Positions 1 through 64,000 of a stretch of DNA of 64,000 nt are shown piece by piece. Origin of the DNA: Mesorhizobium sp. M9A.F.Ca.ET.002.03.1.2 (GTDB taxonomy: Bacteria > Pseudomonadota > Alphaproteobacteria > Rhizobiales > Rhizobiaceae). The notes under the pieces were generated by a model. That model was not told the DNA's origin, did no database searches, and worked only from the letters and a program-made list of their open reading frames with translations. The first letter of the stretch is position 1. Each line of letters begins with the position of its first letter. The stretch covers positions 3,093,001 through 3,157,000 of the forward strand of contig NZ_CP034443.1 in NCBI RefSeq assembly GCF_003952365.1, given 5' to 3'. The position numbers were made by a program, and so were the translations under genes.

Positions 1-77
1 GTCTCGGTGATGGTGCGCCCGCTGGTCGTCCGCGTCGAGCCGATCCGGTAATCCTCGAAATAGATCGTCTGCTCCAT
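1..77 (-). CDS. MaoC-like dehydratase, N-terminal fragment cut by window edge
   Basis: The first 25 or so codons of a minus-strand gene run off the left edge. The start ATG lies at 77-75, one base past the TGA (81-79) of the upstream Gfo/Idh/MocA gene, so the two are translationally close. The residues (MEQTIYFEDYRIGSTRTT, then SGRTITET) match the usual opening of MaoC/hotdog-fold enoyl-CoA hydratase proteins (F-EDY-xG then a T-x-GRTITE-like turn). It would be the last visible gene of the sugar operon. A second MaoC protein is encoded at 11359-11922. The assignment rests on a short stretch only. Confidence 0.6.
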   Translation of the reverse strand, partial: MEQTIYFEDYRIGSTRTTSGRTITE

Positions 78-78
78 G

Positions 79-1155
79 TCAGGGCCTCGCCGCGATCGGT
101 GTTGCCGGCGCCGCGCTGGATTGGTAGGCGGCCTCGACCAGCGCCATCGTGTTCCAGGCGTCCTCGACGGAACTGACAAGCTCGGCGTCCTCGCCTGACG
201 CGTAGCGCTGGACATTGGCCATGCGGCCGACGAAGGCGTCCGGAAACCATGCGCCGACCAGCGGCACCGCAACCCAGTCGGAGCCGCCCCTGGGGTAGAT
301 TTCAAGGATGTCAGGCTCGCCGCGCGGATAATCGAGATTGAGCCCCAGTTTGAGATAAGCGGCGCCCTCGGTGCCGCAGATGCGGAACTCGCAGGCCTGA
401 TGTTTTCGGCCGAATTTATGATCGTGGTTGATCGACAGCGCGCAGCGCACGCTATCGCCATAGTCGAGGATCGCGCTGGTGCGCGTTTGCGCGACCTTGT
501 GGCCGGGATGGCCGAGCGTCTTGGCGTGAACCCCTCTGGGATCGCCGAGCAACTGCCGGATCAGGTCGAGATAATGGATCGAATGCATGGCGATCTCGAC
601 ACGCGGCGCCTTCAGCAGGAACTCCCAGAGCTGCCACGGTGTCGCCAGCGCCAGCCAGGCGTCGAAATCGACCACGTTGCCAAGCCAGCCACTGGCGATG
701 GCGTCCTTCAGCGCCAGCATCATCGGTGCGAAACGGAGCTGGAAATTCACTGCCGCCTTCAGGTTTTTGGCGCGGCAGATTGCGAGGATCTCGGTCGCTT
801 CGGTAAGGTCGCTGCCCATCGGCTTCTGGATCAGCGCCACGGCATTGTCGGGCAACGCCCTGAGCACGCCGGCATGACGGGCCGGCGGCGTCGCCAGATC
901 GAAGACGACGTCCCTGTTTGCCGCGGCTTCCTCGACCGACCGGTAAGCGGTGACGCCCCATTTCTGCGCCAGTCTTTCCGCCTTGGCATGGTCGGGATCG
1001 AAAAGCCCGGCGACCGGGAAACCGGCTTTCCCATAGGCCGGGAAATGCGCATCGCCGACGATCGACCCGGCGCCGAAAATCACGATCGGCCTGGGCTTTG
1101 ATGGCTTCGCCCAGCCTTGAGAGAGCGAGGCGGGATCGAAAACGCCATCAGTCAT
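79..1155 (-). CDS. Gfo/Idh/MocA family NAD(P)-dependent oxidoreductase
   Basis: A 358-residue cytoplasmic dehydrogenase. The N-terminal Rossmann fold is seen in IVIFGAGSIVGDAHFPAY (about residues 18-35) with the acidic strand end GLFDPD. The family signature around the dinucleotide/substrate boundary reads IQKPMG, in place of the common EKP. A helix NFQLRFAPMM and the catalytic-region H/D residues (EIAMHSIHYLDLIRQLLG) follow. The family oxidises or reduces sugars, inositols and related polyols. I chose the ATG at 1155 because upstream codons are low-quality and the Rossmann motif then sits at the usual distance. It overlaps the RhaM-like gene by 8 bases, which supports an operon. The substrate is unknown. 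Confidence 0.85.
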   Translation of the reverse strand: MTDGVFDPASLSQGWAKPSKPRPIVIFGAGSIVGDAHFPAYGKAGFPVAGLFDPDHAKAERLAQKWGVTAYRSVEEAAANRDVVFDLATPPARHAGVLRALPDNAVALIQKPMGSDLTEATEILAICRAKNLKAAVNFQLRFAPMMLALKDAIASGWLGNVVDFDAWLALATPWQLWEFLLKAPRVEIAMHSIHYLDLIRQLLGDPRGVHAKTLGHPGHKVAQTRTSAILDYGDSVRCALSINHDHKFGRKHQACEFRICGTEGAAYLKLGLNLDYPRGEPDILEIYPRGGSDWVAVPLVGAWFPDAFVGRMANVQRYASGEDAELVSSVEDAWNTMALVEAAYQSSAAPATPIAARP

Positions 1156-1477
1156 GATGGAAGACTTCGTCCATCGTCGCCCACCACTCGCCCTCCTTGC
1201 GGGTCGGCAGCGGCTCCTGGCAAGGCATGCAGAGCGCCCACCATTCCTGCGTCTTGGGGTCCGCGGCCATCTTCGCCATGTCGGCGGCATAGTCGGTGCC
1301 GTGGTACTCGAAAGTGCTGAACAAAAGGTGCTCTGGCTCCCTGTGATAGATCGAATGGTTCTTGATGTTGCAGGCGGAAATCATGGCAAGCACGTCAGGC
1401 CAGACGGCGGCGTGAAGCCGCACATACTCGGCGACCTTTTCCGGCTTGAGGCCGAGCACCATTCCCATCCGCTGCAT
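1148..1477 (-). CDS. L-rhamnose mutarotase (RhaM/DUF718) family protein
   Basis: A 109-residue protein of the usual RhaM length. It has the opening MQRMGMVLGLKPEKVAEYV, then LHAAVWPDVL, a conserved NHSIYHRE segment and the C-terminal EWWATMDEVFHHD. RhaM-type proteins interconvert anomers of L-rhamnose and related sugars in the cytoplasm and have a ferredoxin-like dimeric fold. The active-site His and Tyr (in SIYH) and paired Trp (WW near the end) are present. It lies between a mandelate-racemase-type dehydratase and a Gfo/Idh/MocA dehydrogenase. This points to a deoxy-hexose or similar sugar as substrate, but L-rhamnose itself is not proven. Confidence 0.8.
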   Translation of the reverse strand: MQRMGMVLGLKPEKVAEYVRLHAAVWPDVLAMISACNIKNHSIYHREPEHLLFSTFEYHGTDYAADMAKMAADPKTQEWWALCMPCQEPLPTRKEGEWWATMDEVFHHD

Positions 1478-1487
1478 GTCCGGCTCC

Positions 1488-2600
1488 CTATTTCGTGATA
1501 TCGGTCGTGAATTCCGCGATGCTCTTCGCCTTGACGGCATCCCAGTCCCAGTCGATGCCGATGCCGGGCTCGTCCGGCGCCAATGCGTGCCCGTCCTCGA
1601 TGCGCATTTTCTTGCCGGTCAGATCGTCAAGCTGGGGAATATACTCGACATATCGGCCGTTCTGAATGGCGCAGGTCAGGCTGACATGCAGTTCCATCAG
1701 GAAATGCGGGCAGACCGGGATGTCGAACGCCTCGGCCGCATGTGCCACCTTCAGCCAGGGCGTGATGCCGCCGATGCGGCCGACATCGACCTGCACGATC
1801 GAGCAGCCGCCTTTTTGCATATATTCGCGGAAATGCCGGATTGAATAGAGCGACTCGCCGATGGCGATCGGCGTCGACGTCGCGTTGGACAGCCGCACAT
1901 GGCCGTCTATGTCGTCGGCCGGCAGCGGTTCCTCGATCCAGGCGAGGTCGAGGTCGCGCAAGCGCTCCGCGCGGCGGATCGCCTCGTCGACCGAAAAGCC
2001 CTGGTTGCAGTCGGTCATGATCTCGTAGGACGAGCCGACCGCCTGGCGTACCGCCGTCAGCCGGGCAAAATCCTCGGAGCCGTGCGGCTTGCCGATCTTG
2101 ACCTTCGAGCCGCGAAAACCCTTGGCCTTGGCGGCCAGCGCATCCTCAACCAGTGCCTCGGTCTCGATATGCAGCCAGCCGCCCTCGGTGGTGTAGAGCG
2201 GGCAGCGGTCCTTGGCGCCGCCGGCCAGCTTCCATAGCGGCAGGCCCTGCTTCTTCGCCCGCAGGTCCCACAGCGCGGTATCGATGGCCGCCAGCGCAAT
2301 CGCCGTGATCGCGCCGATCGTCGTGGCGTGGGTGGCGAATTCGAGCTCGTGCCAGATCGCCTCGATCCTATCGGCGTCGCGGCCGATCAGCCGCGGTGCA
2401 AGATGGTCGGCCAACAGCCGCATCACCGAGGAGCCGCCGGTGCCGATCGTGTAGCTGTAGCCGGTGCCGACCGCGCCGTCGGCGTCGGTGATGGTGACGA
2501 TTGGCGTTTCCTGCGACACGAAACTCTGGATCGCATCGGTGCGCTTGACCTTCGGCACCAGGTCGACCATGCGCAGTTCGACTTTTTCGATTTTCGCCAT
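1488..2600 (-). CDS. Mandelate racemase/muconate lactonizing family sugar-acid dehydratase
   Basis: A 370-residue enolase-superfamily enzyme. The capping domain comes first (residues 1-130), then the barrel. Catalytic elements are readable. The KVK of the KxK motif is near 166-168. Metal ligands are D197 (with N199), E223/E224 and E249. The D272/H299 dyad (QVDVGRIGGIT, then CPHF) is of the mandelate-racemase subgroup. Such enzymes abstract the alpha-proton of a sugar acid and usually dehydrate it to a 2-keto-3-deoxy acid. The operon supplies the transporter upstream and a mutarotase and dehydrogenase downstream. The exact acid cannot be read from sequence. Confidence 0.85.
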   Translation of the reverse strand: MAKIEKVELRMVDLVPKVKRTDAIQSFVSQETPIVTITDADGAVGTGYSYTIGTGGSSVMRLLADHLAPRLIGRDADRIEAIWHELEFATHATTIGAITAIALAAIDTALWDLRAKKQGLPLWKLAGGAKDRCPLYTTEGGWLHIETEALVEDALAAKAKGFRGSKVKIGKPHGSEDFARLTAVRQAVGSSYEIMTDCNQGFSVDEAIRRAERLRDLDLAWIEEPLPADDIDGHVRLSNATSTPIAIGESLYSIRHFREYMQKGGCSIVQVDVGRIGGITPWLKVAHAAEAFDIPVCPHFLMELHVSLTCAIQNGRYVEYIPQLDDLTGKKMRIEDGHALAPDEPGIGIDWDWDAVKAKSIAEFTTDITK

Positions 2601-2642
2601 GATCTAGCCTCGCCTCATCTTCTTAACTTCGCCCCCATCTTC

Positions 2643-3740
2643 TTAACGTCGCAACGTCTTGCCCGTTTCAGCAGAAAACAGATGGGCCTGCGACAAGTCC
2701 AGGCTCATTCTTACCCGGTCGCCGGCCCTGAGCGGTTTCGGGTTGAGCATGCGCGATACCCAGTCGCTGCCGTTGAATTCGGCGAACACCAGCGTCTCAT
2801 TGCCGAGCGGTTCGGTGACCGTCACCGGCAAGTCCAGCTGATGGACGTCGGCGTCTTCGCCGGAGCTGATGCCGTGTCCCGTCGGATAGATATCGTCGGG
2901 CCTGAGGCCGAACACCACCTTGTCGCCGGTCGCGACATTGGCCTTGAACTGGCTGGGCAAAGGCAATCTCTCGCCGCTGGCGAACAGCAATTGTCCGTCG
3001 TCGACAGCTGCCTCGTGCAGGTTCATCGGCGGCGAGCCGATGAAGCCGGCAACGAAGCGCGTCCGCGGCCGGCGGAAGACCTCGTCGGGCGTGCCGACCT
3101 GCTCGATGAAGCCGTCGCGCATGATGACGATGCGGTCGGCGAGCGTCATCGCCTCGACCTGGTCATGGGTGACATAGATCACCGTCGACTGGACCTTCGC
3201 GTGCAGTTTCTTGATCTCGGTGCGCATCTGGGTTCTCAGCTTGGCGTCGAGATTGGAAAGCGGCTCGTCGAACAGGAAGACGTCGGGATCGCGCACGATG
3301 GCGCGGCCCATGGCGACGCGCTGGCGCTGTCCGCCCGACAGCTGTGACGGCCTCCGGTCGAGCAACTGGTCGAGGCCGAGAATGCCCGACGCCTCGGCGA
3401 CGCGGCGGTCCATCTCCGCTTTCGCCGCCCCCGCGATCTTCAGCGAGAAGCCGAGGTTTTCGCGCACGGTCATGTGCGGGTAGAGCGCATAGGACTGGAA
3501 CACCATCGAGATGTTGCGCGAGCGCGGCGGCAGGTCGTTGACCTTGCGGCCGCCGATCTCGATGGTCCCGGCGCTGATATCCTCGAGACCGGCGATCATG
3601 CGCAAGGTCGTCGACTTGCCGCAGCCGGACGGCCCGACCAGCGCGATGAACTCGCGGTCGGCGACCTCGAGGTCGATGCCGTGCACGACCGCGACAGGGC
3701 CATAGCTCTTGGTGAGTTTCTTGAGGGATACGGTTGCCAT
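2643..3740 (-). CDS. Sugar ABC transporter ATP-binding protein (MsmK/UgpC type)
   Basis: A 365-residue ATPase. Walker A GPSGCGKSTT lies near residue 36, the Q-loop in MVFQSYALYPHMTVREN, the signature LSGGQRQRVAMGRA near 135, Walker B VFLFDEPLSNLD and the switch H in YVTHDQVEA. About 130 C-terminal residues form a TOBE/MOP regulatory domain (FGLRPDDIYP). This type powers carbohydrate import with MalF/MalG-like permeases. Its start nearly abuts the end of the preceding permease gene, so it belongs to the same transcript. Confidence 0.92.
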   Translation of the reverse strand: MATVSLKKLTKSYGPVAVVHGIDLEVADREFIALVGPSGCGKSTTLRMIAGLEDISAGTIEIGGRKVNDLPPRSRNISMVFQSYALYPHMTVRENLGFSLKIAGAAKAEMDRRVAEASGILGLDQLLDRRPSQLSGGQRQRVAMGRAIVRDPDVFLFDEPLSNLDAKLRTQMRTEIKKLHAKVQSTVIYVTHDQVEAMTLADRIVIMRDGFIEQVGTPDEVFRRPRTRFVAGFIGSPPMNLHEAAVDDGQLLFASGERLPLPSQFKANVATGDKVVFGLRPDDIYPTGHGISSGEDADVHQLDLPVTVTEPLGNETLVFAEFNGSDWVSRMLNPKPLRAGDRVRMSLDLSQAHLFSAETGKTLRR

Positions 3741-3741
3741 G

Positions 3742-4608
3742 TCAGCCTTTCACCGCGCCGGAGGTGAGGCCGCCGACGAGGTGTTTCTGGACGATGAAGG
3801 TAAGCGTGAGCGCCGGTATGATCATGACCACGGCCAGCGCGCACATGCCGCGCCAGTCGATGGTGAATTCGGCGGTGTAGTCGAGCAGGCCGACCGGCAG
3901 CGTCTTGGAGTTGATCGAGCGCGTCAGCTGCGAGGCCAGCGCGAATTCGTTCCACGAGGTGAGGAAGGCAAAGATGCCGGCAGAGGCGATGCCAGGCCCG
4001 GCGAGCGGAAACTCGACCTGCCAGAAAGCCTGCCAGCGCGTGCAGCCGTCGATCTGCGCCGCCTCGGCGAGGTCTTTCGGAACCTGCCGGAAGAAGCCGT
4101 CGATCAGCCAGATGGTGAAGGGCACGTTGAGCGCGACATAGACCAGGATCAGCCCGAAATGCGTGTCGATGATGCCGAGCCGCGCAAAGACGAAGAACAG
4201 CGGCAGCGACAGCGCGATGCCGGGCACGGTGCGCGTCAGCATCAGGCCGAGGAACATCGCCGACTTGGCGCGGAAGCGATAGCGCGCGAAGGCATAGCCG
4301 CCGGCCATGCCGATGACGATGGCGATCACCGTCGAAGTCACCGAAATGATCAGCGAATTGCGGAAATAGTCGAGCACCGGAATGCCGCCCTTGCCGACGC
4401 CGCTGAACATGGCGACGTAGGCGTCGAGCGAGAGCTCCCGCGGGATCCACACCGGCGGCTTGGCCATGATCTCGATGGTCGGCCGCAGCGACGACAGCAC
4501 GATCCAGATGCCGGGCAGGCAGATGACCAGCATGGCGAGGAACAATCCGACGCCGTGAGCGATGCCGAGCGCCTTGTTGCGGGCACGATGCAGGCTGTTC
4601 TGGTCCAT
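3742..4608 (-). CDS. Sugar ABC transporter permease, MalG-like
   Basis: A 288-residue inner-membrane protein with about six hydrophobic spans and the EAA loop EAAQIDGCTRWQAFWQVEFPLAGPG near its centre, the contact site for the ATPase. I preferred the ATG at 4608, which has a GGAG eight bases upstream, over a GTG at 4617. The latter would overlap the previous permease. The end GGLTSGAVKG is typical of MalG-type carbohydrate permeases. It pairs with the MalF-like permease two bases upstream. Confidence 0.9.
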   Translation of the reverse strand: MDQNSLHRARNKALGIAHGVGLFLAMLVICLPGIWIVLSSLRPTIEIMAKPPVWIPRELSLDAYVAMFSGVGKGGIPVLDYFRNSLIISVTSTVIAIVIGMAGGYAFARYRFRAKSAMFLGLMLTRTVPGIALSLPLFFVFARLGIIDTHFGLILVYVALNVPFTIWLIDGFFRQVPKDLAEAAQIDGCTRWQAFWQVEFPLAGPGIASAGIFAFLTSWNEFALASQLTRSINSKTLPVGLLDYTAEFTIDWRGMCALAVVMIIPALTLTFIVQKHLVGGLTSGAVKG

Positions 4609-4610
4609 CC

Positions 4611-5507
4611 TCACCACTCCGCAGCGATCTGCGTGCGCGCCGCAGCGAGCTTGCGGTAGAAATAAACGGTGAACAGGATGGACAGCAGGATCGAGAAATA
4701 GGCCATGGCGTTGGCCAGGCCCATCCTGGCGTCGCTGTAGGCGGTGCGGGCGACGAGCGTCCAGACAAGCTCGGTGCGGCCGGCGGGGCCGCCATCGGTC
4801 ATGATCTTGACGATGTCATAGGCGCGCGCCACGTCGAGCGAGCGGATGGTCATGGCGATGAAGGCAAACGGCATGATGAACGGCCAGGTGACATAACGGA
4901 ATGTCTGCCATGGCGTGCAGCCGTCGACGCGCGCCGCCTCGACCGGCTCGCGCGGCATCGCCAGCAGTCCGGCAAGGATCAGGATCGCGAATACCGAGGT
5001 CGATGACCAGATTTCGGCGGTGAGGATGGCGATGAAGGCGAGATTGCCGTCGATCAGCCACGGGATGGCGCGGTCGGTCAGGCCGAGCGCCTGCAAGGCG
5101 TTGTTCACCAGGCCGATATTGTCGTTGAACATGAACTTGAACTGGAAGCCGACCAGGATCGGCGAAAACATCATCGGGAACATCATGATGGTGCGCAGGA
5201 TCCGCTGTCCGCGCGACGCTTTCTCCACCAGCAGCGCCAGCCCGAGCCCGATCAGCATTTCCAGGTTGAGCGCCACCGTCAGCAGCACCACGGTGCGGGC
5301 GAAGGCAATCCAGAAATCCCCGTTGGTCAGGGTGTTGACGTAGTTGCGCGCGCCGATGAAGACCCAAAGTGTCTCCGGTTTGGTCAGCCGGAACGGCGTG
5401 AAGCTGGAATAGAGCGAAAGCAGCAGCGGCAGGACCACCACCGCCGCCAGCACGACGACCGCCGGCAGCAGAAGCAGCAATGGCGGCGAGGGTCTCCAGC
5501 CTTTCAT
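4611..5507 (-). CDS. Sugar ABC transporter permease, MalF-like
   Basis: A 298-residue membrane protein. A long hydrophobic first span (PLLLLLPAVVVLAAVVVLP) and five further spans are visible. The EAA loop is EAARVDGCTPWQTFRYVTWPFI. MalF/UgpA-type subunits form the heterodimeric pore with the MalG-like partner. The gene follows the binding-protein gene after a 150-base gap that contains a stem-loop (5612-5644). Confidence 0.9.
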   Translation of the reverse strand: MKGWRPSPPLLLLLPAVVVLAAVVVLPLLLSLYSSFTPFRLTKPETLWVFIGARNYVNTLTNGDFWIAFARTVVLLTVALNLEMLIGLGLALLVEKASRGQRILRTIMMFPMMFSPILVGFQFKFMFNDNIGLVNNALQALGLTDRAIPWLIDGNLAFIAILTAEIWSSTSVFAILILAGLLAMPREPVEAARVDGCTPWQTFRYVTWPFIMPFAFIAMTIRSLDVARAYDIVKIMTDGGPAGRTELVWTLVARTAYSDARMGLANAMAYFSILLSILFTVYFYRKLAAARTQIAAEW

Positions 5508-5611
5508 ATCGATCCGGTTCTGGGTTGGCGCGCCCGGATGCCGAAGGCCGTGACCGGCGAACGGTGATCAAGACAAGGCATATTGCGCATGGTCGGTCTG
5601 GAAAACGGTTT

Positions 5612-5644
5612 GGGGACGCCGCTCTTCGATAAGCGCGGCGCCCC
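5612..5644 (-). terminator. Stem-loop between binding-protein and permease genes
   Basis: GGGGACGCCGC and GCGGCGCCCC can pair as a stem of ten base pairs with a single bulged A around a loop of about 12 bases. It lies just after the solute-binding-protein stop and before the first permease. There is no T-run. In ABC operons a hairpin here commonly lowers downstream transcription or protects the upstream message, giving more binding protein than membrane subunits. That role is inference. Confidence 0.5.
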
Positions 5645-5657
5645 CGTTAGGAGGATG

Positions 5658-6977
5658 TCAAAGCTTGCCGGCGTCCTCAAGAATCTGGGTGGCCTTGGCG
5701 GCAGCGTCGTCCAACGCCTGTTTGGAGGTCTTGTCGCCGAGGATGGCAGCCTGCAATTCGGGGTAGACGGCGTTGGAGATTTCGATCCATTCGGGTGTCT
5801 GCGGCACGGCGAAAGCGTGCTTTGCCTCCTCCTGGAAAGCCGCAAGCACTTCCGCCTTGTAGGGATCGCCGGCCGCCTGCTGGATATCCCAGTCCCAAAT
5901 GGCCGTGCGGGTCGGCAGCGGCCCGCCTGCGGCTTCAAGCTTCTGGCTGTCCTCGTTGGTCAGGAACCAGGCCAGCGACGCGGCCGCTTCCTTGCTGGCG
6001 CAGTTTTCGGTAACTGAAAACCCATGATGCCCCGACCAGCCGGTGCGAATGCCGGCCGAGCCCTTCGGCGCCACCTTCACCCCGACATTGCCGGCGACCT
6101 TCGACGACTTCGGATCGTTGAAGAATCCTGCCCAGCCCGGCCAGTCGAGGTTGATGGCGACCGTGCCCGAGGCAAAGCCCTGGCCGAGATCGTCCCACAG
6201 ATAGTTGGTGGTGCCGGCCGGCACAGCCTTGGCCTTGTAGAGATTGACGAACCAGTCGAGCGCGTGCACGCCGGCCTCGGAGTTGAAGGCGGGCTTGCCG
6301 TCCTTGTCGAGATATTCGCCGCCATCGGCGATGAGCATTTCGTAGAAGCGGCCGTTGATCGCCTCTTCCTTGCCGGCGAACTGGGTGCCGTAGAAATCCG
6401 GCGGGCTGGCGAAGAATTGCGCCTGCTGAGCGACCTCGTCCCAGGTGTCGGGTGGCACCAGCTCCGTGCCGTACTTGGCCTTGTAGGCGGCCTTCTTGGC
6501 TTCGTCCTGGTAGAGGCTCTTCTGGTAATAGAGCGCCGAGACGTCGAACTGCGCGCGCGGCAGCATCACCAGCTTTCCGTCGAGCGTCGAGGCCTTGATC
6601 GTCGACGGCACGAAGGCGTCGATCTCTTCCTTGGGCAGCAGCGCGCTGAGATCGGTGTAGATATCAGGATATTGCGGCGCGAAGGACGAATGGTTCGAGC
6701 CGACGCACCAGTTGATGCTGCCGGAGGCGATGTCCGACTTGATTTCCTTGTCGAGCTCGAAGTGGTTCTTTTTCGAGATCACGTTGACCTTGGCGCCGGT
6801 CAGCTTTTCCCATTCGCCGATGCGCGCGTAGAGCCCTTCATATTGCTGGCCGCCGATCAGCTTGGCGTCGATGGTGACGCCGTCGAACTTGCCGGGCAGT
6901 TCGGCAGCGAAGGCAGTACCCGCGCCAAGCGTAAGCAGCGCCACGCCGGCCGATAGGCCGTAAAACAATCTGGTCAT
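5658..6977 (-). CDS. Sugar ABC transporter periplasmic solute-binding protein
   Basis: A 439-residue family-1 extracellular solute-binding protein. It has a clear Sec signal peptide (MTRLFYGLSAGVALLTLGAG, then AFA) and mature N-terminus AELPGKFDGVTIDAKLIGG. The mid-region DTWDEVAQQAQFF and GWSGHHGFSVTENCASKEAA is typical of carbohydrate-binding members. A good ribosome site (GGGAGGA) precedes the ATG. It is the first gene of the minus-strand operon and divergent from the IclR regulator. It probably captures the sugar or sugar acid processed by the dehydratase and dehydrogenase downstream. Confidence 0.92.
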   Translation of the reverse strand: MTRLFYGLSAGVALLTLGAGTAFAAELPGKFDGVTIDAKLIGGQQYEGLYARIGEWEKLTGAKVNVISKKNHFELDKEIKSDIASGSINWCVGSNHSSFAPQYPDIYTDLSALLPKEEIDAFVPSTIKASTLDGKLVMLPRAQFDVSALYYQKSLYQDEAKKAAYKAKYGTELVPPDTWDEVAQQAQFFASPPDFYGTQFAGKEEAINGRFYEMLIADGGEYLDKDGKPAFNSEAGVHALDWFVNLYKAKAVPAGTTNYLWDDLGQGFASGTVAINLDWPGWAGFFNDPKSSKVAGNVGVKVAPKGSAGIRTGWSGHHGFSVTENCASKEAAASLAWFLTNEDSQKLEAAGGPLPTRTAIWDWDIQQAAGDPYKAEVLAAFQEEAKHAFAVPQTPEWIEISNAVYPELQAAILGDKTSKQALDDAAAKATQILEDAGKL

Positions 6978-7037
6978 TCGATTCCTCCCAAAGGCCTGCG
7001 TCGGCGAACTCGTATCGATCCGACTTGCAGCGCTTCA

Positions 7038-7115
7038 TTCATATACAAACAAAACATTTACGCAGTCGTCAAGCTGAAAGTTCTTTCCGGATGCAGGTCA
7101 TTGTGCGTATATGAA
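7038..7115. promoter_or_regulatory. Candidate IclR operator, split inverted repeat
   Basis: TTCATATAC (7038-7046) and its exact complement GTATATGAA (7107-7115) flank an AT-rich block in the divergent space between the binding-protein gene and the IclR gene. Two half-sites about 69 bases apart, overlapping probable promoters of both genes, fit looping or paired binding by an IclR tetramer. Only the repeat itself is seen; binding is inferred. Confidence 0.4.
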
Positions 7116-7140
7116 AGCCGAAATTCACTGGGGAGAGACT

Positions 7141-7929
7141 ATGGCGGAGGACGACGACGATGATCGTTATCGTGCCCCGGCGCTGGACAAGGGACTCGAC
7201 ATCCTCGAGCTTCTGGCCGGCGTCGATGGCGGCCTGACGCAGGCGGAAATCGCCAAGAAGCTCGACCGCAGCCCCAACGAATTCTACCGCATGCTGGACC
7301 GGCTGGTGCGGCGCGGCTACGTCACGCGGCCTGACGGCGACCGCTATTCGCTGACGCTCAAGCTGTTTGGCCTGGCGCAACTGCACGCGCCGGTGCGGCG
7401 GCTGGTTTCCTACGCGACGCCGCTGATGCGTGAGCTTGCCGAAACCTCGCAGCAGGCAAACCAGCTTGTCGTCTTCGACCGCGGTTCCGCTGTGGTGATC
7501 GCGCAGCAGGAGGCTCCCGATTACTGGGGCATCTCGATTCGCGTCGGCTCGCATATCAGCCTGTTCGACACCGGATCCGGACACGTGCTGCTGGCTTTCC
7601 GTTCGCCGGAAGAGCGGCAGATGATGATCTCCGAGCATCTGCGCAGCACCGACAAGCCGCCTCAATCACCGGAATTCTTTGCCCGCCTCGACCAAATTCG
7701 TGATCGCGGCTATGAGATGATGGCGTCGCTGCAGACCGCCGGCGTGTTCAACCTGTCGACACCCGTTCTTGGCTCAGATGGCAAGGCGATCGCCGCGCTG
7801 TCGATCCCGTATATAACCCTGGTCAACGCACCCAAGGCGCCCGATATCACCAGGACGATAGAACTGTTGCTGGCGGCGACCGAAAAGCTCTCGCAACTGG
7901 CGGGATCGGCGGTCAGCCAGTCGAAGTAA
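7141..7929 (+). CDS. IclR family transcriptional regulator
   Basis: A 262-residue regulator with an N-terminal winged helix-turn-helix (residues about 14-75: ALDKGLDILELLAGVDGG, then LTQAEIAKKLDRSPNEFYRM and a wing ending YVTRPDGDRYSL). A C-terminal effector domain ends in KAIAALSIPYITLVN. An acidic patch, AEDDDDD, opens the protein. I selected the ATG at 7141 because GGGGAGAG lies just upstream; another ATG at 7111 has no such site. Divergence from the sugar operon and closeness to the lactonase gene make it the likely local regulator. Confidence 0.9.
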   Translation: MAEDDDDDRYRAPALDKGLDILELLAGVDGGLTQAEIAKKLDRSPNEFYRMLDRLVRRGYVTRPDGDRYSLTLKLFGLAQLHAPVRRLVSYATPLMRELAETSQQANQLVVFDRGSAVVIAQQEAPDYWGISIRVGSHISLFDTGSGHVLLAFRSPEERQMMISEHLRSTDKPPQSPEFFARLDQIRDRGYEMMASLQTAGVFNLSTPVLGSDGKAIAALSIPYITLVNAPKAPDITRTIELLLAATEKLSQLAGSAVSQSK

Positions 7930-7997
7930 ATTCTTATTTGAATGATAAATTTCTCCGTGAGATGATCTCGTAAACGCCGGAGGAGGAGCCCGCCGTC

Positions 7998-8834
7998 ATG
8001 ATCTTCGATACCCATCTGCACCTGATTGACCTTTCGGCGCTGCGCTATCCCTGGCTCTCCGGCGTGCCGGCGCTCAATCGCGATTTTTCCCACGACGACT
8101 ATGCAGTTCAGGCCCGCCGCGTCGGCATAGAGGGCGCGTTGCACATGGAGGTCGATGTCGATCCGGCCGACATCCAGGCCGAAACCGGCCATGTGAAGGC
8201 GCTGTCACGCCAGAAGGACAGTCTGCTGCGCGGGGCAATCGCCTCTTGCCGTCCGGAAGAGCCGGGCTTTGCCGCCTATCTGGAGGCGCAGCGCGCCGAT
8301 CCCTTCGTGAGGGGTTTTCGGCGTGTGCTCCACGTCATGCCGGACGAGCTTTCTGAGGGCGCGCTGTTCCGGGAAAACATCAGGCGGCTTGCCGGCACCG
8401 GCCTGACCTTCGATCTCGTCGTCTTGCCGCATCAGATTCCCAAGGCGATCGCACTCGCCGGTCTCGCGCCGGATGTGCGGTTCGTGCTCGACCATTGCGG
8501 CGTGCCCGACATCAAGGGCGGCGACGAGCATCCCTGGCGCGAGCATATGGCGGAGATCGCACGGCGCCCGAACGTCACGGCCAAGATTTCCGGCGTGGTC
8601 GCCTATGCGGAGGCCGGATCCTGGACCGTCGACACCCTGCGCCCCTATGTCGAGCACACGATCGGCTGTTTCGGCTGGGACCGTGTCGTGTGGGGCAGCG
8701 ACTGGCCGGTCTGCACGCTGGGCGGTGGGCTGGCGACCTGGGTGGCGGCCACGCACGCGTTGCTTGAGGGCGTCAGTGCCGACGAACGGACGAAGCTGCT
8801 GTCCGCCAATGCGAAGCGGCTGTGGCGTTTGTAA
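7998..8834 (+). CDS. Amidohydrolase family protein, probable sugar lactonase
   Basis: A 278-residue TIM-barrel hydrolase of the COG3618 type. It opens MIFDTHLHLID (HxH metal motif at residues 6-8), has RGFRRVLH on an inner strand, FVLDHCGVPD (conserved D-H), a Lys/Ser in TAKISGVV and the late Asp in VVWGSDWPV. The family includes L-fucono- and L-rhamnono-lactonases, which open the lactone made by sugar dehydrogenases. It follows the IclR gene by 68 bases with a strong GGAGGAGG ribosome site. With the dehydrogenase and dehydratase across the divergent promoter, it completes an oxidative sugar route. Confidence 0.85.
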   Translation: MIFDTHLHLIDLSALRYPWLSGVPALNRDFSHDDYAVQARRVGIEGALHMEVDVDPADIQAETGHVKALSRQKDSLLRGAIASCRPEEPGFAAYLEAQRADPFVRGFRRVLHVMPDELSEGALFRENIRRLAGTGLTFDLVVLPHQIPKAIALAGLAPDVRFVLDHCGVPDIKGGDEHPWREHMAEIARRPNVTAKISGVVAYAEAGSWTVDTLRPYVEHTIGCFGWDRVVWGSDWPVCTLGGGLATWVAATHALLEGVSADERTKLLSANAKRLWRL

Positions 8835-8840
8835 GCCGGC

Positions 8841-8993
8841 TCAGATTGTCGCCGAGACGTGCCGCTCGCGGCCATAGAGCGACACCAGCAGCACGATGAC
8901 GAGGCCAAGCACCGCCTGGTCTTGGGCGCAAGCAATAGTCGTGATCGATGCAAGGGCGGTCGCAGCCATAAGGCCGCGGATCAGGCTGTTCAT
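8841..8993 (-). CDS. 50-residue peptide with signal-like N-terminus and one hydrophobic span
   Basis: A short gene with an excellent GGAGGAGAAA ribosome site. It opens MNSLIRGLMAATALAS and reaches a signal-peptidase-like ACAQD, followed immediately by a hydrophobic run (VLGLVIVLLVSLYG) and a basic tail (RERHV). It lies 23 bases after the binding-protein-like gene, on the same strand. The two halves look like an exported protein's leader joined to a membrane protein's last span. It may therefore be a remnant of a deletion between a binding protein and a permease, or a real small membrane peptide. I do not recognise a family. Confidence 0.5.
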   Translation of the reverse strand: MNSLIRGLMAATALASITTIACAQDQAVLGLVIVLLVSLYGRERHVSATI

Positions 8994-9016
8994 TTTCTCC
9001 TCCATTTTAGTTGTTT

Positions 9017-10198
9017 TCAGGCTCCTCCGCCGGCAGCGCCGGACACCCGCTTCGGGAGACTCTCCAGAAACAGGCGATTGAGATCGGCGACGACGCGACT
9101 GGCATCGTGCTTTTCGGCCAGGCCGAGATTGATGCGATCGGAGGCGGCCTGCTGGAAGGCCATATAGCCGTCATGGCGCGGCCTGACCCAGGCGCCCTCG
9201 AGCGTGGCGCGCGTGTCCTTGTAGAAATTGCCGGCGGCTGCGTTGACGGCGGCATCGCCCCAGGCCGCGGCGTGGCCGGGTTGGCCGCCGGCCGAAGCAT
9301 AGGGGCCGCGCTGCACCTCGCCGCTGGCGATCCAATAGGCAAAGTCGATGGCCGCCTGCTTGGCCTTCGAAAAGGCCGACACGGCAATGCCGGTTCCGCC
9401 GAGCGCCGAGCCGATCGGACCGGCATTGCCGGCGACCGGAATATCCGCGAAGGCAAGGCGGTTGGTCCGGAATCCGGCAATGGCATAGGAGACATAGCCA
9501 TAGATCAGCGGCGCGCAGGCAATCCGTGAGCTGGACCCGGCCATCTCCTCCAGCACATCGATCGGGTCCATGCCAAGGCAGGCCGGATCGACGAGAGCCG
9601 CGATCTCGCGCATCATTTCGAAAACGCGACTGCCCATGTCAGGGTCTATGTGGGCGCCAGGCTCTTCGACAGCGGGCCGGCCGAGATTGCCGGCAAGCGT
9701 GTAGAACACCATCAGCGAATGCGGCGGCCTGAGCGGCAACAGCACGCGGCCTCGCCGCGCCAGGTCGAGCACATCGGCCCAGTTCGCCGGTGCAGCGGAA
9801 AGCATGTCCGGCCGCCACGCCTGCACCTGGCTCGCCGTGTCGATCGGAAACGCCCACTGCCGGCCTTGCCCCTTGTAGCTTGGCCAATTGTAGCTCGGAT
9901 AGGACCGGCCGACGCTGCCCGCCGCCAGTGCCGCGCGTTCCGCTTCCCGGCCCGCGACATCGAGCGGCGCCAGGCAGTTCTCGGCGGTGATCTGGCCGAC
10001 ATGCGGATGGTCGATGACGATCAGGTCGTAGGCGCGGGCCAGTTCCTCGACCGGGAAGGATTCGAAATCCTGCAGCGAGCGCTTGTCCCATTCAATAGTG
10101 ACGCTGGTCCGCTGCTCCCACAGCGCCGAACAGGCGACCATTGGGTCATAGCCGCGCGGATGGCTCCAGGTCATGCCTTTAAGCACCACGTCGCTCAC
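9017..10198 (-). CDS. Solute-binding-protein-like protein without signal peptide
   Basis: A 393-residue protein with a family-1 extracellular solute-binding fold (KGMTWSHPRGYDPMVACS opening, YDLIVIDHPHVGQI, then GGTGIAVSAFSKAKQAAIDF). It has no leader. It starts with GTG overlapping the CoA-transferase stop by four bases and goes straight into the domain. It should therefore stay in the cytoplasm unless the start is misplaced, and the four-base overlap argues against that. No permease or ATPase gene adjoins it. The role in a MaoC/CoA-transferase operon is unknown; a cytoplasmic ligand sensor or chaperone is possible. Confidence 0.7.
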   Translation of the reverse strand: MSDVVLKGMTWSHPRGYDPMVACSALWEQRTSVTIEWDKRSLQDFESFPVEELARAYDLIVIDHPHVGQITAENCLAPLDVAGREAERAALAAGSVGRSYPSYNWPSYKGQGRQWAFPIDTASQVQAWRPDMLSAAPANWADVLDLARRGRVLLPLRPPHSLMVFYTLAGNLGRPAVEEPGAHIDPDMGSRVFEMMREIAALVDPACLGMDPIDVLEEMAGSSSRIACAPLIYGYVSYAIAGFRTNRLAFADIPVAGNAGPIGSALGGTGIAVSAFSKAKQAAIDFAYWIASGEVQRGPYASAGGQPGHAAAWGDAAVNAAAGNFYKDTRATLEGAWVRPRHDGYMAFQQAASDRINLGLAEKHDASRVVADLNRLFLESLPKRVSGAAGGGA

Positions 10199-11355
10199 AG
10201 CCCGAATTCCTTGCGGATCTTTGCGCTGTGCTCGCCGATGCGCGGCGCGGCCCGCTCCACCTTGGCGCGGATGCCATCGACCCGGAGCGGCGAGCGCGTG
10301 GTGAGGATCGAAACATTATCCTCGCGCGTCACCGTCTGCAGCATGTCGAGCTCCTGGAAGCCCTCGCTGGCCATCATCTCCGGCCAGCTCAGCACCTTGG
10401 CGCACCAGATGTCGGCCGGCTCGAGGATGGCAAGCCATTCGTCGACCGTCTTCGTCGCGATTTTTTGCGCGATGATCGCCTTGATCTCGTCGCGGGCGCT
10501 GAACCATGTCCCCGGCTGGTCGCGATAGGGCGCAAGCTGTTCAAGTTCCAGGAGGTCGGCGAGCTTCGGGATCGGCGTCATGGCGATCGCCAGATAGCCA
10601 TCCTTGGCCGGATAGACGCCGTAAGGCGCCGACAGATAGGCATGAGCGCTGCGAAAGGCCGATCGCCGCGGCAGGCGACGTCCGTCGTTGAGATGCGTGG
10701 TCAGCACCTCGAACTGGAAGTCGACCAGCGCTTCGAGCAGGCTGGTTTCGACATGGCTGCCGGTGCCCGTCACGCCGCGCCGCACCAGCGCGGCAAGGAT
10801 CCCTTGCGCGGCGGCGGAGCCCGCCAGCATGTCGGCGATCGCCAGGCCGAAGGGGACGGGGCCTTGGTCCTCGTCGCCGTTCAGCCACATCACGCCGGAA
10901 CGGGCTTGCGCCAGCAGATCCTGCCCGGGCCGCTTGACCCACGGGCCGTCCTCGCCATAGCCGCTGATCGAGGCGTAGACCAGGCGCGGATTGATCTTGC
11001 GCACCGCCTCGTAGTCGAGGCCCAGGCGCTCGATGACGCCGGGCCGGAAATTCTGGATCAGCACGTCGGCCTTGGCCAGCAGGCCGCGCAGCGCTGCGAG
11101 GTCGGCCTCGTCCTTGAGATCGATGGCGAGACTTTCCTTGGCGCGGTTGATGGCATGGAAGATGGTGGAATCGCCGCCGATCTCGGTGTCGCTGAGATAA
11201 AGCCGGCGCGACAGGTCACCGCCGTCCGGCCGCTCGATCTTGATGACGCGGGCGCCGAGGTCGAGCAGTCGCAGCGAGCAGTAGGGCCCGGACAGGAACT
11301 GGCTCATGTCGACGACGACCAGCCCGCTCAGCGGCAATTCGGCAGTGGCGGCCAT
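10195..11355 (-). CDS. CaiB/BaiF family CoA-transferase (class III)
   Basis: A 386-residue class III CoA-transferase. The N-terminus [20 protein letters not shown], the conserved [15 protein letters not shown], and SLAIDLKD are family hallmarks. The catalytic aspartate region usual in this family fits [20 protein letters not shown]. These enzymes move CoA between organic acids. It is three bases after the MaoC gene and overlaps the next gene by four bases. With MaoC it would activate and hydrate or dehydrate an acyl-CoA. The substrate is not readable. Confidence 0.9.
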
Positions 11356-11358
11356 TGC

Positions 11359-11922
11359 CTATTTCTCCGTCTTGCCGGCGAAATCGGCCGGATTGCGGTA
11401 TTTCACCGTCTGCAGGTGCTCGCAATAAAGCACAAGCTCTCCTTCACCCTTGAAGACTTCATAGCTGGCGCGGATCAGCCCCATCTCCTTGTATCGGGGT
11501 TTCTTGTCGAGGTTGGAGCGGATCGAATAGATCGTGTCGCCGATGAACACCGGCTTGATGAAGCGTAATTTGTCGTAGCCATAGGAAAAGGCGTTGACGC
11601 AATTGGTGGCGACGAGGCCGAGCCCGGCCGAGAACACGAAGGCGCCGGCGACCAGCCGCCTGCCGAAGATGCCTTCCGTTTCGGCGAACATCTGGTCCTG
11701 CACGTAAGGATGGATATCGAGCACCAGCGCGTTGAACAGGTGGCTGTCGCCCTCGGCCATGGTCCTGCGCAGCGAGCGGATTTTCTGGCCGACCGGCCAG
11801 TCCTCGTAGAACCAGTTCTCCGCGTTCCAGACGGGAAGATCGGCGTGATCCTTCGGCATGTCGGCGGGGTGCGTCGAAGCCACGCCCACGGTCGGCGCGA
11901 AACCTGTCATGGCAACATCCAT
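11359..11922 (-). CDS. MaoC family dehydratase
   Basis: A protein of about 187 residues with a single hotdog domain ([20 protein letters not shown], then [33 protein letters not shown] and [15 protein letters not shown]). The conserved hydratase acidic/His pair is approximated by E-DSHLF and the later DIH, but the exact R-hydratase motif is not standard. Several start codons exist (11922, 11910, and a GTG at 11931); none has a decisive ribosome site. It heads the minus-strand operon MaoC, CaiB/BaiF, binding-protein-like, short peptide. Confidence 0.8.
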
Positions 11923-11998
11923 TGGAAGCACGGATCATCCGTCCGGGCGCGCCGCGGACCAGCGAACTGCATGATCGACCCTCCCGTCAATCTTCTTT

Positions 11999-12017
11999 TG
12001 TGAATAGTATTTTCACA
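11999..12017. promoter_or_regulatory. Candidate operator, TGTGAA-N7-TTCACA
   Basis: A perfect 6-bp inverted repeat with a 7-base AT-rich spacer lies in the 177-base divergent space between the MaoC operon and the lactonase gene. It is the only obvious symmetric site there. It could bind an IclR- or GntR-type dimer controlling both directions; the cognate protein is unknown. Confidence 0.45.
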
Positions 12018-12099
12018 TATGGGGTTGTGTTGCAAGCGTGAACAGGCGAAATTTTGCTGCGATCCGCGACGGGCAGAGCAGCGGAACAAGGAGGATTTG

Positions 12100-13197
12100 A
12101 TGCAGAATGCTTGTCTGGTCTTCGTCGGCAGCTTGAACCGTGAGGCGCCTTATTTTCAGGGCGCGCGCGGCGTCGGGCTGGGCGTCTACAGTTTCGACGA
12201 AGAGACGCTGGAGACGAGGAAACTGACCGAGACGGGTGACGTCGACAATCCGACCTTCCTGTCGGTGACGCCGGACGGCTCCCACATCTATGCCAACTCC
12301 GAAGTGTTCACCTGGCGCGAGGGCGTCGTCTCGGCCTATCGTTTCGACAGGCAAACCGCCGCGCTTTCCTACATCAACAAGCAGCCGAGCCTCGGCAGCA
12401 TCACGGCGCACAATACGATCACGCGCGACGGAACGAAGCTGCTGGTGGCCAATTATGGCATGGGCGAAGGCGGTCCCGATCGCTCGGTCGTCGTCTATGG
12501 GCTGCGTGAGGATGGCGGCCTGACCGCACCGCTGTCGAGCGTCGCCCATGCCGGTACTGGCCCCGATGCTGCCCGCCAGGAGCGACCCCATGCCCACAGC
12601 GTCACCGAGACGATTGCCGGCGGCGTGGCGATCGTCGCCGATCTCGGCATCGATCGGCTTGTCTCGTACCGCATCGGGCCTGACGGCAGCCTGACAAGGC
12701 TGGCCGCGTCGGCGCTTGCGCCCGGAGCAGGCCCACGCCACGTTGCGCTGCATCCGGGCGGGCGCTTCGTGTTCGTCATGAACGAACTGGATTCGACGGT
12801 CGTCTCGCTTGCGCTCGACGATACGTCAGGGAAACTCACCGTCATCGACACCAAGCCGGCCGTGCCGGCCGCGGCGCGCGATGGCAATCATTGCGCCGAC
12901 ATTCAGATCTCGCCCGACGGCCGCTTCCTCTATGGTTCCAACCGCGGCCATGACAGTGTCGCGGTGTTTTCGGTCGACCAGCAGACAGGTACGCTCGCGC
13001 TCGTCGACTACACGCCGTGTGGCGGCGCCACGCCGCGCAACCTGGCACTGACGCCCTCCGGCGGCCACCTCTTCTCGGCCAACCAGAATGCCGACCGCAT
13101 CTCGATTTTCACGCGCGACGCCGCGACGGGCCGGCTGACCGACACCGGACGGTCTATCGACGTCGGCACGCCGATGTGCGTCAAGATCGTGCGTTGA
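12100..13197 (+). CDS. Beta-propeller lactonase family protein (Pgl/YkgB type)
   Basis: A 365-residue seven-bladed beta-propeller of the 6-phosphogluconolactonase/3-carboxymuconate cyclase family. Repeated blades carry the S/T-PDG(S/R)-xLY pattern (VTPDGSHIYANSE, HPGGRFVFVMNELDSTV, ISPDGRFLYGSNRGHDSVA, TPSGGHLFSANQNAD). The ATG at 12100 has AAGGAGG seven bases upstream. There is no signal peptide, so it is cytoplasmic. A 165-base stretch of this gene (12736-12900) has a degenerate copy at 21322-21486. The divergent CoA-transferase operon suggests a lactone-opening step. Confidence 0.88.
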   Translation: MQNACLVFVGSLNREAPYFQGARGVGLGVYSFDEETLETRKLTETGDVDNPTFLSVTPDGSHIYANSEVFTWREGVVSAYRFDRQTAALSYINKQPSLGSITAHNTITRDGTKLLVANYGMGEGGPDRSVVVYGLREDGGLTAPLSSVAHAGTGPDAARQERPHAHSVTETIAGGVAIVADLGIDRLVSYRIGPDGSLTRLAASALAPGAGPRHVALHPGGRFVFVMNELDSTVVSLALDDTSGKLTVIDTKPAVPAAARDGNHCADIQISPDGRFLYGSNRGHDSVAVFSVDQQTGTLALVDYTPCGGATPRNLALTPSGGHLFSANQNADRISIFTRDAATGRLTDTGRSIDVGTPMCVKIVR

Positions 13198-13267
13198 CCG
13201 CTTTTGGTTGCGCGTTGGCCGAAATAGCAGGAGCGAAGGGCTGCGGCCGCACATGGCACCCATCCCG

Positions 13268-14740
13268 CTAATTCTCCCTGAATCCGCGATTGAGCGAGTC
13301 GCGAACCGGCGCGAGCACATAGTCGAACAGCGTATGCTCGCCGGTCAGTATCATGACTTCCGCGGGCATGCCCGGCGACAATCGAACCTCATGGAGTTTT
13401 CCCAGCTCGGCGGCATCGACTTTCACCTTGGCGAGGAAATAGGGTTCTCCGGTCCTCTCGTCGGTGAGCCGGTCGGCCGATACGGATGTGAGCAAGCCGT
13501 TGATTTGCGGAAGATGCCGGCTGGGGTAGGCGGACAGCACCACGCGTGCCGGCATATCAGGGTGCACCATGTCGATGTCAGTCGGCTTGATCCGTGAATC
13601 GATGACCAGGTTAGGTTCGTCCGGAACGATATCGAGAAGGGGCTGGCCGCTGGAAATCACACCGGATTCGGTGGTGACACGCACGTTCATCACCGTTCCT
13701 GCAATCGGCGCGAGTATCGCGGTCCTGGCCAGCACATCCTGACGCGAGGGCATCTGGCTGCGCAGTTCGGCCAGCTCGCCGCGCACCTTGCCAAGATCCT
13801 CGTTTGCCGTCTCACCATCCTGCTGTCGCAGATTGAGAAGCTGCAGCTCGGTCTCGCCAATCTGCTGTTCGTTGCGCGCAACCTGCGACCGGTTCGATGC
13901 CTGGTTTGCCCGGATGTCGGCCTGGGCGCGCTGCAGCGCCAGGATCCGCGGCAGGCGCTCCAGTCCCTGTTTGTACATCTCCTGCGCCGAAGCGATCTCG
14001 CGGTCGATCAGCCCCAGTTGTTCGGCTTGGGCTGCGATCACTTCCCTGGACCCTTGGATTTGCTCCTCTATCTGCCGGATGCGCTTTTGGAGGATCTGCT
14101 CGCGGCCCTCGCGGGTTGCAAGGCGGCTGCGCAGCAGTCCCTGCTCTTCGGCGGCCACTTTCTGCGCGGCCTCGTTGTCAGCCGATGTCAATTCTCTGGG
14201 AAAAATGATCTGATCTTCTCCGGCAAGCTCCGCACCCAGGCGTGCTTCGATCGCCAGCATGCGAATGTAGCGCTCATGCAGCTCGTCGTAGCGGCCCTGT
14301 GCGTCGGTCGTCTTCATGCTTATCAGAACCTGGCCGGCGGTGACCTTGTGGCCTTCCCGGACATGGATTGTCCTGATGATACCGCCTTCCAGATGCTGAA
14401 CGGTCTTCCGGTAACTTTCGGGGCTGACAATGCCGGGGGCCACGACGGCGCTTGCCAGGAGGGCCATATTTGCCCAGGCCACGGTACCGCCGACAAAGAA
14501 CATGGCGGAAAAGTAGCCGAGCATGCGCGCTGGCCGCGTCCGGCGTTTCAGGTCACGGCAGCTCGCGCGAGACGCGCGCGACCGCCGCCGGACAAGCCCG
14601 ACAAGGATAAGCACGAACAGGGCCGTGGCGGCTGCCGCCAGCGCGGCGCGCACCAGCATGTCCAGCATGTCCAGCACGTCCAGCACGTTGGCCACCAGCA
14701 TGTTCAGCATCCTTGACAGGTCGCCAAATTGATCGCTCAT
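13268..14740 (-). CDS. Type I secretion adaptor (HlyD/PrtE membrane fusion protein)
   Basis: A 490-residue inner-membrane-anchored periplasmic adaptor. The core has the anchor GYFSAMFFVGGTVAWANMAL (about 74-93), the lipoyl half-motif VQHLEGGIIRTIHVREGHKV, a long coiled coil (about 150-330), the second lipoyl half APIAGTVMNVRVTTESGVIS and a beta-barrel end MPAEVMILTGEHTLFDYV. Compared with usual PrtE proteins it has about 70 extra N-terminal residues, with a second membrane span (about 30-50) preceded by MLD repeats. It sits four bases after the ATPase gene. A TolC-type outer-membrane partner is not in the window. Confidence 0.92.
   Translation of the reverse strand: MSDQFGDLSRMLNMLVANVLDVLDMLDMLVRAALAAAATALFVLILVGLVRRRSRASRASCRDLKRRTRPARMLGYFSAMFFVGGTVAWANMALLASAVVAPGIVSPESYRKTVQHLEGGIIRTIHVREGHKVTAGQVLISMKTTDAQGRYDELHERYIRMLAIEARLGAELAGEDQIIFPRELTSADNEAAQKVAAEEQGLLRSRLATREGREQILQKRIRQIEEQIQGSREVIAAQAEQLGLIDREIASAQEMYKQGLERLPRILALQRAQADIRANQASNRSQVARNEQQIGETELQLLNLRQQDGETANEDLGKVRGELAELRSQMPSRQDVLARTAILAPIAGTVMNVRVTTESGVISSGQPLLDIVPDEPNLVIDSRIKPTDIDMVHPDMPARVVLSAYPSRHLPQINGLLTSVSADRLTDERTGEPYFLAKVKVDAAELGKLHEVRLSPGMPAEVMILTGEHTLFDYVLAPVRDSLNRGFREN
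14654..14710 (-). repeat. Short tandem repeat of ATGCTGGAC units inside the adaptor gene
   Basis: On the coding strand the adaptor's early codons are built from in-frame 9-base units of the type ATGCTGGAC/GTGCTGGAC (MLNMLVANVLDVLDMLDMLV). This is a slippage-prone array that can change length in steps of three residues without breaking the frame. It lies just before the extra N-terminal membrane span. Confidence 0.7.
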
Positions 14741-14743
14741 GGC

Positions 14744-16489
14744 TCACTCCGCTGCCTTTCGCGTTGCCGGCGCATTGGCGGCGATCTTGTCCGGGCCCTG
14801 TGCCGGCACCGCGATGCGTTGACCGGCCAGCGCGCCCAGCACCTCGCCGCGCGTGCCGAACATCTTGACGGCGCCATCGTGTATGAGAACAACATGGTCC
14901 GCCGTGCGCAAAAGGTTCGTCTGGTGGCTGACGAGAACGACGGTGCAGCCTCGTGCCTTCAAATGCCGAAGCACATTGAACAGTGCCATTTCACCGTCGC
15001 CGTCGAGGCCGGTGTTCGGTTCGTCGAGCACGACAAGCGAGGGATTGCCGAACAGGGCCCGGGCGAGGGCGATGCGCTGACGTTGGCCACGCGAGATTCG
15101 TGCCCCGTGCGACCCCACCTCGGTTTGATAACCGTTCGGCATCCGCAATATCATCTCGTGGATACCCGCCGCCTGCGCCGCGGCGATGACTGCGGCACTG
15201 TCTACATCGCGCAGGCGCGCAATGTTCTCGGCTATCGTCCCGGGAAACAGCTCGACCTGCTGCGGCAGATAGCCGATGTGCATCCCCAACTGGTCGCAAG
15301 GCCAATTGGCGACCTCCGCTTCGTCCAGCCTTACATGGCCGAGCGACGGGCGCAGCGTCCCCACCATGAGGCGGCAGAGCGTGGTTTTGCCGGAGCCCGA
15401 CGGACCGATCACGCCACAGGTCTCGCCGGCCACGACGTTGAAGGATACTTTGTTCATCAGCGCCTGCTGTGTACCCGGCGCATAATAGTACACGTCCTCG
15501 AACTTCAGCCGCCCTTGCGGGCGCGGCAAGGTTACGCCACCGCTTTGCCTGGACCCGGTGTCCGCAAACAGGCGCATGAGGTTGCGACGCGCAGTGCGAG
15601 CGGCAACCAGGCTGCGCCAGGCTCCGATCGAGCGTTCTATCGGCGCGAGCGCGCGGCTCAGCAGGATCGATGCCGCGATCATCGATCCGGCCGTCAGTTC
15701 ACCACGCAGGACAAAGTAGGCGCCAAGCCCCAGCACGGCCACCTGCAGGGCCATGCGGAGCGAGCGCGACAGGTTGCCGATCATGGTCGTGCGACCGAGA
15801 ATCTGCGCCTGGATGGTCATGAACGACTGCTGCTTTTCTTCCCAGCGCTGCAGCGCTGGCTCCGACATGCCGAGCGAGCGCAGCGTCTCGGCGCCATCGA
15901 TGTATTGGCCGGCCGCGACCTGGTTACGGCGCAGCCCTGCCGCCGCCTCCTGGCTCTTGCGGCGGGTGAGGAAATCATTGGCGAGCGCGCCACAGAACAA
16001 AACGATCGCTCCGGCAATACCGACCATGCCCAATACTGGGTGCAGAAGCCATATGAACGCCAGGAAGACGGGCGTCCACGGTGCATCGAGAAAGGTCAGC
16101 ACACCGTCACCGGCAACGAAGCCGCGCAGGTCCGCCACATCCTTCAGGCCGGCCTCGAGGCTGCTGCCGCCCGCGAGGCGAGCCTCCATGGCTCGCTCGA
16201 TCACCGGGACACTCAGCTGGTCGTCGAGCCATTGGCTGATATGGCCGAGGATCATCCGGCGGGCTTGCTCCAGCAGGCCGTAGACGGCGATCGCGCCGAT
16301 CACCGCCAGGGTGAGCCACATCAGCGTGTCGATCGACCCGCTCGACAGGACCCTGTCGTAGATCTGCAGCATGTAAACTGCGCTGGCGAGCATCAGCAGG
16401 TTGGCAAGCAGGCTGAAAATGAGCAGGGCGGGCGCCTGGCGCCGCGCCAGATGCATCACCTCCTGAAACTGCGGTCTTGGCTGCGTCAC
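14744..16489 (-). CDS. Type I secretion ABC transporter permease/ATPase (PrtD family)
   Basis: A 581-residue fused half-transporter. Six membrane spans (residues about 18-300) carry the SAVYMLQIYDRVLSSGSIDT motif typical of PrtD. The nucleotide-binding domain has Walker A GPSGSGKTTLCRLM, Q-loop YLPQQVELFPGTIAENI, signature ISRGQRQRIALARALF and Walker B LVVLDEPNTGLD, with VSHQ as the switch histidine. The signature has R where most family members have G (SRGQ for SGGQ). It energises export of the adjacent repeat protein without a periplasmic intermediate. Confidence 0.93.
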   Translation of the reverse strand: MTQPRPQFQEVMHLARRQAPALLIFSLLANLLMLASAVYMLQIYDRVLSSGSIDTLMWLTLAVIGAIAVYGLLEQARRMILGHISQWLDDQLSVPVIERAMEARLAGGSSLEAGLKDVADLRGFVAGDGVLTFLDAPWTPVFLAFIWLLHPVLGMVGIAGAIVLFCGALANDFLTRRKSQEAAAGLRRNQVAAGQYIDGAETLRSLGMSEPALQRWEEKQQSFMTIQAQILGRTTMIGNLSRSLRMALQVAVLGLGAYFVLRGELTAGSMIAASILLSRALAPIERSIGAWRSLVAARTARRNLMRLFADTGSRQSGGVTLPRPQGRLKFEDVYYYAPGTQQALMNKVSFNVVAGETCGVIGPSGSGKTTLCRLMVGTLRPSLGHVRLDEAEVANWPCDQLGMHIGYLPQQVELFPGTIAENIARLRDVDSAAVIAAAQAAGIHEMILRMPNGYQTEVGSHGARISRGQRQRIALARALFGNPSLVVLDEPNTGLDGDGEMALFNVLRHLKARGCTVVLVSHQTNLLRTADHVVLIHDGAVKMFGTRGEVLGALAGQRIAVPAQGPDKIAANAPATRKAAE

Positions 16490-16561
16490 GGATTGCCCCC
16501 GTTGCGATGCTTTGGATTGGGCCCGGCCGGGCGCGAAGGCTGGCGCCCGGCCGGTATCGCG

Positions 16562-19500
16562 TCAGGCTATGACGACGCCGTCTACGAGGCCGTCGTCGAA
16601 GATGCCGGTCCCGTCGATGCCAATGGAGAAGCTGTCGCTCGCCGTGTCGCCGTCTGCATCGGCGATCTGCACGGTGAAGTCGAGCTTCTCGTCGGGCGCT
16701 GGCTGCGTCTGGGCAAGGCCAAAGCCGCCGATGTCGAAGGTGTTGTTGTCGTTGCCGGCAATACCGTCCGCGTTGCTGATGTTTTCGATCAGCACGCGGT
16801 CGTGGGTTCCACTCGTCGTCCACTGCACCTTGTCACCGGTGCTCAGGCCGGTGATTATCAAGTTGCCGTCGGCGTCGATCGAGGCGGCCGGAGTAAATTG
16901 CGTATTGCCTGTCTTGACGACGAAGTCGGTGATCGAGAACGACGTGATGGCGACGTGCGTGTCGTTGGTAAGCCCGTCGACGAAACCCGCCCCCGGTTCC
17001 GCGGCGGTGCTGAAGGCCGAGATCTTGACGGTGACAGGTCCGACGCCCGGATTGGTCTGGTTCACGGTGAAGGACGCCGCGGTCGCATTGACGACGTTCG
17101 TGAAGTCGATGTTGGCTTCGACGTCGGCCTCGTTCTGGTCCAGATTTGGCACCAGGAAGTTCGTGTTCGCGCCCGTGACGTAGGTGATGAACGCGCCCTC
17201 ATCGGGGTTGATCTGGTTGCCGTTGACGCCGAACGAGGTGGTGCTGCCGGCCTGGCTGATATTGAGCACATCCTTGGTTGTAATGTTTCCGCCCTCGGAT
17301 TGATTCAATGGGTCTTCCCCGATCACCACGATCTGGGTGGAGTTTGGATCGCCGAAGGTCATGAACAGGTTGCTGCCGGAGGGTGCCCCAGCGAAACCGA
17401 AATTCACCTCCGCGGGCGGAGGATTCTGGAGGACATCGAAGGTATAGTTGCCGCCCGACAGGGTCAGCTTGAAGAAATCGATGTCTCCGGCGGTGTGTGT
17501 GCCGCTGCCATCAACATCCTTGTAGTAGGTAGCGACAGTGTTGCTGTTCGTAAGGTCCCTGAGCAGCGTTACCTGCGAGGACGTGCCGTCCAATATCGTC
17601 AGGGTCGCCGGCGAGCTCGTGATGCTATAGGTTGCCGGGTCATCCGCCCCGACCACCCCGCTGAGCGTCTTGGTCACGGTGCTGCCCGCGGCGAAGTCCA
17701 CCAGCCCATCGGCGACGGGTCCGATGGCCGGCCCGTCGTCCTGGAACTGCACGGCATCGCCGATGCCGGTCGAGGCCGTCGCTGTGTCGCCGTCACCGTC
17801 GGTGACCGTCGCCACCGCCAGCAACGCGCCGTCGGTGATCGACACCGAATCATCGGGATTGGTGGCGTCCGGGTGCTTCAGCGAGGCGTACTGCGCCACG
17901 CTCACGACCCCGGTCGCGCTGTCGATTGCGACGGCGAACGCCGCCGCTCCCGCGGCTGAGCCGATGCGGCCGACCACCAGGTTGCCTTCCTTGAACAGGA
18001 AGATGCTGGTGCCGGCGGTCGTGTCGAGGCCGGAATCCACCCCTGCGGCGGACACAGCCAGCGAGAACGCCGTCGTCCCGCCCTCCTGGTCCGCGCCGAA
18101 CGAGCTTCCCGTCGAGCTCACGACCGGGCTTGCGTCCTGCGCGTAACCGGCGGGGCTCAGGTCGGCACTTTTATTGGCGACCCCGGCGAACAGCGCGACA
18201 ACCGCTGCCGCCGTGGTGTCGTCGGCATCGGCGTCGACGCCTGCGGTCTCGTCATGCGCCACCGTCGCGGCGCCCTGCACGATCGCCGCTGTCGGCCCGT
18301 CGTCCTGGAACTGCACGGCATCGCCAATACCGGTCGAACTGGTCGCGGTATCGCCGTCGCCGTCGGTGACCGTGACCTTCGCCAGCAACGCGCTGTCGGT
18401 GATATTCACCGCCTCATCGTGGCTGGCACCGGGGGTCGGATGATGGATCGAAGCATACTGCGCCACGCTCACGACCCCGCTCGTGCTGTCGATCGCGACG
18501 GCAAACGCCGCCGCGCCCGCGGCTGAGCCTATGCGGCCGACCACCAGGTCGCCTTCCTTGAACAGGAAGATGCTGGTGCCGCCGGTCGTGTCGAGGCCGG
18601 AATCCACCCCTGCGGCGGACACATCCAGCGAGAACGCAATCGTGCCCCCGTCTGTACCCGTAGAACTGCCGGTTGAGCTCACCACCGGGCTCGCGTCCTG
18701 TGCGTACCCGGTCGGGCTCAGATCGGTGCTGACATTGCTGACGCCCGCGAAAAGGCTGATGACTCCTGCGGCAGTGGTGTCGTCAGCATCGGCCTGGTTG
18801 CCCGCGGTCTCGTCATGCGCCACCGTCGGAGCGCCCTGGACGATCGCCGCCGTCGGTCCGTCGTCCTCAATGACGATCTGCTGGCCGACGAACGTCGAGG
18901 CGCCGCTGGATGTCACGATGCCGAAGCCGCCGATGTCGAAGGTGTTGTTGTCGTTGCCGGTAACGCCATCCGCGTTGCTGATGTTTTCGATCAGCACGCG
19001 GTCGTGGGTTCCACTCGTCGTCCACTGCACCTTGTCGCCGGTGCTCAGGCCGGTGATTATCAAGTTGCCGTCGGCGTCGATCGAGGCGGCCGGAGTAAAT
19101 TGCGTATTGCCTGTCTTGACGACGAAGTCGGTGATCGAGAACGACGTGATGGCGACGTGCGTGTCGTTGGTGAGCCCGTCGACGAAACCCGCCCCCGGTT
19201 CCGCGGCGGTGCTGAAGGCCGAGATCTTGACGGTGACAGGTCCGACGCCCGGATTGGTCTGGTTCACGGTGAAGGACGCCGCGGTCGCATTGACGACGTT
19301 CGTGAAGTCGATGTTGGCTTCGACGTCGGCCTCGTTCTGGTCCAGATTTGGCACCAGGAAGTTCGTGTTCGCGCCCGTGACGTAGGTGATGAACGCGCCC
19401 TCATCGGGGTTGATCTGGTTGCCGTTGACGCCGAACGAGGTGGTGCTGCCGGCCTGGCTGATATTGAGCACATCCTTGGTTGTAATGTTTCCGCCCTCGG

Positions 19501-20170
19501 ATTGATTCAATGGGTCTTCCCCGATCACCACGATCTGGGTGGAGTTTGGATCGCCGAAGGTCATGAACAGGTTGCTGCCGGAGGGTGCCCCGGCGAAGGC
19601 GAAGTTGAGCTCCTCGCTCGCCGCGAGCTTGAGGGTGTTGCCGAGATCGACCGCGTCATCCGGGTTGGTGCTGTCGCCATGGAAGACCGGAACGTAGGTG
19701 ACGATGTTGAAGGTCACCTGGTCGCTGGTCGCGCCGACGTTGATCACGTCCTGCTTGAAGATGACGAAGGCGATCGCGTCGGCACTGCCGTTGCCATCGC
19801 TGTCATATTTGCCGACCACGGTGTCGTTTCCATCGGCGAAGAGCAGGATATCCTTGCCGTCGACGGTGTTGAGCCCGCTATCATCGCCGTCAAGGGTGCC
19901 GCCGCTGCCGTCGGTGAACGTAGTGCCGACGAGCTGGGAGCCGGCGGTGGCGTTGACAGTGACCGAATTCGTCTTGGTCGCGACGCCGACGCTGGTCGGG
20001 AACGCGGAGCTCAACCCGAGAGTCGTCTCGAGATAGGTCCGGAACGAAGCCGGCAGCGAGGAGTACGCAACATCGGTGTCCGTAAAGGCGTCGTCGATAT
20101 TGTCGCCGGTTTGCAGCCCGGTCGTCTGGTCGTTGACGGCCTCGTCGTTGAGAATGAAGGTGATTGCCAT
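16562..20170 (-). CDS. Large repeat-rich type I secretion substrate (DUF5801-type repeats)
   Basis: A 1202-residue acidic protein without a Sec signal, encoded directly upstream of the type I exporter. Order: a unique head (1-193); unit A1 (about 194-415); two tandem units of about 190 residues (435-622 and 623-814) opening DDGPTAAIVQGA and containing VVSSTGSS and FLFKEGxLVVGRIGSAAGAA, as in DUF5801 'repeats-in-toxin' domains; a linker; unit A2 (about 928-1149, nearly identical to A1); and an Asp-rich tail (DADGDTASDSFSIGIDG, ending GLVDGVVIA) that fits an uncleaved C-terminal secretion signal. Classical GGxGxDxUx nonapeptides are absent. It is probably a surface or adhesin-like protein; function unproven. 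Confidence 0.85.
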   Translation of the reverse strand: MAITFILNDEAVNDQTTGLQTGDNIDDAFTDTDVAYSSLPASFRTYLETTLGLSSAFPTSVGVATKTNSVTVNATAGSQLVGTTFTDGSGGTLDGDDSGLNTVDGKDILLFADGNDTVVGKYDSDGNGSADAIAFVIFKQDVINVGATSDQVTFNIVTYVPVFHGDSTNPDDAVDLGNTLKLAASEELNFAFAGAPSGSNLFMTFGDPNSTQIVVIGEDPLNQSEGGNITTKDVLNISQAGSTTSFGVNGNQINPDEGAFITYVTGANTNFLVPNLDQNEADVEANIDFTNVVNATAASFTVNQTNPGVGPVTVKISAFSTAAEPGAGFVDGLTNDTHVAITSFSITDFVVKTGNTQFTPAASIDADGNLIITGLSTGDKVQWTTSGTHDRVLIENISNADGVTGNDNNTFDIGGFGIVTSSGASTFVGQQIVIEDDGPTAAIVQGAPTVAHDETAGNQADADDTTAAGVISLFAGVSNVSTDLSPTGYAQDASPVVSSTGSSTGTDGGTIAFSLDVSAAGVDSGLDTTGGTSIFLFKEGDLVVGRIGSAAGAAAFAVAIDSTSGVVSVAQYASIHHPTPGASHDEAVNITDSALLAKVTVTDGDGDTATSSTGIGDAVQFQDDGPTAAIVQGAATVAHDETAGVDADADDTTAAAVVALFAGVANKSADLSPAGYAQDASPVVSSTGSSFGADQEGGTTAFSLAVSAAGVDSGLDTTAGTSIFLFKEGNLVVGRIGSAAGAAAFAVAIDSATGVVSVAQYASLKHPDATNPDDSVSITDGALLAVATVTDGDGDTATASTGIGDAVQFQDDGPAIGPVADGLVDFAAGSTVTKTLSGVVGADDPATYSITSSPATLTILDGTSSQVTLLRDLTNSNTVATYYKDVDGSGTHTAGDIDFFKLTLSGGNYTFDVLQNPPPAEVNFGFAGAPSGSNLFMTFGDPNSTQIVVIGEDPLNQSEGGNITTKDVLNISQAGSTTSFGVNGNQINPDEGAFITYVTGANTNFLVPNLDQNEADVEANIDFTNVVNATAASFTVNQTNPGVGPVTVKISAFSTAAEPGAGFVDGLTNDTHVAITSFSITDFVVKTGNTQFTPAASIDADGNLIITGLSTGDKVQWTTSGTHDRVLIENISNADGIAGNDNNTFDIGGFGLAQTQPAPDEKLDFTVQIADADGDTASDSFSIGIDGTGIFDDGLVDGVVIA
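16722..17389 (-). repeat. 668-bp direct repeat, copy A2
   Basis: Nearly identical to 18924-19591 at a constant offset of 2202 bases. I saw only a few substitutions (for example at 16759-16767 and 16825) and no indel. It encodes the A2 unit of the secreted protein. The match ends abruptly at 17389/19591, where the flanks diverge. Confidence 0.9.
17730..18304 (-). repeat. DUF5801-type tandem unit, second copy
   Basis: The second of two adjacent units of about 570 bases encoding residues about 623-814 (DDGPTAAIVQGAATVAHDET onward). It is clearly homologous to 18305-18868 but more diverged than the A1/A2 pair, so it is an older duplication. Confidence 0.8.
18305..18868 (-). repeat. DUF5801-type tandem unit, first copy
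   Basis: The first of two adjacent units (residues about 435-622). It shares VVSSTGSS, SGLDTTGGTSIFLFKEG and VTDGDGDTAT blocks with the following unit. Confidence 0.8.
18924..19591 (-). repeat. 668-bp direct repeat, copy A1
   Basis: The upstream partner of 16722-17389. It encodes FAGAPSGSNLFMTFGDPNST through ENISNADGVTGNDNNTFDIG. Unlike A2 it is followed by the tandem DUF5801 units. Confidence 0.9.
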
Positions 20171-20511
20171 GATCGTTTTCCCCTTCGTTCAGTTTGTTTC
20201 TAACGATCCGCACTTCCGGTGACGCCGGAATGCACCTACTCGAGTGCATCCGGTCGCGTACCGAATTGCGGCATTCAATTGTTCATTGTGCCGCCGATGG
20301 CGAAGAGGCGTCCATTCGCGGTTCGATAGTGTTATGGTGAATACCCCTAGCCGATCGAACGATATACATCCTTCGATAGGGCCGAGCCGCGACAGGCACT
20401 TGCAGGTAAACCGCGTTGGTATGACGGGTCGATTGTCATGCTGTGGGTTTCCGGCCTGTTGCCGGTATCATGTTGACGCAGGCGGCATCGACGCCCGGCC
20501 GAAGGTGATGA
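20171..20511. other. 341-base gap upstream of the secreted-protein gene, with an imperfect palindrome
   Basis: No gene is seen. A symmetric site at 20225-20253 reads CCGGAATGCAC, eight bases, GTGCATCCGG (one bulged base), centred about 70 bases before the start of the secreted-protein gene. It is a plausible binding site for the LuxR-type regulator encoded next door, or a terminator-like hairpin. The rest of the gap shows nothing I recognise. Confidence 0.4.
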
Positions 20512-21156
20512 TCAAAGCCCGCTTTTGTGGCCCGTTCCCAGGTGGTCGGCAGCTTCGCCAAGCGCCCAGGCCAATTCAGCCCTGCTGCCGAGGTGGAGCT
20601 TTTCGTAGACGTGGTGCAAGTGCATTTTCACCGTGCCCTCGGATACGTGCAGCTGCGTGGCAATGCTCTTGTTGCGCAACCCGCGCGCGACGAGGCTGGC
20701 GACTTCGGCCTCACGTCCTGTAAGCCTCGGCTCGGGATGATGCTGAGGTCTCGGCATCAAAAGGTGCTGGAGGATCTTGTGGTCGACCCACTTTCGGCCG
20801 GCCGCCACGGCAGTCACACATTCGACGAGGCAGCGGTGGCTGACGCCGTCCAGCAGCAAGCCGTCGGCGTCGAGTTCCCGTATATCCTCGACGTCGAATC
20901 CGCCCTTTGTTTGCAGGATGAAGATTATGCCCAGAGCGCTGTTACAGGCTCTCAGCCGGAAAGACAGACTGGCCGTCTGCCAATCCGCAATGTCCAGGCC
21001 TATGATAGCAATATCAGGCCGATGACGCTCCACATGGGCGAGAACGTCAATTGTGCGGTGGCAGTCTGCAACAATGCTGTGCCCGGCCCCCCGCAGAACC
21101 CACTCCAGACCGGCGAGATAGACCCCCCGCGGGTCCGCAACAACCAAAGTTGACAT
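20512..21156 (-). CDS. LuxR/NarL-type response regulator with degenerate receiver
   Basis: A 214-residue regulator. The receiver-like domain (1-120) keeps one acidic-pocket Asp (VVADPRG), the presumed phospho-site Asp (IIGLDIAD) and a Thr (ILQTKGG). Where a conserved Lys is expected it reads DADGLLLDG. The C-terminal LuxR helix-turn-helix is LTGREAEVASLVARGLRN, then KSIATQLHVSEGTVKMHLHH and KLHLGSRAELAWA. I chose the ATG at 21156 over one at 21180. It is next to the type I secretion locus on the same strand and is probably its regulator. The absent Lys suggests phosphorylation-independent or altered control. Confidence 0.85.
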   Translation of the reverse strand: MSTLVVADPRGVYLAGLEWVLRGAGHSIVADCHRTIDVLAHVERHRPDIAIIGLDIADWQTASLSFRLRACNSALGIIFILQTKGGFDVEDIRELDADGLLLDGVSHRCLVECVTAVAAGRKWVDHKILQHLLMPRPQHHPEPRLTGREAEVASLVARGLRNKSIATQLHVSEGTVKMHLHHVYEKLHLGSRAELAWALGEAADHLGTGHKSGL

Positions 21157-21321
21157 GCGAACACCGTCCGTAAAACGCACAACGAACTTTGTTAAATATG
21201 TCAGGAAGTCAGGAAACCAGAGCCTCAGGCGCTTGTCAAGTAACTCCTAATATAACAGCAAATGCCTGAGAGAACGGCTCCAACCCTTAGGGCACACGCA
21301 GTGCGGGCGTCATCGAGCCTG

Positions 21322-21486
21322 CGCCACGTGGCGCTGCATCCGGGCGGCCGTTTCGCGTTCGTCATGAACGAACTGGATTCAACGGTCATGTCGCTTGCGC
21401 TCGACGATATGTCAGGGAAACTCACCGGCATCGAAACGAAGCCGGCCGTTGCGGCGGAGGCGCGCGACGGCAATCATTGCGCCGAC
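21322..21486 (+). pseudogene. Duplicated internal fragment of the beta-propeller lactonase gene
   Basis: These 165 bases align without gaps to 12736-12900 of the lactonase gene. The encoded residues RHVALHPGGRF-FVMNELDSTV, SLALDDMSGKLTGIETKPAV and ARDGNHCADV correspond to RHVALHPGGRFVFVMNELDS and the following blade. Flanks are unrelated, no start or remaining blades exist, and the substitutions include non-silent changes. It is a stray remnant of a duplication, lying in the 408-base gap 21157-21564 that otherwise shows nothing. Confidence 0.8.
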
Positions 21487-21564
21487 GTGAGGGCGTGCAC
21501 GGTCCTGTGATTTCGGCTCAGCCATCGGCGTGGTAGCTTCCAGTCGTTCTGCTCCGGAGCCGTC

Positions 21565-23081
21565 ATGCGTACCAAGCTGCTGGAAATCGCCCTTGCTGTG
21601 TTGCTGCTGGTTGGCGGCATTCCCGCCGGCCATGCGGAAGTGGCCGAGCGGCCATCGTCCTCGGGGGAGTTCTGTCGCTGCTTCCGCCTCCGCAGATCTC
21701 CGACCATTCGATCGGGATTGCGGGGCGTACGCTCAACTATCAGGCAAAGGCCGGCACTCTGTCGTTGCCATCCGGCAAGGGCGACGTCACCGCGGAAATT
21801 TTTCACGTCGCCTACACGCTGCGTCCCGAAGCGAACCGGGAACCTGACCCCCAGCGCCCGATCACTTTCGTATTCAACGGTGGTCCCGGAGCGGCTTCCG
21901 CCTATCTGCATCTTGGCGGGCTCGGTCCGCGCGTCATGGCGACGGCGGCCGATGGAGGTTTTCTGCCGTCGCCACAGCGGCTTTTAAACAACCCGAACAC
22001 CTGGCTCGACATGACCGACCTGGTCTTTGTCGATCCGGTTGGAACAGGTTACAGCCGTGAAGCGCCCGGCACCGAAGCCCGCAGCTTCTGGAGCGTCAAC
22101 CAGGACGCCGCCTCGATGGGCGCGTTCATCCGGCTCTATCTGGCACAGGCGGGCAGAACAGCCTCGCCGGTATTTCTTGCCGGCGAAAGCTATGGCGGTT
22201 TTCGGGCGGCACTGCTCGCCAAGACGCTTCAGGAAGATATCGGCATCAGTCCGAGCGGCATCGTGCTCATCTCGCCGGCGCTCGAATTCACGCTCGTGCG
22301 GCCCGACGAGTTCCAGCCGCTCCACTGGGCGCTCGAGCTCCCGTCTCTGGCGGCGGTGCGCCTGCGCAGCGAAGGCGTCACCGGTTCCGCGCTGCGGGAG
22401 CAACTGGCCGAGGTCGAACGCTACGCGCTTGGCGATTATCTCGTCGCGCTTGCCAGCGGGCTCGAACAGGGTGGGCGCCTGGCGAGCCGCCGCGTGGCCG
22501 AAATCACCGGCCTGCCCCTCGACCTCGTCCAACGAAACTTCGCGCGCATTCCCACCGCGCTCTTCGCCAGGGAATTTGCACGGGCAAGGGGCAATGTTCT
22601 TAGCGCCTATGACGGCACGATCGAAACGGCGGACATCGCCCCGGAAAGCCTGAGATATGGCGGCCCTGATCCGGTGCTCGACCGAAGCGTGCCGGCGCTC
22701 ACTTCCGCCTTTGTCAGCTATGTGCGTGACGAATTGAAATTCCGCACCGATCTGAGCTACCGGCTTCTCAACCGCGAAGTCAGCGGCGCCTGGGATTACG
22801 GGACGAGCCCGACGCGTCAGGGCTATACCGGCGTGATGGATGACCTTCAGCAGGCGCGCGCGTTGAACCCCGGCCTCGGCGTTTTGATCGTCAACGGCTA
22901 TACCGACCTGGTGACACCCTATTTGGTGTCACGCTATCTTGTCGGCCAGATTCCCTCGCTTCCTGGTGCAAAACCCATTCGCCTCGACCTGCTGGAAGGC
23001 GGCCACATGATGTATTTCAGGCCAGAGAGCCGGCGCGCGCTGAGAGAGGCTGCGTCCGAGCTTTACCAAACGCCGAAATGA
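21565..23081 (+). pseudogene. Serine carboxypeptidase (S10) family gene with a one-base frameshift
   Basis: Frame 1 from the ATG at 21565 encodes a signal peptide (MRTKLLEIALAVLLLVGG, then GHAEVAERPSSSG). The mature enzyme is in another frame: VLSLLPPPQISDHSIGIAGR, then FVFNGGPGAASAYLHLGGLG (oxyanion region), LVFVDPVGTGYS, nucleophile loop FLAGESYGGF, Asp in GYTDLVTPY and His in LLEGGHMMYF. Adding one G to the five-G run at 21663-21667 joins the two exactly as SSSGGVLSLLPPPQ. So this is a recent inactivation, a sequencing error, or homopolymer switching. The downstream reading frame alone could start only inside the mature domain (for example a TTG at 21765). S10 enzymes are exported peptidases or acyl-transferases. 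Confidence 0.8.
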
Positions 23082-23245
23082 AACGATTGAAGCCACGGAC
23101 AAGCGATCCGGATGTGCGCCTGGCTAACCGGAGTGGCCACTACGGGGTGGATCCGGAGGATACATTCCCAGAGGTTGTCGTCTGTCGGATACATGGCAGA
23201 TAGGCACCAGACAACGCAACACGAACCGGACAGGCCAACAAGTCG

Positions 23246-23830
23246 ATGACATCTCAGAATGCAGAACTGACCTGGCTTAACCCGCCACCGCATCACGCTT
23301 TCGGGGACGGCAACACCCTGCATGTGCGCACAGGTAAGGAGACCGATTTCTGGCGCGAGACGTTCTACGGCTTCCGGCGCGACAACGGCCACTTCCTTTA
23401 CCGGCCGGTCGAAGGCGACTTCAGCGCCGAGGTCACCGTCAAGGGACACTACGAGGTGCTTTACGATCAGGCCGGTTTGATGGTCCGGCTGAGCGAGACG
23501 CACTGGGTCAAGGCCGGTATCGAGTACACCGACGGGCTGATGTATTTTTCCGTCGTCGTGACCAACGACGCCTCCGACTGGTCGCTGGTCAGCATTCCGG
23601 CAAGTCCGGACGGCGTCAGGATCCGCCTGACCCGTCACGCCGAGGCGATCCGCATCCAGTATCTAGATGCGTCCGACGGCCAGTGGAAGCCGGTGCGGCT
23701 TGCCTATTTCCCGCCCTCGAAAACGATCGACGTCGGCATGATGTGCTGCTCGCCGCAACGCGAGGGTTTCGAGACCACATTCAGCGATTTTTCGGTCGGC
23801 CCGGCGATTTCGAGGGAACTCCATGACTGA
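23246..23830 (+). CDS. DUF1349 domain protein
   Basis: A 194-residue cytoplasmic protein with a concanavalin-A-like fold. It has WRETFYGFRRDNGHFLYRPV, FSAEVTVKGHYEVLYDQAGL, GIEYTDGLMYFSVVVTN-DASDWS and a closing IDVGMMCCSPQREGFETTFS. This is the family sometimes called 'regulation of enolase protein 1'. Its biochemical role is not established. It stands alone after the S10 peptidase gene with a 164-base gap that shows no feature. Confidence 0.85.
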   Translation: MTSQNAELTWLNPPPHHAFGDGNTLHVRTGKETDFWRETFYGFRRDNGHFLYRPVEGDFSAEVTVKGHYEVLYDQAGLMVRLSETHWVKAGIEYTDGLMYFSVVVTNDASDWSLVSIPASPDGVRIRLTRHAEAIRIQYLDASDGQWKPVRLAYFPPSKTIDVGMMCCSPQREGFETTFSDFSVGPAISRELHD

Positions 23831-23847
23831 AACGCCCCAAGCGATAC

Positions 23848-24000
23848 CGGCTACGGTCGTTCTACACCATCTGCCTGGCCGACAGCGTTCGCGTCCGTGT
23901 CCAGGTCCAACGGAGCACCCGCAAAAGCCTGCCGAAACCGGGTGAAAAGACGGAAATTTTCTGGGACGCCGAAAACGTGGTCATCCTTCCGGCAGCCTGA
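23848..24000 (+). pseudogene. Remnant of an ABC ATPase C-terminal (TOBE) domain
   Basis: The frame ending TGA at 24000 reads RLRSFYTICLADSVRVRVQV, RSTRKSLPKPGEKTEIFWDA, ENVVILPAA. This has the shape of the last 50 residues of a PotA-type ATPase (strand with LADG-VRVRVQ, then PGE-V-WD-E-VV-L). No Walker or signature motif precedes it; a stop lies at 23824-23826 and the upstream bases belong to the DUF1349 gene. It is most likely what remains of a deleted transporter gene. Confidence 0.5.
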
Positions 24001-24157
24001 TTGCCGGCCGTCGATCGGATCTTCGGGAAGATAAGCCGAAGCAATTCGATCTGCTGAACAGACGAAGGCTGTCTGTCCGATCAATCCACGTGAAATGTCG
24101 TTGTTGCACTCAAGGCTTACTGCTGTACCTTCAAAAGCCGTGGAGGCGTGAGCTTTT

Positions 24158-26827
24158 ATGCTGCTTGAGCGAGAGGGGCCGCTTGGAACTTTGTTGGCCA
24201 GCGCCGAGAGAGCCGCGGCCGGACACGGCGGGACCGTGCTGGTGGACGGCGAAGCGGGCGTTGGCAAGACTTCCCTCCTGCGCGAATTCGCGGAGAACGC
24301 CGACAGGAATTACCAGGTGCTGTGGGGTTGGTGCGAGGCGCTCTTCACCCCCCGACCGCTCGGTCCCCTTCAGGACATGGCGCACCTGCTGGACCCCAGC
24401 GTGGCGGCGTTGCTCGAGGAGACGGCGGCACCGGAGCGGCTTTTTCCAGCGTTGTTGAACGCACTTCAGCACACCAAGGGCACGACCGTGCTCATCTTCG
24501 AGGACATGCATTGGGCCGACAATGCGACCCTTGACCTGGTAAGGTACCTCGGTCGCCGCGTCTCCCTGCTTCGCACGATGCTGGTGCTCAGCATGCGCAG
24601 AGACGAGATAAGTGCCGATCATCCTCTGACCCACGTGCTCGGCGACCTTCCGTCCGCCTCGGTGAGTCGCGTGACCCTGGAACCGCTGTCTTCCCACGCG
24701 GTGACGGTGCTGGCCGAGCAGGCCGGCCGCTCCGACGACGGGCTTTATCGCATTACCGAGGGCAATCCCTTCTTCGTCACCGAACTCCTGTCCAGCAGTG
24801 AGGTCGACCCGGCGCGGGTGCCCGATTCCATACGCGACGCGGTCTGGTCGCGCCTGTCGCGCCTGACCCCGGGAGAGCGCGAGGTGCTGGAGGTCATGAG
24901 CATCATGCCGGGCAGCGTCGAGCCGTGGCTGATCCGGGCACTTCTCGGAGACGAGACCGAGGTTCTCGTCGACCAATGCGTGGGACGGGGATTGCTGCGG
25001 CGGGATGCTCAGGGCGCGCTGACGTTTCGCCATGAGCTTGCCAGGGAAGCGACGCTCGACCGGCTCGCTCCGTCTCTCCAACGGTCGCTGCACGCGAAAG
25101 TCGAAGCGGCGCTCTCCGAACTTCCGGCGGCGCAGGCAAGCGCCCTGCTTTCGCGACGGGTGCACCATGCCGGCGGCGCCGACAACGGCGAACGCGTCCT
25201 GGAACTCGCACCGCAGGCCGCCGAGCAGGCGGCGCGTCTGGGCGCGCATAGGGAGGCGGCTTCACATCTGGCGACCGCGCTCCGATACGTTTCGGAGGCT
25301 CCATCGGCGCTGGCTGCCCAGCTTTGTGAAGACTGGGCCTACGAGGCGGGCCTGTCGCTGTTCGTCTACGATGAGATCATCGAGGCGCGGCATCGCGCCA
25401 TCGCGATCTGGCGCGAGCTTGGGCGCATCGACAAGGTCGGGGCCAATCTGCGCTGGCTGTCGCGTCTCCACTGGCGCCGCGGAGAGGGTCAGGAAGCGGA
25501 AGACTACGCGGATCAGGCGGTGCGTGAAGTGGAGAACCTGCCGCCTGGGCCGGAACTGGCGATGGCCTATAGCACGCGCTCGCAGCTGCACATGCTGCAT
25601 TATCGCTTCAACGAGGCGATCGAATGGGGCGAGCGCGCGATCAGCCTGGCGGACCGGTTGGGTGAGGTCGAGACACGCGTCCACGCCCTGAACAATGTCG
25701 GCACAGCGCTGATGTTCGCCGACCGCCCGGGCGGGCGTGAGCGGCTGGAGGAAAGCCTTGCCCTGGCGCTCGATCACGGGTTTCACGACCATGCGTCGCG
25801 AGCCTATACGAACTTCGCCGAATGCGCGGTGGTAGCCAAGGACTTCGCCTTGGCCGAGCGGCTGCTCGCGGAAGGGATTGCCCACTGCGCCAGGCACGAC
25901 CTCGATTCGGCGGCGCAATACCTGCTCGGCCGGCAGGCACAGCTTCGCACCGAGCAGGGGCGCTTTCGCGAAGCCGAGACGATTGCCCAGGGCGTCATGA
26001 ATCTGGAACGCCTGCCGATGGTGATGCACCTGCCGGCCCTGACGGAACTCGGCAGGGTGCGGGTCCGGCTGGGTGAGCCTGACGGCGTGGCTCTGCTGGA
26101 GCAGGCGCTCCGGGAGGGCCTGACGACCGGCGAGGCTCAACGCGTCATACCGGTTCGCTTGGCGCTGGCCGAGGCCGCCTGGCTTGCCGAGGAGCCCGGC
26201 GCCAGCCGCGAGCCGCTGACGGCCCTCGCCGAAATGGATCTCGACAATTTCCGTCCCTGGGATGTCGGCGAACTGGCCGTCTGGTGGCAGCGCTGCGGAA
26301 TGGCGGGATCGCTGCCGGTGCCGGCCGCCCGCATTCCCTTGCCGCAAGCATTGGAACTCCGCGGCGACCCGATGGCGGCCTCGGCCGAATGGTCCCGCCT
26401 GGGTCTTCCCTATGAGTCGGCGCTCGCCCTCATGCAGGTCCGCGGAACCGATGCCGGCGCAGCGCTGGCTCGCGCCGTGACGACATTCGAGGCCGTCGAA
26501 GCGCGCCCGGCGGCAGCGCTGGCGCGAAAGCTGGCGCAGCGCATCGGAGCCGCCAGCCAGCTGCCGAAGCAGCGCCGGGGGCCGTACACCGTGGCCAGGC
26601 AGCATCCGCTGGGCCTGACGAGGCAAGAACAACAGGTGCTCACAATGATTGCTCAGGGTCTTGGCAACAAGGAGGCGGCACGGCGCCTGTCGCGCTCGCC
26701 GCGGACAATCGAGCACCAGGTTTCAGCCGTGCTCGGCAAATTCAACGCGGCAAACCGGATGGAGATTCTGCTCCGCCTTCGCGGCGAGCCCTGGCTCTTG
26801 CCACCGACAGGCGCTGCAAGCCCGTGA
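24158..26827 (+). CDS. Large ATP-binding LuxR family (LAL/STAND) transcriptional regulator
   Basis: An 889-residue regulator. The N-terminal P-loop is GEAGVGKTSLLREF (about 28-41), with a Walker B-like LIFEDMHWADNATLDLVRYL and a sensor-like ESLxxHAVTVLAEQ region. A TPR-like helical middle (about 330-780) repeats patterns such as ALNNVGTALMFADRPGG. The C-terminal LuxR helix-turn-helix spans about 820-875 (LTRQEQQVLTMIAQGLGNKE, then RSPRTIEHQVSAVLGKF). Such STAND ATPases act as switches that bind DNA when an inducer is sensed. Its stop codon touches the first copy of the iterated element at 26826. The target is unknown. Confidence 0.9.
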   Translation: MLLEREGPLGTLLASAERAAAGHGGTVLVDGEAGVGKTSLLREFAENADRNYQVLWGWCEALFTPRPLGPLQDMAHLLDPSVAALLEETAAPERLFPALLNALQHTKGTTVLIFEDMHWADNATLDLVRYLGRRVSLLRTMLVLSMRRDEISADHPLTHVLGDLPSASVSRVTLEPLSSHAVTVLAEQAGRSDDGLYRITEGNPFFVTELLSSSEVDPARVPDSIRDAVWSRLSRLTPGEREVLEVMSIMPGSVEPWLIRALLGDETEVLVDQCVGRGLLRRDAQGALTFRHELAREATLDRLAPSLQRSLHAKVEAALSELPAAQASALLSRRVHHAGGADNGERVLELAPQAAEQAARLGAHREAASHLATALRYVSEAPSALAAQLCEDWAYEAGLSLFVYDEIIEARHRAIAIWRELGRIDKVGANLRWLSRLHWRRGEGQEAEDYADQAVREVENLPPGPELAMAYSTRSQLHMLHYRFNEAIEWGERAISLADRLGEVETRVHALNNVGTALMFADRPGGRERLEESLALALDHGFHDHASRAYTNFAECAVVAKDFALAERLLAEGIAHCARHDLDSAAQYLLGRQAQLRTEQGRFREAETIAQGVMNLERLPMVMHLPALTELGRVRVRLGEPDGVALLEQALREGLTTGEAQRVIPVRLALAEAAWLAEEPGASREPLTALAEMDLDNFRPWDVGELAVWWQRCGMAGSLPVPAARIPLPQALELRGDPMAASAEWSRLGLPYESALALMQVRGTDAGAALARAVTTFEAVEARPAAALARKLAQRIGAASQLPKQRRGPYTVARQHPLGLTRQEQQVLTMIAQGLGNKEAARRLSRSPRTIEHQVSAVLGKFNAANRMEILLRLRGEPWLLPPTGAASP

Positions 26828-26981
26828 AAACTAGGCAGACGCGCGAAAATTAGGAGATCAGCCACCGGGAAACTAGGTGACCGCACCGATGTGCGCGGAT
26901 GCCGCCGCGCGCAGGATGAGCTCGTGAGTTGGGAAAGGACTGCCAAGCAGTCCATGAGCTCGCCAATCGGAGGAAATAGCC
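26826..26981 (+). promoter_or_regulatory. Iterated upstream element, copy 1
   Basis: Three GAAAACTAGG-like motifs start at 26826, 26845 and 26868 (GAAAACTAGG, GAAAATTAGG, GGAAACTAGG). A GCACCGATGTGC symmetric core, a conserved spacer with AAGGACTGCCAAGCAGTCC, and a GGAGGA ribosome site before the ATG at 26982 follow. The whole block is repeated upstream of the 31034-34321 regulator gene and, more diverged, upstream of the LysE-type gene. Confidence 0.65.
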
Positions 26982-27362
26982 ATGATCAGATATTCCACCG
27001 CATTCGCAACGGTCTTGCTTGCCAGCACGAGCGTGGCCGCAGCCTTGGAACTTGCGCCGGGGAACGGCCACAGCATCCGTCTCGGCCAGGTCACAGGCGC
27101 CGTCTATTACACGGTCGAGCCGGACGGCTACCGGGTCGTTGCGACCCTGGCTTCCGGCGCCGATGCACAGCCAGTGCGGTTCGTCTCCACGCTCGGACCG
27201 GGGCAACACATGATGATCTCCTTGCCTCAAGCCGTCGGCCAGCCATCGCTCGATTTCAAGATCATGCGGTACGGCACCACGGTTCTCGTGAGAGAGCCCG
27301 CCGCCATTCCGATGGTCGATCCGATGGAACAGGCATCGATCCAGGACGCTCTCGACCGATGA
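26982..27362 (+). CDS. Small exported protein of unknown function
   Basis: A 126-residue protein with a signal peptide (MIRYSTAFATVLLASTSVAA, cleaved near ALA/ALEL). The mature part of about 105 residues is rich in beta-strand (SIRLGQVTGAVYYTVEPDGY, VVATLASGADAQPVRFVSTL). I recognise no family. Its start region and first eight codons (MIRYSTAF) are duplicated at 34546 in a truncated copy on the other strand, which shows the upstream block and gene start moved together. A strong GGAGGA ribosome site is present. Confidence 0.75.
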   Translation: MIRYSTAFATVLLASTSVAAALELAPGNGHSIRLGQVTGAVYYTVEPDGYRVVATLASGADAQPVRFVSTLGPGQHMMISLPQAVGQPSLDFKIMRYGTTVLVREPAAIPMVDPMEQASIQDALDR

Positions 27363-27505
27363 GCCGGCGATGGTCCGCCGTTCGGTGCGGCGGGTGATGC
27401 GGGCCTGCACCGACGGGACCTCGGCCGCGAACGGCCCGGCAGGCCAAAGCCTTGGGCGCCGAGCCGCCGCACATCGAGCGCTTCCCCAGAGGCCACGAGG
27501 TTTCC

Positions 27506-27675
27506 ATGACCAGGATCGAAATGGCGCTCCTTGCCTTCAATTCATTCAATGCGGTTCGCGTTCTCGCATATTTCCCCAGATGGCGGCGATTATCCGGGAT
27601 AGGAACGGTGCGACCGCAATCTCTTGTTGGACCTGGAGCCTCTTCGCCGCATCGCATCTTTCCACTGTCGCTTAG
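27506..27675 (+). pseudogene. Frameshifted, truncated PQ-loop/SemiSWEET-like gene
   Basis: The ATG at 27506 opens MTRIEMALLAFNSFNAVRVL, AYFP. After the four-C run at 27574-27577 the natural continuation, QMAAIIRDRNGATAISCWTW, SLFAASHLSTVA, is in another frame. One extra C or T there would give the PQ dipeptide (YFPQM) of PQ-loop membrane proteins. The rejoined frame still stops at TAG 27673-27675 after about 57 residues, short of the 85-95 usual for SemiSWEET sugar carriers. So the gene has both a frameshift and a lost C-terminus. The 440-base gap 27363-27802 holds only this and the iterated element. Confidence 0.65.
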
Positions 27676-27683
27676 GTAGTCCC

Positions 27684-27802
27684 GCAAAAGCGAGAACACG
27701 CCCGCGAAAACCGGGAAACCGCCCGCCTAAAAATGGGTGACAGCACCGATTTGCGCACCCGCATGCCGGCATAGGTTGGAACGCAACAATCGGGGGGATG
27801 CC
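27684..27802 (+). promoter_or_regulatory. Iterated upstream element, copy 3 (diverged)
   Basis: Motifs GCAAAAGCGA (27684), GAAAACCGGG (27706) and TAAAAATGGG (27728) stand at an exact 22-base pitch. They are followed by GGTGACAGCACCGAT, CAATCGGGGGG and the ATG of the LysE-type gene. This matches the order and spacing of copies 1 and 2. A pitch near two helical turns would place the motifs on one face of the DNA. Confidence 0.5.
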
Positions 27803-28483
27803 ATGTCAAGCTCACTTCTTTTATCGACGGCCATGCTCCAGTTCCTGGCGGCCTACACGGTGATCACGATCACGCCCGGGCCGATCGGGCTCGCGACCGG
27901 CAGCCTTGCCTCCCTGCACGGCTTCAGCAGGACGATCCCGCTGCTGGCGGGCATCGGCGCCGGAACCGCGGTGCTGGCGGTCCTGGTGGCGTTCGGCGCC
28001 GTTCACCTTGCCGAGTCCCTGTCGATGCCGACGGTCAAGATCGCAGGGGCGATAGTCCTTGGCTGGATGGCGCTGCGCATCGCCAGAACAGCGCCGCCTG
28101 CCACGGGCGAAGCGCCCCGCAAGCGGCAGGCCGGATTGTTTGCCGGTGGGTTTCTCATCAGCTTTCTTTCGCCTGAGGCCGCCACCTTCTTCGCGGTCGC
28201 CTTCATGGGGCTGATGCTGCCGATCCAGAACTCGAGCGAGGTGCTCATGGTGGCGGCCGTCGTCGCGATCTTCGATACAGGCTGGTATGGGTTTCTGGCC
28301 ATTGTCCTTTCGCACCCGGTCGTGCGCGCTGCCGCGATGCGGCGTCACCGCGCCATCTGCCGGGCGGCGGGGGCCGTGCTCGCCATCCTGGCCCTCATTT
28401 CAGCCCTGTCCGCCTTCCATCCGCCTGAGGAGCAATCCATGTCCTGCAGTTTTGCGGAACGGCGCTTCTACAGCGCGATGTAA
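27803..28483 (+). CDS. LysE/RhtB family translocator
   Basis: A 226-residue inner-membrane protein with about six spans. The family motif ITITPGPIGLATGSLASLHG appears at about residues 20-40, then AGIGAGTAVLAVLVAFGAVH and the paired Pro-rich FLISFLSPEAATFFAVAFMG. LysE-type proteins export amino acids or related small molecules. The ATG at 27803 follows a G-rich ribosome site (CGGGGGGAT). The last 25 residues (EEQSMSCSFAERRFYSAM) are unlike the family and may come from a shifted stop. It is preceded by the third copy of the iterated element. Confidence 0.85.
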   Translation: MSSSLLLSTAMLQFLAAYTVITITPGPIGLATGSLASLHGFSRTIPLLAGIGAGTAVLAVLVAFGAVHLAESLSMPTVKIAGAIVLGWMALRIARTAPPATGEAPRKRQAGLFAGGFLISFLSPEAATFFAVAFMGLMLPIQNSSEVLMVAAVVAIFDTGWYGFLAIVLSHPVVRAAAMRRHRAICRAAGAVLAILALISALSAFHPPEEQSMSCSFAERRFYSAM

Positions 28484-28578
28484 GGGCATTGAAACCAGCG
28501 GCTGTGCTGGCGCCGAAACCCACAATGCCATAACAATCCAACCGGACCACTCGATGCGGGCGGATCACGGAGGACCGG

Positions 28579-28962
28579 ATGGCGGCGGGACGTTGTCTCT
28601 GCGGCGGCGTGCGCTACGAGATCGCAGGCGAGCTCGCCCAGCCGATCGCCTGTCACTGCTCCCAATGTGCGCGCACCAGCGGCAACTTCGCCGCCATGGC
28701 GGCCTGCAAATCGGAGGACCTCAGGCTTTCAGCCGCTGAGACCCTGCGTTGGTACCAGTCATCGGAAAATGCCCAACGCGGCTTCTGCTCGCGCTGCGGT
28801 GGCAATTTGTTCTGGAAGACCGTGCCGGGCGTTGAAACCTACGTCACGGTCGGGACCCTCGATCGGCCGACCGGCCTTCGTTTGAGCGAACATATTTATG
28901 TCGGCTCGAAATCTGATTTCTACGATCTGACCGACGGTTTGCCACAAAAACATGAATGGTAG
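28579..28962 (+). CDS. GFA family zinc-binding protein
   Basis: A 127-residue protein of the glutathione-dependent formaldehyde-activating (GFA/CENP-V) fold. The zinc ligands are all readable: CLCGG (Cys6, Cys8), CHCSQC (Cys25, Cys27, Cys30) and FCSRCGGNLFW. Characterised members bind zinc and sometimes catalyse glutathione adduct chemistry, but most have no known reaction. It has a clear GGAGGA ribosome site. It sits in a cluster of small redox-type genes (SDR, 2-oxoglutarate oxygenase). Confidence 0.9.
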   Translation: MAAGRCLCGGVRYEIAGELAQPIACHCSQCARTSGNFAAMAACKSEDLRLSAAETLRWYQSSENAQRGFCSRCGGNLFWKTVPGVETYVTVGTLDRPTGLRLSEHIYVGSKSDFYDLTDGLPQKHEW

Positions 28963-29023
28963 GACCTGAAGCGCGGATCCGGCGCACCGGAATCCGCACC
29001 ACCAGAACCAAGGGAGAAGCTCC

Positions 29024-29719
29024 ATGACATCGGACGTGGCAGTTATCGCGGGAGCAGGGCCGGGGCTGAGCGCTTCGCTTGCACATCTTCTCGCCAAGGA
29101 GGGCTTTCGCGTGGTTCTGGCTGCCCGCAACGTCGGCAAGCTGAGCGCGCTGGTCGACGAGACCGGCGCGCTGGCGGTCGAAACCGATGTTGCCGATGCC
29201 GCCTCGGTCGAAAACCTGTTCGACGTTGCCGACAAGGCCGGTCCGTTGTCGCTTGTGGTGTTCAACGCCAGCGGCCGCACCCGCGGGCCAATAGCCGATC
29301 TCGATCCAGAAGCGGTGAGGCAGGCTTTGCTGGTCGGCGCCTATGGCGGATTCCTGGTCGGCCAGCAGGCCGCGCGCCGGCTGCTTTCCCGCGGCTCCGG
29401 CTCGATCCTGTTCACCGGCGCCACCGCGAGCGTCAAGGGGTTTGCGGGCTCGGCCGGCTTTGCCATGCCAAAGTTCGGCCTGCGCGGACTGGCGCAATCC
29501 ATGGCCCGCGAGCTTGCCCCGAAAAACATCCATGTCGCGCATTTCATCATCGACGGTTCGATCGCGCCGAACGGGCCCGGACAGGCCGGCGAACCCGACC
29601 AGCCGGATCGCCGTCTGTCTCCGGACGCAATCGCCGAAACCTATCTCGCAATCCACCGGCAGCATCGCAGCGCCTGGAGCTCGGAGCTCGAACTCAGGCC
29701 ATGGGTCGAGAATTTCTGA
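29024..29719 (+). CDS. Short-chain dehydrogenase/reductase family protein with altered catalytic Tyr
   Basis: A 231-residue Rossmann protein. The cofactor loop is AGAGPGLSASLAHLLAKEGF, with ARN at the end of strand 2, DVAD on strand 3 and VFNASG in place of NNAG. The catalytic Ser is in LFTGATAS, but the YxxxK motif reads FAMPK, so the catalytic Tyr is replaced by Phe while Lys remains. Either the enzyme uses another residue or it is not a classical dehydrogenase. It has an AAGGGAGAAG ribosome site and is separated from the oxygenase gene by a 213-base gap. Confidence 0.85.
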   Translation: MTSDVAVIAGAGPGLSASLAHLLAKEGFRVVLAARNVGKLSALVDETGALAVETDVADAASVENLFDVADKAGPLSLVVFNASGRTRGPIADLDPEAVRQALLVGAYGGFLVGQQAARRLLSRGSGSILFTGATASVKGFAGSAGFAMPKFGLRGLAQSMARELAPKNIHVAHFIIDGSIAPNGPGQAGEPDQPDRRLSPDAIAETYLAIHRQHRSAWSSELELRPWVENF

Positions 29720-29932
29720 GCCTCGGCCGACAGGGCGAAGCGCGACACGGCGGCTCCATGATGCCAACGGGCCATGGAACGTCCGTTCGGACGTTATTTG
29801 CCTGCCGGTCGCCAAACGCAGCGCTGACTTTCCTCCATTCGCGTCGAGATTGGATCGGGCGTTGCTTTGATCGCAACGAGCTGCGTGCCACCGTAGGGAC
29901 TGATCCAAGCCGAGGCAGAAGGAGGTTTGACC

Positions 29933-30952
29933 ATGGCCAGGATTGTGCCCGTACTCGATCTCAGCCGTCTCGAACAGGGGGCGTCGGAGCGCCGGACCTT
30001 TCTGTTCGACCTGCGTACCGCTGCCCGCGATGTCGGGTTCTTTTATCTCAGCGGTCATGGAATTTCGGCTGTGGAGATCGACGAGGTGCTCGACGCCTCG
30101 CGCCGGTTCTTTGCCTTGCCGGAAGCCGACAAGCTGGCCATCGAAATGGTCAAGTCCCCGCAATTCCGCGGCTACACGCGCACCGGTGGCGAACTGACCA
30201 AGGGCAAGGCCGACTGGCGCGAACAACTCGACATCGGCGTCGAGCGCCAACCCATTCCGCAGGGTTCGGATATTCCTGCCTGGACGCGGCTGCAAGGGCC
30301 GAACCAATGGCCTTCGACGCTGTCGGAACTCAAGCCGGCGCTGCTGGCATGGCAGACCACGGCGACGGCGGTGGCGATCCGCCTGCTGAAGGCTTTTGCG
30401 TTGTCGCTCGACCAGGCCGAGGACGCTTTCGATCCGATCTATGGCGGCGAGCCTAACCATCGCATGAAGATCGTGCGCTATCCCGGGCGTGAGGCAACCG
30501 GCGACGGCCAGGGCGTCGGCGCGCACAAGGATGGTGGCTTCCTGACGCTTCTGCTTCAGGACGAGAACAAGGGGCTGCAGGTCGAATATGACGGAAGCTG
30601 GGTGGATGTCGATCCGATCCCCGGAACGCTGGTGGTCAATATCGGCGAGCTGCTCGAACTGGCATCGAACGGTTATCTCAGGGCGACCGTCCATCGTGTC
30701 GTGACGCCGCCGGCCGGCATCGAGCGGATTTCCGTTCCCTTTTTCTTCAGCGCCCGGCTCGATGCGACGATCCCGTTGCTCGCCCTGCCTGAAGAACTGG
30801 CGGCCGAAGCGCGCGGACCGGCCAGCGATCCGGACAACCCGCTGTTTCGCGACGTCGGGACCAATGTGTTGAAAAGTCGCCTGCGCTCCCATCCCGACGT
30901 GGCGCGCCGGCACTATCCCGATCTCCTCGAAACCGGGGCGTCGCCGGTCTGA
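29933..30952 (+). CDS. Isopenicillin N synthase family Fe(II)/2-oxoglutarate oxygenase
   Basis: A 339-residue oxygenase. The N-terminal DIOX_N region is VPVLDLSRLEQGASERRTF, then VGFFYLSGHGIS. The iron triad is HKD in GVGAHKDGGFLTLLLQDEN and His in LRATVHRVVTP, with the 2-oxoglutarate-binding Arg-Ser in ERISVPFFFS. Family members oxidise small molecules in catabolism or secondary metabolism. The ATG at 29933 has AAGGAGG at the proper distance. It converges with the large SARP-type regulator gene. Confidence 0.9.
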   Translation: MARIVPVLDLSRLEQGASERRTFLFDLRTAARDVGFFYLSGHGISAVEIDEVLDASRRFFALPEADKLAIEMVKSPQFRGYTRTGGELTKGKADWREQLDIGVERQPIPQGSDIPAWTRLQGPNQWPSTLSELKPALLAWQTTATAVAIRLLKAFALSLDQAEDAFDPIYGGEPNHRMKIVRYPGREATGDGQGVGAHKDGGFLTLLLQDENKGLQVEYDGSWVDVDPIPGTLVVNIGELLELASNGYLRATVHRVVTPPAGIERISVPFFFSARLDATIPLLALPEELAAEARGPASDPDNPLFRDVGTNVLKSRLRSHPDVARRHYPDLLETGASPV

Positions 30953-31033
30953 AGGCACCAGGGCGAATAGAACAGTTCGTCATTTCGCTGGCCGTTTTGT
31001 TCGTCGCTTCGATGGCATCAGCGTTCAAGAGCT

Positions 31034-34000
31034 TCAGCGTGTGTGCCGTACGAGATAGGGTTCGACCAGGGCACGTATTTCCGCAGCGGGTGCTGCCTCT
31101 CCGGCGGCATGCAGCGTTCGTTCGTAGCGCGTATAATCCTCCACCGCGCCTTCGAAGTCACGGCGCGACAGCTGCCCCTTGATCAGCGCCTTGCAGATCG
31201 GTCCGGCATCCGGATAGAGGTCCAACGTCCGAAGATAGACGGAACGCGCCTCACGGGCGTTGTTTGCCGTCTCCAGCCGCCGGCCGATCCGCAAGCCGAG
31301 ATCGATCAGATCGCGACGCACCCTCTCGGCGGCGGCGAGCGACCAGAAGCTGGCTCGCTCATGCAGAAACAACGGACCGGGAAAGGCGAGGAAGAGGGCT
31401 TCCGCCTCCGGGTGCAGTCCGGCCGCCTCGCCATTGGCTGTCGCAACGGCCTTGAGCAGCGCGTCCCAGTCTGCCAGGTCGACCCAGACCTTGTCCGACG
31501 CGAGGCGAAGCTTGCCTTCGCGCTGCACGATAAGGTCGGTCCGCCCCAGCAGCTTGCGCAGCCGATGCAGCGCCTGCTCGCACGCCGCCCGTGCCTGATC
31601 GCCGTCAAGGTCGGGCCACAGCCAGTCCTGAAGGGTCTCCAGCGAGCACGTGTTGTCCTTCGAGATCGCCAGCACCCGCAGGATGTCGAGAGCCTTCGTC
31701 GGTGGCTTGGCGCCGAGATGGAGAGGGTTTCCATCGAGTTCGAGCCGAAAGCCTCCAAGAACGTGGACCTTGAGCGGCCACGGCCAGGTCGCGGGCCGCC
31801 GTTGCGGCACGTCCAGCCGGCGTTCCCCGATCAGCGACCGGCAAAGCTTGGGCTCGATGCCGCGCTCGAGCGCATCACCAAGCAGTTCGGCGAGCAACTC
31901 CGGAACGTTGAGGAGCACCATTGGCCAGCTGATGTCGCGGAGCGCCTGCAGGAAGACCTTCAGCCGATCGCCATAGTGGAGATCCTGCTTCCACAGGCTC
32001 TCCAGGGCGGCCGCTGCCAGAATGCATATCTCGGTCCGTTTGCGAGCACCGCCATCCAGCCGCGGCAGCAGGTCGCTGAGAAGCGCGGCGGCTTCGCGCG
32101 GCTTCCTGTCCGCCAGCAGCACCTGGAACTTCGTGAGGTAGTGCGCCCAGCGCTCGACCATCGGCTCGTTGGCGGCCTCGCTCGCTGCCATGAAGCGCCC
32201 GCAATCCTGGTAGGCGGCCGTGAAATCGCCTTGCCTGGCATGAAGCGTGGCATAGCAATTGGCGACAATGGCGACCTGTGTGCTGAAACGGCTGTCGGCG
32301 ATCTCGGCCAGCCGCTCGACCACTTGGTGGAATTCGGCAAAATCGTTGCGGAACTTCATCTGCATTTGCAAATGATACAGGCCACCGAACTCCACGCCCT
32401 TGAGCGACTCGCGCTCACCGATGGCGATCGCCTCCCGCAACGCCGCTTCGGCCGAAGGGAAGGGAAAACCCCGTCTCCTATAGGGAAAATAACGGCCGCT
32501 CTTGGCGCCAAACTCGACCAGCCACATGCCGAGGACCCAAGGCAGCACCTCCTTGTCGCTCAAATCCTCGACAACGCTGTCGACGGCCTTGGTGAACAGA
32601 TCGGCACGCATGATCGATACCGAATGTTCGATCAGCGATTCGCTGGCAAGCAGCCGCAATCCGCTCGGATCGCGCTCGGGGTTCCTGGTCAGCCGCTCCA
32701 GGAGTTCGGCTTCCAGTGCTTGTCCGGCCGGGCTGTTGCCATAGTAGTCGTCGCCGAAATTCAGCGCCCGCACCATGCCAATGCGCACCAGCATCGCTTC
32801 CTCGGAAGGCATTTCCGGCAGGCCACGCTCGATGATTTCGAACGCCCGGCGGGTCCAGGTCGAAAGACCTTCGTAGGTTCGCCAACTGTCCGTCTTCACC
32901 AATACCGCGCGCGACACAGTAAGGCTAAGCCCGCGCAGATCGTCGGCCTCGCCAAAGGCATGCCATGCTCTCGACAGCCAGTGCTCCGCCGCGGCGTCGT
33001 CCGGCATGTGGGCCACGCCCAGCCAATAGAAATGCCAGCCGCTCATGACCGCTTCCGGCAACCGGCCACACCATTCGATGAAAGTCGCCCGGTGGCCTTG
33101 CGCCAGCACGGCCTCGGCACGATTCAGGATCAGCCCGCTCGCTTGGCCCCAGTCCTCGGCCTGCAAGGCGAGGTGTATGGCTTCATCCCGCCGGCCGGCC
33201 TCCACCAGGATCTTCGCCGCCTTTCGCCTGAGCGATTGCTGCTCTTCCCTGGTAACTTGCTGCGCGAAGCGCCGGTCAAGAAAGTCTCGCAAAAGGTCGT
33301 GCAGGCAGAAGACGTCGCGGCTGTTTTCCGAGCGCGTGACCAGCAGCTGTCGCCTGTAGAGCCTGTCGAGCAGCTTTCTCGCTTCGCCCGACCCGATCAT
33401 CACGTCGGCCAGTTCGGCGCTGATTTCGGGCAGCAGATTGAGTTTCAGCAGCATGTCCTGGTCGGCGGCGGGCAGGGAAAGGAAGAAATGACGGCCGAGG
33501 ACGTCCGACAGCGCATTCTGGCCGCCGGGCGCTGTCCCGTTCGTGTCGTCAGGTCCGACCGCCGAGCCGTGATCGGCGAGGAGAACCAGCCCGATCGCCC
33601 AGCCGCGTGCCGCTTCGACATGGACTGAAGCGGCGCCGTTGTTAGAACGCAGCTTGACGAAATCGCGTGCTTCCGATGTCGAGAATTCGAGCGCCGACCT
33701 GTCGATAACGGCCATCTGGCCCTTGAGAACGAGGTCACCCAGTTCCTCCTGGGGCAGCGTGCGCGAGACGCAGACACAGCGGATCGTGTCAGGGAGCTCG
33801 CGGAACATCACCGAAAGCACCGTCCGGAATTCGTGCGTGTCGGCGTCGTGCAGATCGTCGAGGACCAGGATGGTGCCGGCCTTCAGCCGCGCGAAATAGG
33901 CCCTGAAGAAGCGCCTGGCGAATTCCTTCGGCTGCTCGGCATATTCGACGCCGAACACCGGCATGTCGCCGGCCGAGGCGAGCGACTGCGCCAGATACTG

Positions 34001-34321
34001 AAAGAAGCGCGCAATGTCCTGGTCGCCCTCGTCGATACGGAACCACACATGCGGCGCCTCTGTGCTTTCGAGATAATCGATGACCGCGGTCGTCTTGCCG
34101 TAGCCGGCCGGCGCCGCCACCCAGCATATGGTCGATCGCGACATCCGATCGATCGCCGCGAGAACACGGCTTCGCCTCAATATCCTGGCGCTGCGCGGCG
34201 CTGCCAGCTTGGCGATCCGGCCCGTGCCCGGGAGCGGGCGTCCCGCATCGGCTTTGATAGTGTCTAGGGGGTCATGGGGGCTCCCGCTCGACCAATCACC
34301 ATGCGCCGGTCGTGCCGCCAT
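31034..34321 (-). CDS. Giant STAND ATPase regulator with C-terminal SARP/BTAD output
   Basis: A 1095-residue protein. The N-terminal MalT-like nucleotide-binding module has P-loop VAAPAGYGKTTAVIDYL (68-84) and Walker B TILVLDDLHDADTHEF. A long helical-repeat middle (about 380-840) follows. The C-terminus has an OmpR-like winged helix (VHVLGGFRLELDGNPLHLGA, DILRVLAIS, LETLQDWLWPDLDGDQA) and a bacterial transcriptional activation domain (RRLETANNAREARSVYLRTL, ELYPDAG-like repeats). SARP outputs usually bind directly repeated heptamers. Copy 2 of the iterated element lies upstream on the same strand, suggesting autoregulation (inference). Confidence 0.88.
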   Translation of the reverse strand: MAARPAHGDWSSGSPHDPLDTIKADAGRPLPGTGRIAKLAAPRSARILRRSRVLAAIDRMSRSTICWVAAPAGYGKTTAVIDYLESTEAPHVWFRIDEGDQDIARFFQYLAQSLASAGDMPVFGVEYAEQPKEFARRFFRAYFARLKAGTILVLDDLHDADTHEFRTVLSVMFRELPDTIRCVCVSRTLPQEELGDLVLKGQMAVIDRSALEFSTSEARDFVKLRSNNGAASVHVEAARGWAIGLVLLADHGSAVGPDDTNGTAPGGQNALSDVLGRHFFLSLPAADQDMLLKLNLLPEISAELADVMIGSGEARKLLDRLYRRQLLVTRSENSRDVFCLHDLLRDFLDRRFAQQVTREEQQSLRRKAAKILVEAGRRDEAIHLALQAEDWGQASGLILNRAEAVLAQGHRATFIEWCGRLPEAVMSGWHFYWLGVAHMPDDAAAEHWLSRAWHAFGEADDLRGLSLTVSRAVLVKTDSWRTYEGLSTWTRRAFEIIERGLPEMPSEEAMLVRIGMVRALNFGDDYYGNSPAGQALEAELLERLTRNPERDPSGLRLLASESLIEHSVSIMRADLFTKAVDSVVEDLSDKEVLPWVLGMWLVEFGAKSGRYFPYRRRGFPFPSAEAALREAIAIGERESLKGVEFGGLYHLQMQMKFRNDFAEFHQVVERLAEIADSRFSTQVAIVANCYATLHARQGDFTAAYQDCGRFMAASEAANEPMVERWAHYLTKFQVLLADRKPREAAALLSDLLPRLDGGARKRTEICILAAAALESLWKQDLHYGDRLKVFLQALRDISWPMVLLNVPELLAELLGDALERGIEPKLCRSLIGERRLDVPQRRPATWPWPLKVHVLGGFRLELDGNPLHLGAKPPTKALDILRVLAISKDNTCSLETLQDWLWPDLDGDQARAACEQALHRLRKLLGRTDLIVQREGKLRLASDKVWVDLADWDALLKAVATANGEAAGLHPEAEALFLAFPGPLFLHERASFWSLAAAERVRRDLIDLGLRIGRRLETANNAREARSVYLRTLDLYPDAGPICKALIKGQLSRRDFEGAVEDYTRYERTLHAAGEAAPAAEIRALVEPYLVRHTR

Positions 34322-34358
34322 GACCGTCCCGCCGCCCAGATTGACCTTAACGTAGCGT

Positions 34359-34392
34359 AATCATGCGACGATTCGTAGTGGCTTCGCAGATG
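34359..34392 (+). repeat. 34-bp direct repeat, left copy
   Basis: Begins AATCATGCGACGATTCG and matches 34703-34736 at about 30 of 34 positions. The pair brackets the truncated duplicate (34361-34546) and copy 2 of the iterated element. Confidence 0.6.
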
Positions 34393-34546
34393 AAGCGGCA
34401 ATGGCTCCTTCCGGGGGGTGCGGACCTCGATGTTTGCGCAACCGGAAATCAGGAAGCAGACGAATTGCGGAGGGGAATGGGCGCCCGGTGAATCCCGCAC
34501 TCCGTTTTCGACCGCCCGCTCCAAATGCGGTAGAATATCTGATCAT
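34361..34546 (-). pseudogene. Truncated duplicate of the small exported-protein gene
   Basis: The ribosome site and first eight codons (MIRYSTAF) match the gene at 26982. From the ninth codon the sequence is unrelated (GAGGRKRSAGFTGRP and a basic, Pro-rich tail) with no signal-peptide core. The remaining 61-residue frame is probably not a functional protein. It shows that the upstream block and start codon were copied, then cut. Confidence 0.6.
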
Positions 34547-34701
34547 TGCCATTCCCTCCGATTGGCGCGCTCATGGACTGCCTGGCAGTCCTTTCCAGAC
34601 TCACGGGCTTAACCTGTGCGCGGTGGCATCAGCGCACATCGGTACGGTCACCTAGTTTCCCGGCAGCTGATCTCCCAGTTTTCGCGAGCTTGCCTAGTTT
34701 T
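34544..34701 (-). promoter_or_regulatory. Iterated upstream element, copy 2
   Basis: Read on the minus strand, motifs GAAAACTAGG, GAAAACTGGG and GGAAACTAGG begin at 34701, 34683 and 34660. The same spacer as copy 1 follows (AAGGACTGCCAGGCAGTCC, then CCAATCGGAGG). Identity with 26826-26984 is roughly 85 percent by eye over about 155 bases. It points toward the SARP-type regulator gene that starts at 34321. Confidence 0.65.
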
Positions 34702-34702
34702 C

Positions 34703-34736
34703 AATCATGCGGCAGTTCGTAGTGGCTTCGCCGATG
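34703..34736 (+). repeat. 34-bp direct repeat, right copy
   Basis: Begins AATCATGCGGCAGTTCG; partner of 34359-34392. It immediately abuts the outermost GAAAACTAGG motif of copy 2, so it marks the edge of the duplicated segment. Confidence 0.6.
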
Positions 34737-34773
34737 GCTGCCCAATCCTTTGGCGATGCGATGATTTTCGCGT

Positions 34774-34787
34774 CACTCTCGCGAGTG
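34774..34787. promoter_or_regulatory. Candidate enhancer palindrome upstream of the sigma-54 promoter
   Basis: CACTC-TCGC-GAGTG is symmetric and centred about 85 bases before the predicted transcription start. This is the usual distance for an activator such as NtrC. A second near-palindrome, TGCCGGATATCTGGCA, lies at 34812-34827. Neither is a perfect NtrC consensus, so the activator is uncertain. Confidence 0.35.
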
Positions 34788-34838
34788 CTGGAAGCCGCGC
34801 TGGCCAAGGAATGCCGGATATCTGGCATAATTCGGCTT

Positions 34839-34854
34839 TGGCATGCTCCTTGCT
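34839..34854 (+). promoter_or_regulatory. Sigma-54 (RpoN) promoter of the guanidine operon
   Basis: TGGCATG-CTCC-TTGCT matches the sigma-54 consensus TGGCACG-N4-TTGCW at all but one position. The invariant GG (34840-34841) and GC (34852-34853) are exactly ten bases apart. Transcription should start about 12 bases after the GC, near 34865, directly at the 5' edge of the riboswitch. No competing sigma-70 promoter is evident. Confidence 0.85.
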
Positions 34855-34865
34855 TCGTTGATGGC

Positions 34866-34985
34866 GTGCAGAGCGTCTAGGGTTCCGGCCGCGACAAAGC
34901 GGTGCTGGTCCAAGAGATGCGACCGCCAGGGATGCACTGAGGCATCCGGCGGAACACGGCGGGCCAAAATCCCGGGAGAACCCTG
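34866..34985 (+). ncRNA. Guanidine-I (ykkC) riboswitch aptamer
   Basis: The three conserved blocks of the ykkC subtype 1 aptamer occur in order. They are CTAGGGTTCCG (34877-34887), GCTGGTCCAAGAG (34904-34916), and ACACGGCGGG, CCAAAA, TCCCGGGAGA (34954-34979). Variable stems lie between (GCCGCGACAAAGCGGT; GGATGCACTGAGGCATCC). This matches the known guanidine-sensing class, which turns on guanidine exporters, carboxylases or hydrolases. It leads the transporter/ureohydrolase operon. Recognition is from memory of the consensus; a covariance-model search was not possible. Confidence 0.93.
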
Positions 34986-35015
34986 CACGGGTTTGCTGGC
35001 GCGAACCTCTCCCGG
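34972..35015 (+). promoter_or_regulatory. Possible riboswitch expression platform
   Basis: CCGGGAGA (34972-34979), the conserved 3' strand of the aptamer, is complementary to TCTCCCGG (35008-35015). An inner AACCC/GGGTT hairpin stacks between them. The long stem competes with the ligand-bound fold. There is no T-run, so control may be Rho-dependent or by structure before the ribosome site at about 35070. Confidence 0.5.
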
Positions 35016-35080
35016 ATGCGCGCTCCGTAAACCCCAACATGAAATCCGGACGCAATTCGGATCGCGAACAGGGGTACGCA

Positions 35081-36145
35081 ATGCTTCGCAAGCTGGCCGC
35101 AATCATCCTAGCCGCATCACTCAGCCTTCCCATGATTTCCGCCGCCGAAGCGGCGCCCAAGAAAGACTTCAAGATATGCTGGTCGATCTATGTCGGCTGG
35201 ATGCCGTGGGGCTATCTTGCCGACAGCGGCATCATGAAGAAATGGGCCGACAAATACGGCATCAACGTCGAGATCACCCGCATCAACGACTATGTCGAAA
35301 GCATCAACCAGTATACGGCCGGCGGCTTCGACGGCTGTTCGATGACCAACATGGATGCGCTGTCGATCCCCGCAGGCGGCGGCGTCGACACCACCGCCGT
35401 GATCATCGGCGACTTCTCCAACGGCAATGATGCCGTGATCCTCAAGGACAAGGCCGCGCTCGCCGACATCGCCGGCCAGAAGGTCAACCTCGTCGAGCTC
35501 TCCGTCTCGCATTACCTGCTGGCGCGGGCGCTGGACACGGTCAAGCTCGCCGAGAAGGACATCACCGTCGTCAACACGTCCGACGCCGACATGGTCGCCG
35601 CTTATGGCACCGGCGACGTCACCTCGGTCGTCACCTGGAATCCGCTCGTTTCCGAGATCGTCGCCATGCCGGGTGCCCACAAGGTGTTCGATTCCTCGCA
35701 GATTCCCGGCGAGATCATCGACATGATGGTCGTCAACACCGAGACGCTGAAGGACAATCCGGCATTGGGCAAGGCGCTTGTCGGCGCGTGGTACGAAGCG
35801 ATGGACCTGATGATTTCGGACACGCCGGAAGGCAAGGCAGCCAAGGAGGAGATGGCCAAGGCGTCCGGAACGGACCTCGCCGGCTTCGACGCGCAGCTCG
35901 CCTCGACAGCAATGTTCTTCGACCCCGCCAAGGCGGTCGAGTTCACCATCGGCGCCGAACTGCCGAAGACGATGGACCTCGTTCGCAACTTCCTGTTCAG
36001 CCACGGCATCCTCGGCACCAATGCGACGAGCGTCGACGTGGTCGGCATGAGCTTTCCCGACGGATCCACGCTGGGCGACGCCAACAACGTCAAGCTGCGT
36101 TTCGATCCAGCCTTCATGGCCGAGGCTGCAACCGCAACGCCCTGA
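35081..36145 (+). CDS. ABC transporter substrate-binding protein, NitT/TauT type, likely guanidine-specific
   Basis: A 354-residue periplasmic protein with a signal peptide (MLRKLAAIILAASLSLPMIS, then AAEA/APKK). The fold is of the TauA/SsuA class: FKICWSIYVGWMPWGYLADS opening, TAGGFDGCSMTNMDALSIPA in the hinge, then AYGTGDVTSVVTWNPLVSEI. This subgroup is often annotated as a putative urea transporter protein. The ATG at 35081 has AGGGG upstream; an earlier ATG at 35039 lacks a site. It follows the guanidine-I riboswitch directly, so guanidine is the best substrate guess. Confidence 0.88.
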   Translation: MLRKLAAIILAASLSLPMISAAEAAPKKDFKICWSIYVGWMPWGYLADSGIMKKWADKYGINVEITRINDYVESINQYTAGGFDGCSMTNMDALSIPAGGGVDTTAVIIGDFSNGNDAVILKDKAALADIAGQKVNLVELSVSHYLLARALDTVKLAEKDITVVNTSDADMVAAYGTGDVTSVVTWNPLVSEIVAMPGAHKVFDSSQIPGEIIDMMVVNTETLKDNPALGKALVGAWYEAMDLMISDTPEGKAAKEEMAKASGTDLAGFDAQLASTAMFFDPAKAVEFTIGAELPKTMDLVRNFLFSHGILGTNATSVDVVGMSFPDGSTLGDANNVKLRFDPAFMAEAATATP

Positions 36146-36175
36146 CACGACATGCTGGCCAGGGGAACGAGCGCC

Positions 36176-37060
36176 ATGAATGCAGACCCCGAGGCGGGCG
36201 GGGAGGGCACGCGCCCGTCCCCGCCAAGGCCGAGGGCGCGCCTTCGCATGATCAATGCGAAGGTCTCGCGCGGCGGCGCTTTGTTTCTCGGCGGCTTGCC
36301 GTTCTTGTTCGTGGCGATCGCCTATCTGATCGCCTCGGCGCAAAGATTGGCGGTCAATCCCAGCGACAAGCTGCTGCCTTCGCCGGTACAGATGTGGTCG
36401 GCCTTTCTCGACCTTGCCACGGTGCCGGACAAGCGCTCCGGCGACCTCATCCTGTGGGTCGACACCTATGCCAGTCTCCTCAGGCTGTTCGCGGGCGTGG
36501 GCGTGGCCACGCTCGCAGCACTTTCGCTTGGCATCGCCATCGGCTTTATTCCGCGGGTGCGGGCCTTCCTGCTGCCCTTCGTCACCGTCGTCTGCGTCAT
36601 CCCACCATTGGCGCTGCTGCCGATCCTGTTCATCGCGCTTGGCCTTGGCGAAACGGCCAAGATCACGCTGATCGCCATCGGCGTCGCGCCGGTCATGGTG
36701 CGCGACATCGCCAACCGGGTGATGGAGCTGCCGCCCGAACTGGTGGCCAAGGCGCAGACGCTTGGCGGCAACAGCTGGTCCATGATTTTGCGGCTGGTGC
36801 TGCCGCAAGTCATGCCGCGCCTCATCACCTGCGTGCGGCTGGCGCTCGGGCCTGCCTGGCTTTTCCTGATCGCTGCCGAAGCCATCGCCTCGACCGAGGG
36901 GCTGGGTTACCGCATCTTCCTCGTCCGCCGTTATTTGTCGATGGACGTCATCCTGCCCTATGTCGCCTGGATCACGCTGCTTGCCGTCATCACCGACTGG
37001 CTGCTGGTGCGGCTGTCCCAAGCGATGTCCCCCTGGGCGCATCCGGTGGAGGCAAGATGA
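36176..37060 (+). CDS. ABC transporter permease, NitT/TauT type
   Basis: A 294-residue inner-membrane protein with six spans. The EAA-type loop is PPELVAKAQTLGGNSWSMIL, with RLVLPQVMPRL, and the conserved QMWSAFLDL lies before the first pore span. The ATG at 36176 has GGGGA 11 bases upstream and is preferred over 36152. It overlaps the ATPase gene by four bases (ATGA), a mark of translational coupling. It forms the import channel for the binding protein encoded just upstream. Confidence 0.88.
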   Translation: MNADPEAGGEGTRPSPPRPRARLRMINAKVSRGGALFLGGLPFLFVAIAYLIASAQRLAVNPSDKLLPSPVQMWSAFLDLATVPDKRSGDLILWVDTYASLLRLFAGVGVATLAALSLGIAIGFIPRVRAFLLPFVTVVCVIPPLALLPILFIALGLGETAKITLIAIGVAPVMVRDIANRVMELPPELVAKAQTLGGNSWSMILRLVLPQVMPRLITCVRLALGPAWLFLIAAEAIASTEGLGYRIFLVRRYLSMDVILPYVAWITLLAVITDWLLVRLSQAMSPWAHPVEAR

Positions 37061-37878
37061 GCCGCATCGTCGTTCACGGGCTGGAAAAGAGCTACGGCGA
37101 TGCCCGTGTGCTCGAGCGGGTCAACGTCATCGCCGAGGCCGGCGAATTCCTGTCGCTGGTCGGCGCCAGCGGCTGCGGAAAATCGACGTTCCTGCGCATC
37201 CTGCTCGGTCAGGAGCAGCAGAGCGGCGGCGTGGTCGTTGTCGGCGACGGCCCGATCGTGCCCGAACCGACGCCGCAGCGCGGCATCGTCTTCCAGCGCT
37301 ATTCGGTGTTTCCGCATCTGACCGCCATTCAGAACCTGCTGCTGGTCGAAGACTTTCGCTCAGGCGGGCCTTTTGGCCGCGTCTTCGGCGCCAGGCGCAG
37401 AAACGCCAGGCAAGAGGCCGAAGCCATGCTGGAGCGGGTTGGCCTTGCCCACGCGCGCGACCTCTATCCCGCCTCGCTCTCAGGCGGCATGCAGCAGCGG
37501 CTGGCGATTGCGCAGACCTTGCTCGGCCGTCCGCAGATACTGCTTCTCGACGAGCCGTTCGGTGCGCTCGATCCCGGCATCCGCGTCGAGATGCACGACC
37601 TGCTGGTCGAGCTCTGGACCGAGCACGGTATGACGGTGGTGATGGTCACCCACGACATCGGCGAGGCCTTCAAGCTCGGCACCCGCGTGCTGGTCTTCGA
37701 CAAGGTGCGCCACGACCCCCAGTTCCCGTCCGCCTATGGCGCGACGATCACCTACGATCTGAAGCTCGACCGCAAGAACCGGGCTTCTTCCCAGGATGTG
37801 GCCAAGGTGGCCGCGATGGTCGGGACGGCCCGGCCGGATAGCGCGATCGCGACGACGGCGTCGCAACGGAGAGCTTGA
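37057..37878 (+). CDS. ABC transporter ATP-binding protein, NitT/TauT type
   Basis: A 273-residue ATPase. Walker A is GASGCGKSTFLRILLG (about 38-53), the Q-loop GIVFQRYSVFPHLTAIQNLL, signature LSGGMQQRLAIAQTLL, Walker B ILLLDEPFGALD and switch VTHDIGEA. A 40-residue tail (KLDRKNRASSQDVAKV onward) is longer than usual. It drives import through the adjoining permease. Its stop is immediately followed by the ATG of the ureohydrolase gene. Confidence 0.9.
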   Translation: MSRIVVHGLEKSYGDARVLERVNVIAEAGEFLSLVGASGCGKSTFLRILLGQEQQSGGVVVVGDGPIVPEPTPQRGIVFQRYSVFPHLTAIQNLLLVEDFRSGGPFGRVFGARRRNARQEAEAMLERVGLAHARDLYPASLSGGMQQRLAIAQTLLGRPQILLLDEPFGALDPGIRVEMHDLLVELWTEHGMTVVMVTHDIGEAFKLGTRVLVFDKVRHDPQFPSAYGATITYDLKLDRKNRASSQDVAKVAAMVGTARPDSAIATTASQRRA

Positions 37879-39087
37879 ATGTCCAGAAGTATCCCAGAAC
37901 GCAGCCACCGCAGGGCGGGGCTCGTCGCCCGGGAGGTCAGGGAACGCTTCCACCACCCCGATTTCGACGCCCGCGGCACGCAGGGCTGGAAGTCGATCGA
38001 GGCCGAGGGGAAGCTGCCGGAAAGCGGCTGGCGCAAGGAGCAGCAATGGGCGCTCGACATGGGCCTGCCGGGATCGGAGTCGATCGTCGACAAGTCGATC
38101 CCGACATTCGCGCGCGGCGAACTGCCGCATTTCGCAGGCATCAACACCTTTCTCAAGGCGCCCTATGTCGAGAATGTCCGCGATGTCGGCAAATATGATG
38201 CTGCCGTCATCGGCATCCCATTCGACAGCGGCACCACCTACCGGCCGGGAACCCGCTTCGGCCCGCAAGGCATCCGTCGCATCTCGGCGCTCTACACGCC
38301 GTACAACTACGAGCTCGGCGTCGACCTGCGCGAGCAGATGACGCTGTGCGACGCCGGCGACGTCTTCACCATTCCCGCCAATCTCGAAAAGAGTTTCGAC
38401 CAGATCACCAAGGGCGTCAGCCATGTCGCCTCGTCGGGCGCGCTGCCGATCATGCTGGGCGGTGATCATTCTATCGGCTTTCCCTGCGTGCGTGGCATCG
38501 CCGACGTGACCTCGAAGCGCATCGGCATCATCCATTTCGACCGCCATATCGACATCCAGGAAAAGGATCTCGACGAGCGCATGCACACCACGCCCTGGTA
38601 TTGGGCGACCAACCTGCCGAATGTCTCGGCCACCAATCTCGTGCAGCTCGGCATCGGCGGCTGGCAGGTTCCCCGCTACGGCGTCGCCGAGGCGAGGAAA
38701 CGCGGCACCAATGTGCTCACCATTGCCGACATCGAGGAGATGGGTCTCGAGAAGGCGGCGGAAATCGCGCTCGAACTCGCGTGGAAAGACACCGACGCCG
38801 TCTACATCTCCTTCGACGTCGACAGCCTCGATTGCGGTTTCGTGCCCGGCACGGGCTGGCCGGAGCCGGGCGGCTTCCTGCCGCGCGAGGCGCTCAAACT
38901 TCTAGGGCTGGTGACGGCGCCCGGCATTTGCGGACTGGAGGTGGTCGAGGTCTCGCCGCCCTACGACACGTCGGACATCACGGCGCTGTTCGGCGTGCGC
39001 GTCGTCGTCGAGGCGCTCGGCTCGATGGTCGCCCACGGCAATCTCGGCAAGCATAAATCCATCATCGACAAACCGGTGAGTTTTTGA
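37879..39087 (+). CDS. gdmH: Ureohydrolase-family guanidine hydrolase (GdmH-like)
   Basis: A 402-residue metal-dependent hydrolase of the arginase/agmatinase fold. The metal ligands are H197 (LGGDHSIG), D221, H223 and D225 (HFDRHID) and D313, D315 (SFDVDSLD). Its N-terminus is about 80 residues longer than that of agmatinases. It carries DERMHTTPWYWATN and LVQLGIGGWQVPRYG, a region I associate with guanidine hydrolases of the Synechocystis GdmH type, which use nickel and release urea and ammonia. The guanidine-I riboswitch, importer and nickel-handling neighbours agree. It could still act on another guanidino compound. Confidence 0.85.
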   Translation: MSRSIPERSHRRAGLVAREVRERFHHPDFDARGTQGWKSIEAEGKLPESGWRKEQQWALDMGLPGSESIVDKSIPTFARGELPHFAGINTFLKAPYVENVRDVGKYDAAVIGIPFDSGTTYRPGTRFGPQGIRRISALYTPYNYELGVDLREQMTLCDAGDVFTIPANLEKSFDQITKGVSHVASSGALPIMLGGDHSIGFPCVRGIADVTSKRIGIIHFDRHIDIQEKDLDERMHTTPWYWATNLPNVSATNLVQLGIGGWQVPRYGVAEARKRGTNVLTIADIEEMGLEKAAEIALELAWKDTDAVYISFDVDSLDCGFVPGTGWPEPGGFLPREALKLLGLVTAPGICGLEVVEVSPPYDTSDITALFGVRVVVEALGSMVAHGNLGKHKSIIDKPVSF

Positions 39088-39089
39088 CA

Positions 39090-39614
39090 ATGCACGACGA
39101 TCACCACCACAGTCATGGCCATGGCCATCATCATCACGGGCCGGACGGTCATCACGACCATCATCCTCTCGGCCATAACGGACCCGCGGGCAAGCCGCTG
39201 CAATGGCAGACGCCGCACCGGCCGGACCAGGCTCATGAGCCGCCGGTTGATCCAGCATCGGTCGACCTCGATCTTGTTGAAACCGCCTTCCTCGAGGGCT
39301 TTGCGCGGGCGCCGGACCCATCCAGCTTTCTGCGCCTGGCCGGCATACCCTTTGTCGGCGAGATGGCGGACGGCGTGCGGCTTCATCTGCTTCGCGTCGA
39401 GACCGATGACCTGGTCGACGTCGGCGCCGTCATGCCGCTCGTCGGCGGTACCGGCGTCGCCTATCACCCGTTGCCGGCGCGCCTGACGTCGCATCGCCGC
39501 CGCCTCGCATTCATCTATCACGATGGCACTGAGCAAAAGCCGCTCGGCTTCGCCGCGGCGCGCGCCCTTGCGGACCGTTCCGCCGCTTCGCAATTCGCCG
39601 TTCCCGGGCACTGA
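39090..39614 (+). CDS. Histidine-rich protein, probable nickel carrier
   Basis: A 174-residue cytoplasmic protein. The first 45 residues are dominated by His and Asp (runs such as HHHSHGHGHHHHGPDGHHD), as in metal-storage tails of UreE, HypB or SlyD. The rest (SVDLDLVETAFLEGFARAPD, then LRLAGIPFVGEMADGVRLHL and LVDVGAVMPLVGG) matches no family I know. The start two bases after the hydrolase stop implies coupled translation. Between a nickel-type hydrolase and a HupE permease, the likely job is delivering nickel to the hydrolase. This is inference. Confidence 0.8.
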   Translation: MHDDHHHSHGHGHHHHGPDGHHDHHPLGHNGPAGKPLQWQTPHRPDQAHEPPVDPASVDLDLVETAFLEGFARAPDPSSFLRLAGIPFVGEMADGVRLHLLRVETDDLVDVGAVMPLVGGTGVAYHPLPARLTSHRRRLAFIYHDGTEQKPLGFAAARALADRSAASQFAVPGH

Positions 39615-39657
39615 AACCAGACGCCGAACCCGTCACTCTCATCGAACAGGTACAACC

Positions 39658-40242
39658 ATGAAAACATTTGCAAGACTTGGCGCCCTTTCAGCTCTCGCCA
39701 CGCTCACACCGTCGCTGGCGTTTGCCCATGGCGGCGGCCCTCACGTCCATGGCTTTTTCACCGGTCTCGAACATCCGCTCTTCGGCATGGATCATCTGCT
39801 CGCCATGGTCGCGGTCGGCATGATTGGTGCCCGCGCCGGCGGGCGCAGTATCATTCTTGTGCCGCTGTTCTTTGTCTCGGCCATGGTCGCCGGGGCCTTG
39901 CTCGGCATGGCCGGCATCGGCCTGCCTTCCCTTGAAACCGGCATCGCGCTGTCGCTTGTGGTCTTCGGCGCCATGGTCGGCCTTGCCAGGCCTTTGCCGC
40001 TGGCCGCCGCCGCGACAGTGACGGCCCTGTTCGGTCTCTTCCATGGCAACGCCCATGGCCTCGAGATTCCCGAGAGCGCCAGCGGCGTTGCTTACGCCGC
40101 AGGTTTCATGCTCGGCACATCGATGCTGCACGCGATCGGCGTGGTGTCCGTTCTCAAGCTGGCCCGCTGGCCGTTGCCGGTCCGCACCGCAGGTGTCGCC
40201 ACCTCGCTGGTTGGAATGGTGATGGCCGCACAGGCCTTCTGA
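39658..40242 (+). CDS. HupE/UreJ family nickel permease
   Basis: A 194-residue membrane protein. It has a cleavable leader (MKTFARLGALSALATLTPSL, then AFA) and mature HGGGPHVHGFFTGLEHPLFG. The family metal motif HPLFGMDHLLAMVAVG lies at the first span, a second His motif LFHGNAHGLEIPESA further on, and there are about six spans in all. HupE/UreJ proteins move nickel or cobalt for hydrogenase or urease. Here the partner is the guanidine hydrolase. It ends the operon. The 184 bases after it hold no clear gene. Confidence 0.92.
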   Translation: MKTFARLGALSALATLTPSLAFAHGGGPHVHGFFTGLEHPLFGMDHLLAMVAVGMIGARAGGRSIILVPLFFVSAMVAGALLGMAGIGLPSLETGIALSLVVFGAMVGLARPLPLAAAATVTALFGLFHGNAHGLEIPESASGVAYAAGFMLGTSMLHAIGVVSVLKLARWPLPVRTAGVATSLVGMVMAAQAF

Positions 40243-40426
40243 GTAAGGCACCTCTTGCGCGTGAAGCAATTGGCGCGCTGTTGGCAAACAGAACTGGAAA
40301 GCAGATGAGCCGGAAATGGTCGATGAGGCTGCGGCGCATTCGCAACATGCTGTACCAGATCCTGAAAATCCGGGCCGAGCGGCTTTGAGGGGTGCAGTTT
40401 TTCGCGTCCCTCAGTCGGAATGGCAT

Positions 40427-41140
40427 TCAGAATTCGAGGGCCTGCCTGAGTGCCGGGCCACTCCTGACGCGCAGATCGAGGTCGGCCTCGATATGGTCGA
40501 TATGGTGCAGCATCAGCGCGCTAGCCCGTTCTGCGTTGCCGCTCTCGAGCGCTTCCAGGATATTCATATGCTCGCTATGGCCGCAGCTCGAGACACCGGA
40601 GCGGCCGTAAAGCGCGATCACCAGTGACGAACGCGCCACCAGTTCCTCCATGAAGCGCTGGAGGATGACGTTTCCGGCAACCGACGCCAGAAGCAGGTGA
40701 AAGTCGCCCGAAGCCTTGATTTCCGACCGTCTTGCGCTCGGTCCGCGTTCGGCAATGAAGCGGCCTTCTTCGTCGAGCTGCGCTTTGAAGGCGACGACAT
40801 GCGCCGGCGTCATGCGCCCGGCCGCGGCGATCGCGATGCCGGGCTCGATGAGCCGGCGCGAAGCAAAGACCTGGCGCGCTTCGTCCGGCGACGGATTGGC
40901 GACGAAGGCGCCGCGGTTGCGCTCGGTCCGCACCAATCCCTCGAAGGAAAGCATCTGCAGCGCCGCGCGCGCCACGGTGCGACTGACATCGAACAAAGTG
41001 CCGACCTCGCCTTCGGACAGCTTGGTTCCGGGCGCCAGCCGGCGATCGACGATCGCGTCGCGCAATTGGTCGCGGATCGCCTGGGCACGATCCTCATTGG
41101 CGCTATCGACAGCAGGGAAAGTCTGGTCGGCAATATTCAT
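40427..41140 (-). CDS. GntR family regulator, FCD domain
   Basis: A 237-residue repressor. The winged helix-turn-helix (about 18-80) reads AIRDQLRDAIVDRRLAPGTK, LSEGEVGTLFDVSRTVARAA, then RNRGAFVANPS. The FCD ligand domain holds metal-type His residues (DFHLLLASVAGN, GHSEHMNILEALESGN, LMLHHIDHIEADL). Divergent from the Pot-type transporter operon, it probably represses it until a substrate-derived acid binds. Confidence 0.88.
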   Translation of the reverse strand: MNIADQTFPAVDSANEDRAQAIRDQLRDAIVDRRLAPGTKLSEGEVGTLFDVSRTVARAALQMLSFEGLVRTERNRGAFVANPSPDEARQVFASRRLIEPGIAIAAAGRMTPAHVVAFKAQLDEEGRFIAERGPSARRSEIKASGDFHLLLASVAGNVILQRFMEELVARSSLVIALYGRSGVSSCGHSEHMNILEALESGNAERASALMLHHIDHIEADLDLRVRSGPALRQALEF

Positions 41141-41264
41141 GATGATGATCCCTGGCGCCTTTCTACCCTGAATCGGGTCGCTTACACGAGTGCCAAAATG
41201 AATACGATGTGAGAAAATATTGCATACGATTTTTGCGAAGATCGCCGACTATTTGCCTATAATT

Positions 41265-41277
41265 TGTGCATCGCACA
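41265..41277. promoter_or_regulatory. Candidate operator TGTGC-ATC-GCACA
   Basis: A perfect 5-bp inverted repeat lies between the GntR gene and the transporter operon. A second one (CGGCAG-G-CTGCCG) is at 41290-41302, and a repeated ATACGAT motif sits near 41198 and 41224. One of these is likely to be the GntR site; I cannot tell which. Confidence 0.35.
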
Positions 41278-41402
41278 TGCGTGCCGTTTCGGCAGGCTGC
41301 CGGATGCAATTCAAATTTCCCAGAGGATTCAATCGCTTGAGGCTGAAGTAGGGCAATTGGCATGCATGATGCTTTGCTTAAGTTGACTTAGAGAGGAAGC
41401 CG

Positions 41403-42491
41403 ATGTCCAAAGCCGCCGAAATCGACATCGTGTCCGTTTCGAAAGTCTATGGCGCAACGACTGCCGTCGAAGACATCAGCTTGAAAATCCCCGCGGGAAC
41501 CTATTGCTGCCTGCTCGGGCCGTCCGGTTGTGGCAAGACCTCGACGCTGCGCATGATCGCCGGGCACGAGAGCATATCGAGCGGCGACGTGCGTCTGGGC
41601 AACACAGTCGTCACCGACCTGCCGCCTGCCAGGCGTGGCACCGCCATGATGTTCCAGTCCTACGCGCTGTTTCCGCATCTCGACCTGATGGACAATGTCG
41701 CGTTCAGCCTCAAGATGAAGGGTGTCGGCAAGGAGGAGCGCCGCGCCAAGGCGCTCGACATGCTGAAGCTGATGCAGATGGAAGCCTATGCCGGTCGCCG
41801 CCCGGCGCAGCTTTCGGGCGGACAGCAGCAGCGCGTCGCTCTGGCCCGCGCGCTGATCACCGACCCCGAAGCGCTGTTGCTGGATGAGCCGCTGTCAGCA
41901 CTCGATCCGTTCCTGAAGATCCGCATGCGGGCGGAGCTGAAGAAGCTGCAGACGTCGCTCGGCATCACCTTCGTCCACGTCACCCACAGTCAGGAAGAGG
42001 CGATGGCGCTGGCCGACCTGATCGTGGTGATGAACGATGGCCGCATCGAGCAGGCGGCACATCCGCGTGACGTGTTCGAGCGGCCAGCCACCGCATTCGT
42101 CGCCCGTTTCATGGGCGACCACAATGTCGTCTCCGGCCGGGTGACCGGCAGCCGCGACGGCATGGTTGTTTTCGATGTTCCGGGCGGCGTCTCGCTTGCG
42201 GCCAGCGGGCAAGGCAGGGCGGTCGGCGAGCCGATCGACATCGCCATTCGCACCGACCATGTGCGGATCGGCGAAGCGCCGGCCGCGGGGCTGGGCTTCA
42301 CCGGCATCGCCTCCAACGTCGAATACCGTGGCTCGACCGTGAAGCTGTCGGTCAACGGCGCCGGCATCGAGGATTTCACGGTGATCGTCGACGACACCAG
42401 CTTCTTCGCCAAGCCGGTTGCCGTCGGCGACGCGGTGCCGATCGCCTGGGACCCCGAGGACGCCATCGTCCTTGGCCGTCTCGATTCCTGA
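41403..42491 (+). CDS. Spermidine/putrescine-type ABC transporter ATP-binding protein
   Basis: A 362-residue PotA-like ATPase. Walker A GPSGCGKTSTLRMIAGHE lies near residue 38, the Q-loop MMFQSYALFPHLDLMDNVAF, signature LSGGQQQRVALARALI, Walker B LLLDEPLSALDPFLK and switch VTHSQEEAM. A TOBE domain (IRTDHVRIGEAPAAGLGFTG) fills the C-terminus. It leads a six-gene operon on the plus strand. The substrate need not be a polyamine. Confidence 0.9.
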   Translation: MSKAAEIDIVSVSKVYGATTAVEDISLKIPAGTYCCLLGPSGCGKTSTLRMIAGHESISSGDVRLGNTVVTDLPPARRGTAMMFQSYALFPHLDLMDNVAFSLKMKGVGKEERRAKALDMLKLMQMEAYAGRRPAQLSGGQQQRVALARALITDPEALLLDEPLSALDPFLKIRMRAELKKLQTSLGITFVHVTHSQEEAMALADLIVVMNDGRIEQAAHPRDVFERPATAFVARFMGDHNVVSGRVTGSRDGMVVFDVPGGVSLAASGQGRAVGEPIDIAIRTDHVRIGEAPAAGLGFTGIASNVEYRGSTVKLSVNGAGIEDFTVIVDDTSFFAKPVAVGDAVPIAWDPEDAIVLGRLDS

Positions 42492-42523
42492 ACCCGCATA
42501 ACCAACAAAACAGGGGAACTGAC

Positions 42524-43813
42524 ATGACCAACACCACCGACAAGAAGACAGGAATTTCCCGCCGCTCGCTGCTCAAGACAGGTGCTGCCGCCGTCGGTCT
42601 TGCCGCCGGCTCCGGCGTCATATCAGGCTTCCCGACGATCTGGGCGCAGTCCAACATCACATTGCGCCAGTTCGGTACCGGCGTGTCGAACCTCAACGCC
42701 ATTGCCGACAAGTGCAAGGCCGATCTCGGCATCACGCTGGAGATGACGGCGACCGATTCCGACGCCGCCGCCCAGCGCGCGGTGACCCAGCCGGACAGCT
42801 ACGACATCGCCGACATCGAATACTGGATCGCCAAGAAGGTCTATCCGTCTGGCGTGATGCAGCCGATGGATGTCAAGAAGCTGAAATATTACGACAAGAT
42901 CGTACCGCTTTTCATCACCGGCAAGCTGACGCCGGACAGCGTCATCGCTCAGGGCACCGCGCCGCATACGGTCGGCTTCGTCGAGGCGCAGGACGCCAAG
43001 ACCTTCGCCAAGGAACCGACCCAGTGGATGACGATGGTTCCGACCATTTACAATGCCGATACGCTCGGCATCCGCCCCGATCTTGTCGGCCGCGACATCA
43101 CCACCTGGGCCGACATCATGGATCCGGCCTTCAAGGGCAAGGCCGCCATCCTCAACATCCCGTCGATCGGCATCATGGATGCGGCGATGATCATGGAGGC
43201 CATGGGCAACATCAAATACGCCGACAAGGGCAACATGACCAAGGAGGAGATCGACAAGACGATCGACTTCCTCATCAAGGCCAAGCAGAACGGCCAGTTC
43301 CGTGCGTTCTGGAAATCGTTCGACGAGAGCGTCAACCTGATGGCATCGGGCGAAGTGGTCATCCAGTCGATGTGGTCGCCTGCGGTCGCGGCGGTGCGCT
43401 CCAAGGGTATTGCCTGCAAATACCAGCCGCTCAAGGAAGGCTATCGCGCATGGGGTGGCGGTCTCGGCCTCGCCTCGCATCTGTCGGGCGCGCAGCTGGA
43501 CGCCGCGTATGAATACATCAATTGGTACACGTCCGGCTGGGTCGGCGGCTACCTCAATCGTCAGGGCTATTATTCCGCCGCGATGGAGACAGCGAAAAAC
43601 TTCATGTCGGAAGACGAATGGGGTTTTTGGATCGAAGGCAAGCCGGCCAAGGGCGACATCTCGTCGCCGGAAGGCAAGGTCATGGAGAAGGCGGGCGCCG
43701 TGCGCGACGGCGGCTCGTTCGAAGACCGCATGGGCAAGGTCGCCTGCTGGAACTCGGTCATGGACGAGGACCGCTACATGGTGAGGCGCTGGAACGAGTT
43801 CATCGCGGCTTGA
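42524..43813 (+). CDS. PotD-type ABC substrate-binding protein with Tat signal
   Basis: A 429-residue binding protein exported folded. The twin-arginine leader is ISRRSLLKTGAAAVGLAAGS, with cleavage near WAQ/SNI. The mature fold is spermidine/putrescine-like: LRQFGTGVSNLNAIADKCK, DSYDIADIEYWIAKKV, FIEGKPAKGDISS. Segment GVMQPMDVKKLKYYDKIVPL is typical of this family's hinge. It is followed by a 195-base gap occupied by a palindromic repeat before the permeases. Confidence 0.9.
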   Translation: MTNTTDKKTGISRRSLLKTGAAAVGLAAGSGVISGFPTIWAQSNITLRQFGTGVSNLNAIADKCKADLGITLEMTATDSDAAAQRAVTQPDSYDIADIEYWIAKKVYPSGVMQPMDVKKLKYYDKIVPLFITGKLTPDSVIAQGTAPHTVGFVEAQDAKTFAKEPTQWMTMVPTIYNADTLGIRPDLVGRDITTWADIMDPAFKGKAAILNIPSIGIMDAAMIMEAMGNIKYADKGNMTKEEIDKTIDFLIKAKQNGQFRAFWKSFDESVNLMASGEVVIQSMWSPAVAAVRSKGIACKYQPLKEGYRAWGGGLGLASHLSGAQLDAAYEYINWYTSGWVGGYLNRQGYYSAAMETAKNFMSEDEWGFWIEGKPAKGDISSPEGKVMEKAGAVRDGGSFEDRMGKVACWNSVMDEDRYMVRRWNEFIAA

Positions 43814-43825
43814 TGCAGTCTCTTC

Positions 43826-43973
43826 CCCTTCTCCCCTTGTGGGAGAAGGTGGATTGGCGCGCAGCGCCAAGACGGTTGAGGGGTGCTGGACGGAGCGCTG
43901 TTGGTGCCAAGCTGGAACACCCCCTCATCCGACCGAGCTTCGCTCGGCCACCTTCTCCACAAGGGAGAAGGGA
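43826..43973. repeat. RIME-like rhizobial intergenic palindromic element
   Basis: CCCTTCTCCCCTTGTGGGAG at the left end and CTCCACAAGGGAGAAGGG at the right end are inverted. The interior contains GGCGCGCAGCGCC and CCCCTCATCCGACC. This composition is characteristic of mosaic repeats found many times in Rhizobium and Mesorhizobium genomes. Transcribed, it would fold into a long hairpin between the binding-protein and permease genes. Confidence 0.75.
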
Positions 43974-44008
43974 ACGCAGCCTCAGTCGCGTCGCCGACCT
44001 AGACCGAG

Positions 44009-44926
44009 ATGTTGATGACCGTAGCGCTCGAACAATCCACGCATGTTAAGTCCGCAAAGCCGGCCAGACGCAGCCCGTCCTTGGCCGGCCTCGCTCCCTG
44101 CCTCCAGGCGACACCTCTGGCCCTGATCCTCTGCGCATTCCTCCTGCTGCCGATCCTGATGATCGCCGTGGTCTCCTTCTGGGATTACGATTTCGCGGCG
44201 ATGTATCCGGATCTCCTGACCACCAACTACGCCGACACGCTTGGCTCCTGGGTCACCTGGAAAACCTATCTGAACACGATGAAATACGCTGCCATCGTCT
44301 GGGCGCTGACGCTGTTCATCGGTTTCTGGATCGCCTATTTCCTCGCCTTCCATATCAGGACCACGGCCATGCAGATGGTGCTGTTCCTGGTCTGCACCGT
44401 GCCGTTCCTGACCTCCAACATCATCCGCATGATCTCGTGGATTCCGGTGCTTGGCCGCAACGGCCTGGTCAATTCGACGCTGGTGCAGATGGGACTGATC
44501 CCAAGGCCGATCGAATGGCTGCTCTATTCCGAATTCGCCGTGGTGCTTGCCATGGTGCATCTCTACACGCTGTTCATGGTGACGCCGATCTTCAACACGC
44601 TGATGCGCATCGACAAGTCGCTGATCGAAGCCGCGCGTGATGCCGGCGCGTCCGGCTGGCAGGTCCTGTGGAACGTCATCGTCCCGCTTGCCAAGCCTGG
44701 CATGGCGATCGGAACCATCTTCGTCGTCACATTGGTGATGGCTGACTTTTCGACGGTGCAGGTGATGTCCGGCGGACAGAGCGCCTCCGTCGCGCTGATG
44801 ATGAAGAACCAGATGTCGCTGCTGCAATATCCCGCGGCGGCCGCCAACGCGGTCGTACTTCTGGTGCTGGTGCTGCTGATGGTCGCCGGCATTCTGCGCA
44901 TCGTCGACATCCGCAAGGAGCTGTGA
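44009..44926 (+). CDS. Spermidine/putrescine-type ABC permease, PotB-like
   Basis: A 305-residue membrane protein with six spans (first: LALILCAFLLLPILMIAVVS). Its EAA loop is SLIEAARDAGASGWQVLWNV, with IVPLAKPGM. It could also start at 44015 (second ATG); no strong ribosome site separates the options. The next permease gene starts one base after the stop. Confidence 0.88.
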   Translation: MLMTVALEQSTHVKSAKPARRSPSLAGLAPCLQATPLALILCAFLLLPILMIAVVSFWDYDFAAMYPDLLTTNYADTLGSWVTWKTYLNTMKYAAIVWALTLFIGFWIAYFLAFHIRTTAMQMVLFLVCTVPFLTSNIIRMISWIPVLGRNGLVNSTLVQMGLIPRPIEWLLYSEFAVVLAMVHLYTLFMVTPIFNTLMRIDKSLIEAARDAGASGWQVLWNVIVPLAKPGMAIGTIFVVTLVMADFSTVQVMSGGQSASVALMMKNQMSLLQYPAAAANAVVLLVLVLLMVAGILRIVDIRKEL

Positions 44927-44927
44927 C

Positions 44928-45746
44928 GTGAGCCACGAGAAGCGCACCCTCGAATTCTACGTGCTGGCGGCCTTCTTCGCCCTTTTCGTGCTGTTCCTCT
45001 ACGGCCCGCTTTCGGCGATCCTGATCCTCTCCTTCCAGGGTGAGAATGGCGGGCTGACCTTTCCGCTGAACGGCGTATCGCTGCACTGGTTCGCCAATCT
45101 GTTCGAGCGCCAGGCGGTCGGCGATTTCGGCGGCAGTTTCAAACGCTCCTTCATTCTTGGCCTGATGGTGATGGTGGTGACCGTTGTCGTGTCGCTGCTC
45201 GCCGGTCTTGCCTTCCGCCAAAAGTTTCGCGGCGCAACGGCGCTGTTCTATCTGGCCGTCGCCAGCCTGGTCGTGCCGTCGATCATCATCTCGCTCGGCA
45301 TCGGCGTCGTCTTTCAGCAGATCGGCTTTCGTCCCGCCTGGTACACGTCCGCCTTCGGCGCGCATCTGACGTGGACCTTGCCTTTCGGCGTGCTGATCAT
45401 GTTCGCGGTCTTCAACCGGTTCTCGCCGGCCTATGAGGAGGCCGCGCGGGATCTGGGCGCGACCTCGTGGCAGACCTTCGCGCATGTCGTCCTGCCGATG
45501 ATCGCGCCCAGCCTGATCGGTGTCGGCCTGTTCGGCTTCACGCTCTCCTATGACGAGTTCGCCCGCACGCTGATGACGTCGGGCACCTTCAACACGCTGC
45601 CGCTTGAAATCTACGGCATGACGACGAACGTGACGACGCCGGTGCTCTATGCGCTGGGCACTGTGACCACCGTGTTTTCCTTCCTGGTGATTTTGGCGAC
45701 GCTCGGTGCAATCGTCTATGTCGGGCGCCGCCGGGCGCGCGCATGA
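44928..45746 (+). CDS. Spermidine/putrescine-type ABC permease, PotC-like
   Basis: A 272-residue membrane protein starting with GTG at 44928. It has six spans and the EAA loop YEEAARDLGATSWQTFAHVV. FGFTLSYDEFARTLMTSGTF is the typical late PotC segment. Its stop overlaps the racemase start by four bases. Confidence 0.9.
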   Translation: MSHEKRTLEFYVLAAFFALFVLFLYGPLSAILILSFQGENGGLTFPLNGVSLHWFANLFERQAVGDFGGSFKRSFILGLMVMVVTVVVSLLAGLAFRQKFRGATALFYLAVASLVVPSIIISLGIGVVFQQIGFRPAWYTSAFGAHLTWTLPFGVLIMFAVFNRFSPAYEEAARDLGATSWQTFAHVVLPMIAPSLIGVGLFGFTLSYDEFARTLMTSGTFNTLPLEIYGMTTNVTTPVLYALGTVTTVFSFLVILATLGAIVYVGRRRARA

Positions 45747-46504
45747 GCGGAGCCGCAGTGCAAATCCTCGTTGTCAATCCGAACACCACCGCCAGCATGA
45801 CCGAAACCATCGCGGCGGCGGCGCGACCTGTGGCCGCCGCCGGAACGGAAATCGTCGCCGTCACCTCGTCGATGGGGCCGGTCTCGATCGAAGGCTATTA
45901 CGACGAGGCGCTTGCCGTGCCTGGCCTGCTGGTCGAGATCGCTGCCGGCGAGCGCTCGGGCGCGCGGGCCGCGATCATCGCCTGTTTCGACGACACCGGC
46001 CTCGATGCCGCGCGCGCCATGGCCAACATTCCGGTCATCGGCATCTGCGAGGCTGCGCTCAGCACGGCCGCGTTCATCGCCCAGCGCTTCACCGTCGTCA
46101 CCACGACCGAGCGCTCGCGGGTTCCGGTCGAAGGGCTGGTGCAGCGCTACGGCATGGCGGGGCGGGCACGCGTGCGCGCCGCGGACATTCCGGTCCTTGC
46201 CCTCGAAGACCCGGCATCGGATGCGGTCCTGAAGCTGCGCGGCGAGATCGCGCGCGCCGTCGAGGAGGATCGCGCCGAAGCCATCGTGCTGGGCTGTGCC
46301 GGCATGGCCGATCTCGCAGCCGAGCTGCAGCGGGAATTCGGCGTTCCTGTCATCGACGGCGTCGGCGCGGCGGTCAAGCAGGCCGAGGCGTTGATCGCGC
46401 TTGGCCTGTCGACGTCCAAGCGTGGCGCCTATGCAAACCCACTGGCAAAGCCTTATCGTGGCGCATTGAAATCCTTCGCCCCCGGACCTGTTGCCGCCGA
46501 GTGA
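45743..46504 (+). CDS. Aspartate/glutamate/hydantoin racemase family protein
   Basis: A 253-residue enzyme. The opening ILVVNPNTTASMTETIAAAA and the two catalytic Cys motifs (IIACFDDTGLDAAR and VLGCAGMADLA) identify the HyuE-like branch of the Asp/Glu racemase fold. GPVSIEGYYDEALAVPGLL is also typical of hydantoin racemases. The two-Cys mechanism epimerises a chiral carbon. Overlap with the permease gene suggests it acts on the imported compound, perhaps a hydantoin or an amino acid derivative. Confidence 0.88.
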   Translation: MSGAAVQILVVNPNTTASMTETIAAAARPVAAAGTEIVAVTSSMGPVSIEGYYDEALAVPGLLVEIAAGERSGARAAIIACFDDTGLDAARAMANIPVIGICEAALSTAAFIAQRFTVVTTTERSRVPVEGLVQRYGMAGRARVRAADIPVLALEDPASDAVLKLRGEIARAVEEDRAEAIVLGCAGMADLAAELQREFGVPVIDGVGAAVKQAEALIALGLSTSKRGAYANPLAKPYRGALKSFAPGPVAAE

Positions 46505-46509
46505 TCGCA

Positions 46510-47346
46510 ATGCCCCGAACGATCAGAACGCTCGCACTTGACGAAGTGGAAACCCTTGTCGACTGGGCAGCAGCGGAGGGCTGGAACCCCGGCCTCGGCG
46601 ATGCCGTGGCGTTCCAGGCGACGGATCCCCGGGGCTTCATCGGCGCCTTTGTCGATGGCGAGATGGTGGCTGGCATTTCCGCCGTGGCCTATAGCGACGA
46701 TTTCGGTTTCATCGGCCTTTACATCTGCCGTCCAGACAGGCGGGGAAGGGGTCATGGCAAGGCGGTCTGGGACGCCGGCATGGCGCGGCTCGGCAACCGC
46801 ACGATCGGCCTCGATGGTGTCGTCGAACAGCAGGCCAACTACCGCAGCATGGGTTTTGCGCCGGCCTATCGGACGATCCGGTTCGTCGGATCGCCCAACG
46901 CTCCGGCAGACGCCGGCAGTGATATTCGCGCCATAAGGGCGGAACTCTTGGCCGATGTCCTGGACTACGATGGTAGGTTCTTCCCCGGTCCGAGACGGGT
47001 ATTTCTAGAGCACTGGCTGCGCCCGCCGTACATGGCGCTGGCGATCGTCAGGAATGGCGCGATCGAGGGATACGGCGTCGCGCGCCGATGCCGGGAAGGC
47101 TGCAAGATCGGTCCGCTTTTCTCCGACAGCCTCGACGCGGCAAGCCGTCTCTTCGCCGCGCTCGCCGACACGTGCAAATCCGGAAACATCCATATCGACG
47201 TTCCCGAGACCAGCGGGGATTTTGCAGCTCGGCTGACGTCCGCAGGCCTTAAACCGGGCTTCGAGACCGCTCGAATGTACAAGGGAAAAGCGCCGCAGCT
47301 CACGCAGTCCGGAGTCTTTGCGATAACGACCTTGGAGCTTGGTTGA
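46510..47346 (+). CDS. GNAT family N-acetyltransferase, YitH-like two-domain
   Basis: A 278-residue protein. The acetyl-CoA loop is CRPDRRGRGHGKAVWDAGMA (about 75-94), followed by YRSMGFAPAYRTIRFVG. The second half (LRPPYMALAIVRNGAIEGYG, GPLFSDSLDAASRLFAAL) is a further GNAT-like domain as in YitH. It starts five bases after the racemase stop, as the last gene of the Pot-type operon. It converges with the FAD oxidoreductase gene. Confidence 0.85.
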   Translation: MPRTIRTLALDEVETLVDWAAAEGWNPGLGDAVAFQATDPRGFIGAFVDGEMVAGISAVAYSDDFGFIGLYICRPDRRGRGHGKAVWDAGMARLGNRTIGLDGVVEQQANYRSMGFAPAYRTIRFVGSPNAPADAGSDIRAIRAELLADVLDYDGRFFPGPRRVFLEHWLRPPYMALAIVRNGAIEGYGVARRCREGCKIGPLFSDSLDAASRLFAALADTCKSGNIHIDVPETSGDFAARLTSAGLKPGFETARMYKGKAPQLTQSGVFAITTLELG

Positions 47347-47363
47347 GGCGCAATCTTTGTTTT

Positions 47364-47412
47364 ATGCATGTCGTTGCCCCAAAACCGCTGCGCACTTTTA
47401 GGCGACATGCAT
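47364..47412. repeat. Rhizobial palindromic repeat between convergent genes
   Basis: ATGCATGTCG and CGACATGCAT are perfect inverted arms around GCCCCAAAACCGCTGCGCAC. A related copy lies at 59107-59143 (same CCGCTGCGCACTTTT core). Both sit between convergent genes, so they may end transcription from both sides. Confidence 0.7.
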
Positions 47413-48710
47413 TAGCGCCCCTCATCCAGCCGATCGCGCAGGATGCTTAGGGGAAGCAGCATGTTTGGCGCATGCCGCATCAGGCCGTGGAACGGGATCG
47501 GCGACGGCGGCGCAAACGGAAGCGGCAAATCCTGAGGCTTCGCTCCACCAGCCCAATCCGCAAGCACCTTGCCCATGGCTATGGTCATAGCGATGCCACG
47601 CCCGTTGCAGGCAAAGCCCGCGATCAGGCCATGCCCGAGATCGACGAGGTGCGGCAGGAAATCGGGCTCGACGGCAGCTATCCCCGACCAGCTGTAGGCG
47701 AGCGGCGGCAGTTCGGGAAGCTCGAGATGCCTGGCAAGCCGTCGCCAGATCGCCTGCGGCACGCGGACGTCGGCGCCGGGACCAAGACTATGCATGCCGC
47801 CGGTTATCAGCCTGTTTTCGCTGTCGAAGCGGAAGGTGAAAAGATTGCGCCTGGTGTCGCCGACGCCTTGCCCGCCGGGAAGCAGGCGGGTGCGTATTTC
47901 TCGCGGCAGCGGCGCCGTCGCGATCTGGAAAATCTTCAGCGGGAAGTAGGTTCGCTGCAGCGTGCGGTCCAGTGGCCCGCCATAGGCGTTGGTGGCAATC
48001 AGCACCTTTCCGGCGCGCACCGAGCCCGATTCCGTCTTCAAAACCCAGCCATTCCCGTTGCGATCGATCGATACAACGCGCGTATGCTCGAAGATGCGGG
48101 CTCCGGCCTTTTCCGCCGCATCGGTGAGCCCGCGTGCATAGTCGACCGGATTGAGGACGCCGCCCGAACGGTCCATCCAGCCGCCCAGATAACCGCGAAC
48201 ACCCGTCAGGTCCTTGATCGCCTGTCTGTCCAGCGCAACAGCCGGTTTCCCGCGCCTTGCCCACTGCTCGGCGCGCGATCTGGTCTTTTCCAAAGCGGCC
48301 TGTGAATGGGCCGGTTGTATCCATCCGCTCTGGACGGCGTCGCAGTCGATGCCGTGCCGCTTGATCAGGTCGAAGACGAGATCGGCGCTGCCGGCCGCGA
48401 AATCGACAAGGCGTTCGCCGCGCTCTGGCCCGAGCTGGGCAATGATATCGTCGGGATCCCTTTTCGCGAAATTCGGCACGACGAAGCCGGCATTCCTGCC
48501 GGTTGCACCCCAGGCGGTGATTTCCGCTTCGAGGACGACGACCGAGATGCCTTTTTGTGCGGCGTGCAACGCGGTCGAAAGGCCCGAAAATCCGCCGCCG
48601 ACAATTGCCAGATCGACATCGAGCGCGCCTTCAAGGGCGGGCCGTTCGCGGCGATTGCGACTGACGGCGTGCCAGAGGGAAAGCCCGGGAGACCCGGCAA
48701 CGTGGATCAT
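47412..48710 (-). CDS. FAD-dependent amine/amino acid oxidoreductase (DAO family)
   Basis: A 432-residue flavoenzyme. The FAD-binding dinucleotide motif is DLAIVGGGFSGLSTALHAAQ (about 33-52), with VVLEAE at the end of strand 2, then GATGRNAGFVVPNF as in gamma-glutamylputrescine and other PuuB-like oxidases. A C-terminal SWSGIAAVEPDFLPHLVDLG, ACNGRGIAMT closes the FAD domain. It overlaps the LivM-type gene by four bases, so it is the last gene of that minus-strand operon and likely oxidises the imported amine. Confidence 0.88.
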   Translation of the reverse strand: MIHVAGSPGLSLWHAVSRNRRERPALEGALDVDLAIVGGGFSGLSTALHAAQKGISVVVLEAEITAWGATGRNAGFVVPNFAKRDPDDIIAQLGPERGERLVDFAAGSADLVFDLIKRHGIDCDAVQSGWIQPAHSQAALEKTRSRAEQWARRGKPAVALDRQAIKDLTGVRGYLGGWMDRSGGVLNPVDYARGLTDAAEKAGARIFEHTRVVSIDRNGNGWVLKTESGSVRAGKVLIATNAYGGPLDRTLQRTYFPLKIFQIATAPLPREIRTRLLPGGQGVGDTRRNLFTFRFDSENRLITGGMHSLGPGADVRVPQAIWRRLARHLELPELPPLAYSWSGIAAVEPDFLPHLVDLGHGLIAGFACNGRGIAMTIAMGKVLADWAGGAKPQDLPLPFAPPSPIPFHGLMRHAPNMLLPLSILRDRLDEGR

Positions 48711-49687
48711 GACGCTGTTCCGCTCTCACCCGTAGCCACTTTGGCACGCTTGCCGAACCTTGGACGCCGCGGCCTGTCGCCAAACAGGCCGTTCGGCCTG
48801 ACCAGAAGGATGACGCACAGCATCACGCCGATCGCCACGATCTGCAGCGAGGCGGCGCGGGCCTGCTGTTCGGGCGAGAACAGCACACTGGTAAGGCTTC
48901 CCGATCCGGCCCATATCGCCCAGACCAGGATGCTGCCGACGACGGCGCCCTTGTTGCTGCCCGAGCCGCCGACGATCAGCATCACCCAGACTTGGAAGGT
49001 CAGTATAGGCAGATAATTGTCAGGCGCGATAAAGCCGGTGAAATGCGCCTGCAGAGCGCCGGCCAGTGCCATGATGCCACCGCCAACGGCAAAGGCCTGG
49101 ACGCGGTAGAAGCGTGCGCTTTTCCCCAGGGATATCGCGGCCCGCTCATCCTCCCGAAGCGCCTTCAACACGCGCCCCCACGGGCTGCGCGACAAATGCT
49201 CCAGCGCGAGATAGACGATCAGCGTCACCACCGAGACGACGGCAAGGTTCGACAGGTTGAACAGCAAAGGCGTCTCGGCGAGGCCTCCGAAAGGACGCGG
49301 AATGAAGCCGATGCCGAACGGGCCGCCAGTCAGCTTCTGGGCATTGAGCGCCACCAGCTGCACGACGACGGCGACGCCGAAGGTGGTGATCGCCAGATAG
49401 TCGGATCGCAGCCGCAGCGTGGCGATGCCAGTGATGGCGGCGGCGATGCCGCCCGCCAGCATGGCGCCGAGCCACCCGGCAAGGATAGGCAGGTCGAAGC
49501 CGCCGAGGCGTGCGGCATCGTCGGGCGTGGTCAGCAGCGCCGAGGTGTAGGCGCCGATGGCGATGAAGCCTGCGAGCCCGACATTGAAAAGGCCGGTGAG
49601 CCCCCATTGCAGGTTGAGCCCGAGCGTGACGAGCGAAAAGATCAGCGCGGTCGTCAGGAAGAAAGCGCCATAGCCGAGCAGATCCAT
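48707..49687 (-). CDS. Branched-chain amino acid-type ABC permease, LivM-like
   Basis: A 326-residue membrane protein with eight to nine spans. It has FSLVTLGLNLQWGLTGLFNV, GLAGFIAIGAYTSALL and RLRSDYLAITTFGVAVVVQL, then the LivM segment SPWGRVLKALREDERAAISL and VGGSGSNKGAVVGSIL. The ATG at 49687 overlaps the LivH stop by one base. Confidence 0.9.
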   Translation of the reverse strand: MDLLGYGAFFLTTALIFSLVTLGLNLQWGLTGLFNVGLAGFIAIGAYTSALLTTPDDAARLGGFDLPILAGWLGAMLAGGIAAAITGIATLRLRSDYLAITTFGVAVVVQLVALNAQKLTGGPFGIGFIPRPFGGLAETPLLFNLSNLAVVSVVTLIVYLALEHLSRSPWGRVLKALREDERAAISLGKSARFYRVQAFAVGGGIMALAGALQAHFTGFIAPDNYLPILTFQVWVMLIVGGSGSNKGAVVGSILVWAIWAGSGSLTSVLFSPEQQARAASLQIVAIGVMLCVILLVRPNGLFGDRPRRPRFGKRAKVATGESGTAS

Positions 49688-50595
49688 CAGCGTTCTCTCA
49701 CTCCGAAAAGGCCGATAGGCCGCACGAACAGCACCGTCATCAGGATGATGAAGGAGACGGCGGCGCGCCATTCGGCGCCGATCAACTGTACCGCGCCGGC
49801 TTCGGCCATACCGATGATCAATCCGCCGAGAACGGCGCCCGGCACGCTGCCGATGCCGCCGAGAATGGCGGCCGCGAACATCGGCAGCAGCATGTCGAAA
49901 CCCATGAATGGCCGGATCTGGATGAGAATGCCGATCATGACGCCGGCGACGCAGGCCAGCGCCCCGCCGACGATCCAGGTGACGCGCACGACCTTGGCGA
50001 CGTCGATGCCGACAATGCGCGCCAATGCCGCGTTCTGGCTCAGTGCCTGCATCGAACGGCCGGTCTGGGTGCGCGTGATCAACAGATGCACGCCGAGCAC
50101 GAGAACGGCGGTGACCAACAGCAAGGCGATCTGATCGGGGGTGATGCGAATGCCGAAGCCGACCGGCATGGCGATCTGGATGGCCCGGCTGAAATAGGTC
50201 GGGCGCGAGCCGAAGATGAATTCGAGCAGGCTCCTCAGTGCCATCGAGGCGCCGAAGCTCGCCATCACCACGATGATCGCCTGGCCCTTGGCCCTGAGCC
50301 GCGCGAACAGCACCATGTCGAGCGAGAGCGCCAACAGGCCGGTGATCGTCATGCCGACGACGACCGCCACGATCAGCGGCCAGCCGAAGGAGAGGGGAGC
50401 GATCGGCGCGATTTTGCCGAACATTGCGCCGATGGCGCCGACGACGGCGAGCGTCGCATAGGCGCCCCAGGCCATGAAGTCGCCATGCGCGAAGTTCGAG
50501 AAGCGCAGGATCGAATAGGTGAGCGTCACGCCGATGGCGCCGAGGCCGATCATCGAGCCCGCCAGCAGCCCGTCGACGACAAATTGCAGGCTCAC
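49687..50595 (-). CDS. Branched-chain amino acid-type ABC permease, LivH-like
   Basis: A 302-residue membrane protein. It opens LQFVVDGLLAGSMIGLGAIG, VTLTYSILRFSNFAHGDFMA, the LivH hallmark. Later parts are TGRSMQALSQNAALARIVGI and AAILGGIGSVPGAVLGGLII. It overlaps the LivF-type gene by four bases. Confidence 0.92.
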   Translation of the reverse strand: MSLQFVVDGLLAGSMIGLGAIGVTLTYSILRFSNFAHGDFMAWGAYATLAVVGAIGAMFGKIAPIAPLSFGWPLIVAVVVGMTITGLLALSLDMVLFARLRAKGQAIIVVMASFGASMALRSLLEFIFGSRPTYFSRAIQIAMPVGFGIRITPDQIALLLVTAVLVLGVHLLITRTQTGRSMQALSQNAALARIVGIDVAKVVRVTWIVGGALACVAGVMIGILIQIRPFMGFDMLLPMFAAAILGGIGSVPGAVLGGLIIGMAEAGAVQLIGAEWRAAVSFIILMTVLFVRPIGLFGVRER

Positions 50596-51359
50596 GCCGC
50601 GCCCCCTTTGCGAGAGTGCCGGTCTCTTTCAGGATCGAGGCGGCGCTGGCCAAGATAGAGCTCGGCGACGACCGGATCGTTCCACAGCTCGGAGGCGACG
50701 CCCTCATGCCGGTCCTTGCCCTCGACCAGCACGTAGGCGCGATCGCCGATGGCAAGCGCTGCCTTGGCGTTCTGTTCGACCAGCAGAATGGTGACGCCGG
50801 ATATGCGTATACCGGCCAGCATCTCGAACACCATCGCCACGAATTTCGGCGACAGGCCTGCCGACGGTTCGTCGAGCACCAGCACCTTGGGATGGACGAT
50901 CAGCGCCCGGGCGACGGCCAGCATCTGCCGCTGTCCGCCCGAGAGATTTCCGGCGGCGGTTCTGCGCTGACGGGCGAGATCGGGAAAGGCCGCATACATT
51001 TCCTCGATGCGGGCAGGGGTCTCGCGCGGCTTCAGGATGCCGCAGGCAACCTTCAGATTGTCCTCGACCGACATCAAGGGGAAGATGTTTTCGGTCTGCG
51101 GCACGAAGGCAAGGCCGAGGCGGACCATGGTGTGGGCAGGTGCGGCGGTGATATCCTTGCCGTCCAGCAGGACCGTGCCGCCGGTGATCGGGACAAGGCC
51201 GGCGATCGCCTTGATCAAGGTCGACTTGCCGGCGCCGTTGGGGCCGAGAACGACAACGATCTCGTCCTTGTCGACGGTGATCGAGGCGCCGCGCACGATC
51301 GGCACGCCTGGCTCGTAGCCGGCTTCGAGATCGCGGACATCGAGAACCGTCTGGCTCAT
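50592..51359 (-). CDS. Branched-chain amino acid-type ABC ATPase, LivF-like
   Basis: A 255-residue ATPase. Walker A is LGPNGAGKSTLIKAIAGL, the Q-loop FVPQTENIFPLMSVEDNL, signature LSGGQRQMLAVARALI, Walker B LVLDEPSAGLSPKF and LVEQNAKAAL. I placed the start at the ATG 51359, giving the usual LivF length and a four-base overlap with the LivG-type gene. Confidence 0.92.
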   Translation of the reverse strand: MSQTVLDVRDLEAGYEPGVPIVRGASITVDKDEIVVVLGPNGAGKSTLIKAIAGLVPITGGTVLLDGKDITAAPAHTMVRLGLAFVPQTENIFPLMSVEDNLKVACGILKPRETPARIEEMYAAFPDLARQRRTAAGNLSGGQRQMLAVARALIVHPKVLVLDEPSAGLSPKFVAMVFEMLAGIRISGVTILLVEQNAKAALAIGDRAYVLVEGKDRHEGVASELWNDPVVAELYLGQRRLDPERDRHSRKGGAA

Positions 51360-52156
51360 GCCGCGCCTCCGAGATAGGCCTCGATGACGCGCGGATCGCG
51401 TGCCACCTCGTCCGGAGTGCCTTCGCACAGAAGCTGGCCGCTCGCCATGACCAGCACGCGGTGGCAGAGCCGCGTCACCATGTCGATATTGTGCTCGATC
51501 AGCAGGAAGGTGATGCCGCTTCTGTTGATGTCGCGGATGCGGTCGATGATGACTTCGAGCAGCGTCGCGTTGACGCCGGCCGCCGGTTCGTCGAGCAGGA
51601 TGATCGCAGGGTCGGCCATCATGACGCGGGCGAGTTCGAGCAGTTTGCGCTGGCCGCCGGAAAGCACACGCGCCGGTTCGTGCGCGAGGTGGGCAAGCTT
51701 GACAAGTTCGAGCAGCTCGATGGCTCTCGTCTCGGCAGCCAGCTCCTCGGCGGCGACCCGCCGTGGTATCAGGAAGTTGGCGAGCAGTCTTTCTCCGGCT
51801 TGTCCCTGCGCGGCCAGCATGACGTTTTCGATCAGCGTCAGGTTGGGCAGTGGCCGGGGGATCTGGAACGTGCGGCCAAGGCCGCGGCCGATGCGGCGAT
51901 GGGCTGGCTCTCCCGATACCGGTGTGCCGTTGAGAAGGATCTCGCCGCTGGTCGGAAGGATGCTGCCGGCCAGCAGGTCGAACATCGTCGTCTTGCCGGC
52001 GCCGTTCGGGCCGATAAGGCCGAGTATTTCACCCGGCTGGACGTCAAACGAGACATCGTCGACCGCGACGAGGCCACCGAAGCGCCTGACGACGTTCCTG
52101 GCCGTCAGAACCGGCATGTGGGTTTCCGCCCGCTGTCGTGCGGTTGTGTCACTCAT
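51356..52156 (-). CDS. Branched-chain amino acid-type ABC ATPase, LivG-like
   Basis: A 266-residue ATPase with Walker A GLIGPNGAGKTTMFDLLAGS, the LivG-type long insert (GLGRTFQIPRPLPNLTLIEN), signature LSGGQRKLLELARVMM and Walker B IILLDEPAAGVN. The first of five minus-strand genes (LivG, F, H, M, oxidoreductase). It is divergent from the GntR gene across a 138-base promoter region. Confidence 0.92.
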   Translation of the reverse strand: MSDTTARQRAETHMPVLTARNVVRRFGGLVAVDDVSFDVQPGEILGLIGPNGAGKTTMFDLLAGSILPTSGEILLNGTPVSGEPAHRRIGRGLGRTFQIPRPLPNLTLIENVMLAAQGQAGERLLANFLIPRRVAAEELAAETRAIELLELVKLAHLAHEPARVLSGGQRKLLELARVMMADPAIILLDEPAAGVNATLLEVIIDRIRDINRSGITFLLIEHNIDMVTRLCHRVLVMASGQLLCEGTPDEVARDPRVIEAYLGGAA

Positions 52157-52205
52157 AGGACCCTCTGGCCCGAAAGCGATCGTCGCCGCCTTCTGGTTAT
52201 TGATT

Positions 52206-52229
52206 TGTGATCACACTTGCTTTGATCAC
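52206..52229. promoter_or_regulatory. Candidate GntR operator: paired TGATCA boxes
   Basis: A perfect palindrome TGTGATCACA (52206-52215) is followed by TTGATCAC (52222-52229), with the GATC cores 15 bases apart. The pair lies between the LivG-type and GntR genes, where FCD-type repressors of this kind often bind. The cognate protein is probably the one at 52295. Confidence 0.5.
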
Positions 52230-52294
52230 GCTAATCGGCTTTAATTTCTTCCGCAAGCCGAAAACAGGCTGGAGACAGCCAAAACCGGGATGCC

Positions 52295-53023
52295 ATGCAA
52301 AAGGCCGTTATCGAAAAGAACAATGAAACGATCGCGGCCCAGCTTACGCCGGTCGGCCGCGAGACCGTGCAGGATCGCGTCTATTCGGAGCTGCGCCGCG
52401 CCTTGATCGGCGGCCTTTTCGAGCCGAGCCAGGTTCTGACCATTCGTGGCCTCGCCGACGCGCTGGTCACCAGCACCATGCCGGTGCGCGAGGCGCTCGG
52501 GCGGCTGATCACGGAAAAGGCGCTGGAGGCGCTTCCCAATCGCTCCGTGCGCGTGCCGCCGATCACGCTGGAGCGTATCGACGATCTCCTGCGCGCCCGC
52601 TCCCTGATCGAGGGCGAAGCGATCGCGCTGGCTGCCACGCGCATGAACCCGCGCCAGATCGCTACGGTCGAAGCCATGCTCGGCGAGTGGGACGAGATGC
52701 GGGCGCTGAAGCACAAGAAGGATATCGACCGCGAGGCGACGCTCAACCAGAGCTTCCACTTCGAGATTTACCGTTGCTGCGGTTCCGCCGTGCTGATACC
52801 GATGATCGAGAGCCTGTGGCTGCAATCCGGGCCCTGCATCCGCGTTGCCATCTACGCATTTTCCGATGCTGGCGAGGTCGATACCGCCCACTATCATCGC
52901 AGCATCGTCGCGGCGCTTGCGAGGCAGGATGCGCAAGCAGCGCGCGAGGCGCTGGTGGCCGACATCAGCCGGCCCTTCGCCTTCCTGCGTGACAAGCTCC
53001 AATCCACAGCCAAGAAAGATTGA
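52295..53023 (+). CDS. GntR family regulator, FCD domain
   Basis: A 242-residue regulator. The helix-turn-helix is VYSELRRALIGGLFEPSQVL, TIRGLADALVTSTMPVREAL, with the wing NRSVRVPPI. The FCD part includes FHFEIYRCCGSAVLIPMIES and AHYHRSIVAALARQDAQAAR. First gene of the plus-strand operon that ends with the binding protein at 55407. It probably controls both divergent operons. Confidence 0.9.
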   Translation: MQKAVIEKNNETIAAQLTPVGRETVQDRVYSELRRALIGGLFEPSQVLTIRGLADALVTSTMPVREALGRLITEKALEALPNRSVRVPPITLERIDDLLRARSLIEGEAIALAATRMNPRQIATVEAMLGEWDEMRALKHKKDIDREATLNQSFHFEIYRCCGSAVLIPMIESLWLQSGPCIRVAIYAFSDAGEVDTAHYHRSIVAALARQDAQAAREALVADISRPFAFLRDKLQSTAKKD

Positions 53024-53027
53024 GGGC

Positions 53028-53516
53028 ATGACGACGCCTGCCATCACGATCACCGAGCTGCGCTCAAAGCTTTCCGTGACGGCGCTGCTGCTGCCCGAAA
53101 AGGCGCCCGACAACGCTGCCTTCCTGCTGGCCTATCTCGAGCGGCCGCGCGTCGTTGCCGGCATCCATGCGATGTGGACGGGGCCGGAAATCTCCTGCCC
53201 GATTCCCGCCGCGGATCTCGAGGGCCAAACCTATGCCAAGCCCTTGCCGGCGGAGAATGTAACGCTGACGCCGCAGCCGGGCGATATCGTGCTGTCCTAC
53301 GTGCCGCCCCGCATGTGGGGCGGCAATCCGAAGGCGATTTTCGACATCGGCCTGTTTTATGGAGCGGGCGCGCGTCTCTTGTTCCCGATCGGCTGGCTGG
53401 CCGGAAGCGTCGTCGCGCAGGTGCGCCCCGAGGAACGCGACCGGTTCGCCGACGCCTGCGGCGCGATCCGCCGCAACGGTGCTTGCGACATCACCTTCAC
53501 CCGGGTGGAGATCTGA
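53028..53516 (+). CDS. DUF3830 family protein
   Basis: A 162-residue protein with the DUF3830 pattern: LPEKAPDNAAFLLAYLERPR, AGIHAMWTGPEISCPIPAAD, PQPGDIVLSYVPP, FYGAGARLLFPIGWLAGSVV. The family resembles small cyclophilin-like barrels and is often found beside amidohydrolases or transporters, with no known reaction. It starts four bases after the GntR stop and ends directly at the next start. Confidence 0.7.
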   Translation: MTTPAITITELRSKLSVTALLLPEKAPDNAAFLLAYLERPRVVAGIHAMWTGPEISCPIPAADLEGQTYAKPLPAENVTLTPQPGDIVLSYVPPRMWGGNPKAIFDIGLFYGAGARLLFPIGWLAGSVVAQVRPEERDRFADACGAIRRNGACDITFTRVEI

Positions 53517-53876
53517 ATGGCCGGACCAGACGACAGTTTCGAACTCTTCGACCTTCGCGTCGAGGCGATCATTCCGGAAGGCAAGCCGATCTATTGCGGC
53601 GCCAAACCAGGCGATTACTTCGAGCTCAAGGGCGAGATGCTGTCCATGCCGGCGGGACAGGGTTTTTCGATCTACTCGATATCGGCCGTCTTGCCGCTGC
53701 TCGCAGCCAAACAGCGCCCGACCCACAAGAACGACTGGATGACGTCGGACGCCGAGATCGCTTGTCCCGATCCCAATTGCGCCAGCCGGCTCAGGGTCGT
53801 CAGGACCGGCAAACGGCGGTTCAGCCATGCCGAAACCACGGCGGTGCCGCTGCCGAAGGAGAATGACCAGAGATGA
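53517..53876 (+). CDS. TIGR04076 family protein
   Basis: A 119-residue protein of the small TIGR04076 type: LFDLRVEAI, GAKPGDYFELKGEMLSMPAG, FSIYSISAVLPLLAAKQRPT, DWMTSDAEIACPDPNCASRL. The Cys pair in ACPDPNC may bind metal. The function is unknown. It overlaps the aldo/keto reductase gene by four bases. Confidence 0.75.
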   Translation: MAGPDDSFELFDLRVEAIIPEGKPIYCGAKPGDYFELKGEMLSMPAGQGFSIYSISAVLPLLAAKQRPTHKNDWMTSDAEIACPDPNCASRLRVVRTGKRRFSHAETTAVPLPKENDQR

Positions 53877-54928
53877 CCGCCACGGCTTTCGAGCTCAGCC
53901 CCGGCTATACGATCTCGCGCGTCATTCGCGGCGGCTGGCAGCTTGCCGGCGGGCACGGCGCGATCGACCGCGAACAGGCGGTAACCGACCTGATCGCCAC
54001 CTTCGACGCCGGCATCAGGAGCTATGATTGCGCCGATATCTATACCGGGGTCGAAGAGCTGATCGGCGCGGCGCGGCTGCGGCTGGCCAACGAGCGCGGC
54101 CTCGACGTTGCCGCCAGGATGAAGGTGCACACCAAGCTGGTGCCCGACCTCGAAAGGCTTTCCAGCATTAGCCGCGACTATATCAGAGGCATCGTCGACC
54201 AGTCGCTGCGGCGGCTGAAGACCGAGCGGCTCGATCTCGTGCAGTTCCACTGGTGGGATTATGCGCTGCCCGGCTATGTCGATGCGATGGGCTGGCTCGA
54301 TGACCTTCGCCGGGAAGGCAAGGTGCGCAACATCGGCACCACCAATTTCGACACACAGCATTTGGCCGAGATCCTGGCCGCCGGCGTGCCGCTGGTCAGC
54401 CAGCAGCTGCAATACTCCGTGCTCGACCAGCGGCCGGCCACCAGCCTTGCGGCACTCGCCAGCCAGAGCGGCGTCAGTTTCCTGTGCTACGGTTCAGTGG
54501 CGGGCGGCTTCCTGAGCGAAAGATGGCTTGATGCTACCGAGCCGCAAACGCCGCTCGAAAACCGGTCGCTGGTCAAATACAAGCTGATCATCGACGATTT
54601 CGGCTGCTGGGAGCTTTTCCAGGAGTTGCTGCGGGTATTGAAGGCGGTCGGCGAGCGCCATGGCGTCGATATCGCCACCATAGCCAGTGCCTGGGTGCTG
54701 GAGCAGCCGCAAGTGGCGGCCGTCATCGTCGGCGCCCGCAACCAGGCGCACGCCCTTGCCAATGCCAAAATCATGGACGTCGCGCTCGACGCCGATGACC
54801 GGGCGCGGATCGCCGCAGTGATCGCGCAAAGTCGCGGGCCCGTGGGCGACGTCTACACGCTGGAACGCGACCGTCACGGCCGCCATGGCTCGATCATGCA
54901 CTATAATCTGAACGCAGGCCGGATATGA
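53873..54928 (+). CDS. Aldo/keto reductase
   Basis: A 351-residue TIM-barrel reductase. The catalytic set is readable: Asp and Tyr in SYDCADIYTGVEELIG, Lys in ARMKVHTKLV, and His in DLVQFHWWDYALPGYVDAM. The NADPH end is VAAVIVGARNQAHALANAKI. Overlaps of four bases on both sides show tight coupling with the TIGR04076 and NTF2-like genes. The substrate is unknown but presumably derived from the imported amine or acid. Confidence 0.9.
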   Translation: MTATAFELSPGYTISRVIRGGWQLAGGHGAIDREQAVTDLIATFDAGIRSYDCADIYTGVEELIGAARLRLANERGLDVAARMKVHTKLVPDLERLSSISRDYIRGIVDQSLRRLKTERLDLVQFHWWDYALPGYVDAMGWLDDLRREGKVRNIGTTNFDTQHLAEILAAGVPLVSQQLQYSVLDQRPATSLAALASQSGVSFLCYGSVAGGFLSERWLDATEPQTPLENRSLVKYKLIIDDFGCWELFQELLRVLKAVGERHGVDIATIASAWVLEQPQVAAVIVGARNQAHALANAKIMDVALDADDRARIAAVIAQSRGPVGDVYTLERDRHGRHGSIMHYNLNAGRI

Positions 54929-55353
54929 GCGGCGAGCTCTCTCTGTTTTCCCGCGCCAGCGCCGAGATCGTCGATCTGCATCGCTTCTTCGTCGGCTGGT
55001 TCGACAGGACGCGCGCCGACAGGACGGATTTCAGCCGCTTCGAACGCGTCATGGGCGAAGGCTTCGAGATGATCGCGCCGGACGGCCAACTCCTCGATCG
55101 CAACGCGGTGCTCGACCATATCAGGGCAAGCCGCGCCACCTGTGACGGCGACTTCGCCATCGCCATCGAGGATATCCGGGCCGTCTGGCAGGCCGGCGAC
55201 ACGATCGTCGTCTGCTACGTCGAGGCGCAGCAACGCGCCGGCAAGCGCAGCCGCCGTCGCTCTAGTGCCGTTTTCACCACCAGTTCATCGGCGCCCAACG
55301 GCGTTGAATGGCGACATCTGCATGAAACCTGGCTGCAGATGTCGGAAGGCTGA
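54925..55353 (+). CDS. NTF2-like (DUF4440/SnoaL-type) protein
   Basis: A 142-residue single-domain protein. The opening helix SAEIVDLHRFFVGWFDRTRA and the cone-shaped strands (FEMIAPDGQLLDRNAVLDHI, DTIVVCYVEAQQRAGKRS, WRHLHETWLQM) fit the nuclear-transport-factor-2 fold. Members are small enzymes or ligand binders. The operon position suggests an accessory step; no catalytic residue is obvious. Confidence 0.7.
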   Translation: MSGELSLFSRASAEIVDLHRFFVGWFDRTRADRTDFSRFERVMGEGFEMIAPDGQLLDRNAVLDHIRASRATCDGDFAIAIEDIRAVWQAGDTIVVCYVEAQQRAGKRSRRRSSAVFTTSSSAPNGVEWRHLHETWLQMSEG

Positions 55354-55406
55354 ACAGGCTCAAGACATGAATCGAACCAGAGTCGTGTGACGAAAGGGGA
55401 ACAACA

Positions 55407-56666
55407 ATGACAAAGACGATACTTCTGATCACCACCGCGCTAGCTCTGCTGACGGCAGCAGGTACAGCGCAAGCCGCCGATTGCAAGATCACCGTCGGCC
55501 TCGTCATGGAACTGACTGGCCCGGCCGGCGAATACGGCCAAGCCGGTGCCAAGTCGGTCGAAATGGCCTTCCGCGATATCAACGACGCCGGCGGCGTGCG
55601 CGGTTGCGATCTCGCGACCGACACCCGCGACAGCCAGAGCCAGGGCAACATTGCGGTCGATGCCGCGACCCAGCTTGTGCAGGTCAAGAAGGTGCCGGTG
55701 ATCATCGGCGGCATCATCTCCTCGGTGTCGATCCCGATCCTGACCTCGGTCACCGCGCCGGCCAAGATCGTCCAGGTGTCGCCGGCTTCGTCGTCGCCGA
55801 CGCTGACGGCGCTCGGGCGCGACGGCAAGACCAACGGCATCTTCTTCCGTACCATCACCTCGGATGCGCTACAGGGCGTCGCCGCCGCCAAGTACGCCAT
55901 CGACAAGGGCTTCAAGAAACTGTCGGTCATCCACGTCAACAACGACTTCGGCGTCAACATGGTGGCCGAATTCTCGCGCGCCTATAAGGCGCTCGGCGGC
56001 ACCATCGTCTCCGACACGCCCTACAATGAAAAGCAGTCGAGCTATGCCTCGGAAGTGACCGCGGCGATATCAGGCGAGCCGGATGGGCTTTATCTCGTCA
56101 GCACGCCTGTCGACGGCGCAACCATCGCCCGCGCCTGGATTTCGCAGGGCGGTGTGCAGAAATTCCTGCTCAATGACGGCATGAACAGTCCGGACTTCAT
56201 CGAATCCGTCGGCGCCGATTACCTGAAGGACGCCTATGGCACTTCCTCGGGCACCAGCCCGACCGCATCGACCGAGTATTTCACCAAGCATTACAAGGAA
56301 TTTTCCGGCATCGAACCGTCGAACCCGGCGGCCGATCGCTCCTATGATGCCGGCGCCATCGTCGGCTTGGCAATCGCCATTGCCGGCTCCGAGGATCCGG
56401 CCAAGATCAAGGATGCGATCTACAAGGCGGTCGATCCGGCCGGCACGCCAATCTATGCCGGCAAGGACGAGTTCGCCAAGGCGCTCGGCCTGATCAAGGA
56501 TGGCAAGCCGATCCGCTACGAAGGCGTCATCGGCCCGGTCGCCTTCGACAAATACGGCGACATCACCGGCCCGTTCCGTCTCTGGAAGATCGTCGACGGC
56601 ACGGTGACGACCGACGGCGAAATGACGACGGATGATGTCAACGCCCTGCAGGCGAAGCTTCAGTAA
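55407..56666 (+). CDS. Branched-chain amino acid-type ABC substrate-binding protein
   Basis: A 419-residue periplasmic protein with a leader (MTKTILLITTALALLTAAGT, then AQA/ADC) and the Peripla_BP_6 fold: ITVGLVMELTGPAGEYGQAG, VEMAFRDINDAGGVRGCDLA, VIIGGIISSVSIPILTSVTA, VSPASSSPTLTALG. It completes the transporter whose ATPases and permeases are on the divergent strand at 48707-52156. Confidence 0.92.
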   Translation: MTKTILLITTALALLTAAGTAQAADCKITVGLVMELTGPAGEYGQAGAKSVEMAFRDINDAGGVRGCDLATDTRDSQSQGNIAVDAATQLVQVKKVPVIIGGIISSVSIPILTSVTAPAKIVQVSPASSSPTLTALGRDGKTNGIFFRTITSDALQGVAAAKYAIDKGFKKLSVIHVNNDFGVNMVAEFSRAYKALGGTIVSDTPYNEKQSSYASEVTAAISGEPDGLYLVSTPVDGATIARAWISQGGVQKFLLNDGMNSPDFIESVGADYLKDAYGTSSGTSPTASTEYFTKHYKEFSGIEPSNPAADRSYDAGAIVGLAIAIAGSEDPAKIKDAIYKAVDPAGTPIYAGKDEFAKALGLIKDGKPIRYEGVIGPVAFDKYGDITGPFRLWKIVDGTVTTDGEMTTDDVNALQAKLQ

Positions 56667-56738
56667 GGCGCCTATGCCTTGTCCGGCATCATTTCATTGA
56701 GGTTGATGCCGGACATCGTCCCGACTCGCGCGCTCCAG

Positions 56739-57278
56739 CTAATAGAGCGGCTTGGCCATGTGCCGGGGCGTCGGCCATTCGGTCGTAATCCCGGGCTGTA
56801 CCGGCCGCTCGAGATAGGTCGACAGAACCACGTAGCTTCGCGTCGAGGTGACGCCGGGCGTTTCGTAGAGACGCGACAACAGGCCTTCGAGCGCCCTTGT
56901 GTCCTCGGTGCGGACCTTGATCAGCATGCATGTGTCGCCGGCCACCGAATGAATCTCTTCGACTTCCGGGTGCTCGGAAATCGCCATCAGTTCGGGGGTC
57001 TTTCCCCAGCCCTTGGTGTCGATGTGCACGAAGGCAAGCAGCGGCTTGCGCACCGCCTTGGGATCGATGAATGCCGCGGTGTTGCGGATGGCGCCGCTGC
57101 GCCGAAGCCGCTTCACCCGTTCATGGGCCGCCGGCGGCGACAGGCCGACGCGATCACCGAGCTCAGCATAGCTGACCGTGGCGTCGTCGACCAGAACGCC
57201 TAATATTTTTCGGTCGATTGCGTCGACATCGCGAGCTGCAGGCTTGTTCTCCGGAATGCCATCTGTTTCTTCATCCAT
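56739..57278 (-). CDS. Lrp/AsnC family transcriptional regulator
   Basis: A 179-residue regulator. The helix-turn-helix is DVDAIDRKILGVLVDDATVS, YAELGDRVGLSPPAAHERVK, then RSGAIRNTAAFIDPKAV. The RAM domain contains HPEVEEIHSVAGDTCMLIKV. Start set at the ATG 57278; it could begin slightly upstream. It is divergent from the MFS exporter gene with only 48 bases between starts, so the two share a control region. Confidence 0.88.
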   Translation of the reverse strand: MDEETDGIPENKPAARDVDAIDRKILGVLVDDATVSYAELGDRVGLSPPAAHERVKRLRRSGAIRNTAAFIDPKAVRKPLLAFVHIDTKGWGKTPELMAISEHPEVEEIHSVAGDTCMLIKVRTEDTRALEGLLSRLYETPGVTSTRSYVVLSTYLERPVQPGITTEWPTPRHMAKPLY

Positions 57279-57326
57279 ATCAAAATTCCTGGTTGATGCA
57301 GAATTTAATACGGCCATTATCGCCAT

Positions 57327-58511
57327 ATGTCGAACAGTGATCAAGTCGCAACATTGACGGCAGCGCCCAGGGCACCTATCCCGGCGCTCGCCTATCTCCT
57401 GACCGGATGCATCGCCGTGATCGGCTCGAACTCGCTGGTTCTCGGTCCGATAGCACCGTCGGTGGCCGCATCGTTTGCGACAAGCGTGCCGGTCGTCATG
57501 ATCGCGTCCGCCGCGTTCGGGCTTGGCACATCGGCAAGCGCCTTGTTTCTGGCGCGCTATATCGATCGGCTTGGCGCCCGCCGCATGCTGCAAGGCGCGT
57601 TGCTGCTGCTGGCGGTCGCGCTTGTCGCCAGCGCCGCCGCGCCGACGGTGACGGCGCTGGTTGCGGCCCAGCTCCTCGCCGGCATCGCCGCCGGCGTCGC
57701 CATGCCGGCCATCTACGCCAGCGCCGCTGCGATCGCGCCGCCTGGCCGCGAAAGCGGGACGATCGGCGTCGTGCTGACAGGGTGGACGCTCAGCATGGTG
57801 GCCGGCGTCTCGTTGTCGGCGGTGCTTGCCGATCTGGTGCATTGGCGCGCTGTTTTCGCGGCTGTCGCGGTCCTTGCGGTGCTCGCGTTGACCGGTCTTA
57901 CGCTGACGTCGCTGAGCGACGCCAGGAAAAGCGGCCCGGCGCCAACGCCGTTCGGCGCCTTGGCAGTTCCCGGCATAGTGCCGCTCCTAGTCGCCTGCGG
58001 CGCCTTCATGACCGCCTTCTACGGCGTCTATGGCTATCTTGGCGATCACCTTCACAACGGCTTGGGACAGCAGGTCAGCGCCAACGGGCTGGCGGCGCTC
58101 GCCTATGGCGCGGGCTTCGGCATGGCGGCGCTTCTGGACGGCCTGATCGATCGCCTGGGCGCGCGACGCGTCATGCCGTTCGCCTATCTCCTCGTCGCGA
58201 TCGTCTATGTCGCGCTTGCCGCGGCAAGCAATAGTTTCCATCTGACCCTGGCGATGGTGGCTGTCTGGGGGCTTGCCAATCATTTCGGGTTGAACGTCCT
58301 GGTGATGCGCCTCTCGGCGCTCGATCCGGCGCGGCGCGGCACGATCATGGGCTTGAACAGCGCGGTGACCTATCTTGCGGTGTTTATCGGCACCACGGCC
58401 TTCGGACCGCTTTATTCCGGCTTTGGTTTTGCGGCATCGGCGATGGTCGCATCCTTGCTCATGCTGGTTGCCGCTTCGGCGGCGGCGTGGCAATCGCCGC
58501 GGTCCGTGTAG
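57327..58511 (+). CDS. Major facilitator superfamily transporter
   Basis: A 394-residue membrane protein with about 12 spans. Motif A is seen as ARYIDRLGARRMLQGALLLL, and a matching cytoplasmic loop LIDRLGARRVMPFAYLLVAI lies in the second half. AGIAAGVAMPAIYASAAAIA is typical of the drug/sugar exporter branch. Pairing with an Lrp-type regulator suggests amino acid or metabolite export. Confidence 0.9.
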   Translation: MSNSDQVATLTAAPRAPIPALAYLLTGCIAVIGSNSLVLGPIAPSVAASFATSVPVVMIASAAFGLGTSASALFLARYIDRLGARRMLQGALLLLAVALVASAAAPTVTALVAAQLLAGIAAGVAMPAIYASAAAIAPPGRESGTIGVVLTGWTLSMVAGVSLSAVLADLVHWRAVFAAVAVLAVLALTGLTLTSLSDARKSGPAPTPFGALAVPGIVPLLVACGAFMTAFYGVYGYLGDHLHNGLGQQVSANGLAALAYGAGFGMAALLDGLIDRLGARRVMPFAYLLVAIVYVALAAASNSFHLTLAMVAVWGLANHFGLNVLVMRLSALDPARRGTIMGLNSAVTYLAVFIGTTAFGPLYSGFGFAASAMVASLLMLVAASAAAWQSPRSV

Positions 58512-58667
58512 CCGCGGACTGTCGCAAGCGCCGTCTTGAGCCACGCGGCGGGAGAGCTTGCGCCCCGTCCTTGTCCTTCGATAAATGCAAATGAAAGTGC
58601 CACAGCGTCCAGACGGGCGCGCGGCGCTGTATACCGATATCCAGCCGCGAGCCTGTCCGGACATGCG

Positions 58668-59093
58668 ATGAACACGACGCTTGAAACGACCGCCGACCCT
58701 TCGCCCAAGGAGATCGCTTTTCTGGGAGAACGGCTCAGCGCGTTCAACGACAGCGACGTCGGTGCGGCCGGGAGGAAGGCGCTCGCCGTGTTCGTGCGCG
58801 ATGAACACGGTGCGGTTGTCGCCGGCATCTCGGGATACACCGCCTGGGGCTGGCTCTATGTCCAATGGCTGTGGGTCGATGAACGACTGCGCGGCCAACA
58901 CAACGCCGGCAGGATGCTGGATGCGGCCGAACAGGAAGCCGTCGCACGCGGCTGCCACGGCGCCTTGATCGACACGTTCAATCCCAGGGCAGTCAAGGCT
59001 TATGAGCGCCAGGGATATCGGCCCTTCGGCATTCTCCCCGACTTTCCCGTCGGCCGCAGCCGCGTCTTCCTGCAGAAGAAATTGTTGGCTTAA
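58668..59093 (+). CDS. GNAT family N-acetyltransferase
   Basis: A 141-residue enzyme. The acetyl-CoA site is LWVDERLRGQHNAGRMLDAA, with ALIDTFNPRAVKAYERQGYR after it. The ATG at 58668 gives the normal GNAT start; the 156 bases before it (58512-58667) show no feature. It converges with anmK. Confidence 0.85.
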   Translation: MNTTLETTADPSPKEIAFLGERLSAFNDSDVGAAGRKALAVFVRDEHGAVVAGISGYTAWGWLYVQWLWVDERLRGQHNAGRMLDAAEQEAVARGCHGALIDTFNPRAVKAYERQGYRPFGILPDFPVGRSRVFLQKKLLA

Positions 59094-59106
59094 AGCGCCT
59101 CGCGTC

Positions 59107-59143
59107 TAAAGGGACCGCTGCGCACTTTTGGGCGATATGCATC
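59107..59143. repeat. Rhizobial palindromic repeat, second copy
   Basis: Contains GGGACCGCTGCGCACTTTTG and GGGCGATATGCAT. It is a degenerate relative of 47364-47412 and again lies between convergent genes. Confidence 0.55.
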
Positions 59144-59145
59144 AG

Positions 59146-60261
59146 TTAGCCGGCAAGGCGTCCGCCGCGCATCGGCTGTGGCACACCGGTGGTGGTCGGG
59201 AAGCTGATTGGCAGACCTCTCAGCACGCGAACCGCAAGGAAGGCGAAGCACTCCGCCTCCACCGCGTCACCCTTCCAGCCGAGCGCCTCGGCCGGCACGG
59301 CTTCGACGCCAGCGCGGCTGGCAAGCATGGCCATGATCGTAGGGTTGTGGCGGCCGCCACCGCTGACCACCAGCCGCTTCGGCCGGCGCGGCAGCAGGTC
59401 GAGTGCCTTGCCGACGGCGGCGACGGTGAATGCCGTCAGCAGTGCTGCGCCATCCTCAGCGTTCATTCCGTCCGCCATGGCCGCGCCGAAATCAAACCGG
59501 TCCAGCGATTTTGGATAGGGCTTGGCCAGATAGGGATGCTGCAAGAGCTTGGCCAACTTGGCTTCGTCGACGGTGCCGGTCCGCGCGAGCGCGCCGTCGC
59601 GATCCATTTCGCCTAGCCCCTTCGCCTTGATGAAATCGTTCAGCGGCGCGTTGGCCGGCCCGGTGTCGAAGGCGACGACATTGTCCTTGCCGTCCCACCA
59701 GGTGATATTGGCGACTCCGCCGAGATTGAGGACCGCCGTGTCGCCGCTGGCATCGGCCTCGCGCAGCAGCGCGGCATGATAGGCGGCGGACAGCGGCGCG
59801 CCTTGCCCGCCGGCGCGCATGTCGGCCGAGCGGAAATCATAGGCGACCTTGGTGCCCAGAATGGCGTGCATCAACGCACCATCGCCGAGCTGGCGGGTCT
59901 GGCCGAGCCGGCCGGCCTGCGGGGCGCGATGCAGCACGGTCTGGCCATGGAAGCCGACGACGCCGATATCGGCCATCGCAAGCCCGTAACCTTCGACCAG
60001 GTTCCTGACGGCTGCCGACTGGGCGCGCGTCAGCCTCTCTTCGGCTTCGCGGAAGATCGCCGGCTCCGGCCCGGTAAAATTCCAGATCCTTGCCTGGCGC
60101 AGCGTCTCCTCAAGCAGGGTTCGGATCGACTGCGGATAAGGCGCCAGCGTGTAGGTGCCGAAATCCTCGATCCGCTCGCCGTCGGTCTTGATCAGCGCAA
60201 CGTCGATGTTGCCGTCGAGGACGGTGCCGGTCATCAGACCTACGGCCCAGATTGGTTCCAT
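59146..60261 (-). CDS. anmK: Anhydro-N-acetylmuramic acid kinase
   Basis: A 371-residue kinase of the sugar-kinase fold. It opens [20 protein letters not shown] (the MSGTS-like phosphate loop, here MTGTV). [17 protein letters not shown], the sugar loop [14 protein letters not shown] and [16 protein letters not shown] for adenine follow. AnmK opens and phosphorylates 1,6-anhydro-MurNAc from recycled cell wall to MurNAc-6-phosphate, the substrate of MurQ encoded upstream on the same strand. Confidence 0.93.
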
Positions 60262-60280
60262 GATCGATTCTCTTGTTTGA

Positions 60281-60366
60281 GCATGATCTTCTCCAAACCG
60301 GAGGTCAGCGAAGCAAAAGCAGGTTTCCACTTTTCGCTGGCGCGGTCCTTCGGTTCGGGATCATGC
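60281..60366. repeat. Palindromic intergenic repeat with GCATGATC/GATCATGC arms
   Basis: Eight-base inverted arms enclose AAACCGG and GTTTCCACTTTTCG, a repeat family common in Rhizobiales. It lies between anmK and the serine-hydrolase remnant. It may have provided homology for the deletion there. Confidence 0.6.
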
Positions 60367-60371
60367 GCTCT

Positions 60372-60557
60372 AGGCTCGTTGACGAGACCGCCGACCGGTT
60401 GGCGAAGCGCTACGATCCCGCTGTTGAAATGACGTGTCGGATGAATCCGGCTGGTAAGCAAGGTCCATGCCTTGCCTTTATCGAAGTCGATCCACAGCCC
60501 GGTGCCGGTAAAGCCGGTATGCCCGGTCGTTCCCAGGCTGCACAACCGGCTATCCAT
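60372..60557 (-). pseudogene. C-terminal remnant of a beta-lactamase-fold serine hydrolase
   Basis: The 60 or so residues CSLGTTGHTGFTGTGLWIDF, KGKAWTLLTSRIHPTRHFNS, GIVALRQPVG match the end of AmpC/EstB-like hydrolases: the H/KTG-type loop reads HTG, then the final strands. The nucleophile SxxK part and all upstream sequence are missing; murQ's stop lies only seven bases away. Rhizobial recycling clusters often have murQ, a serine hydrolase and anmK in this order, so a deletion removed most of the middle gene. Confidence 0.7.
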
Positions 60558-60563
60558 GCGGCT

Positions 60564-61487
60564 TCACACCGTCCTTTCGCCGATCGCCTTTCGCAGGAAC
60601 CCTCCCGCATTGCCGAGCGCCTTGCGCGCCTCTTCGACGCCCATGCCGGTGATCGTCACCAGTATCGCCAGCTTCACGTCATTGCCGGTCTGGTGCAGTG
60701 CATGTCGTGCCTGTTGTGCCGAGCAACCGGTCGTCTGCATCACGATCCTGACGGCCCTGGCGACGAGCTTCCTGTTGCTGGGGTTAAGGTCAACCATCAG
60801 GTTCTGATAGCTCTTGCCGATCCGGATCATGCTGGCGGTCGTCAGCATGTTGAGGACGAGCTTCTGCGCCGTTCCCGACTTCAGCCGGGTCGAGCCGGTG
60901 ATAACCTCGGGGCCGACAAGCGGAGAGATGGCGATGTCGGCCATGCCGGCGATGACCGATCTGGGATTGCAGGACAGCGCCACGGTGGTTGCTCCCACCT
61001 GCCTTGCATAGGTCAAGCCGCCGATGACATAGGGCGTGCGTCCGCTGACCGCGATGCCGACCACCACATCGTCCGCTGTCAGCTTGATTTCCTGCAGCGC
61101 CTTCATGCCCTGCTTGGGATCATCCTCGGCGCCCTCAACTGCCTGCACCAGCGCGTCGGGACCGCCCGCGATCAGGCCCATCACCATTCCCTCAGGCACG
61201 CCGAAGGTCGGCGGACACTCCGTAGCATCGAGAACCCCCAGCCGGCCGCTCGTGCCGGCGCCCATATAGACAAGCCGCGCACCTTTCTGGAAAGCGCCAA
61301 CAATCCGGTCTACGGCGGCGGCGATTTCCGGGATGACCTTCTCGATGGCGGCCGGAACGCCGCTGTCCTCGTCATTGATCTTGCGCAGGATATCGATGGT
61401 CGGCAGCAGGTCGATATCCATCGTCTTCGGGTTCCGGTCCTCGGAAACCAACCGCTCCAGCTCCAACATCAATCCTTGTTCGCTCAT
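60564..61487 (-). CDS. murQ: N-acetylmuramic acid 6-phosphate etherase
   Basis: A 307-residue SIS-domain enzyme. It has [20 protein letters not shown], the sugar-phosphate loop [20 protein letters not shown], the catalytic Glu in [12 protein letters not shown], and [40 protein letters not shown] completes the signature. MurQ cleaves the lactyl ether of MurNAc-6-phosphate to give GlcNAc-6-phosphate. The ATG at 61487 gives the normal length; a TTG further up (61529) lies within a tandem repeat. Confidence 0.94.
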
Positions 61488-61495
61488 CCACTTGC

Positions 61496-61551
61496 TTTCA
61501 AAGTTCTTGCCGTCGGCAGTAGATTTCAAAGTTCTTGCCGTCGGCAGTAGA
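61496..61551. repeat. Perfect 28-bp tandem duplication upstream of murQ
   Basis: The unit TTTCAAAGTTCTTGCCGTCG, GCAGTAGA occurs at 61496-61523 and 61524-61551 without mismatch. It ends nine bases before the murQ start and so covers the ribosome-binding region and leader. A perfect pair indicates a recent slippage event. The wider gap 61488-61754 shows nothing else. Confidence 0.9.
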
Positions 61552-61754
61552 TAATGTGATGTCGCGCCAAGCGTCGACCAGTGCCAGCGGTCGGTATTGG
61601 CTTTCGTGTCGGCTATTCCGGTTCTGATTTGTTAAATACCGAACCGTGCCCGTCGCATTGGTCTGGCCGGAGTCGGCGCCTCGTCGCTCAGCCCGTCGAC
61701 TTCGGCCGTGGTAAAGCTATTTGGACTTGCGCCAAGAAGGGCGGCTTTCAGAGA

Positions 61755-62426
61755 TTACCGGCCCAGAAGGTTGCGTTCGACCGTTTTGAGGTGGGCAAGC
61801 ATCGCTTGGTTGGCGCTTTCGGGATCACGATGCAGCAATGCGTCCAATATGGTCTGATGCTCGCTGCAATAGGTTTGCCGGCGTTCCTCCGAAAACGAAC
61901 GTTTCTTCATTTCGAACCAGGGCGACTGGTTGCGGATCGTGCGCATGAGATTGTGAATCTCTTTCAGGAAATCATTGCGGCAGCATGCGAAAACGCGGTG
62001 ATGGAATTCGGCGTCCCAGTGCTCGAAGTTCGGCATGTCCTCGGCCTCGCATGCGGTCTGATGGGCTTCACGGACCGCATTCAGTTCCGCCATGCTGGCA
62101 TTGGTCGCGGCGAAGGCCGCCGCGGCCGGTTCCAGCAGCTGCCTGACCTCCATCATGTCGGCAGGGCTGGTGCCCTCCATCCGCGCGACTGTCGCGGCGA
62201 TGGAGTCCGGATTGGTTGTGGTCAAAAAGGTGCCGCGTCCGACATGCCGCACTACCGTGCCGTCGTCCTCCAGGAAACCCACGGCACGACGCACCGTATT
62301 GCGGGCCACGCCGAACTCGACCGCCAGGTCGCGCTCGGGCGGCATCCGGCCGTCCTCAAGCCATTCCCCGGAGGAAATCCGCTTCTTGAGCATGACGGCG
62401 ATGTCGTTGGCGACGAGCTTGGGCAT
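61755..62426 (-). CDS. GntR family regulator, FCD domain
   Basis: A 223-residue regulator. The helix-turn-helix is DGRMPPERDLAVEFGVARNT, VRRAVGFLEDDGTVVRHVGR, GTFL. The FCD metal site includes DAEFHHRVFACCRNDFLKEI and SEHQTILDALLHRD. It lies 267 bases before murQ on the same strand and is divergent from the FAH-family gene. It could control either; the operator position favours the divergent pair. Confidence 0.9.
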   Translation of the reverse strand: MPKLVANDIAVMLKKRISSGEWLEDGRMPPERDLAVEFGVARNTVRRAVGFLEDDGTVVRHVGRGTFLTTTNPDSIAATVARMEGTSPADMMEVRQLLEPAAAAFAATNASMAELNAVREAHQTACEAEDMPNFEHWDAEFHHRVFACCRNDFLKEIHNLMRTIRNQSPWFEMKKRSFSEERRQTYCSEHQTILDALLHRDPESANQAMLAHLKTVERNLLGR

Positions 62427-62447
62427 TCGGTAATGCTCTTTATCTGA

Positions 62448-62459
62448 TCCAATGTTGGA
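62448..62459. promoter_or_regulatory. Candidate GntR operator TCCAA-TG-TTGGA
   Basis: A perfect 5-bp palindrome lies 22 bases before the GntR start, with extra half-sites (GGTCCAAC on the minus strand; GTTGGTC near 62484). The form and position fit FCD-type autoregulation and control of the divergent hydrolase operon. Confidence 0.45.
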
Positions 62460-62632
62460 CCAATAATATCAGTCTCTGCGCAGTTGGTCTAGCGTCTGAA
62501 CAGATCCAGGCAGTTAAACTGTAGACTTTCATCGGATTATCTCACAAAATCCTCTTGCAGCCTAAACCAATCGGCGGTAGCGTGTAACAAAAGAGCTGAC
62601 ATTGGCTCATAAAAGGTTCAGGGAGAGACGGG

Positions 62633-63511
62633 ATGAGGGTCGCGACATTTTCGATCGCCGGCGAACGTCGCGTGGGAATTGTCGATCTCGACAGTCAGTC
62701 CGTTGCTCCTTTCGATATTCCCGTCGAGCAGGCGCTGTCGGGAGTGTTGGCGCTGTTGCGGCGGAACGGGGCTGGGATTCCGCGGACGCTTTCGCCGCTG
62801 CCGTTGGCGCAGGTCGAGCTTGAGGCGCCAATACCGCTGCCTGCCCGCAATATTTTTTGCGTTGGCAAGAACTATCACGAGCATGCGCACGAATTCGCCC
62901 GCAGCGGCTTCGATTCAAGCGCCGGCGCCGGCGTCGTGCCAAAGCACCCGATCATTTTTTCGAAGGTTCCCGAATCGGTCATCGCCAATCACGCCAGCGT
63001 GCTGATCGACCCGTCCGTGTCGACGGCAATCGACTATGAGGCGGAGTTGGCCGTCATCATCGGCAAGGGTGGGCGGGGCATTTCGAAAGAGAACGCTTAC
63101 GATCACGTCTGGGGCTATACGATCGTCAACGACGTCACCGCCCGCGACCTGCAGGGAAAATACAGCCAGTGGCTGATCGGCAAGTCCCAGGACACGTTTT
63201 GTCCGATGGGGCCATGGGCCGTGACCAAGGACGAATTCGATCTGGAGAATGCCGGCATCCGTTGCTTCGTCAACGAGGACTTGCGCCAGGATTCCAAAAT
63301 ATCGCTGCTGATTTTCGATATTCCAACGATCATCTCGACGCTGTCGCAAGGCATCACGCTGAAGCCGGGCGACATCATCGCTACCGGCACGCCGGTTGGC
63401 GTCGGCATCGGCTTCGATCCGCCGAAATATCTCAAGGCCGGCGACCTTGTCCGGGTCGAGATCGACGGTATCGGCACGCTGGAGAACCGGATCGTGGAGC
63501 GGGTCCAATGA
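62633..63511 (+). CDS. Fumarylacetoacetate hydrolase family protein
   Basis: A 292-residue hydrolase/decarboxylase. The N-terminal lid (1-70) precedes the FAH core: NIFCVGKNYHEHAHEFARSG, then the metal ligands Glu/Glu/Asp in DYEAELAVIIGKGGRGISKE and NDVTARDLQGKYSQWLIGKS. The close is IATGTPVGVGIGFDPPKYLK. Family members hydrolyse or decarboxylate 2-keto acids in sugar-acid and aromatic catabolism. It overlaps the alpha/beta hydrolase gene by four bases. Confidence 0.9.
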   Translation: MRVATFSIAGERRVGIVDLDSQSVAPFDIPVEQALSGVLALLRRNGAGIPRTLSPLPLAQVELEAPIPLPARNIFCVGKNYHEHAHEFARSGFDSSAGAGVVPKHPIIFSKVPESVIANHASVLIDPSVSTAIDYEAELAVIIGKGGRGISKENAYDHVWGYTIVNDVTARDLQGKYSQWLIGKSQDTFCPMGPWAVTKDEFDLENAGIRCFVNEDLRQDSKISLLIFDIPTIISTLSQGITLKPGDIIATGTPVGVGIGFDPPKYLKAGDLVRVEIDGIGTLENRIVERVQ

Positions 63512-64000
63512 CGACTGTCACCGTCGGCCAGATCGTTGCCGAAGTCACCGGTGAAGGTCACCCGATCGTCATGATCCACGGCCTCGGCGGAACATCGAAC
63601 ATGTTTCAGCCGCAGATGGAGGCGCTGTCGGCCTACCGTGTCATCCGGCTCGACCTGCCCGGTTCCGGCCGCTCGGCAAGGCCGCTCGAACCGCTGACGA
63701 TCGAGATCATGAGCAGCGCCGTCATACGGGCGATGGAGGGCGTCGGCGCAACACGGGCCCATTTTGTCGGCCATTCCATGGGCACGATCGTTTGCCAGCA
63801 GATTGCGGCAACGCAGCCGTCTCTGGTGCGTTCGCTGGCGCTGTTCGGCGCACTGGCCGAGCCGGCGGAAGCGACGCGGCAAGGCCTTGCCAACCGGGCA
63901 CGGCTTGCGCGCTCCGGCGGTATCGCCGACATCGCCGACCAGATTGTCGCCAATGCGCTGTCGGCGCATACTAGGGAAACGTCGCCCGCAGCCGTCGCCT
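63508..64000 (+). CDS. Alpha/beta hydrolase, C-terminus cut by window edge
   Basis: The first 164 residues of a serine hydrolase. The oxyanion loop IVMIHGLGGTSNMFQPQMEA, the strand RVIRLDLPGSGRSARPLEPL and the nucleophile elbow AHFVGHSMGTIVCQQIAA (Ser in GHSMG) are clear. The catalytic Asp and His lie past the window. Coupling with the FAH-family enzyme suggests C-C bond or ester hydrolysis of a ring-cleavage or lactone product. Confidence 0.88.
   Translation, partial: MTTVTVGQIVAEVTGEGHPIVMIHGLGGTSNMFQPQMEALSAYRVIRLDLPGSGRSARPLEPLTIEIMSSAVIRAMEGVGATRAHFVGHSMGTIVCQQIAATQPSLVRSLALFGALAEPAEATRQGLANRARLARSGGIADIADQIVANALSAHTRETSPAAVA

Follow-up and report, generated by a model that had tools for sequence, protein, structure and literature searches.

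A six-gene operon of Mesorhizobium sp. M9A.F.Ca.ET.002.03.1.2 is in our view best explained, with good though not full confidence, as a known route of guanidine assimilation combined with a new, dedicated nickel-loading factor and placed under joint sigma-54 and guanidine control. The stretch of DNA analyzed here (the window) comprises 64,000 nt of contig NZ_CP034443.1, positions 3,093,001–3,157,000, and all coordinates below are relative to it. The host belongs to the root-nodule type of soil bacteria. The operon and its control region contain the following features:

34739–34755, + strand: candidate NtrC-type enhancer site TGC-N11-GC, with its center some 118 nt before the predicted transcription start
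34839–34854, + strand: sigma-54 -24/-12 promoter element, TGGCATGCTCCTTGCT, matching 11/12 consensus positions and conserved in relatives
34866–34980, + strand: guanidine-I riboswitch aptamer (RF00442, 70.4 bits, gathering cut-off 63)
35008–35015, + strand: TCTCCCGG, candidate anti-aptamer strand of the expression platform, an 8-nt complement of the aptamer 3' end (34972–34979)
35081–36145, + strand: substrate-binding protein (SBP) of the predicted guanidine importer (TIGR03427, PF13379)
36152–37060, + strand: ABC importer permease (PF00528)
37057–37878, + strand: ABC importer ATPase (PF00005)
37879–39087, + strand: GdmH-type guanidinase, i.e. guanidine hydrolase (PDB matches 7esr/7oi1, 9fek)
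39090–39614, + strand: histidine-rich protein that may be a dedicated nickel loader of GdmH (linkage, C-terminal domain model)
39658–40242, + strand: HupE/UreJ nickel permease (PF04955, 175 bits, cut-off 23)

Gene content and the predicted guanidine pathway

The six genes downstream of the riboswitch encode the SBP, the permease, the ATPase, GdmH, the histidine-rich ORF and HupE. This series, together with the riboswitch and the sigma-54 box, had been proposed in a sequence-only reading and is confirmed by the RF00442 match, by Pfam, NCBIfam and PDB matches and by conservation. The same reading described the genes as mostly overlapping, but mostly abutting is the better wording because overlap is limited to the permease and the ATPase (4 bp), the remaining junctions being gaps of 6 (SBP/permease), 0 (ATPase/GdmH), 2 (GdmH/histidine-rich ORF) and 43 nt (histidine-rich ORF/HupE).

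The best PDB matches of GdmH are 7esr/7oi1 (547 bits) and 9fek (524 bits), and the next relative is a guanidinobutyrase at 174 bits, so that guanidinases are far closer; 230 of the 353 residues aligned with the Synechocystis enzyme are identical (65%). Four residues of the Nitrospira inopinata guanidinase, T105, H222, W313 and E344, are named in the accessible text of PMC11410670 as possibly important for guanidine catalysis, and all four are found in GdmH (T120, H236, W327 and E357, mapped by hand on the PDB alignment). Family evidence supports well the prediction that GdmH is a nickel-dependent guanidine hydrolase. The SBP scores 550 bits with TIGR03427 (cut-off 334), a model described as the SBP of a 'putative urea ABC transporter', and does not reach the cut-offs of the models for taurine and sulfonate SBPs; guanidine is presumably the substrate of the importer. 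The genome also encodes urease alpha, and no urea/guanidine carboxylase was found over cut-off in it. The operon would import guanidine and split it hydrolytically into urea and ammonia; the urease would then complete nitrogen release from urea. The import of guanidine, its nickel-dependent hydrolysis and its use as a nitrogen source, as initially suggested, are thus predictions that family evidence and the sigma-54/riboswitch layout support well. Related nickel-dependent ureohydrolases act on dimethylguanidine and metformin, as far as the accessible part of PMC11399263 goes, and the operon might accordingly serve to detoxify or take up a different guanidino compound rather than for nutrition on guanidine nitrogen. 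We regard this as quite improbable, given an importer instead of an exporter, the guanidine-I aptamer, the guanidinase-type residues, the sigma-54 box and the urease in the genome.

Around the operon, a 2-oxoglutarate oxygenase (29927–30952) was considered as an operon member or source of guanidine and rejected, a close homolog (96% identity) being present in one of ten upstream regions (L148); the upstream region of L154, which carries a MalT-like regulator, ends just past this regulator and is uninformative on the oxygenase. Among PDB entries, the oxygenase matches 9ovh best, at 197 bits; this entry is labeled as an ethylene/succinate-forming enzyme, and further ones so labeled score about 50–65 bits. 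Downstream, a GntR–potA–potD block is conserved in 11 of 26 loci (L002–L027).

The histidine-rich protein and nickel loading

The gene of the histidine-rich protein is strictly linked to gdmH. Of the loci found by the histidine-rich protein, 80/80 have it directly behind gdmH, as do 15/15 of those retrieved with GdmH alone, which include 13 new ones. Altogether, it shares the strand of gdmH in 96/96 loci, at a distance of -11 to 341 nt from the stop codon of the latter; these loci correspond to 94 distinct alphaproteobacterial ones (with one plasmid), all of which carry the family beside gdmH. Note that two GdmH-first loci repeat others (L128 = L023, L130 = L060) and that the total of 96 loci includes these repeats. 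Locus counts come from tblastn and a clean profile, the rows of an iterated profile having been dropped because it drifted onto frames over gdmH; start codons were picked with a preference for M-H or M-P-H (92/96), and the distances to gdmH use those starts. In the L037 assembly, the reading frame is broken near the start of the ORF.

The protein has no Pfam, NCBIfam or PHROG match, neither it nor 62 relatives match PF01155 (HypA), and neither of two structure models matched a PDB fold at E≤0.001, a result that does not by itself prove the fold to be new. Residues 61–160 form a C-terminal domain that is predicted with block means of pLDDT of 91–97, the first model of the protein being weaker (mean pLDDT 70.5). 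At the other end, 121 of the 139 listed family proteins, as deposited, start with M-H (119) or M-P-H (2), and 73 of the 139 have an MHD start, i.e. His2 followed by Asp; the initiator methionine is removed before Pro or Ala. Many members have a long His tract, the length of which varies widely. L081, L135 and L136 have a short or almost absent tract, and L081 and L135 are also devoid of a His at mature position 2; some members that lost most of the tract still keep the C-terminal domain.

The HupE profile matches in 51/80 relative loci, and in only one of the 15 GdmH-first loci, L128, which repeats L023. HypA was not found in the Mesorhizobium genome or, this genome included, in 24 of the 33 tested genomes with GdmH and the histidine-rich protein, and is present in nine. 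HypB is over cut-off in seven of the 33 genomes and not in that of the window, where a sub-cut-off match to the HypB model lies beside the urease genes and is probably UreG. GhaA and GhaB are HypA- and HypB-like proteins; no such gene was encountered beside gdmH, where the adjoining ORF has no match in Pfam or NCBIfam. We therefore propose a mechanism in which HupE would supply nickel by import, and the histidine-rich protein would bind Ni2+ with its His tract and the X-His motif at its N-terminus and pass it to GdmH through the conserved C-terminal domain, standing in for the GhaA/GhaB or HypA/HypB of other systems. The protein may thus be a metallochaperone that loads nickel into GdmH.

Two other roles have to be weighed. 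The pathway could stand as described with the histidine-rich protein acting as a nickel store or buffer, or as a Ni/Zn protectant, that is unneeded for insertion, GdmH being loaded by mass action or by UreE/UreG. The probable UreG beside the urease fits this view, as do the widely varying length of the His tract and the activity of the N. inopinata guanidinase, in the genome of which no chaperones were found according to the accessible text of PMC11410670. But a plain buffer need not conserve a C-terminal domain, nor stay adjacent to gdmH in every locus, and some members drop most of the His tract while keeping the domain, so that we hold this explanation to be unlikely, if worth keeping in mind. 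Alternatively, the protein might be a partner of GdmH in assembly or regulation, e.g. a hexamer stabilizer or an inhibitor, with no nickel role. Its strict linkage and tight spacing with gdmH, and the fact that the constant part is the domain and not the His tract, are what such a partner would display, but the prevalent M-H or M-P-H start, the long His tract of many members and the presence of hupE beside the gene in 51/80 loci point to nickel, which makes this role less likely still. Under the preferred explanation, namely a nickel-loading factor, the family provides a concrete single-gene candidate for a step, the nickel loading of the N. inopinata guanidinase, that is called unclear in the part of PMC11410670 available.

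Sigma-54 box, riboswitch and the predicted gate

Sigma-54 promoters have a -24/-12 consensus with a characteristic spacing and distance to the transcription start. Within the window alone, a scan for this element is not significant (30 matches with at most two mismatches versus 29.3 expected), and the case for the box therefore rests on its conservation in relatives. It lies 27–28 nt upstream of the aptamer in 30/30 genus loci, that of the window included. More generally, among distinct loci, 49 of the 67 with an importer and 0 of the 18 without one have a box matching at least 10/12 positions 25–28 nt ahead of the aptamer, the background being 22 of 209,254 positions; 14 loci without a located aptamer were excluded from this count, four of which (L140 and L144–L146) had the aptamer sought by pattern and not by Rfam. 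Neither set consists of independent cases, because 30 of the 49 loci are Mesorhizobium relatives (outside the genus, the count is 19/37) and most of the importer-less loci are Ancylobacter-like. The Sinorhizobium/Ensifer loci have the importer and no box, indicating that nitrogen gating is not universal.

Further upstream, the TGC-N11-GC site, whose spacing we take to be that of the NtrC dyad, is invariant in 13/13 Mesorhizobium upstream regions chosen for alignment, window included, and the genome has two RpoN genes and encodes an NtrC equivalog. A scan for sigma-70 promoters gave two matches in the region, against 1.3 in shuffled sequences; one, at 34508–34536, lies upstream on the + strand.

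The RF00442 match of the window is the only one found in the genome, and 34 of 146 genus genomes have one over cut-off. Of 31 Mesorhizobium rows, in which one locus is counted twice, 28 have an 8–9 nt complement at the same distance as the candidate anti-aptamer strand. No U-run follows the anti-aptamer hairpin, so that switching may be translational, Rho-dependent or other; intrinsic terminators are at chance level (5 found versus 5.2 expected). In the minimum-energy fold of the leader, the Shine-Dalgarno sequence of the SBP gene seems to pair with CCCC upstream of it.

The position of the box beside the aptamer in importer loci predicts a nitrogen AND guanidine gate. The sigma-54 promoter would start transcription at about 34865, probably activated by NtrC at nitrogen shortage, and the aptamer would sit at the extreme 5' end of the operon RNA, so that full expression would need both low nitrogen and guanidine. 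A sigma-54 box set against an aptamer would be a compact natural AND gate, for which the importer-less loci and the Sinorhizobium/Ensifer loci with another promoter, both without the box, offer natural comparisons.

In conclusion, sequence supports the gene identities, the riboswitch, the conserved promoter box and the linkage; the substrate of the importer, the part played by NtrC, the AND gate and the function as a metallochaperone are inferred. A wider proposal, to which we give about even chances, is that the histidine-rich family is a new class of guanidinase-specific nickel metallochaperones, with a HypA-like N-terminal X-His-acidic site acquired by convergence and an unrelated C-terminal domain, replacing HypA/HypB throughout the Alphaproteobacteria, in an operon that is read only at nitrogen shortage and in the presence of guanidine from a sigma-54 start at the 5' end of the riboswitch.

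Comparison with known systems

An importer, a hydrolase and a nickel supply together had been called an unusual combination, a view that is not supported since, in the accessible literature, the Synechocystis operon already unites an importer, a nickel guanidinase, nickel helpers and the riboswitch, and metformin operons have HupE. More specifically, the gdmH operon of Synechocystis PCC 6803, with its guanidine-I riboswitch, ABC importer and nickel-delivery proteins (accessible parts of PMC12186494 and PMC12930504), shares with ours the enzyme family, the riboswitch class, the ABC importer and the presence of nickel helper genes. The metformin/dimethylguanidine hydrolase operons (hypA hypB, two ureohydrolases, hupE), as described in the available text of PMC11399263, likewise have a nickel-dependent ureohydrolase followed by hupE, but their hydrolases are heteromeric, act on other substrates and use HypA/HypB. 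The N. inopinata locus shares the guanidine-I riboswitch and the guanidinase (9fek), but has an APC permease instead of an ABC importer, and nickel chaperones were not found, according to the part of PMC11410670 consulted. The guanidine carboxylase operons of Raoultella and Klebsiella also place an ABC importer under a guanidine-I riboswitch (PMC12186494, in part), but follow an ATP-dependent carboxylase route, which is not over cut-off in the Mesorhizobium genome. HypA, which binds nickel through an N-terminal MHE motif with a critical His2 (accessible text of PMC7055735), resembles the histidine-rich protein in its small size, the His at position 2 and, in MHD members, the acidic next residue; the likeness is limited to the N-terminus, and neither a PF01155 match nor a structural relationship was detected. 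Finally, where Synechocystis has GhaA/GhaB, the Mesorhizobium operon has no such gene and instead carries the histidine-rich protein, HupE and a sigma-54 box. The histidine-rich protein and the box conserved beside the aptamer set the operon apart, and both look new.

The operon and its surroundings

Features in and around the operon (window positions)
29927–30952, + strand: 2-oxoglutarate/Fe(II) oxygenase (best PDB match 9ovh, 197 bits, labelled ethylene/succinate-forming enzyme)
31034–34321, − strand: large MalT-like transcriptional regulator of 1095 aa, divergent from the operon
34866–34980, + strand: guanidine-I aptamer (Rfam match, 70.4 bits)
40427–45746: GntR regulator and spermidine/putrescine-type ABC importer, downstream of the operon

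The aptamer, for which a scan of the 6.4 Mb genome gave no second guanidine-I match, is followed by six genes on the same strand, the last of which ends at 40242. Matches above the cut-off were found in 34 of the 146 genomes of the genus, which makes the guanidine trait an accessory one. The substrate-binding protein (SBP) of the importer matches TIGR03427 with 550 bits, and its substrate is presumably guanidine. GdmH, the predicted guanidinase, scores 547 bits against the Synechocystis guanidinase chain (7esr/7oi1), with which it shares 230 of 353 aligned residues, and 524 bits against the N. inopinata guanidinase (9fek), the next PDB relative reaching only 174 bits. PMC11410670 names four guanidinase residues as possibly important for guanidine catalysis; all four, mapped by hand through the PDB alignment, are found in GdmH (T120, H236, W327 and E357). 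Since the genome encodes the urease alpha subunit besides the GdmH-side genes, the route from guanidine to urea to ammonia is, by homology, complete. No urea/guanidine carboxylase scored above the cut-off in this genome.

As regards the neighbouring genes, the ethylene/succinate-forming type of oxygenase can make guanidine, according to PMC11410670; a close homologue of the oxygenase is present in one of ten upstream regions from relatives, and the MalT-like regulator in two of ten. The GntR regulator and the ATPase and SBP of the downstream importer are kept behind the operon in 11 of 26 loci (L002–L027). RF02514 (5′ ureB antisense sRNA) matches near gdmH in L134 (665–949) and L143 (11145–11434); because the L143 match overlies annotated urease genes, it may only mirror conserved urease coding sequence.

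Promoter and expression platform

The −24/−12 box is unremarkable by itself within this window. It lies 27 or 28 nt 5′ of the aptamer, with 10–12 of the 12 consensus positions, in 30/30 genus loci (the window's own among them, out of 34 genomes with an aptamer match). A box with at least 10/12 positions at an offset of 25–28 nt is present in 50 of 68 importer-bearing loci versus 0 of 19 importer-less ones, which are mostly Ancylobacter-like, or 49/67 versus 0/18 once two repeated loci are removed; the background rate is 22 in 209,254 positions. These counts cover loci with a located aptamer; the 14 loci left out, where none was located, include four with an importer (L134, L137, L140 and L142). 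By genus, the box is found in 31/31 Mesorhizobium rows (30 distinct) and in 19/37 from other genera, among them Chthonobacter, Methylopila, Fulvimarina, Jiella, Filomicrobium and Geminicoccaceae. Sinorhizobium/Ensifer loci retain the riboswitch and the importer, with what reads as a TTTACT/TATACT-type promoter.

Two variant layouts were also observed. Seven Ancylobacter-type loci (L050, L054, L058, L068, L069, L076 and L077) have hupE 5′ of gdmH and a guanidine-I riboswitch close before gdmH, without importer or sigma-54 box. Two genomes of the same genus (L083, L084) carry a diverged version, with an SBP 67–68% identical, a different aptamer sequence and a perfect 12/12 box.

Further upstream, a TGC-N11-GC element (34739–34755), whose spacing we take to be that of NtrC sites, is invariant in all 13 Mesorhizobium upstream regions picked for alignment. 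The genome encodes an NtrC equivalog (694.9 bits) and two RpoN genes, and NtrC is a candidate activator of the operon promoter. Transcription from sigma-54 promoters starts about 12 nt past the −12 GC; with this spacing, the predicted start falls near 34865, adjoining the aptamer's first nucleotide. Full expression would then require both low nitrogen and guanidine.

The 3′ end of the aptamer, CCGGGAGA (34972–34979), has a perfect complement at 35008–35015, after which no U-run is found. A complement of at least 8 nt at the same distance is present in 28 of 31 Mesorhizobium rows and absent from several distant loci; the argument for it rests on conservation because per-locus shuffle rates are mostly 0.02–0.06.

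Linkage of the histidine-rich protein to gdmH

The histidine-rich protein has no match in Pfam, NCBIfam or PHROG, and 63 family members yielded one weak DUF1236 match (one member) in Pfam and nothing in NCBIfam. Homologues numbered 321 by sequence search, and a profile search retrieved 2313 among 7997 candidates scored. GdmH adjoins the histidine-rich protein in all 80 loci retained from 94 relatives in the family-first genome search. In the reverse test, GdmH, used alone as query (E ≤ 1e-100), was detected in 7 of 398 genomes at the phylum level and in 11 of 385 at the class level, both lists including the window's own genome and sharing one other. A family member lies directly downstream in 15/15 other GdmH-first loci (lowest scores 60 bits), 13 of which are new and two of which repeat family-first loci; a Limimaricola plasmid provides one further locus with both genes. 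No family member was found within 6 kb of GdmH in four actinobacterial plasmid loci. In the 96 loci with both genes (94 distinct), the distance between the gdmH stop and the start of the family ORF ranges from −11 to 341 nt, with a median of 8.

The importer SBP is present in 56/80 and HupE in 51/80 family-first loci, some of them cut by contig ends, and in the GdmH-first loci the importer occurs in 14/15 and HupE in 1/15, that one a repeated locus. Because the importer and HupE are missing in more loci, the histidine-rich protein is tied to GdmH more tightly than either. In a single protein, P0010 (279 aa, PF04955), it is fused to the start of HupE, which may be a gene-call artefact.

Nickel supply and comparison with known systems

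The pathway, riboswitch and importer are of an already known kind. A literature search that did not reach most subscription articles, among them the one reporting the discovery of GdmH, returned no recognisable published description of the histidine-rich family or of a guanidine riboswitch with a sigma-54 start. The parts, the gdmH linkage and the conserved promoter box are established at the sequence level.

Published nickel helpers are GhaA/GhaB for GdmH (PMC12930504) and HypA/HypB for metformin hydrolase (PMC11399263). HypA has no match in the window's own genome; among 33 genomes with GdmH and the histidine-rich family, this one included, it is absent from 24 and present in nine (two partial). 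HypB exceeds the cut-off in 7/33 but not in the window's own genome, where the best match to the HypB model, adjoining urease, is probably UreG.

A second structure model of the histidine-rich protein (mean pLDDT 81.2; block means of 91–97 over residues 61–160) matched no fold in the PDB at E ≤ 0.001. The N-terminus is MH or MPH in 121 of 139 listed family proteins as deposited, 73 of those being MHD; L081 and L135 are exceptions to the N-terminal His pattern. Members that have lost most of the His tract (L136, L137, L141 and L133) keep an MPHD start. As methionine is cleaved off before proline, both starts give His at position 2. We suggest that the protein acts as a metallochaperone. In HypA, the nickel site is an N-terminal MHE of which His2 is critical, as stated in PMC7055735; HypA and most of the histidine-rich family both have His at position 2, as MHE in the former and often as MHD in the latter.
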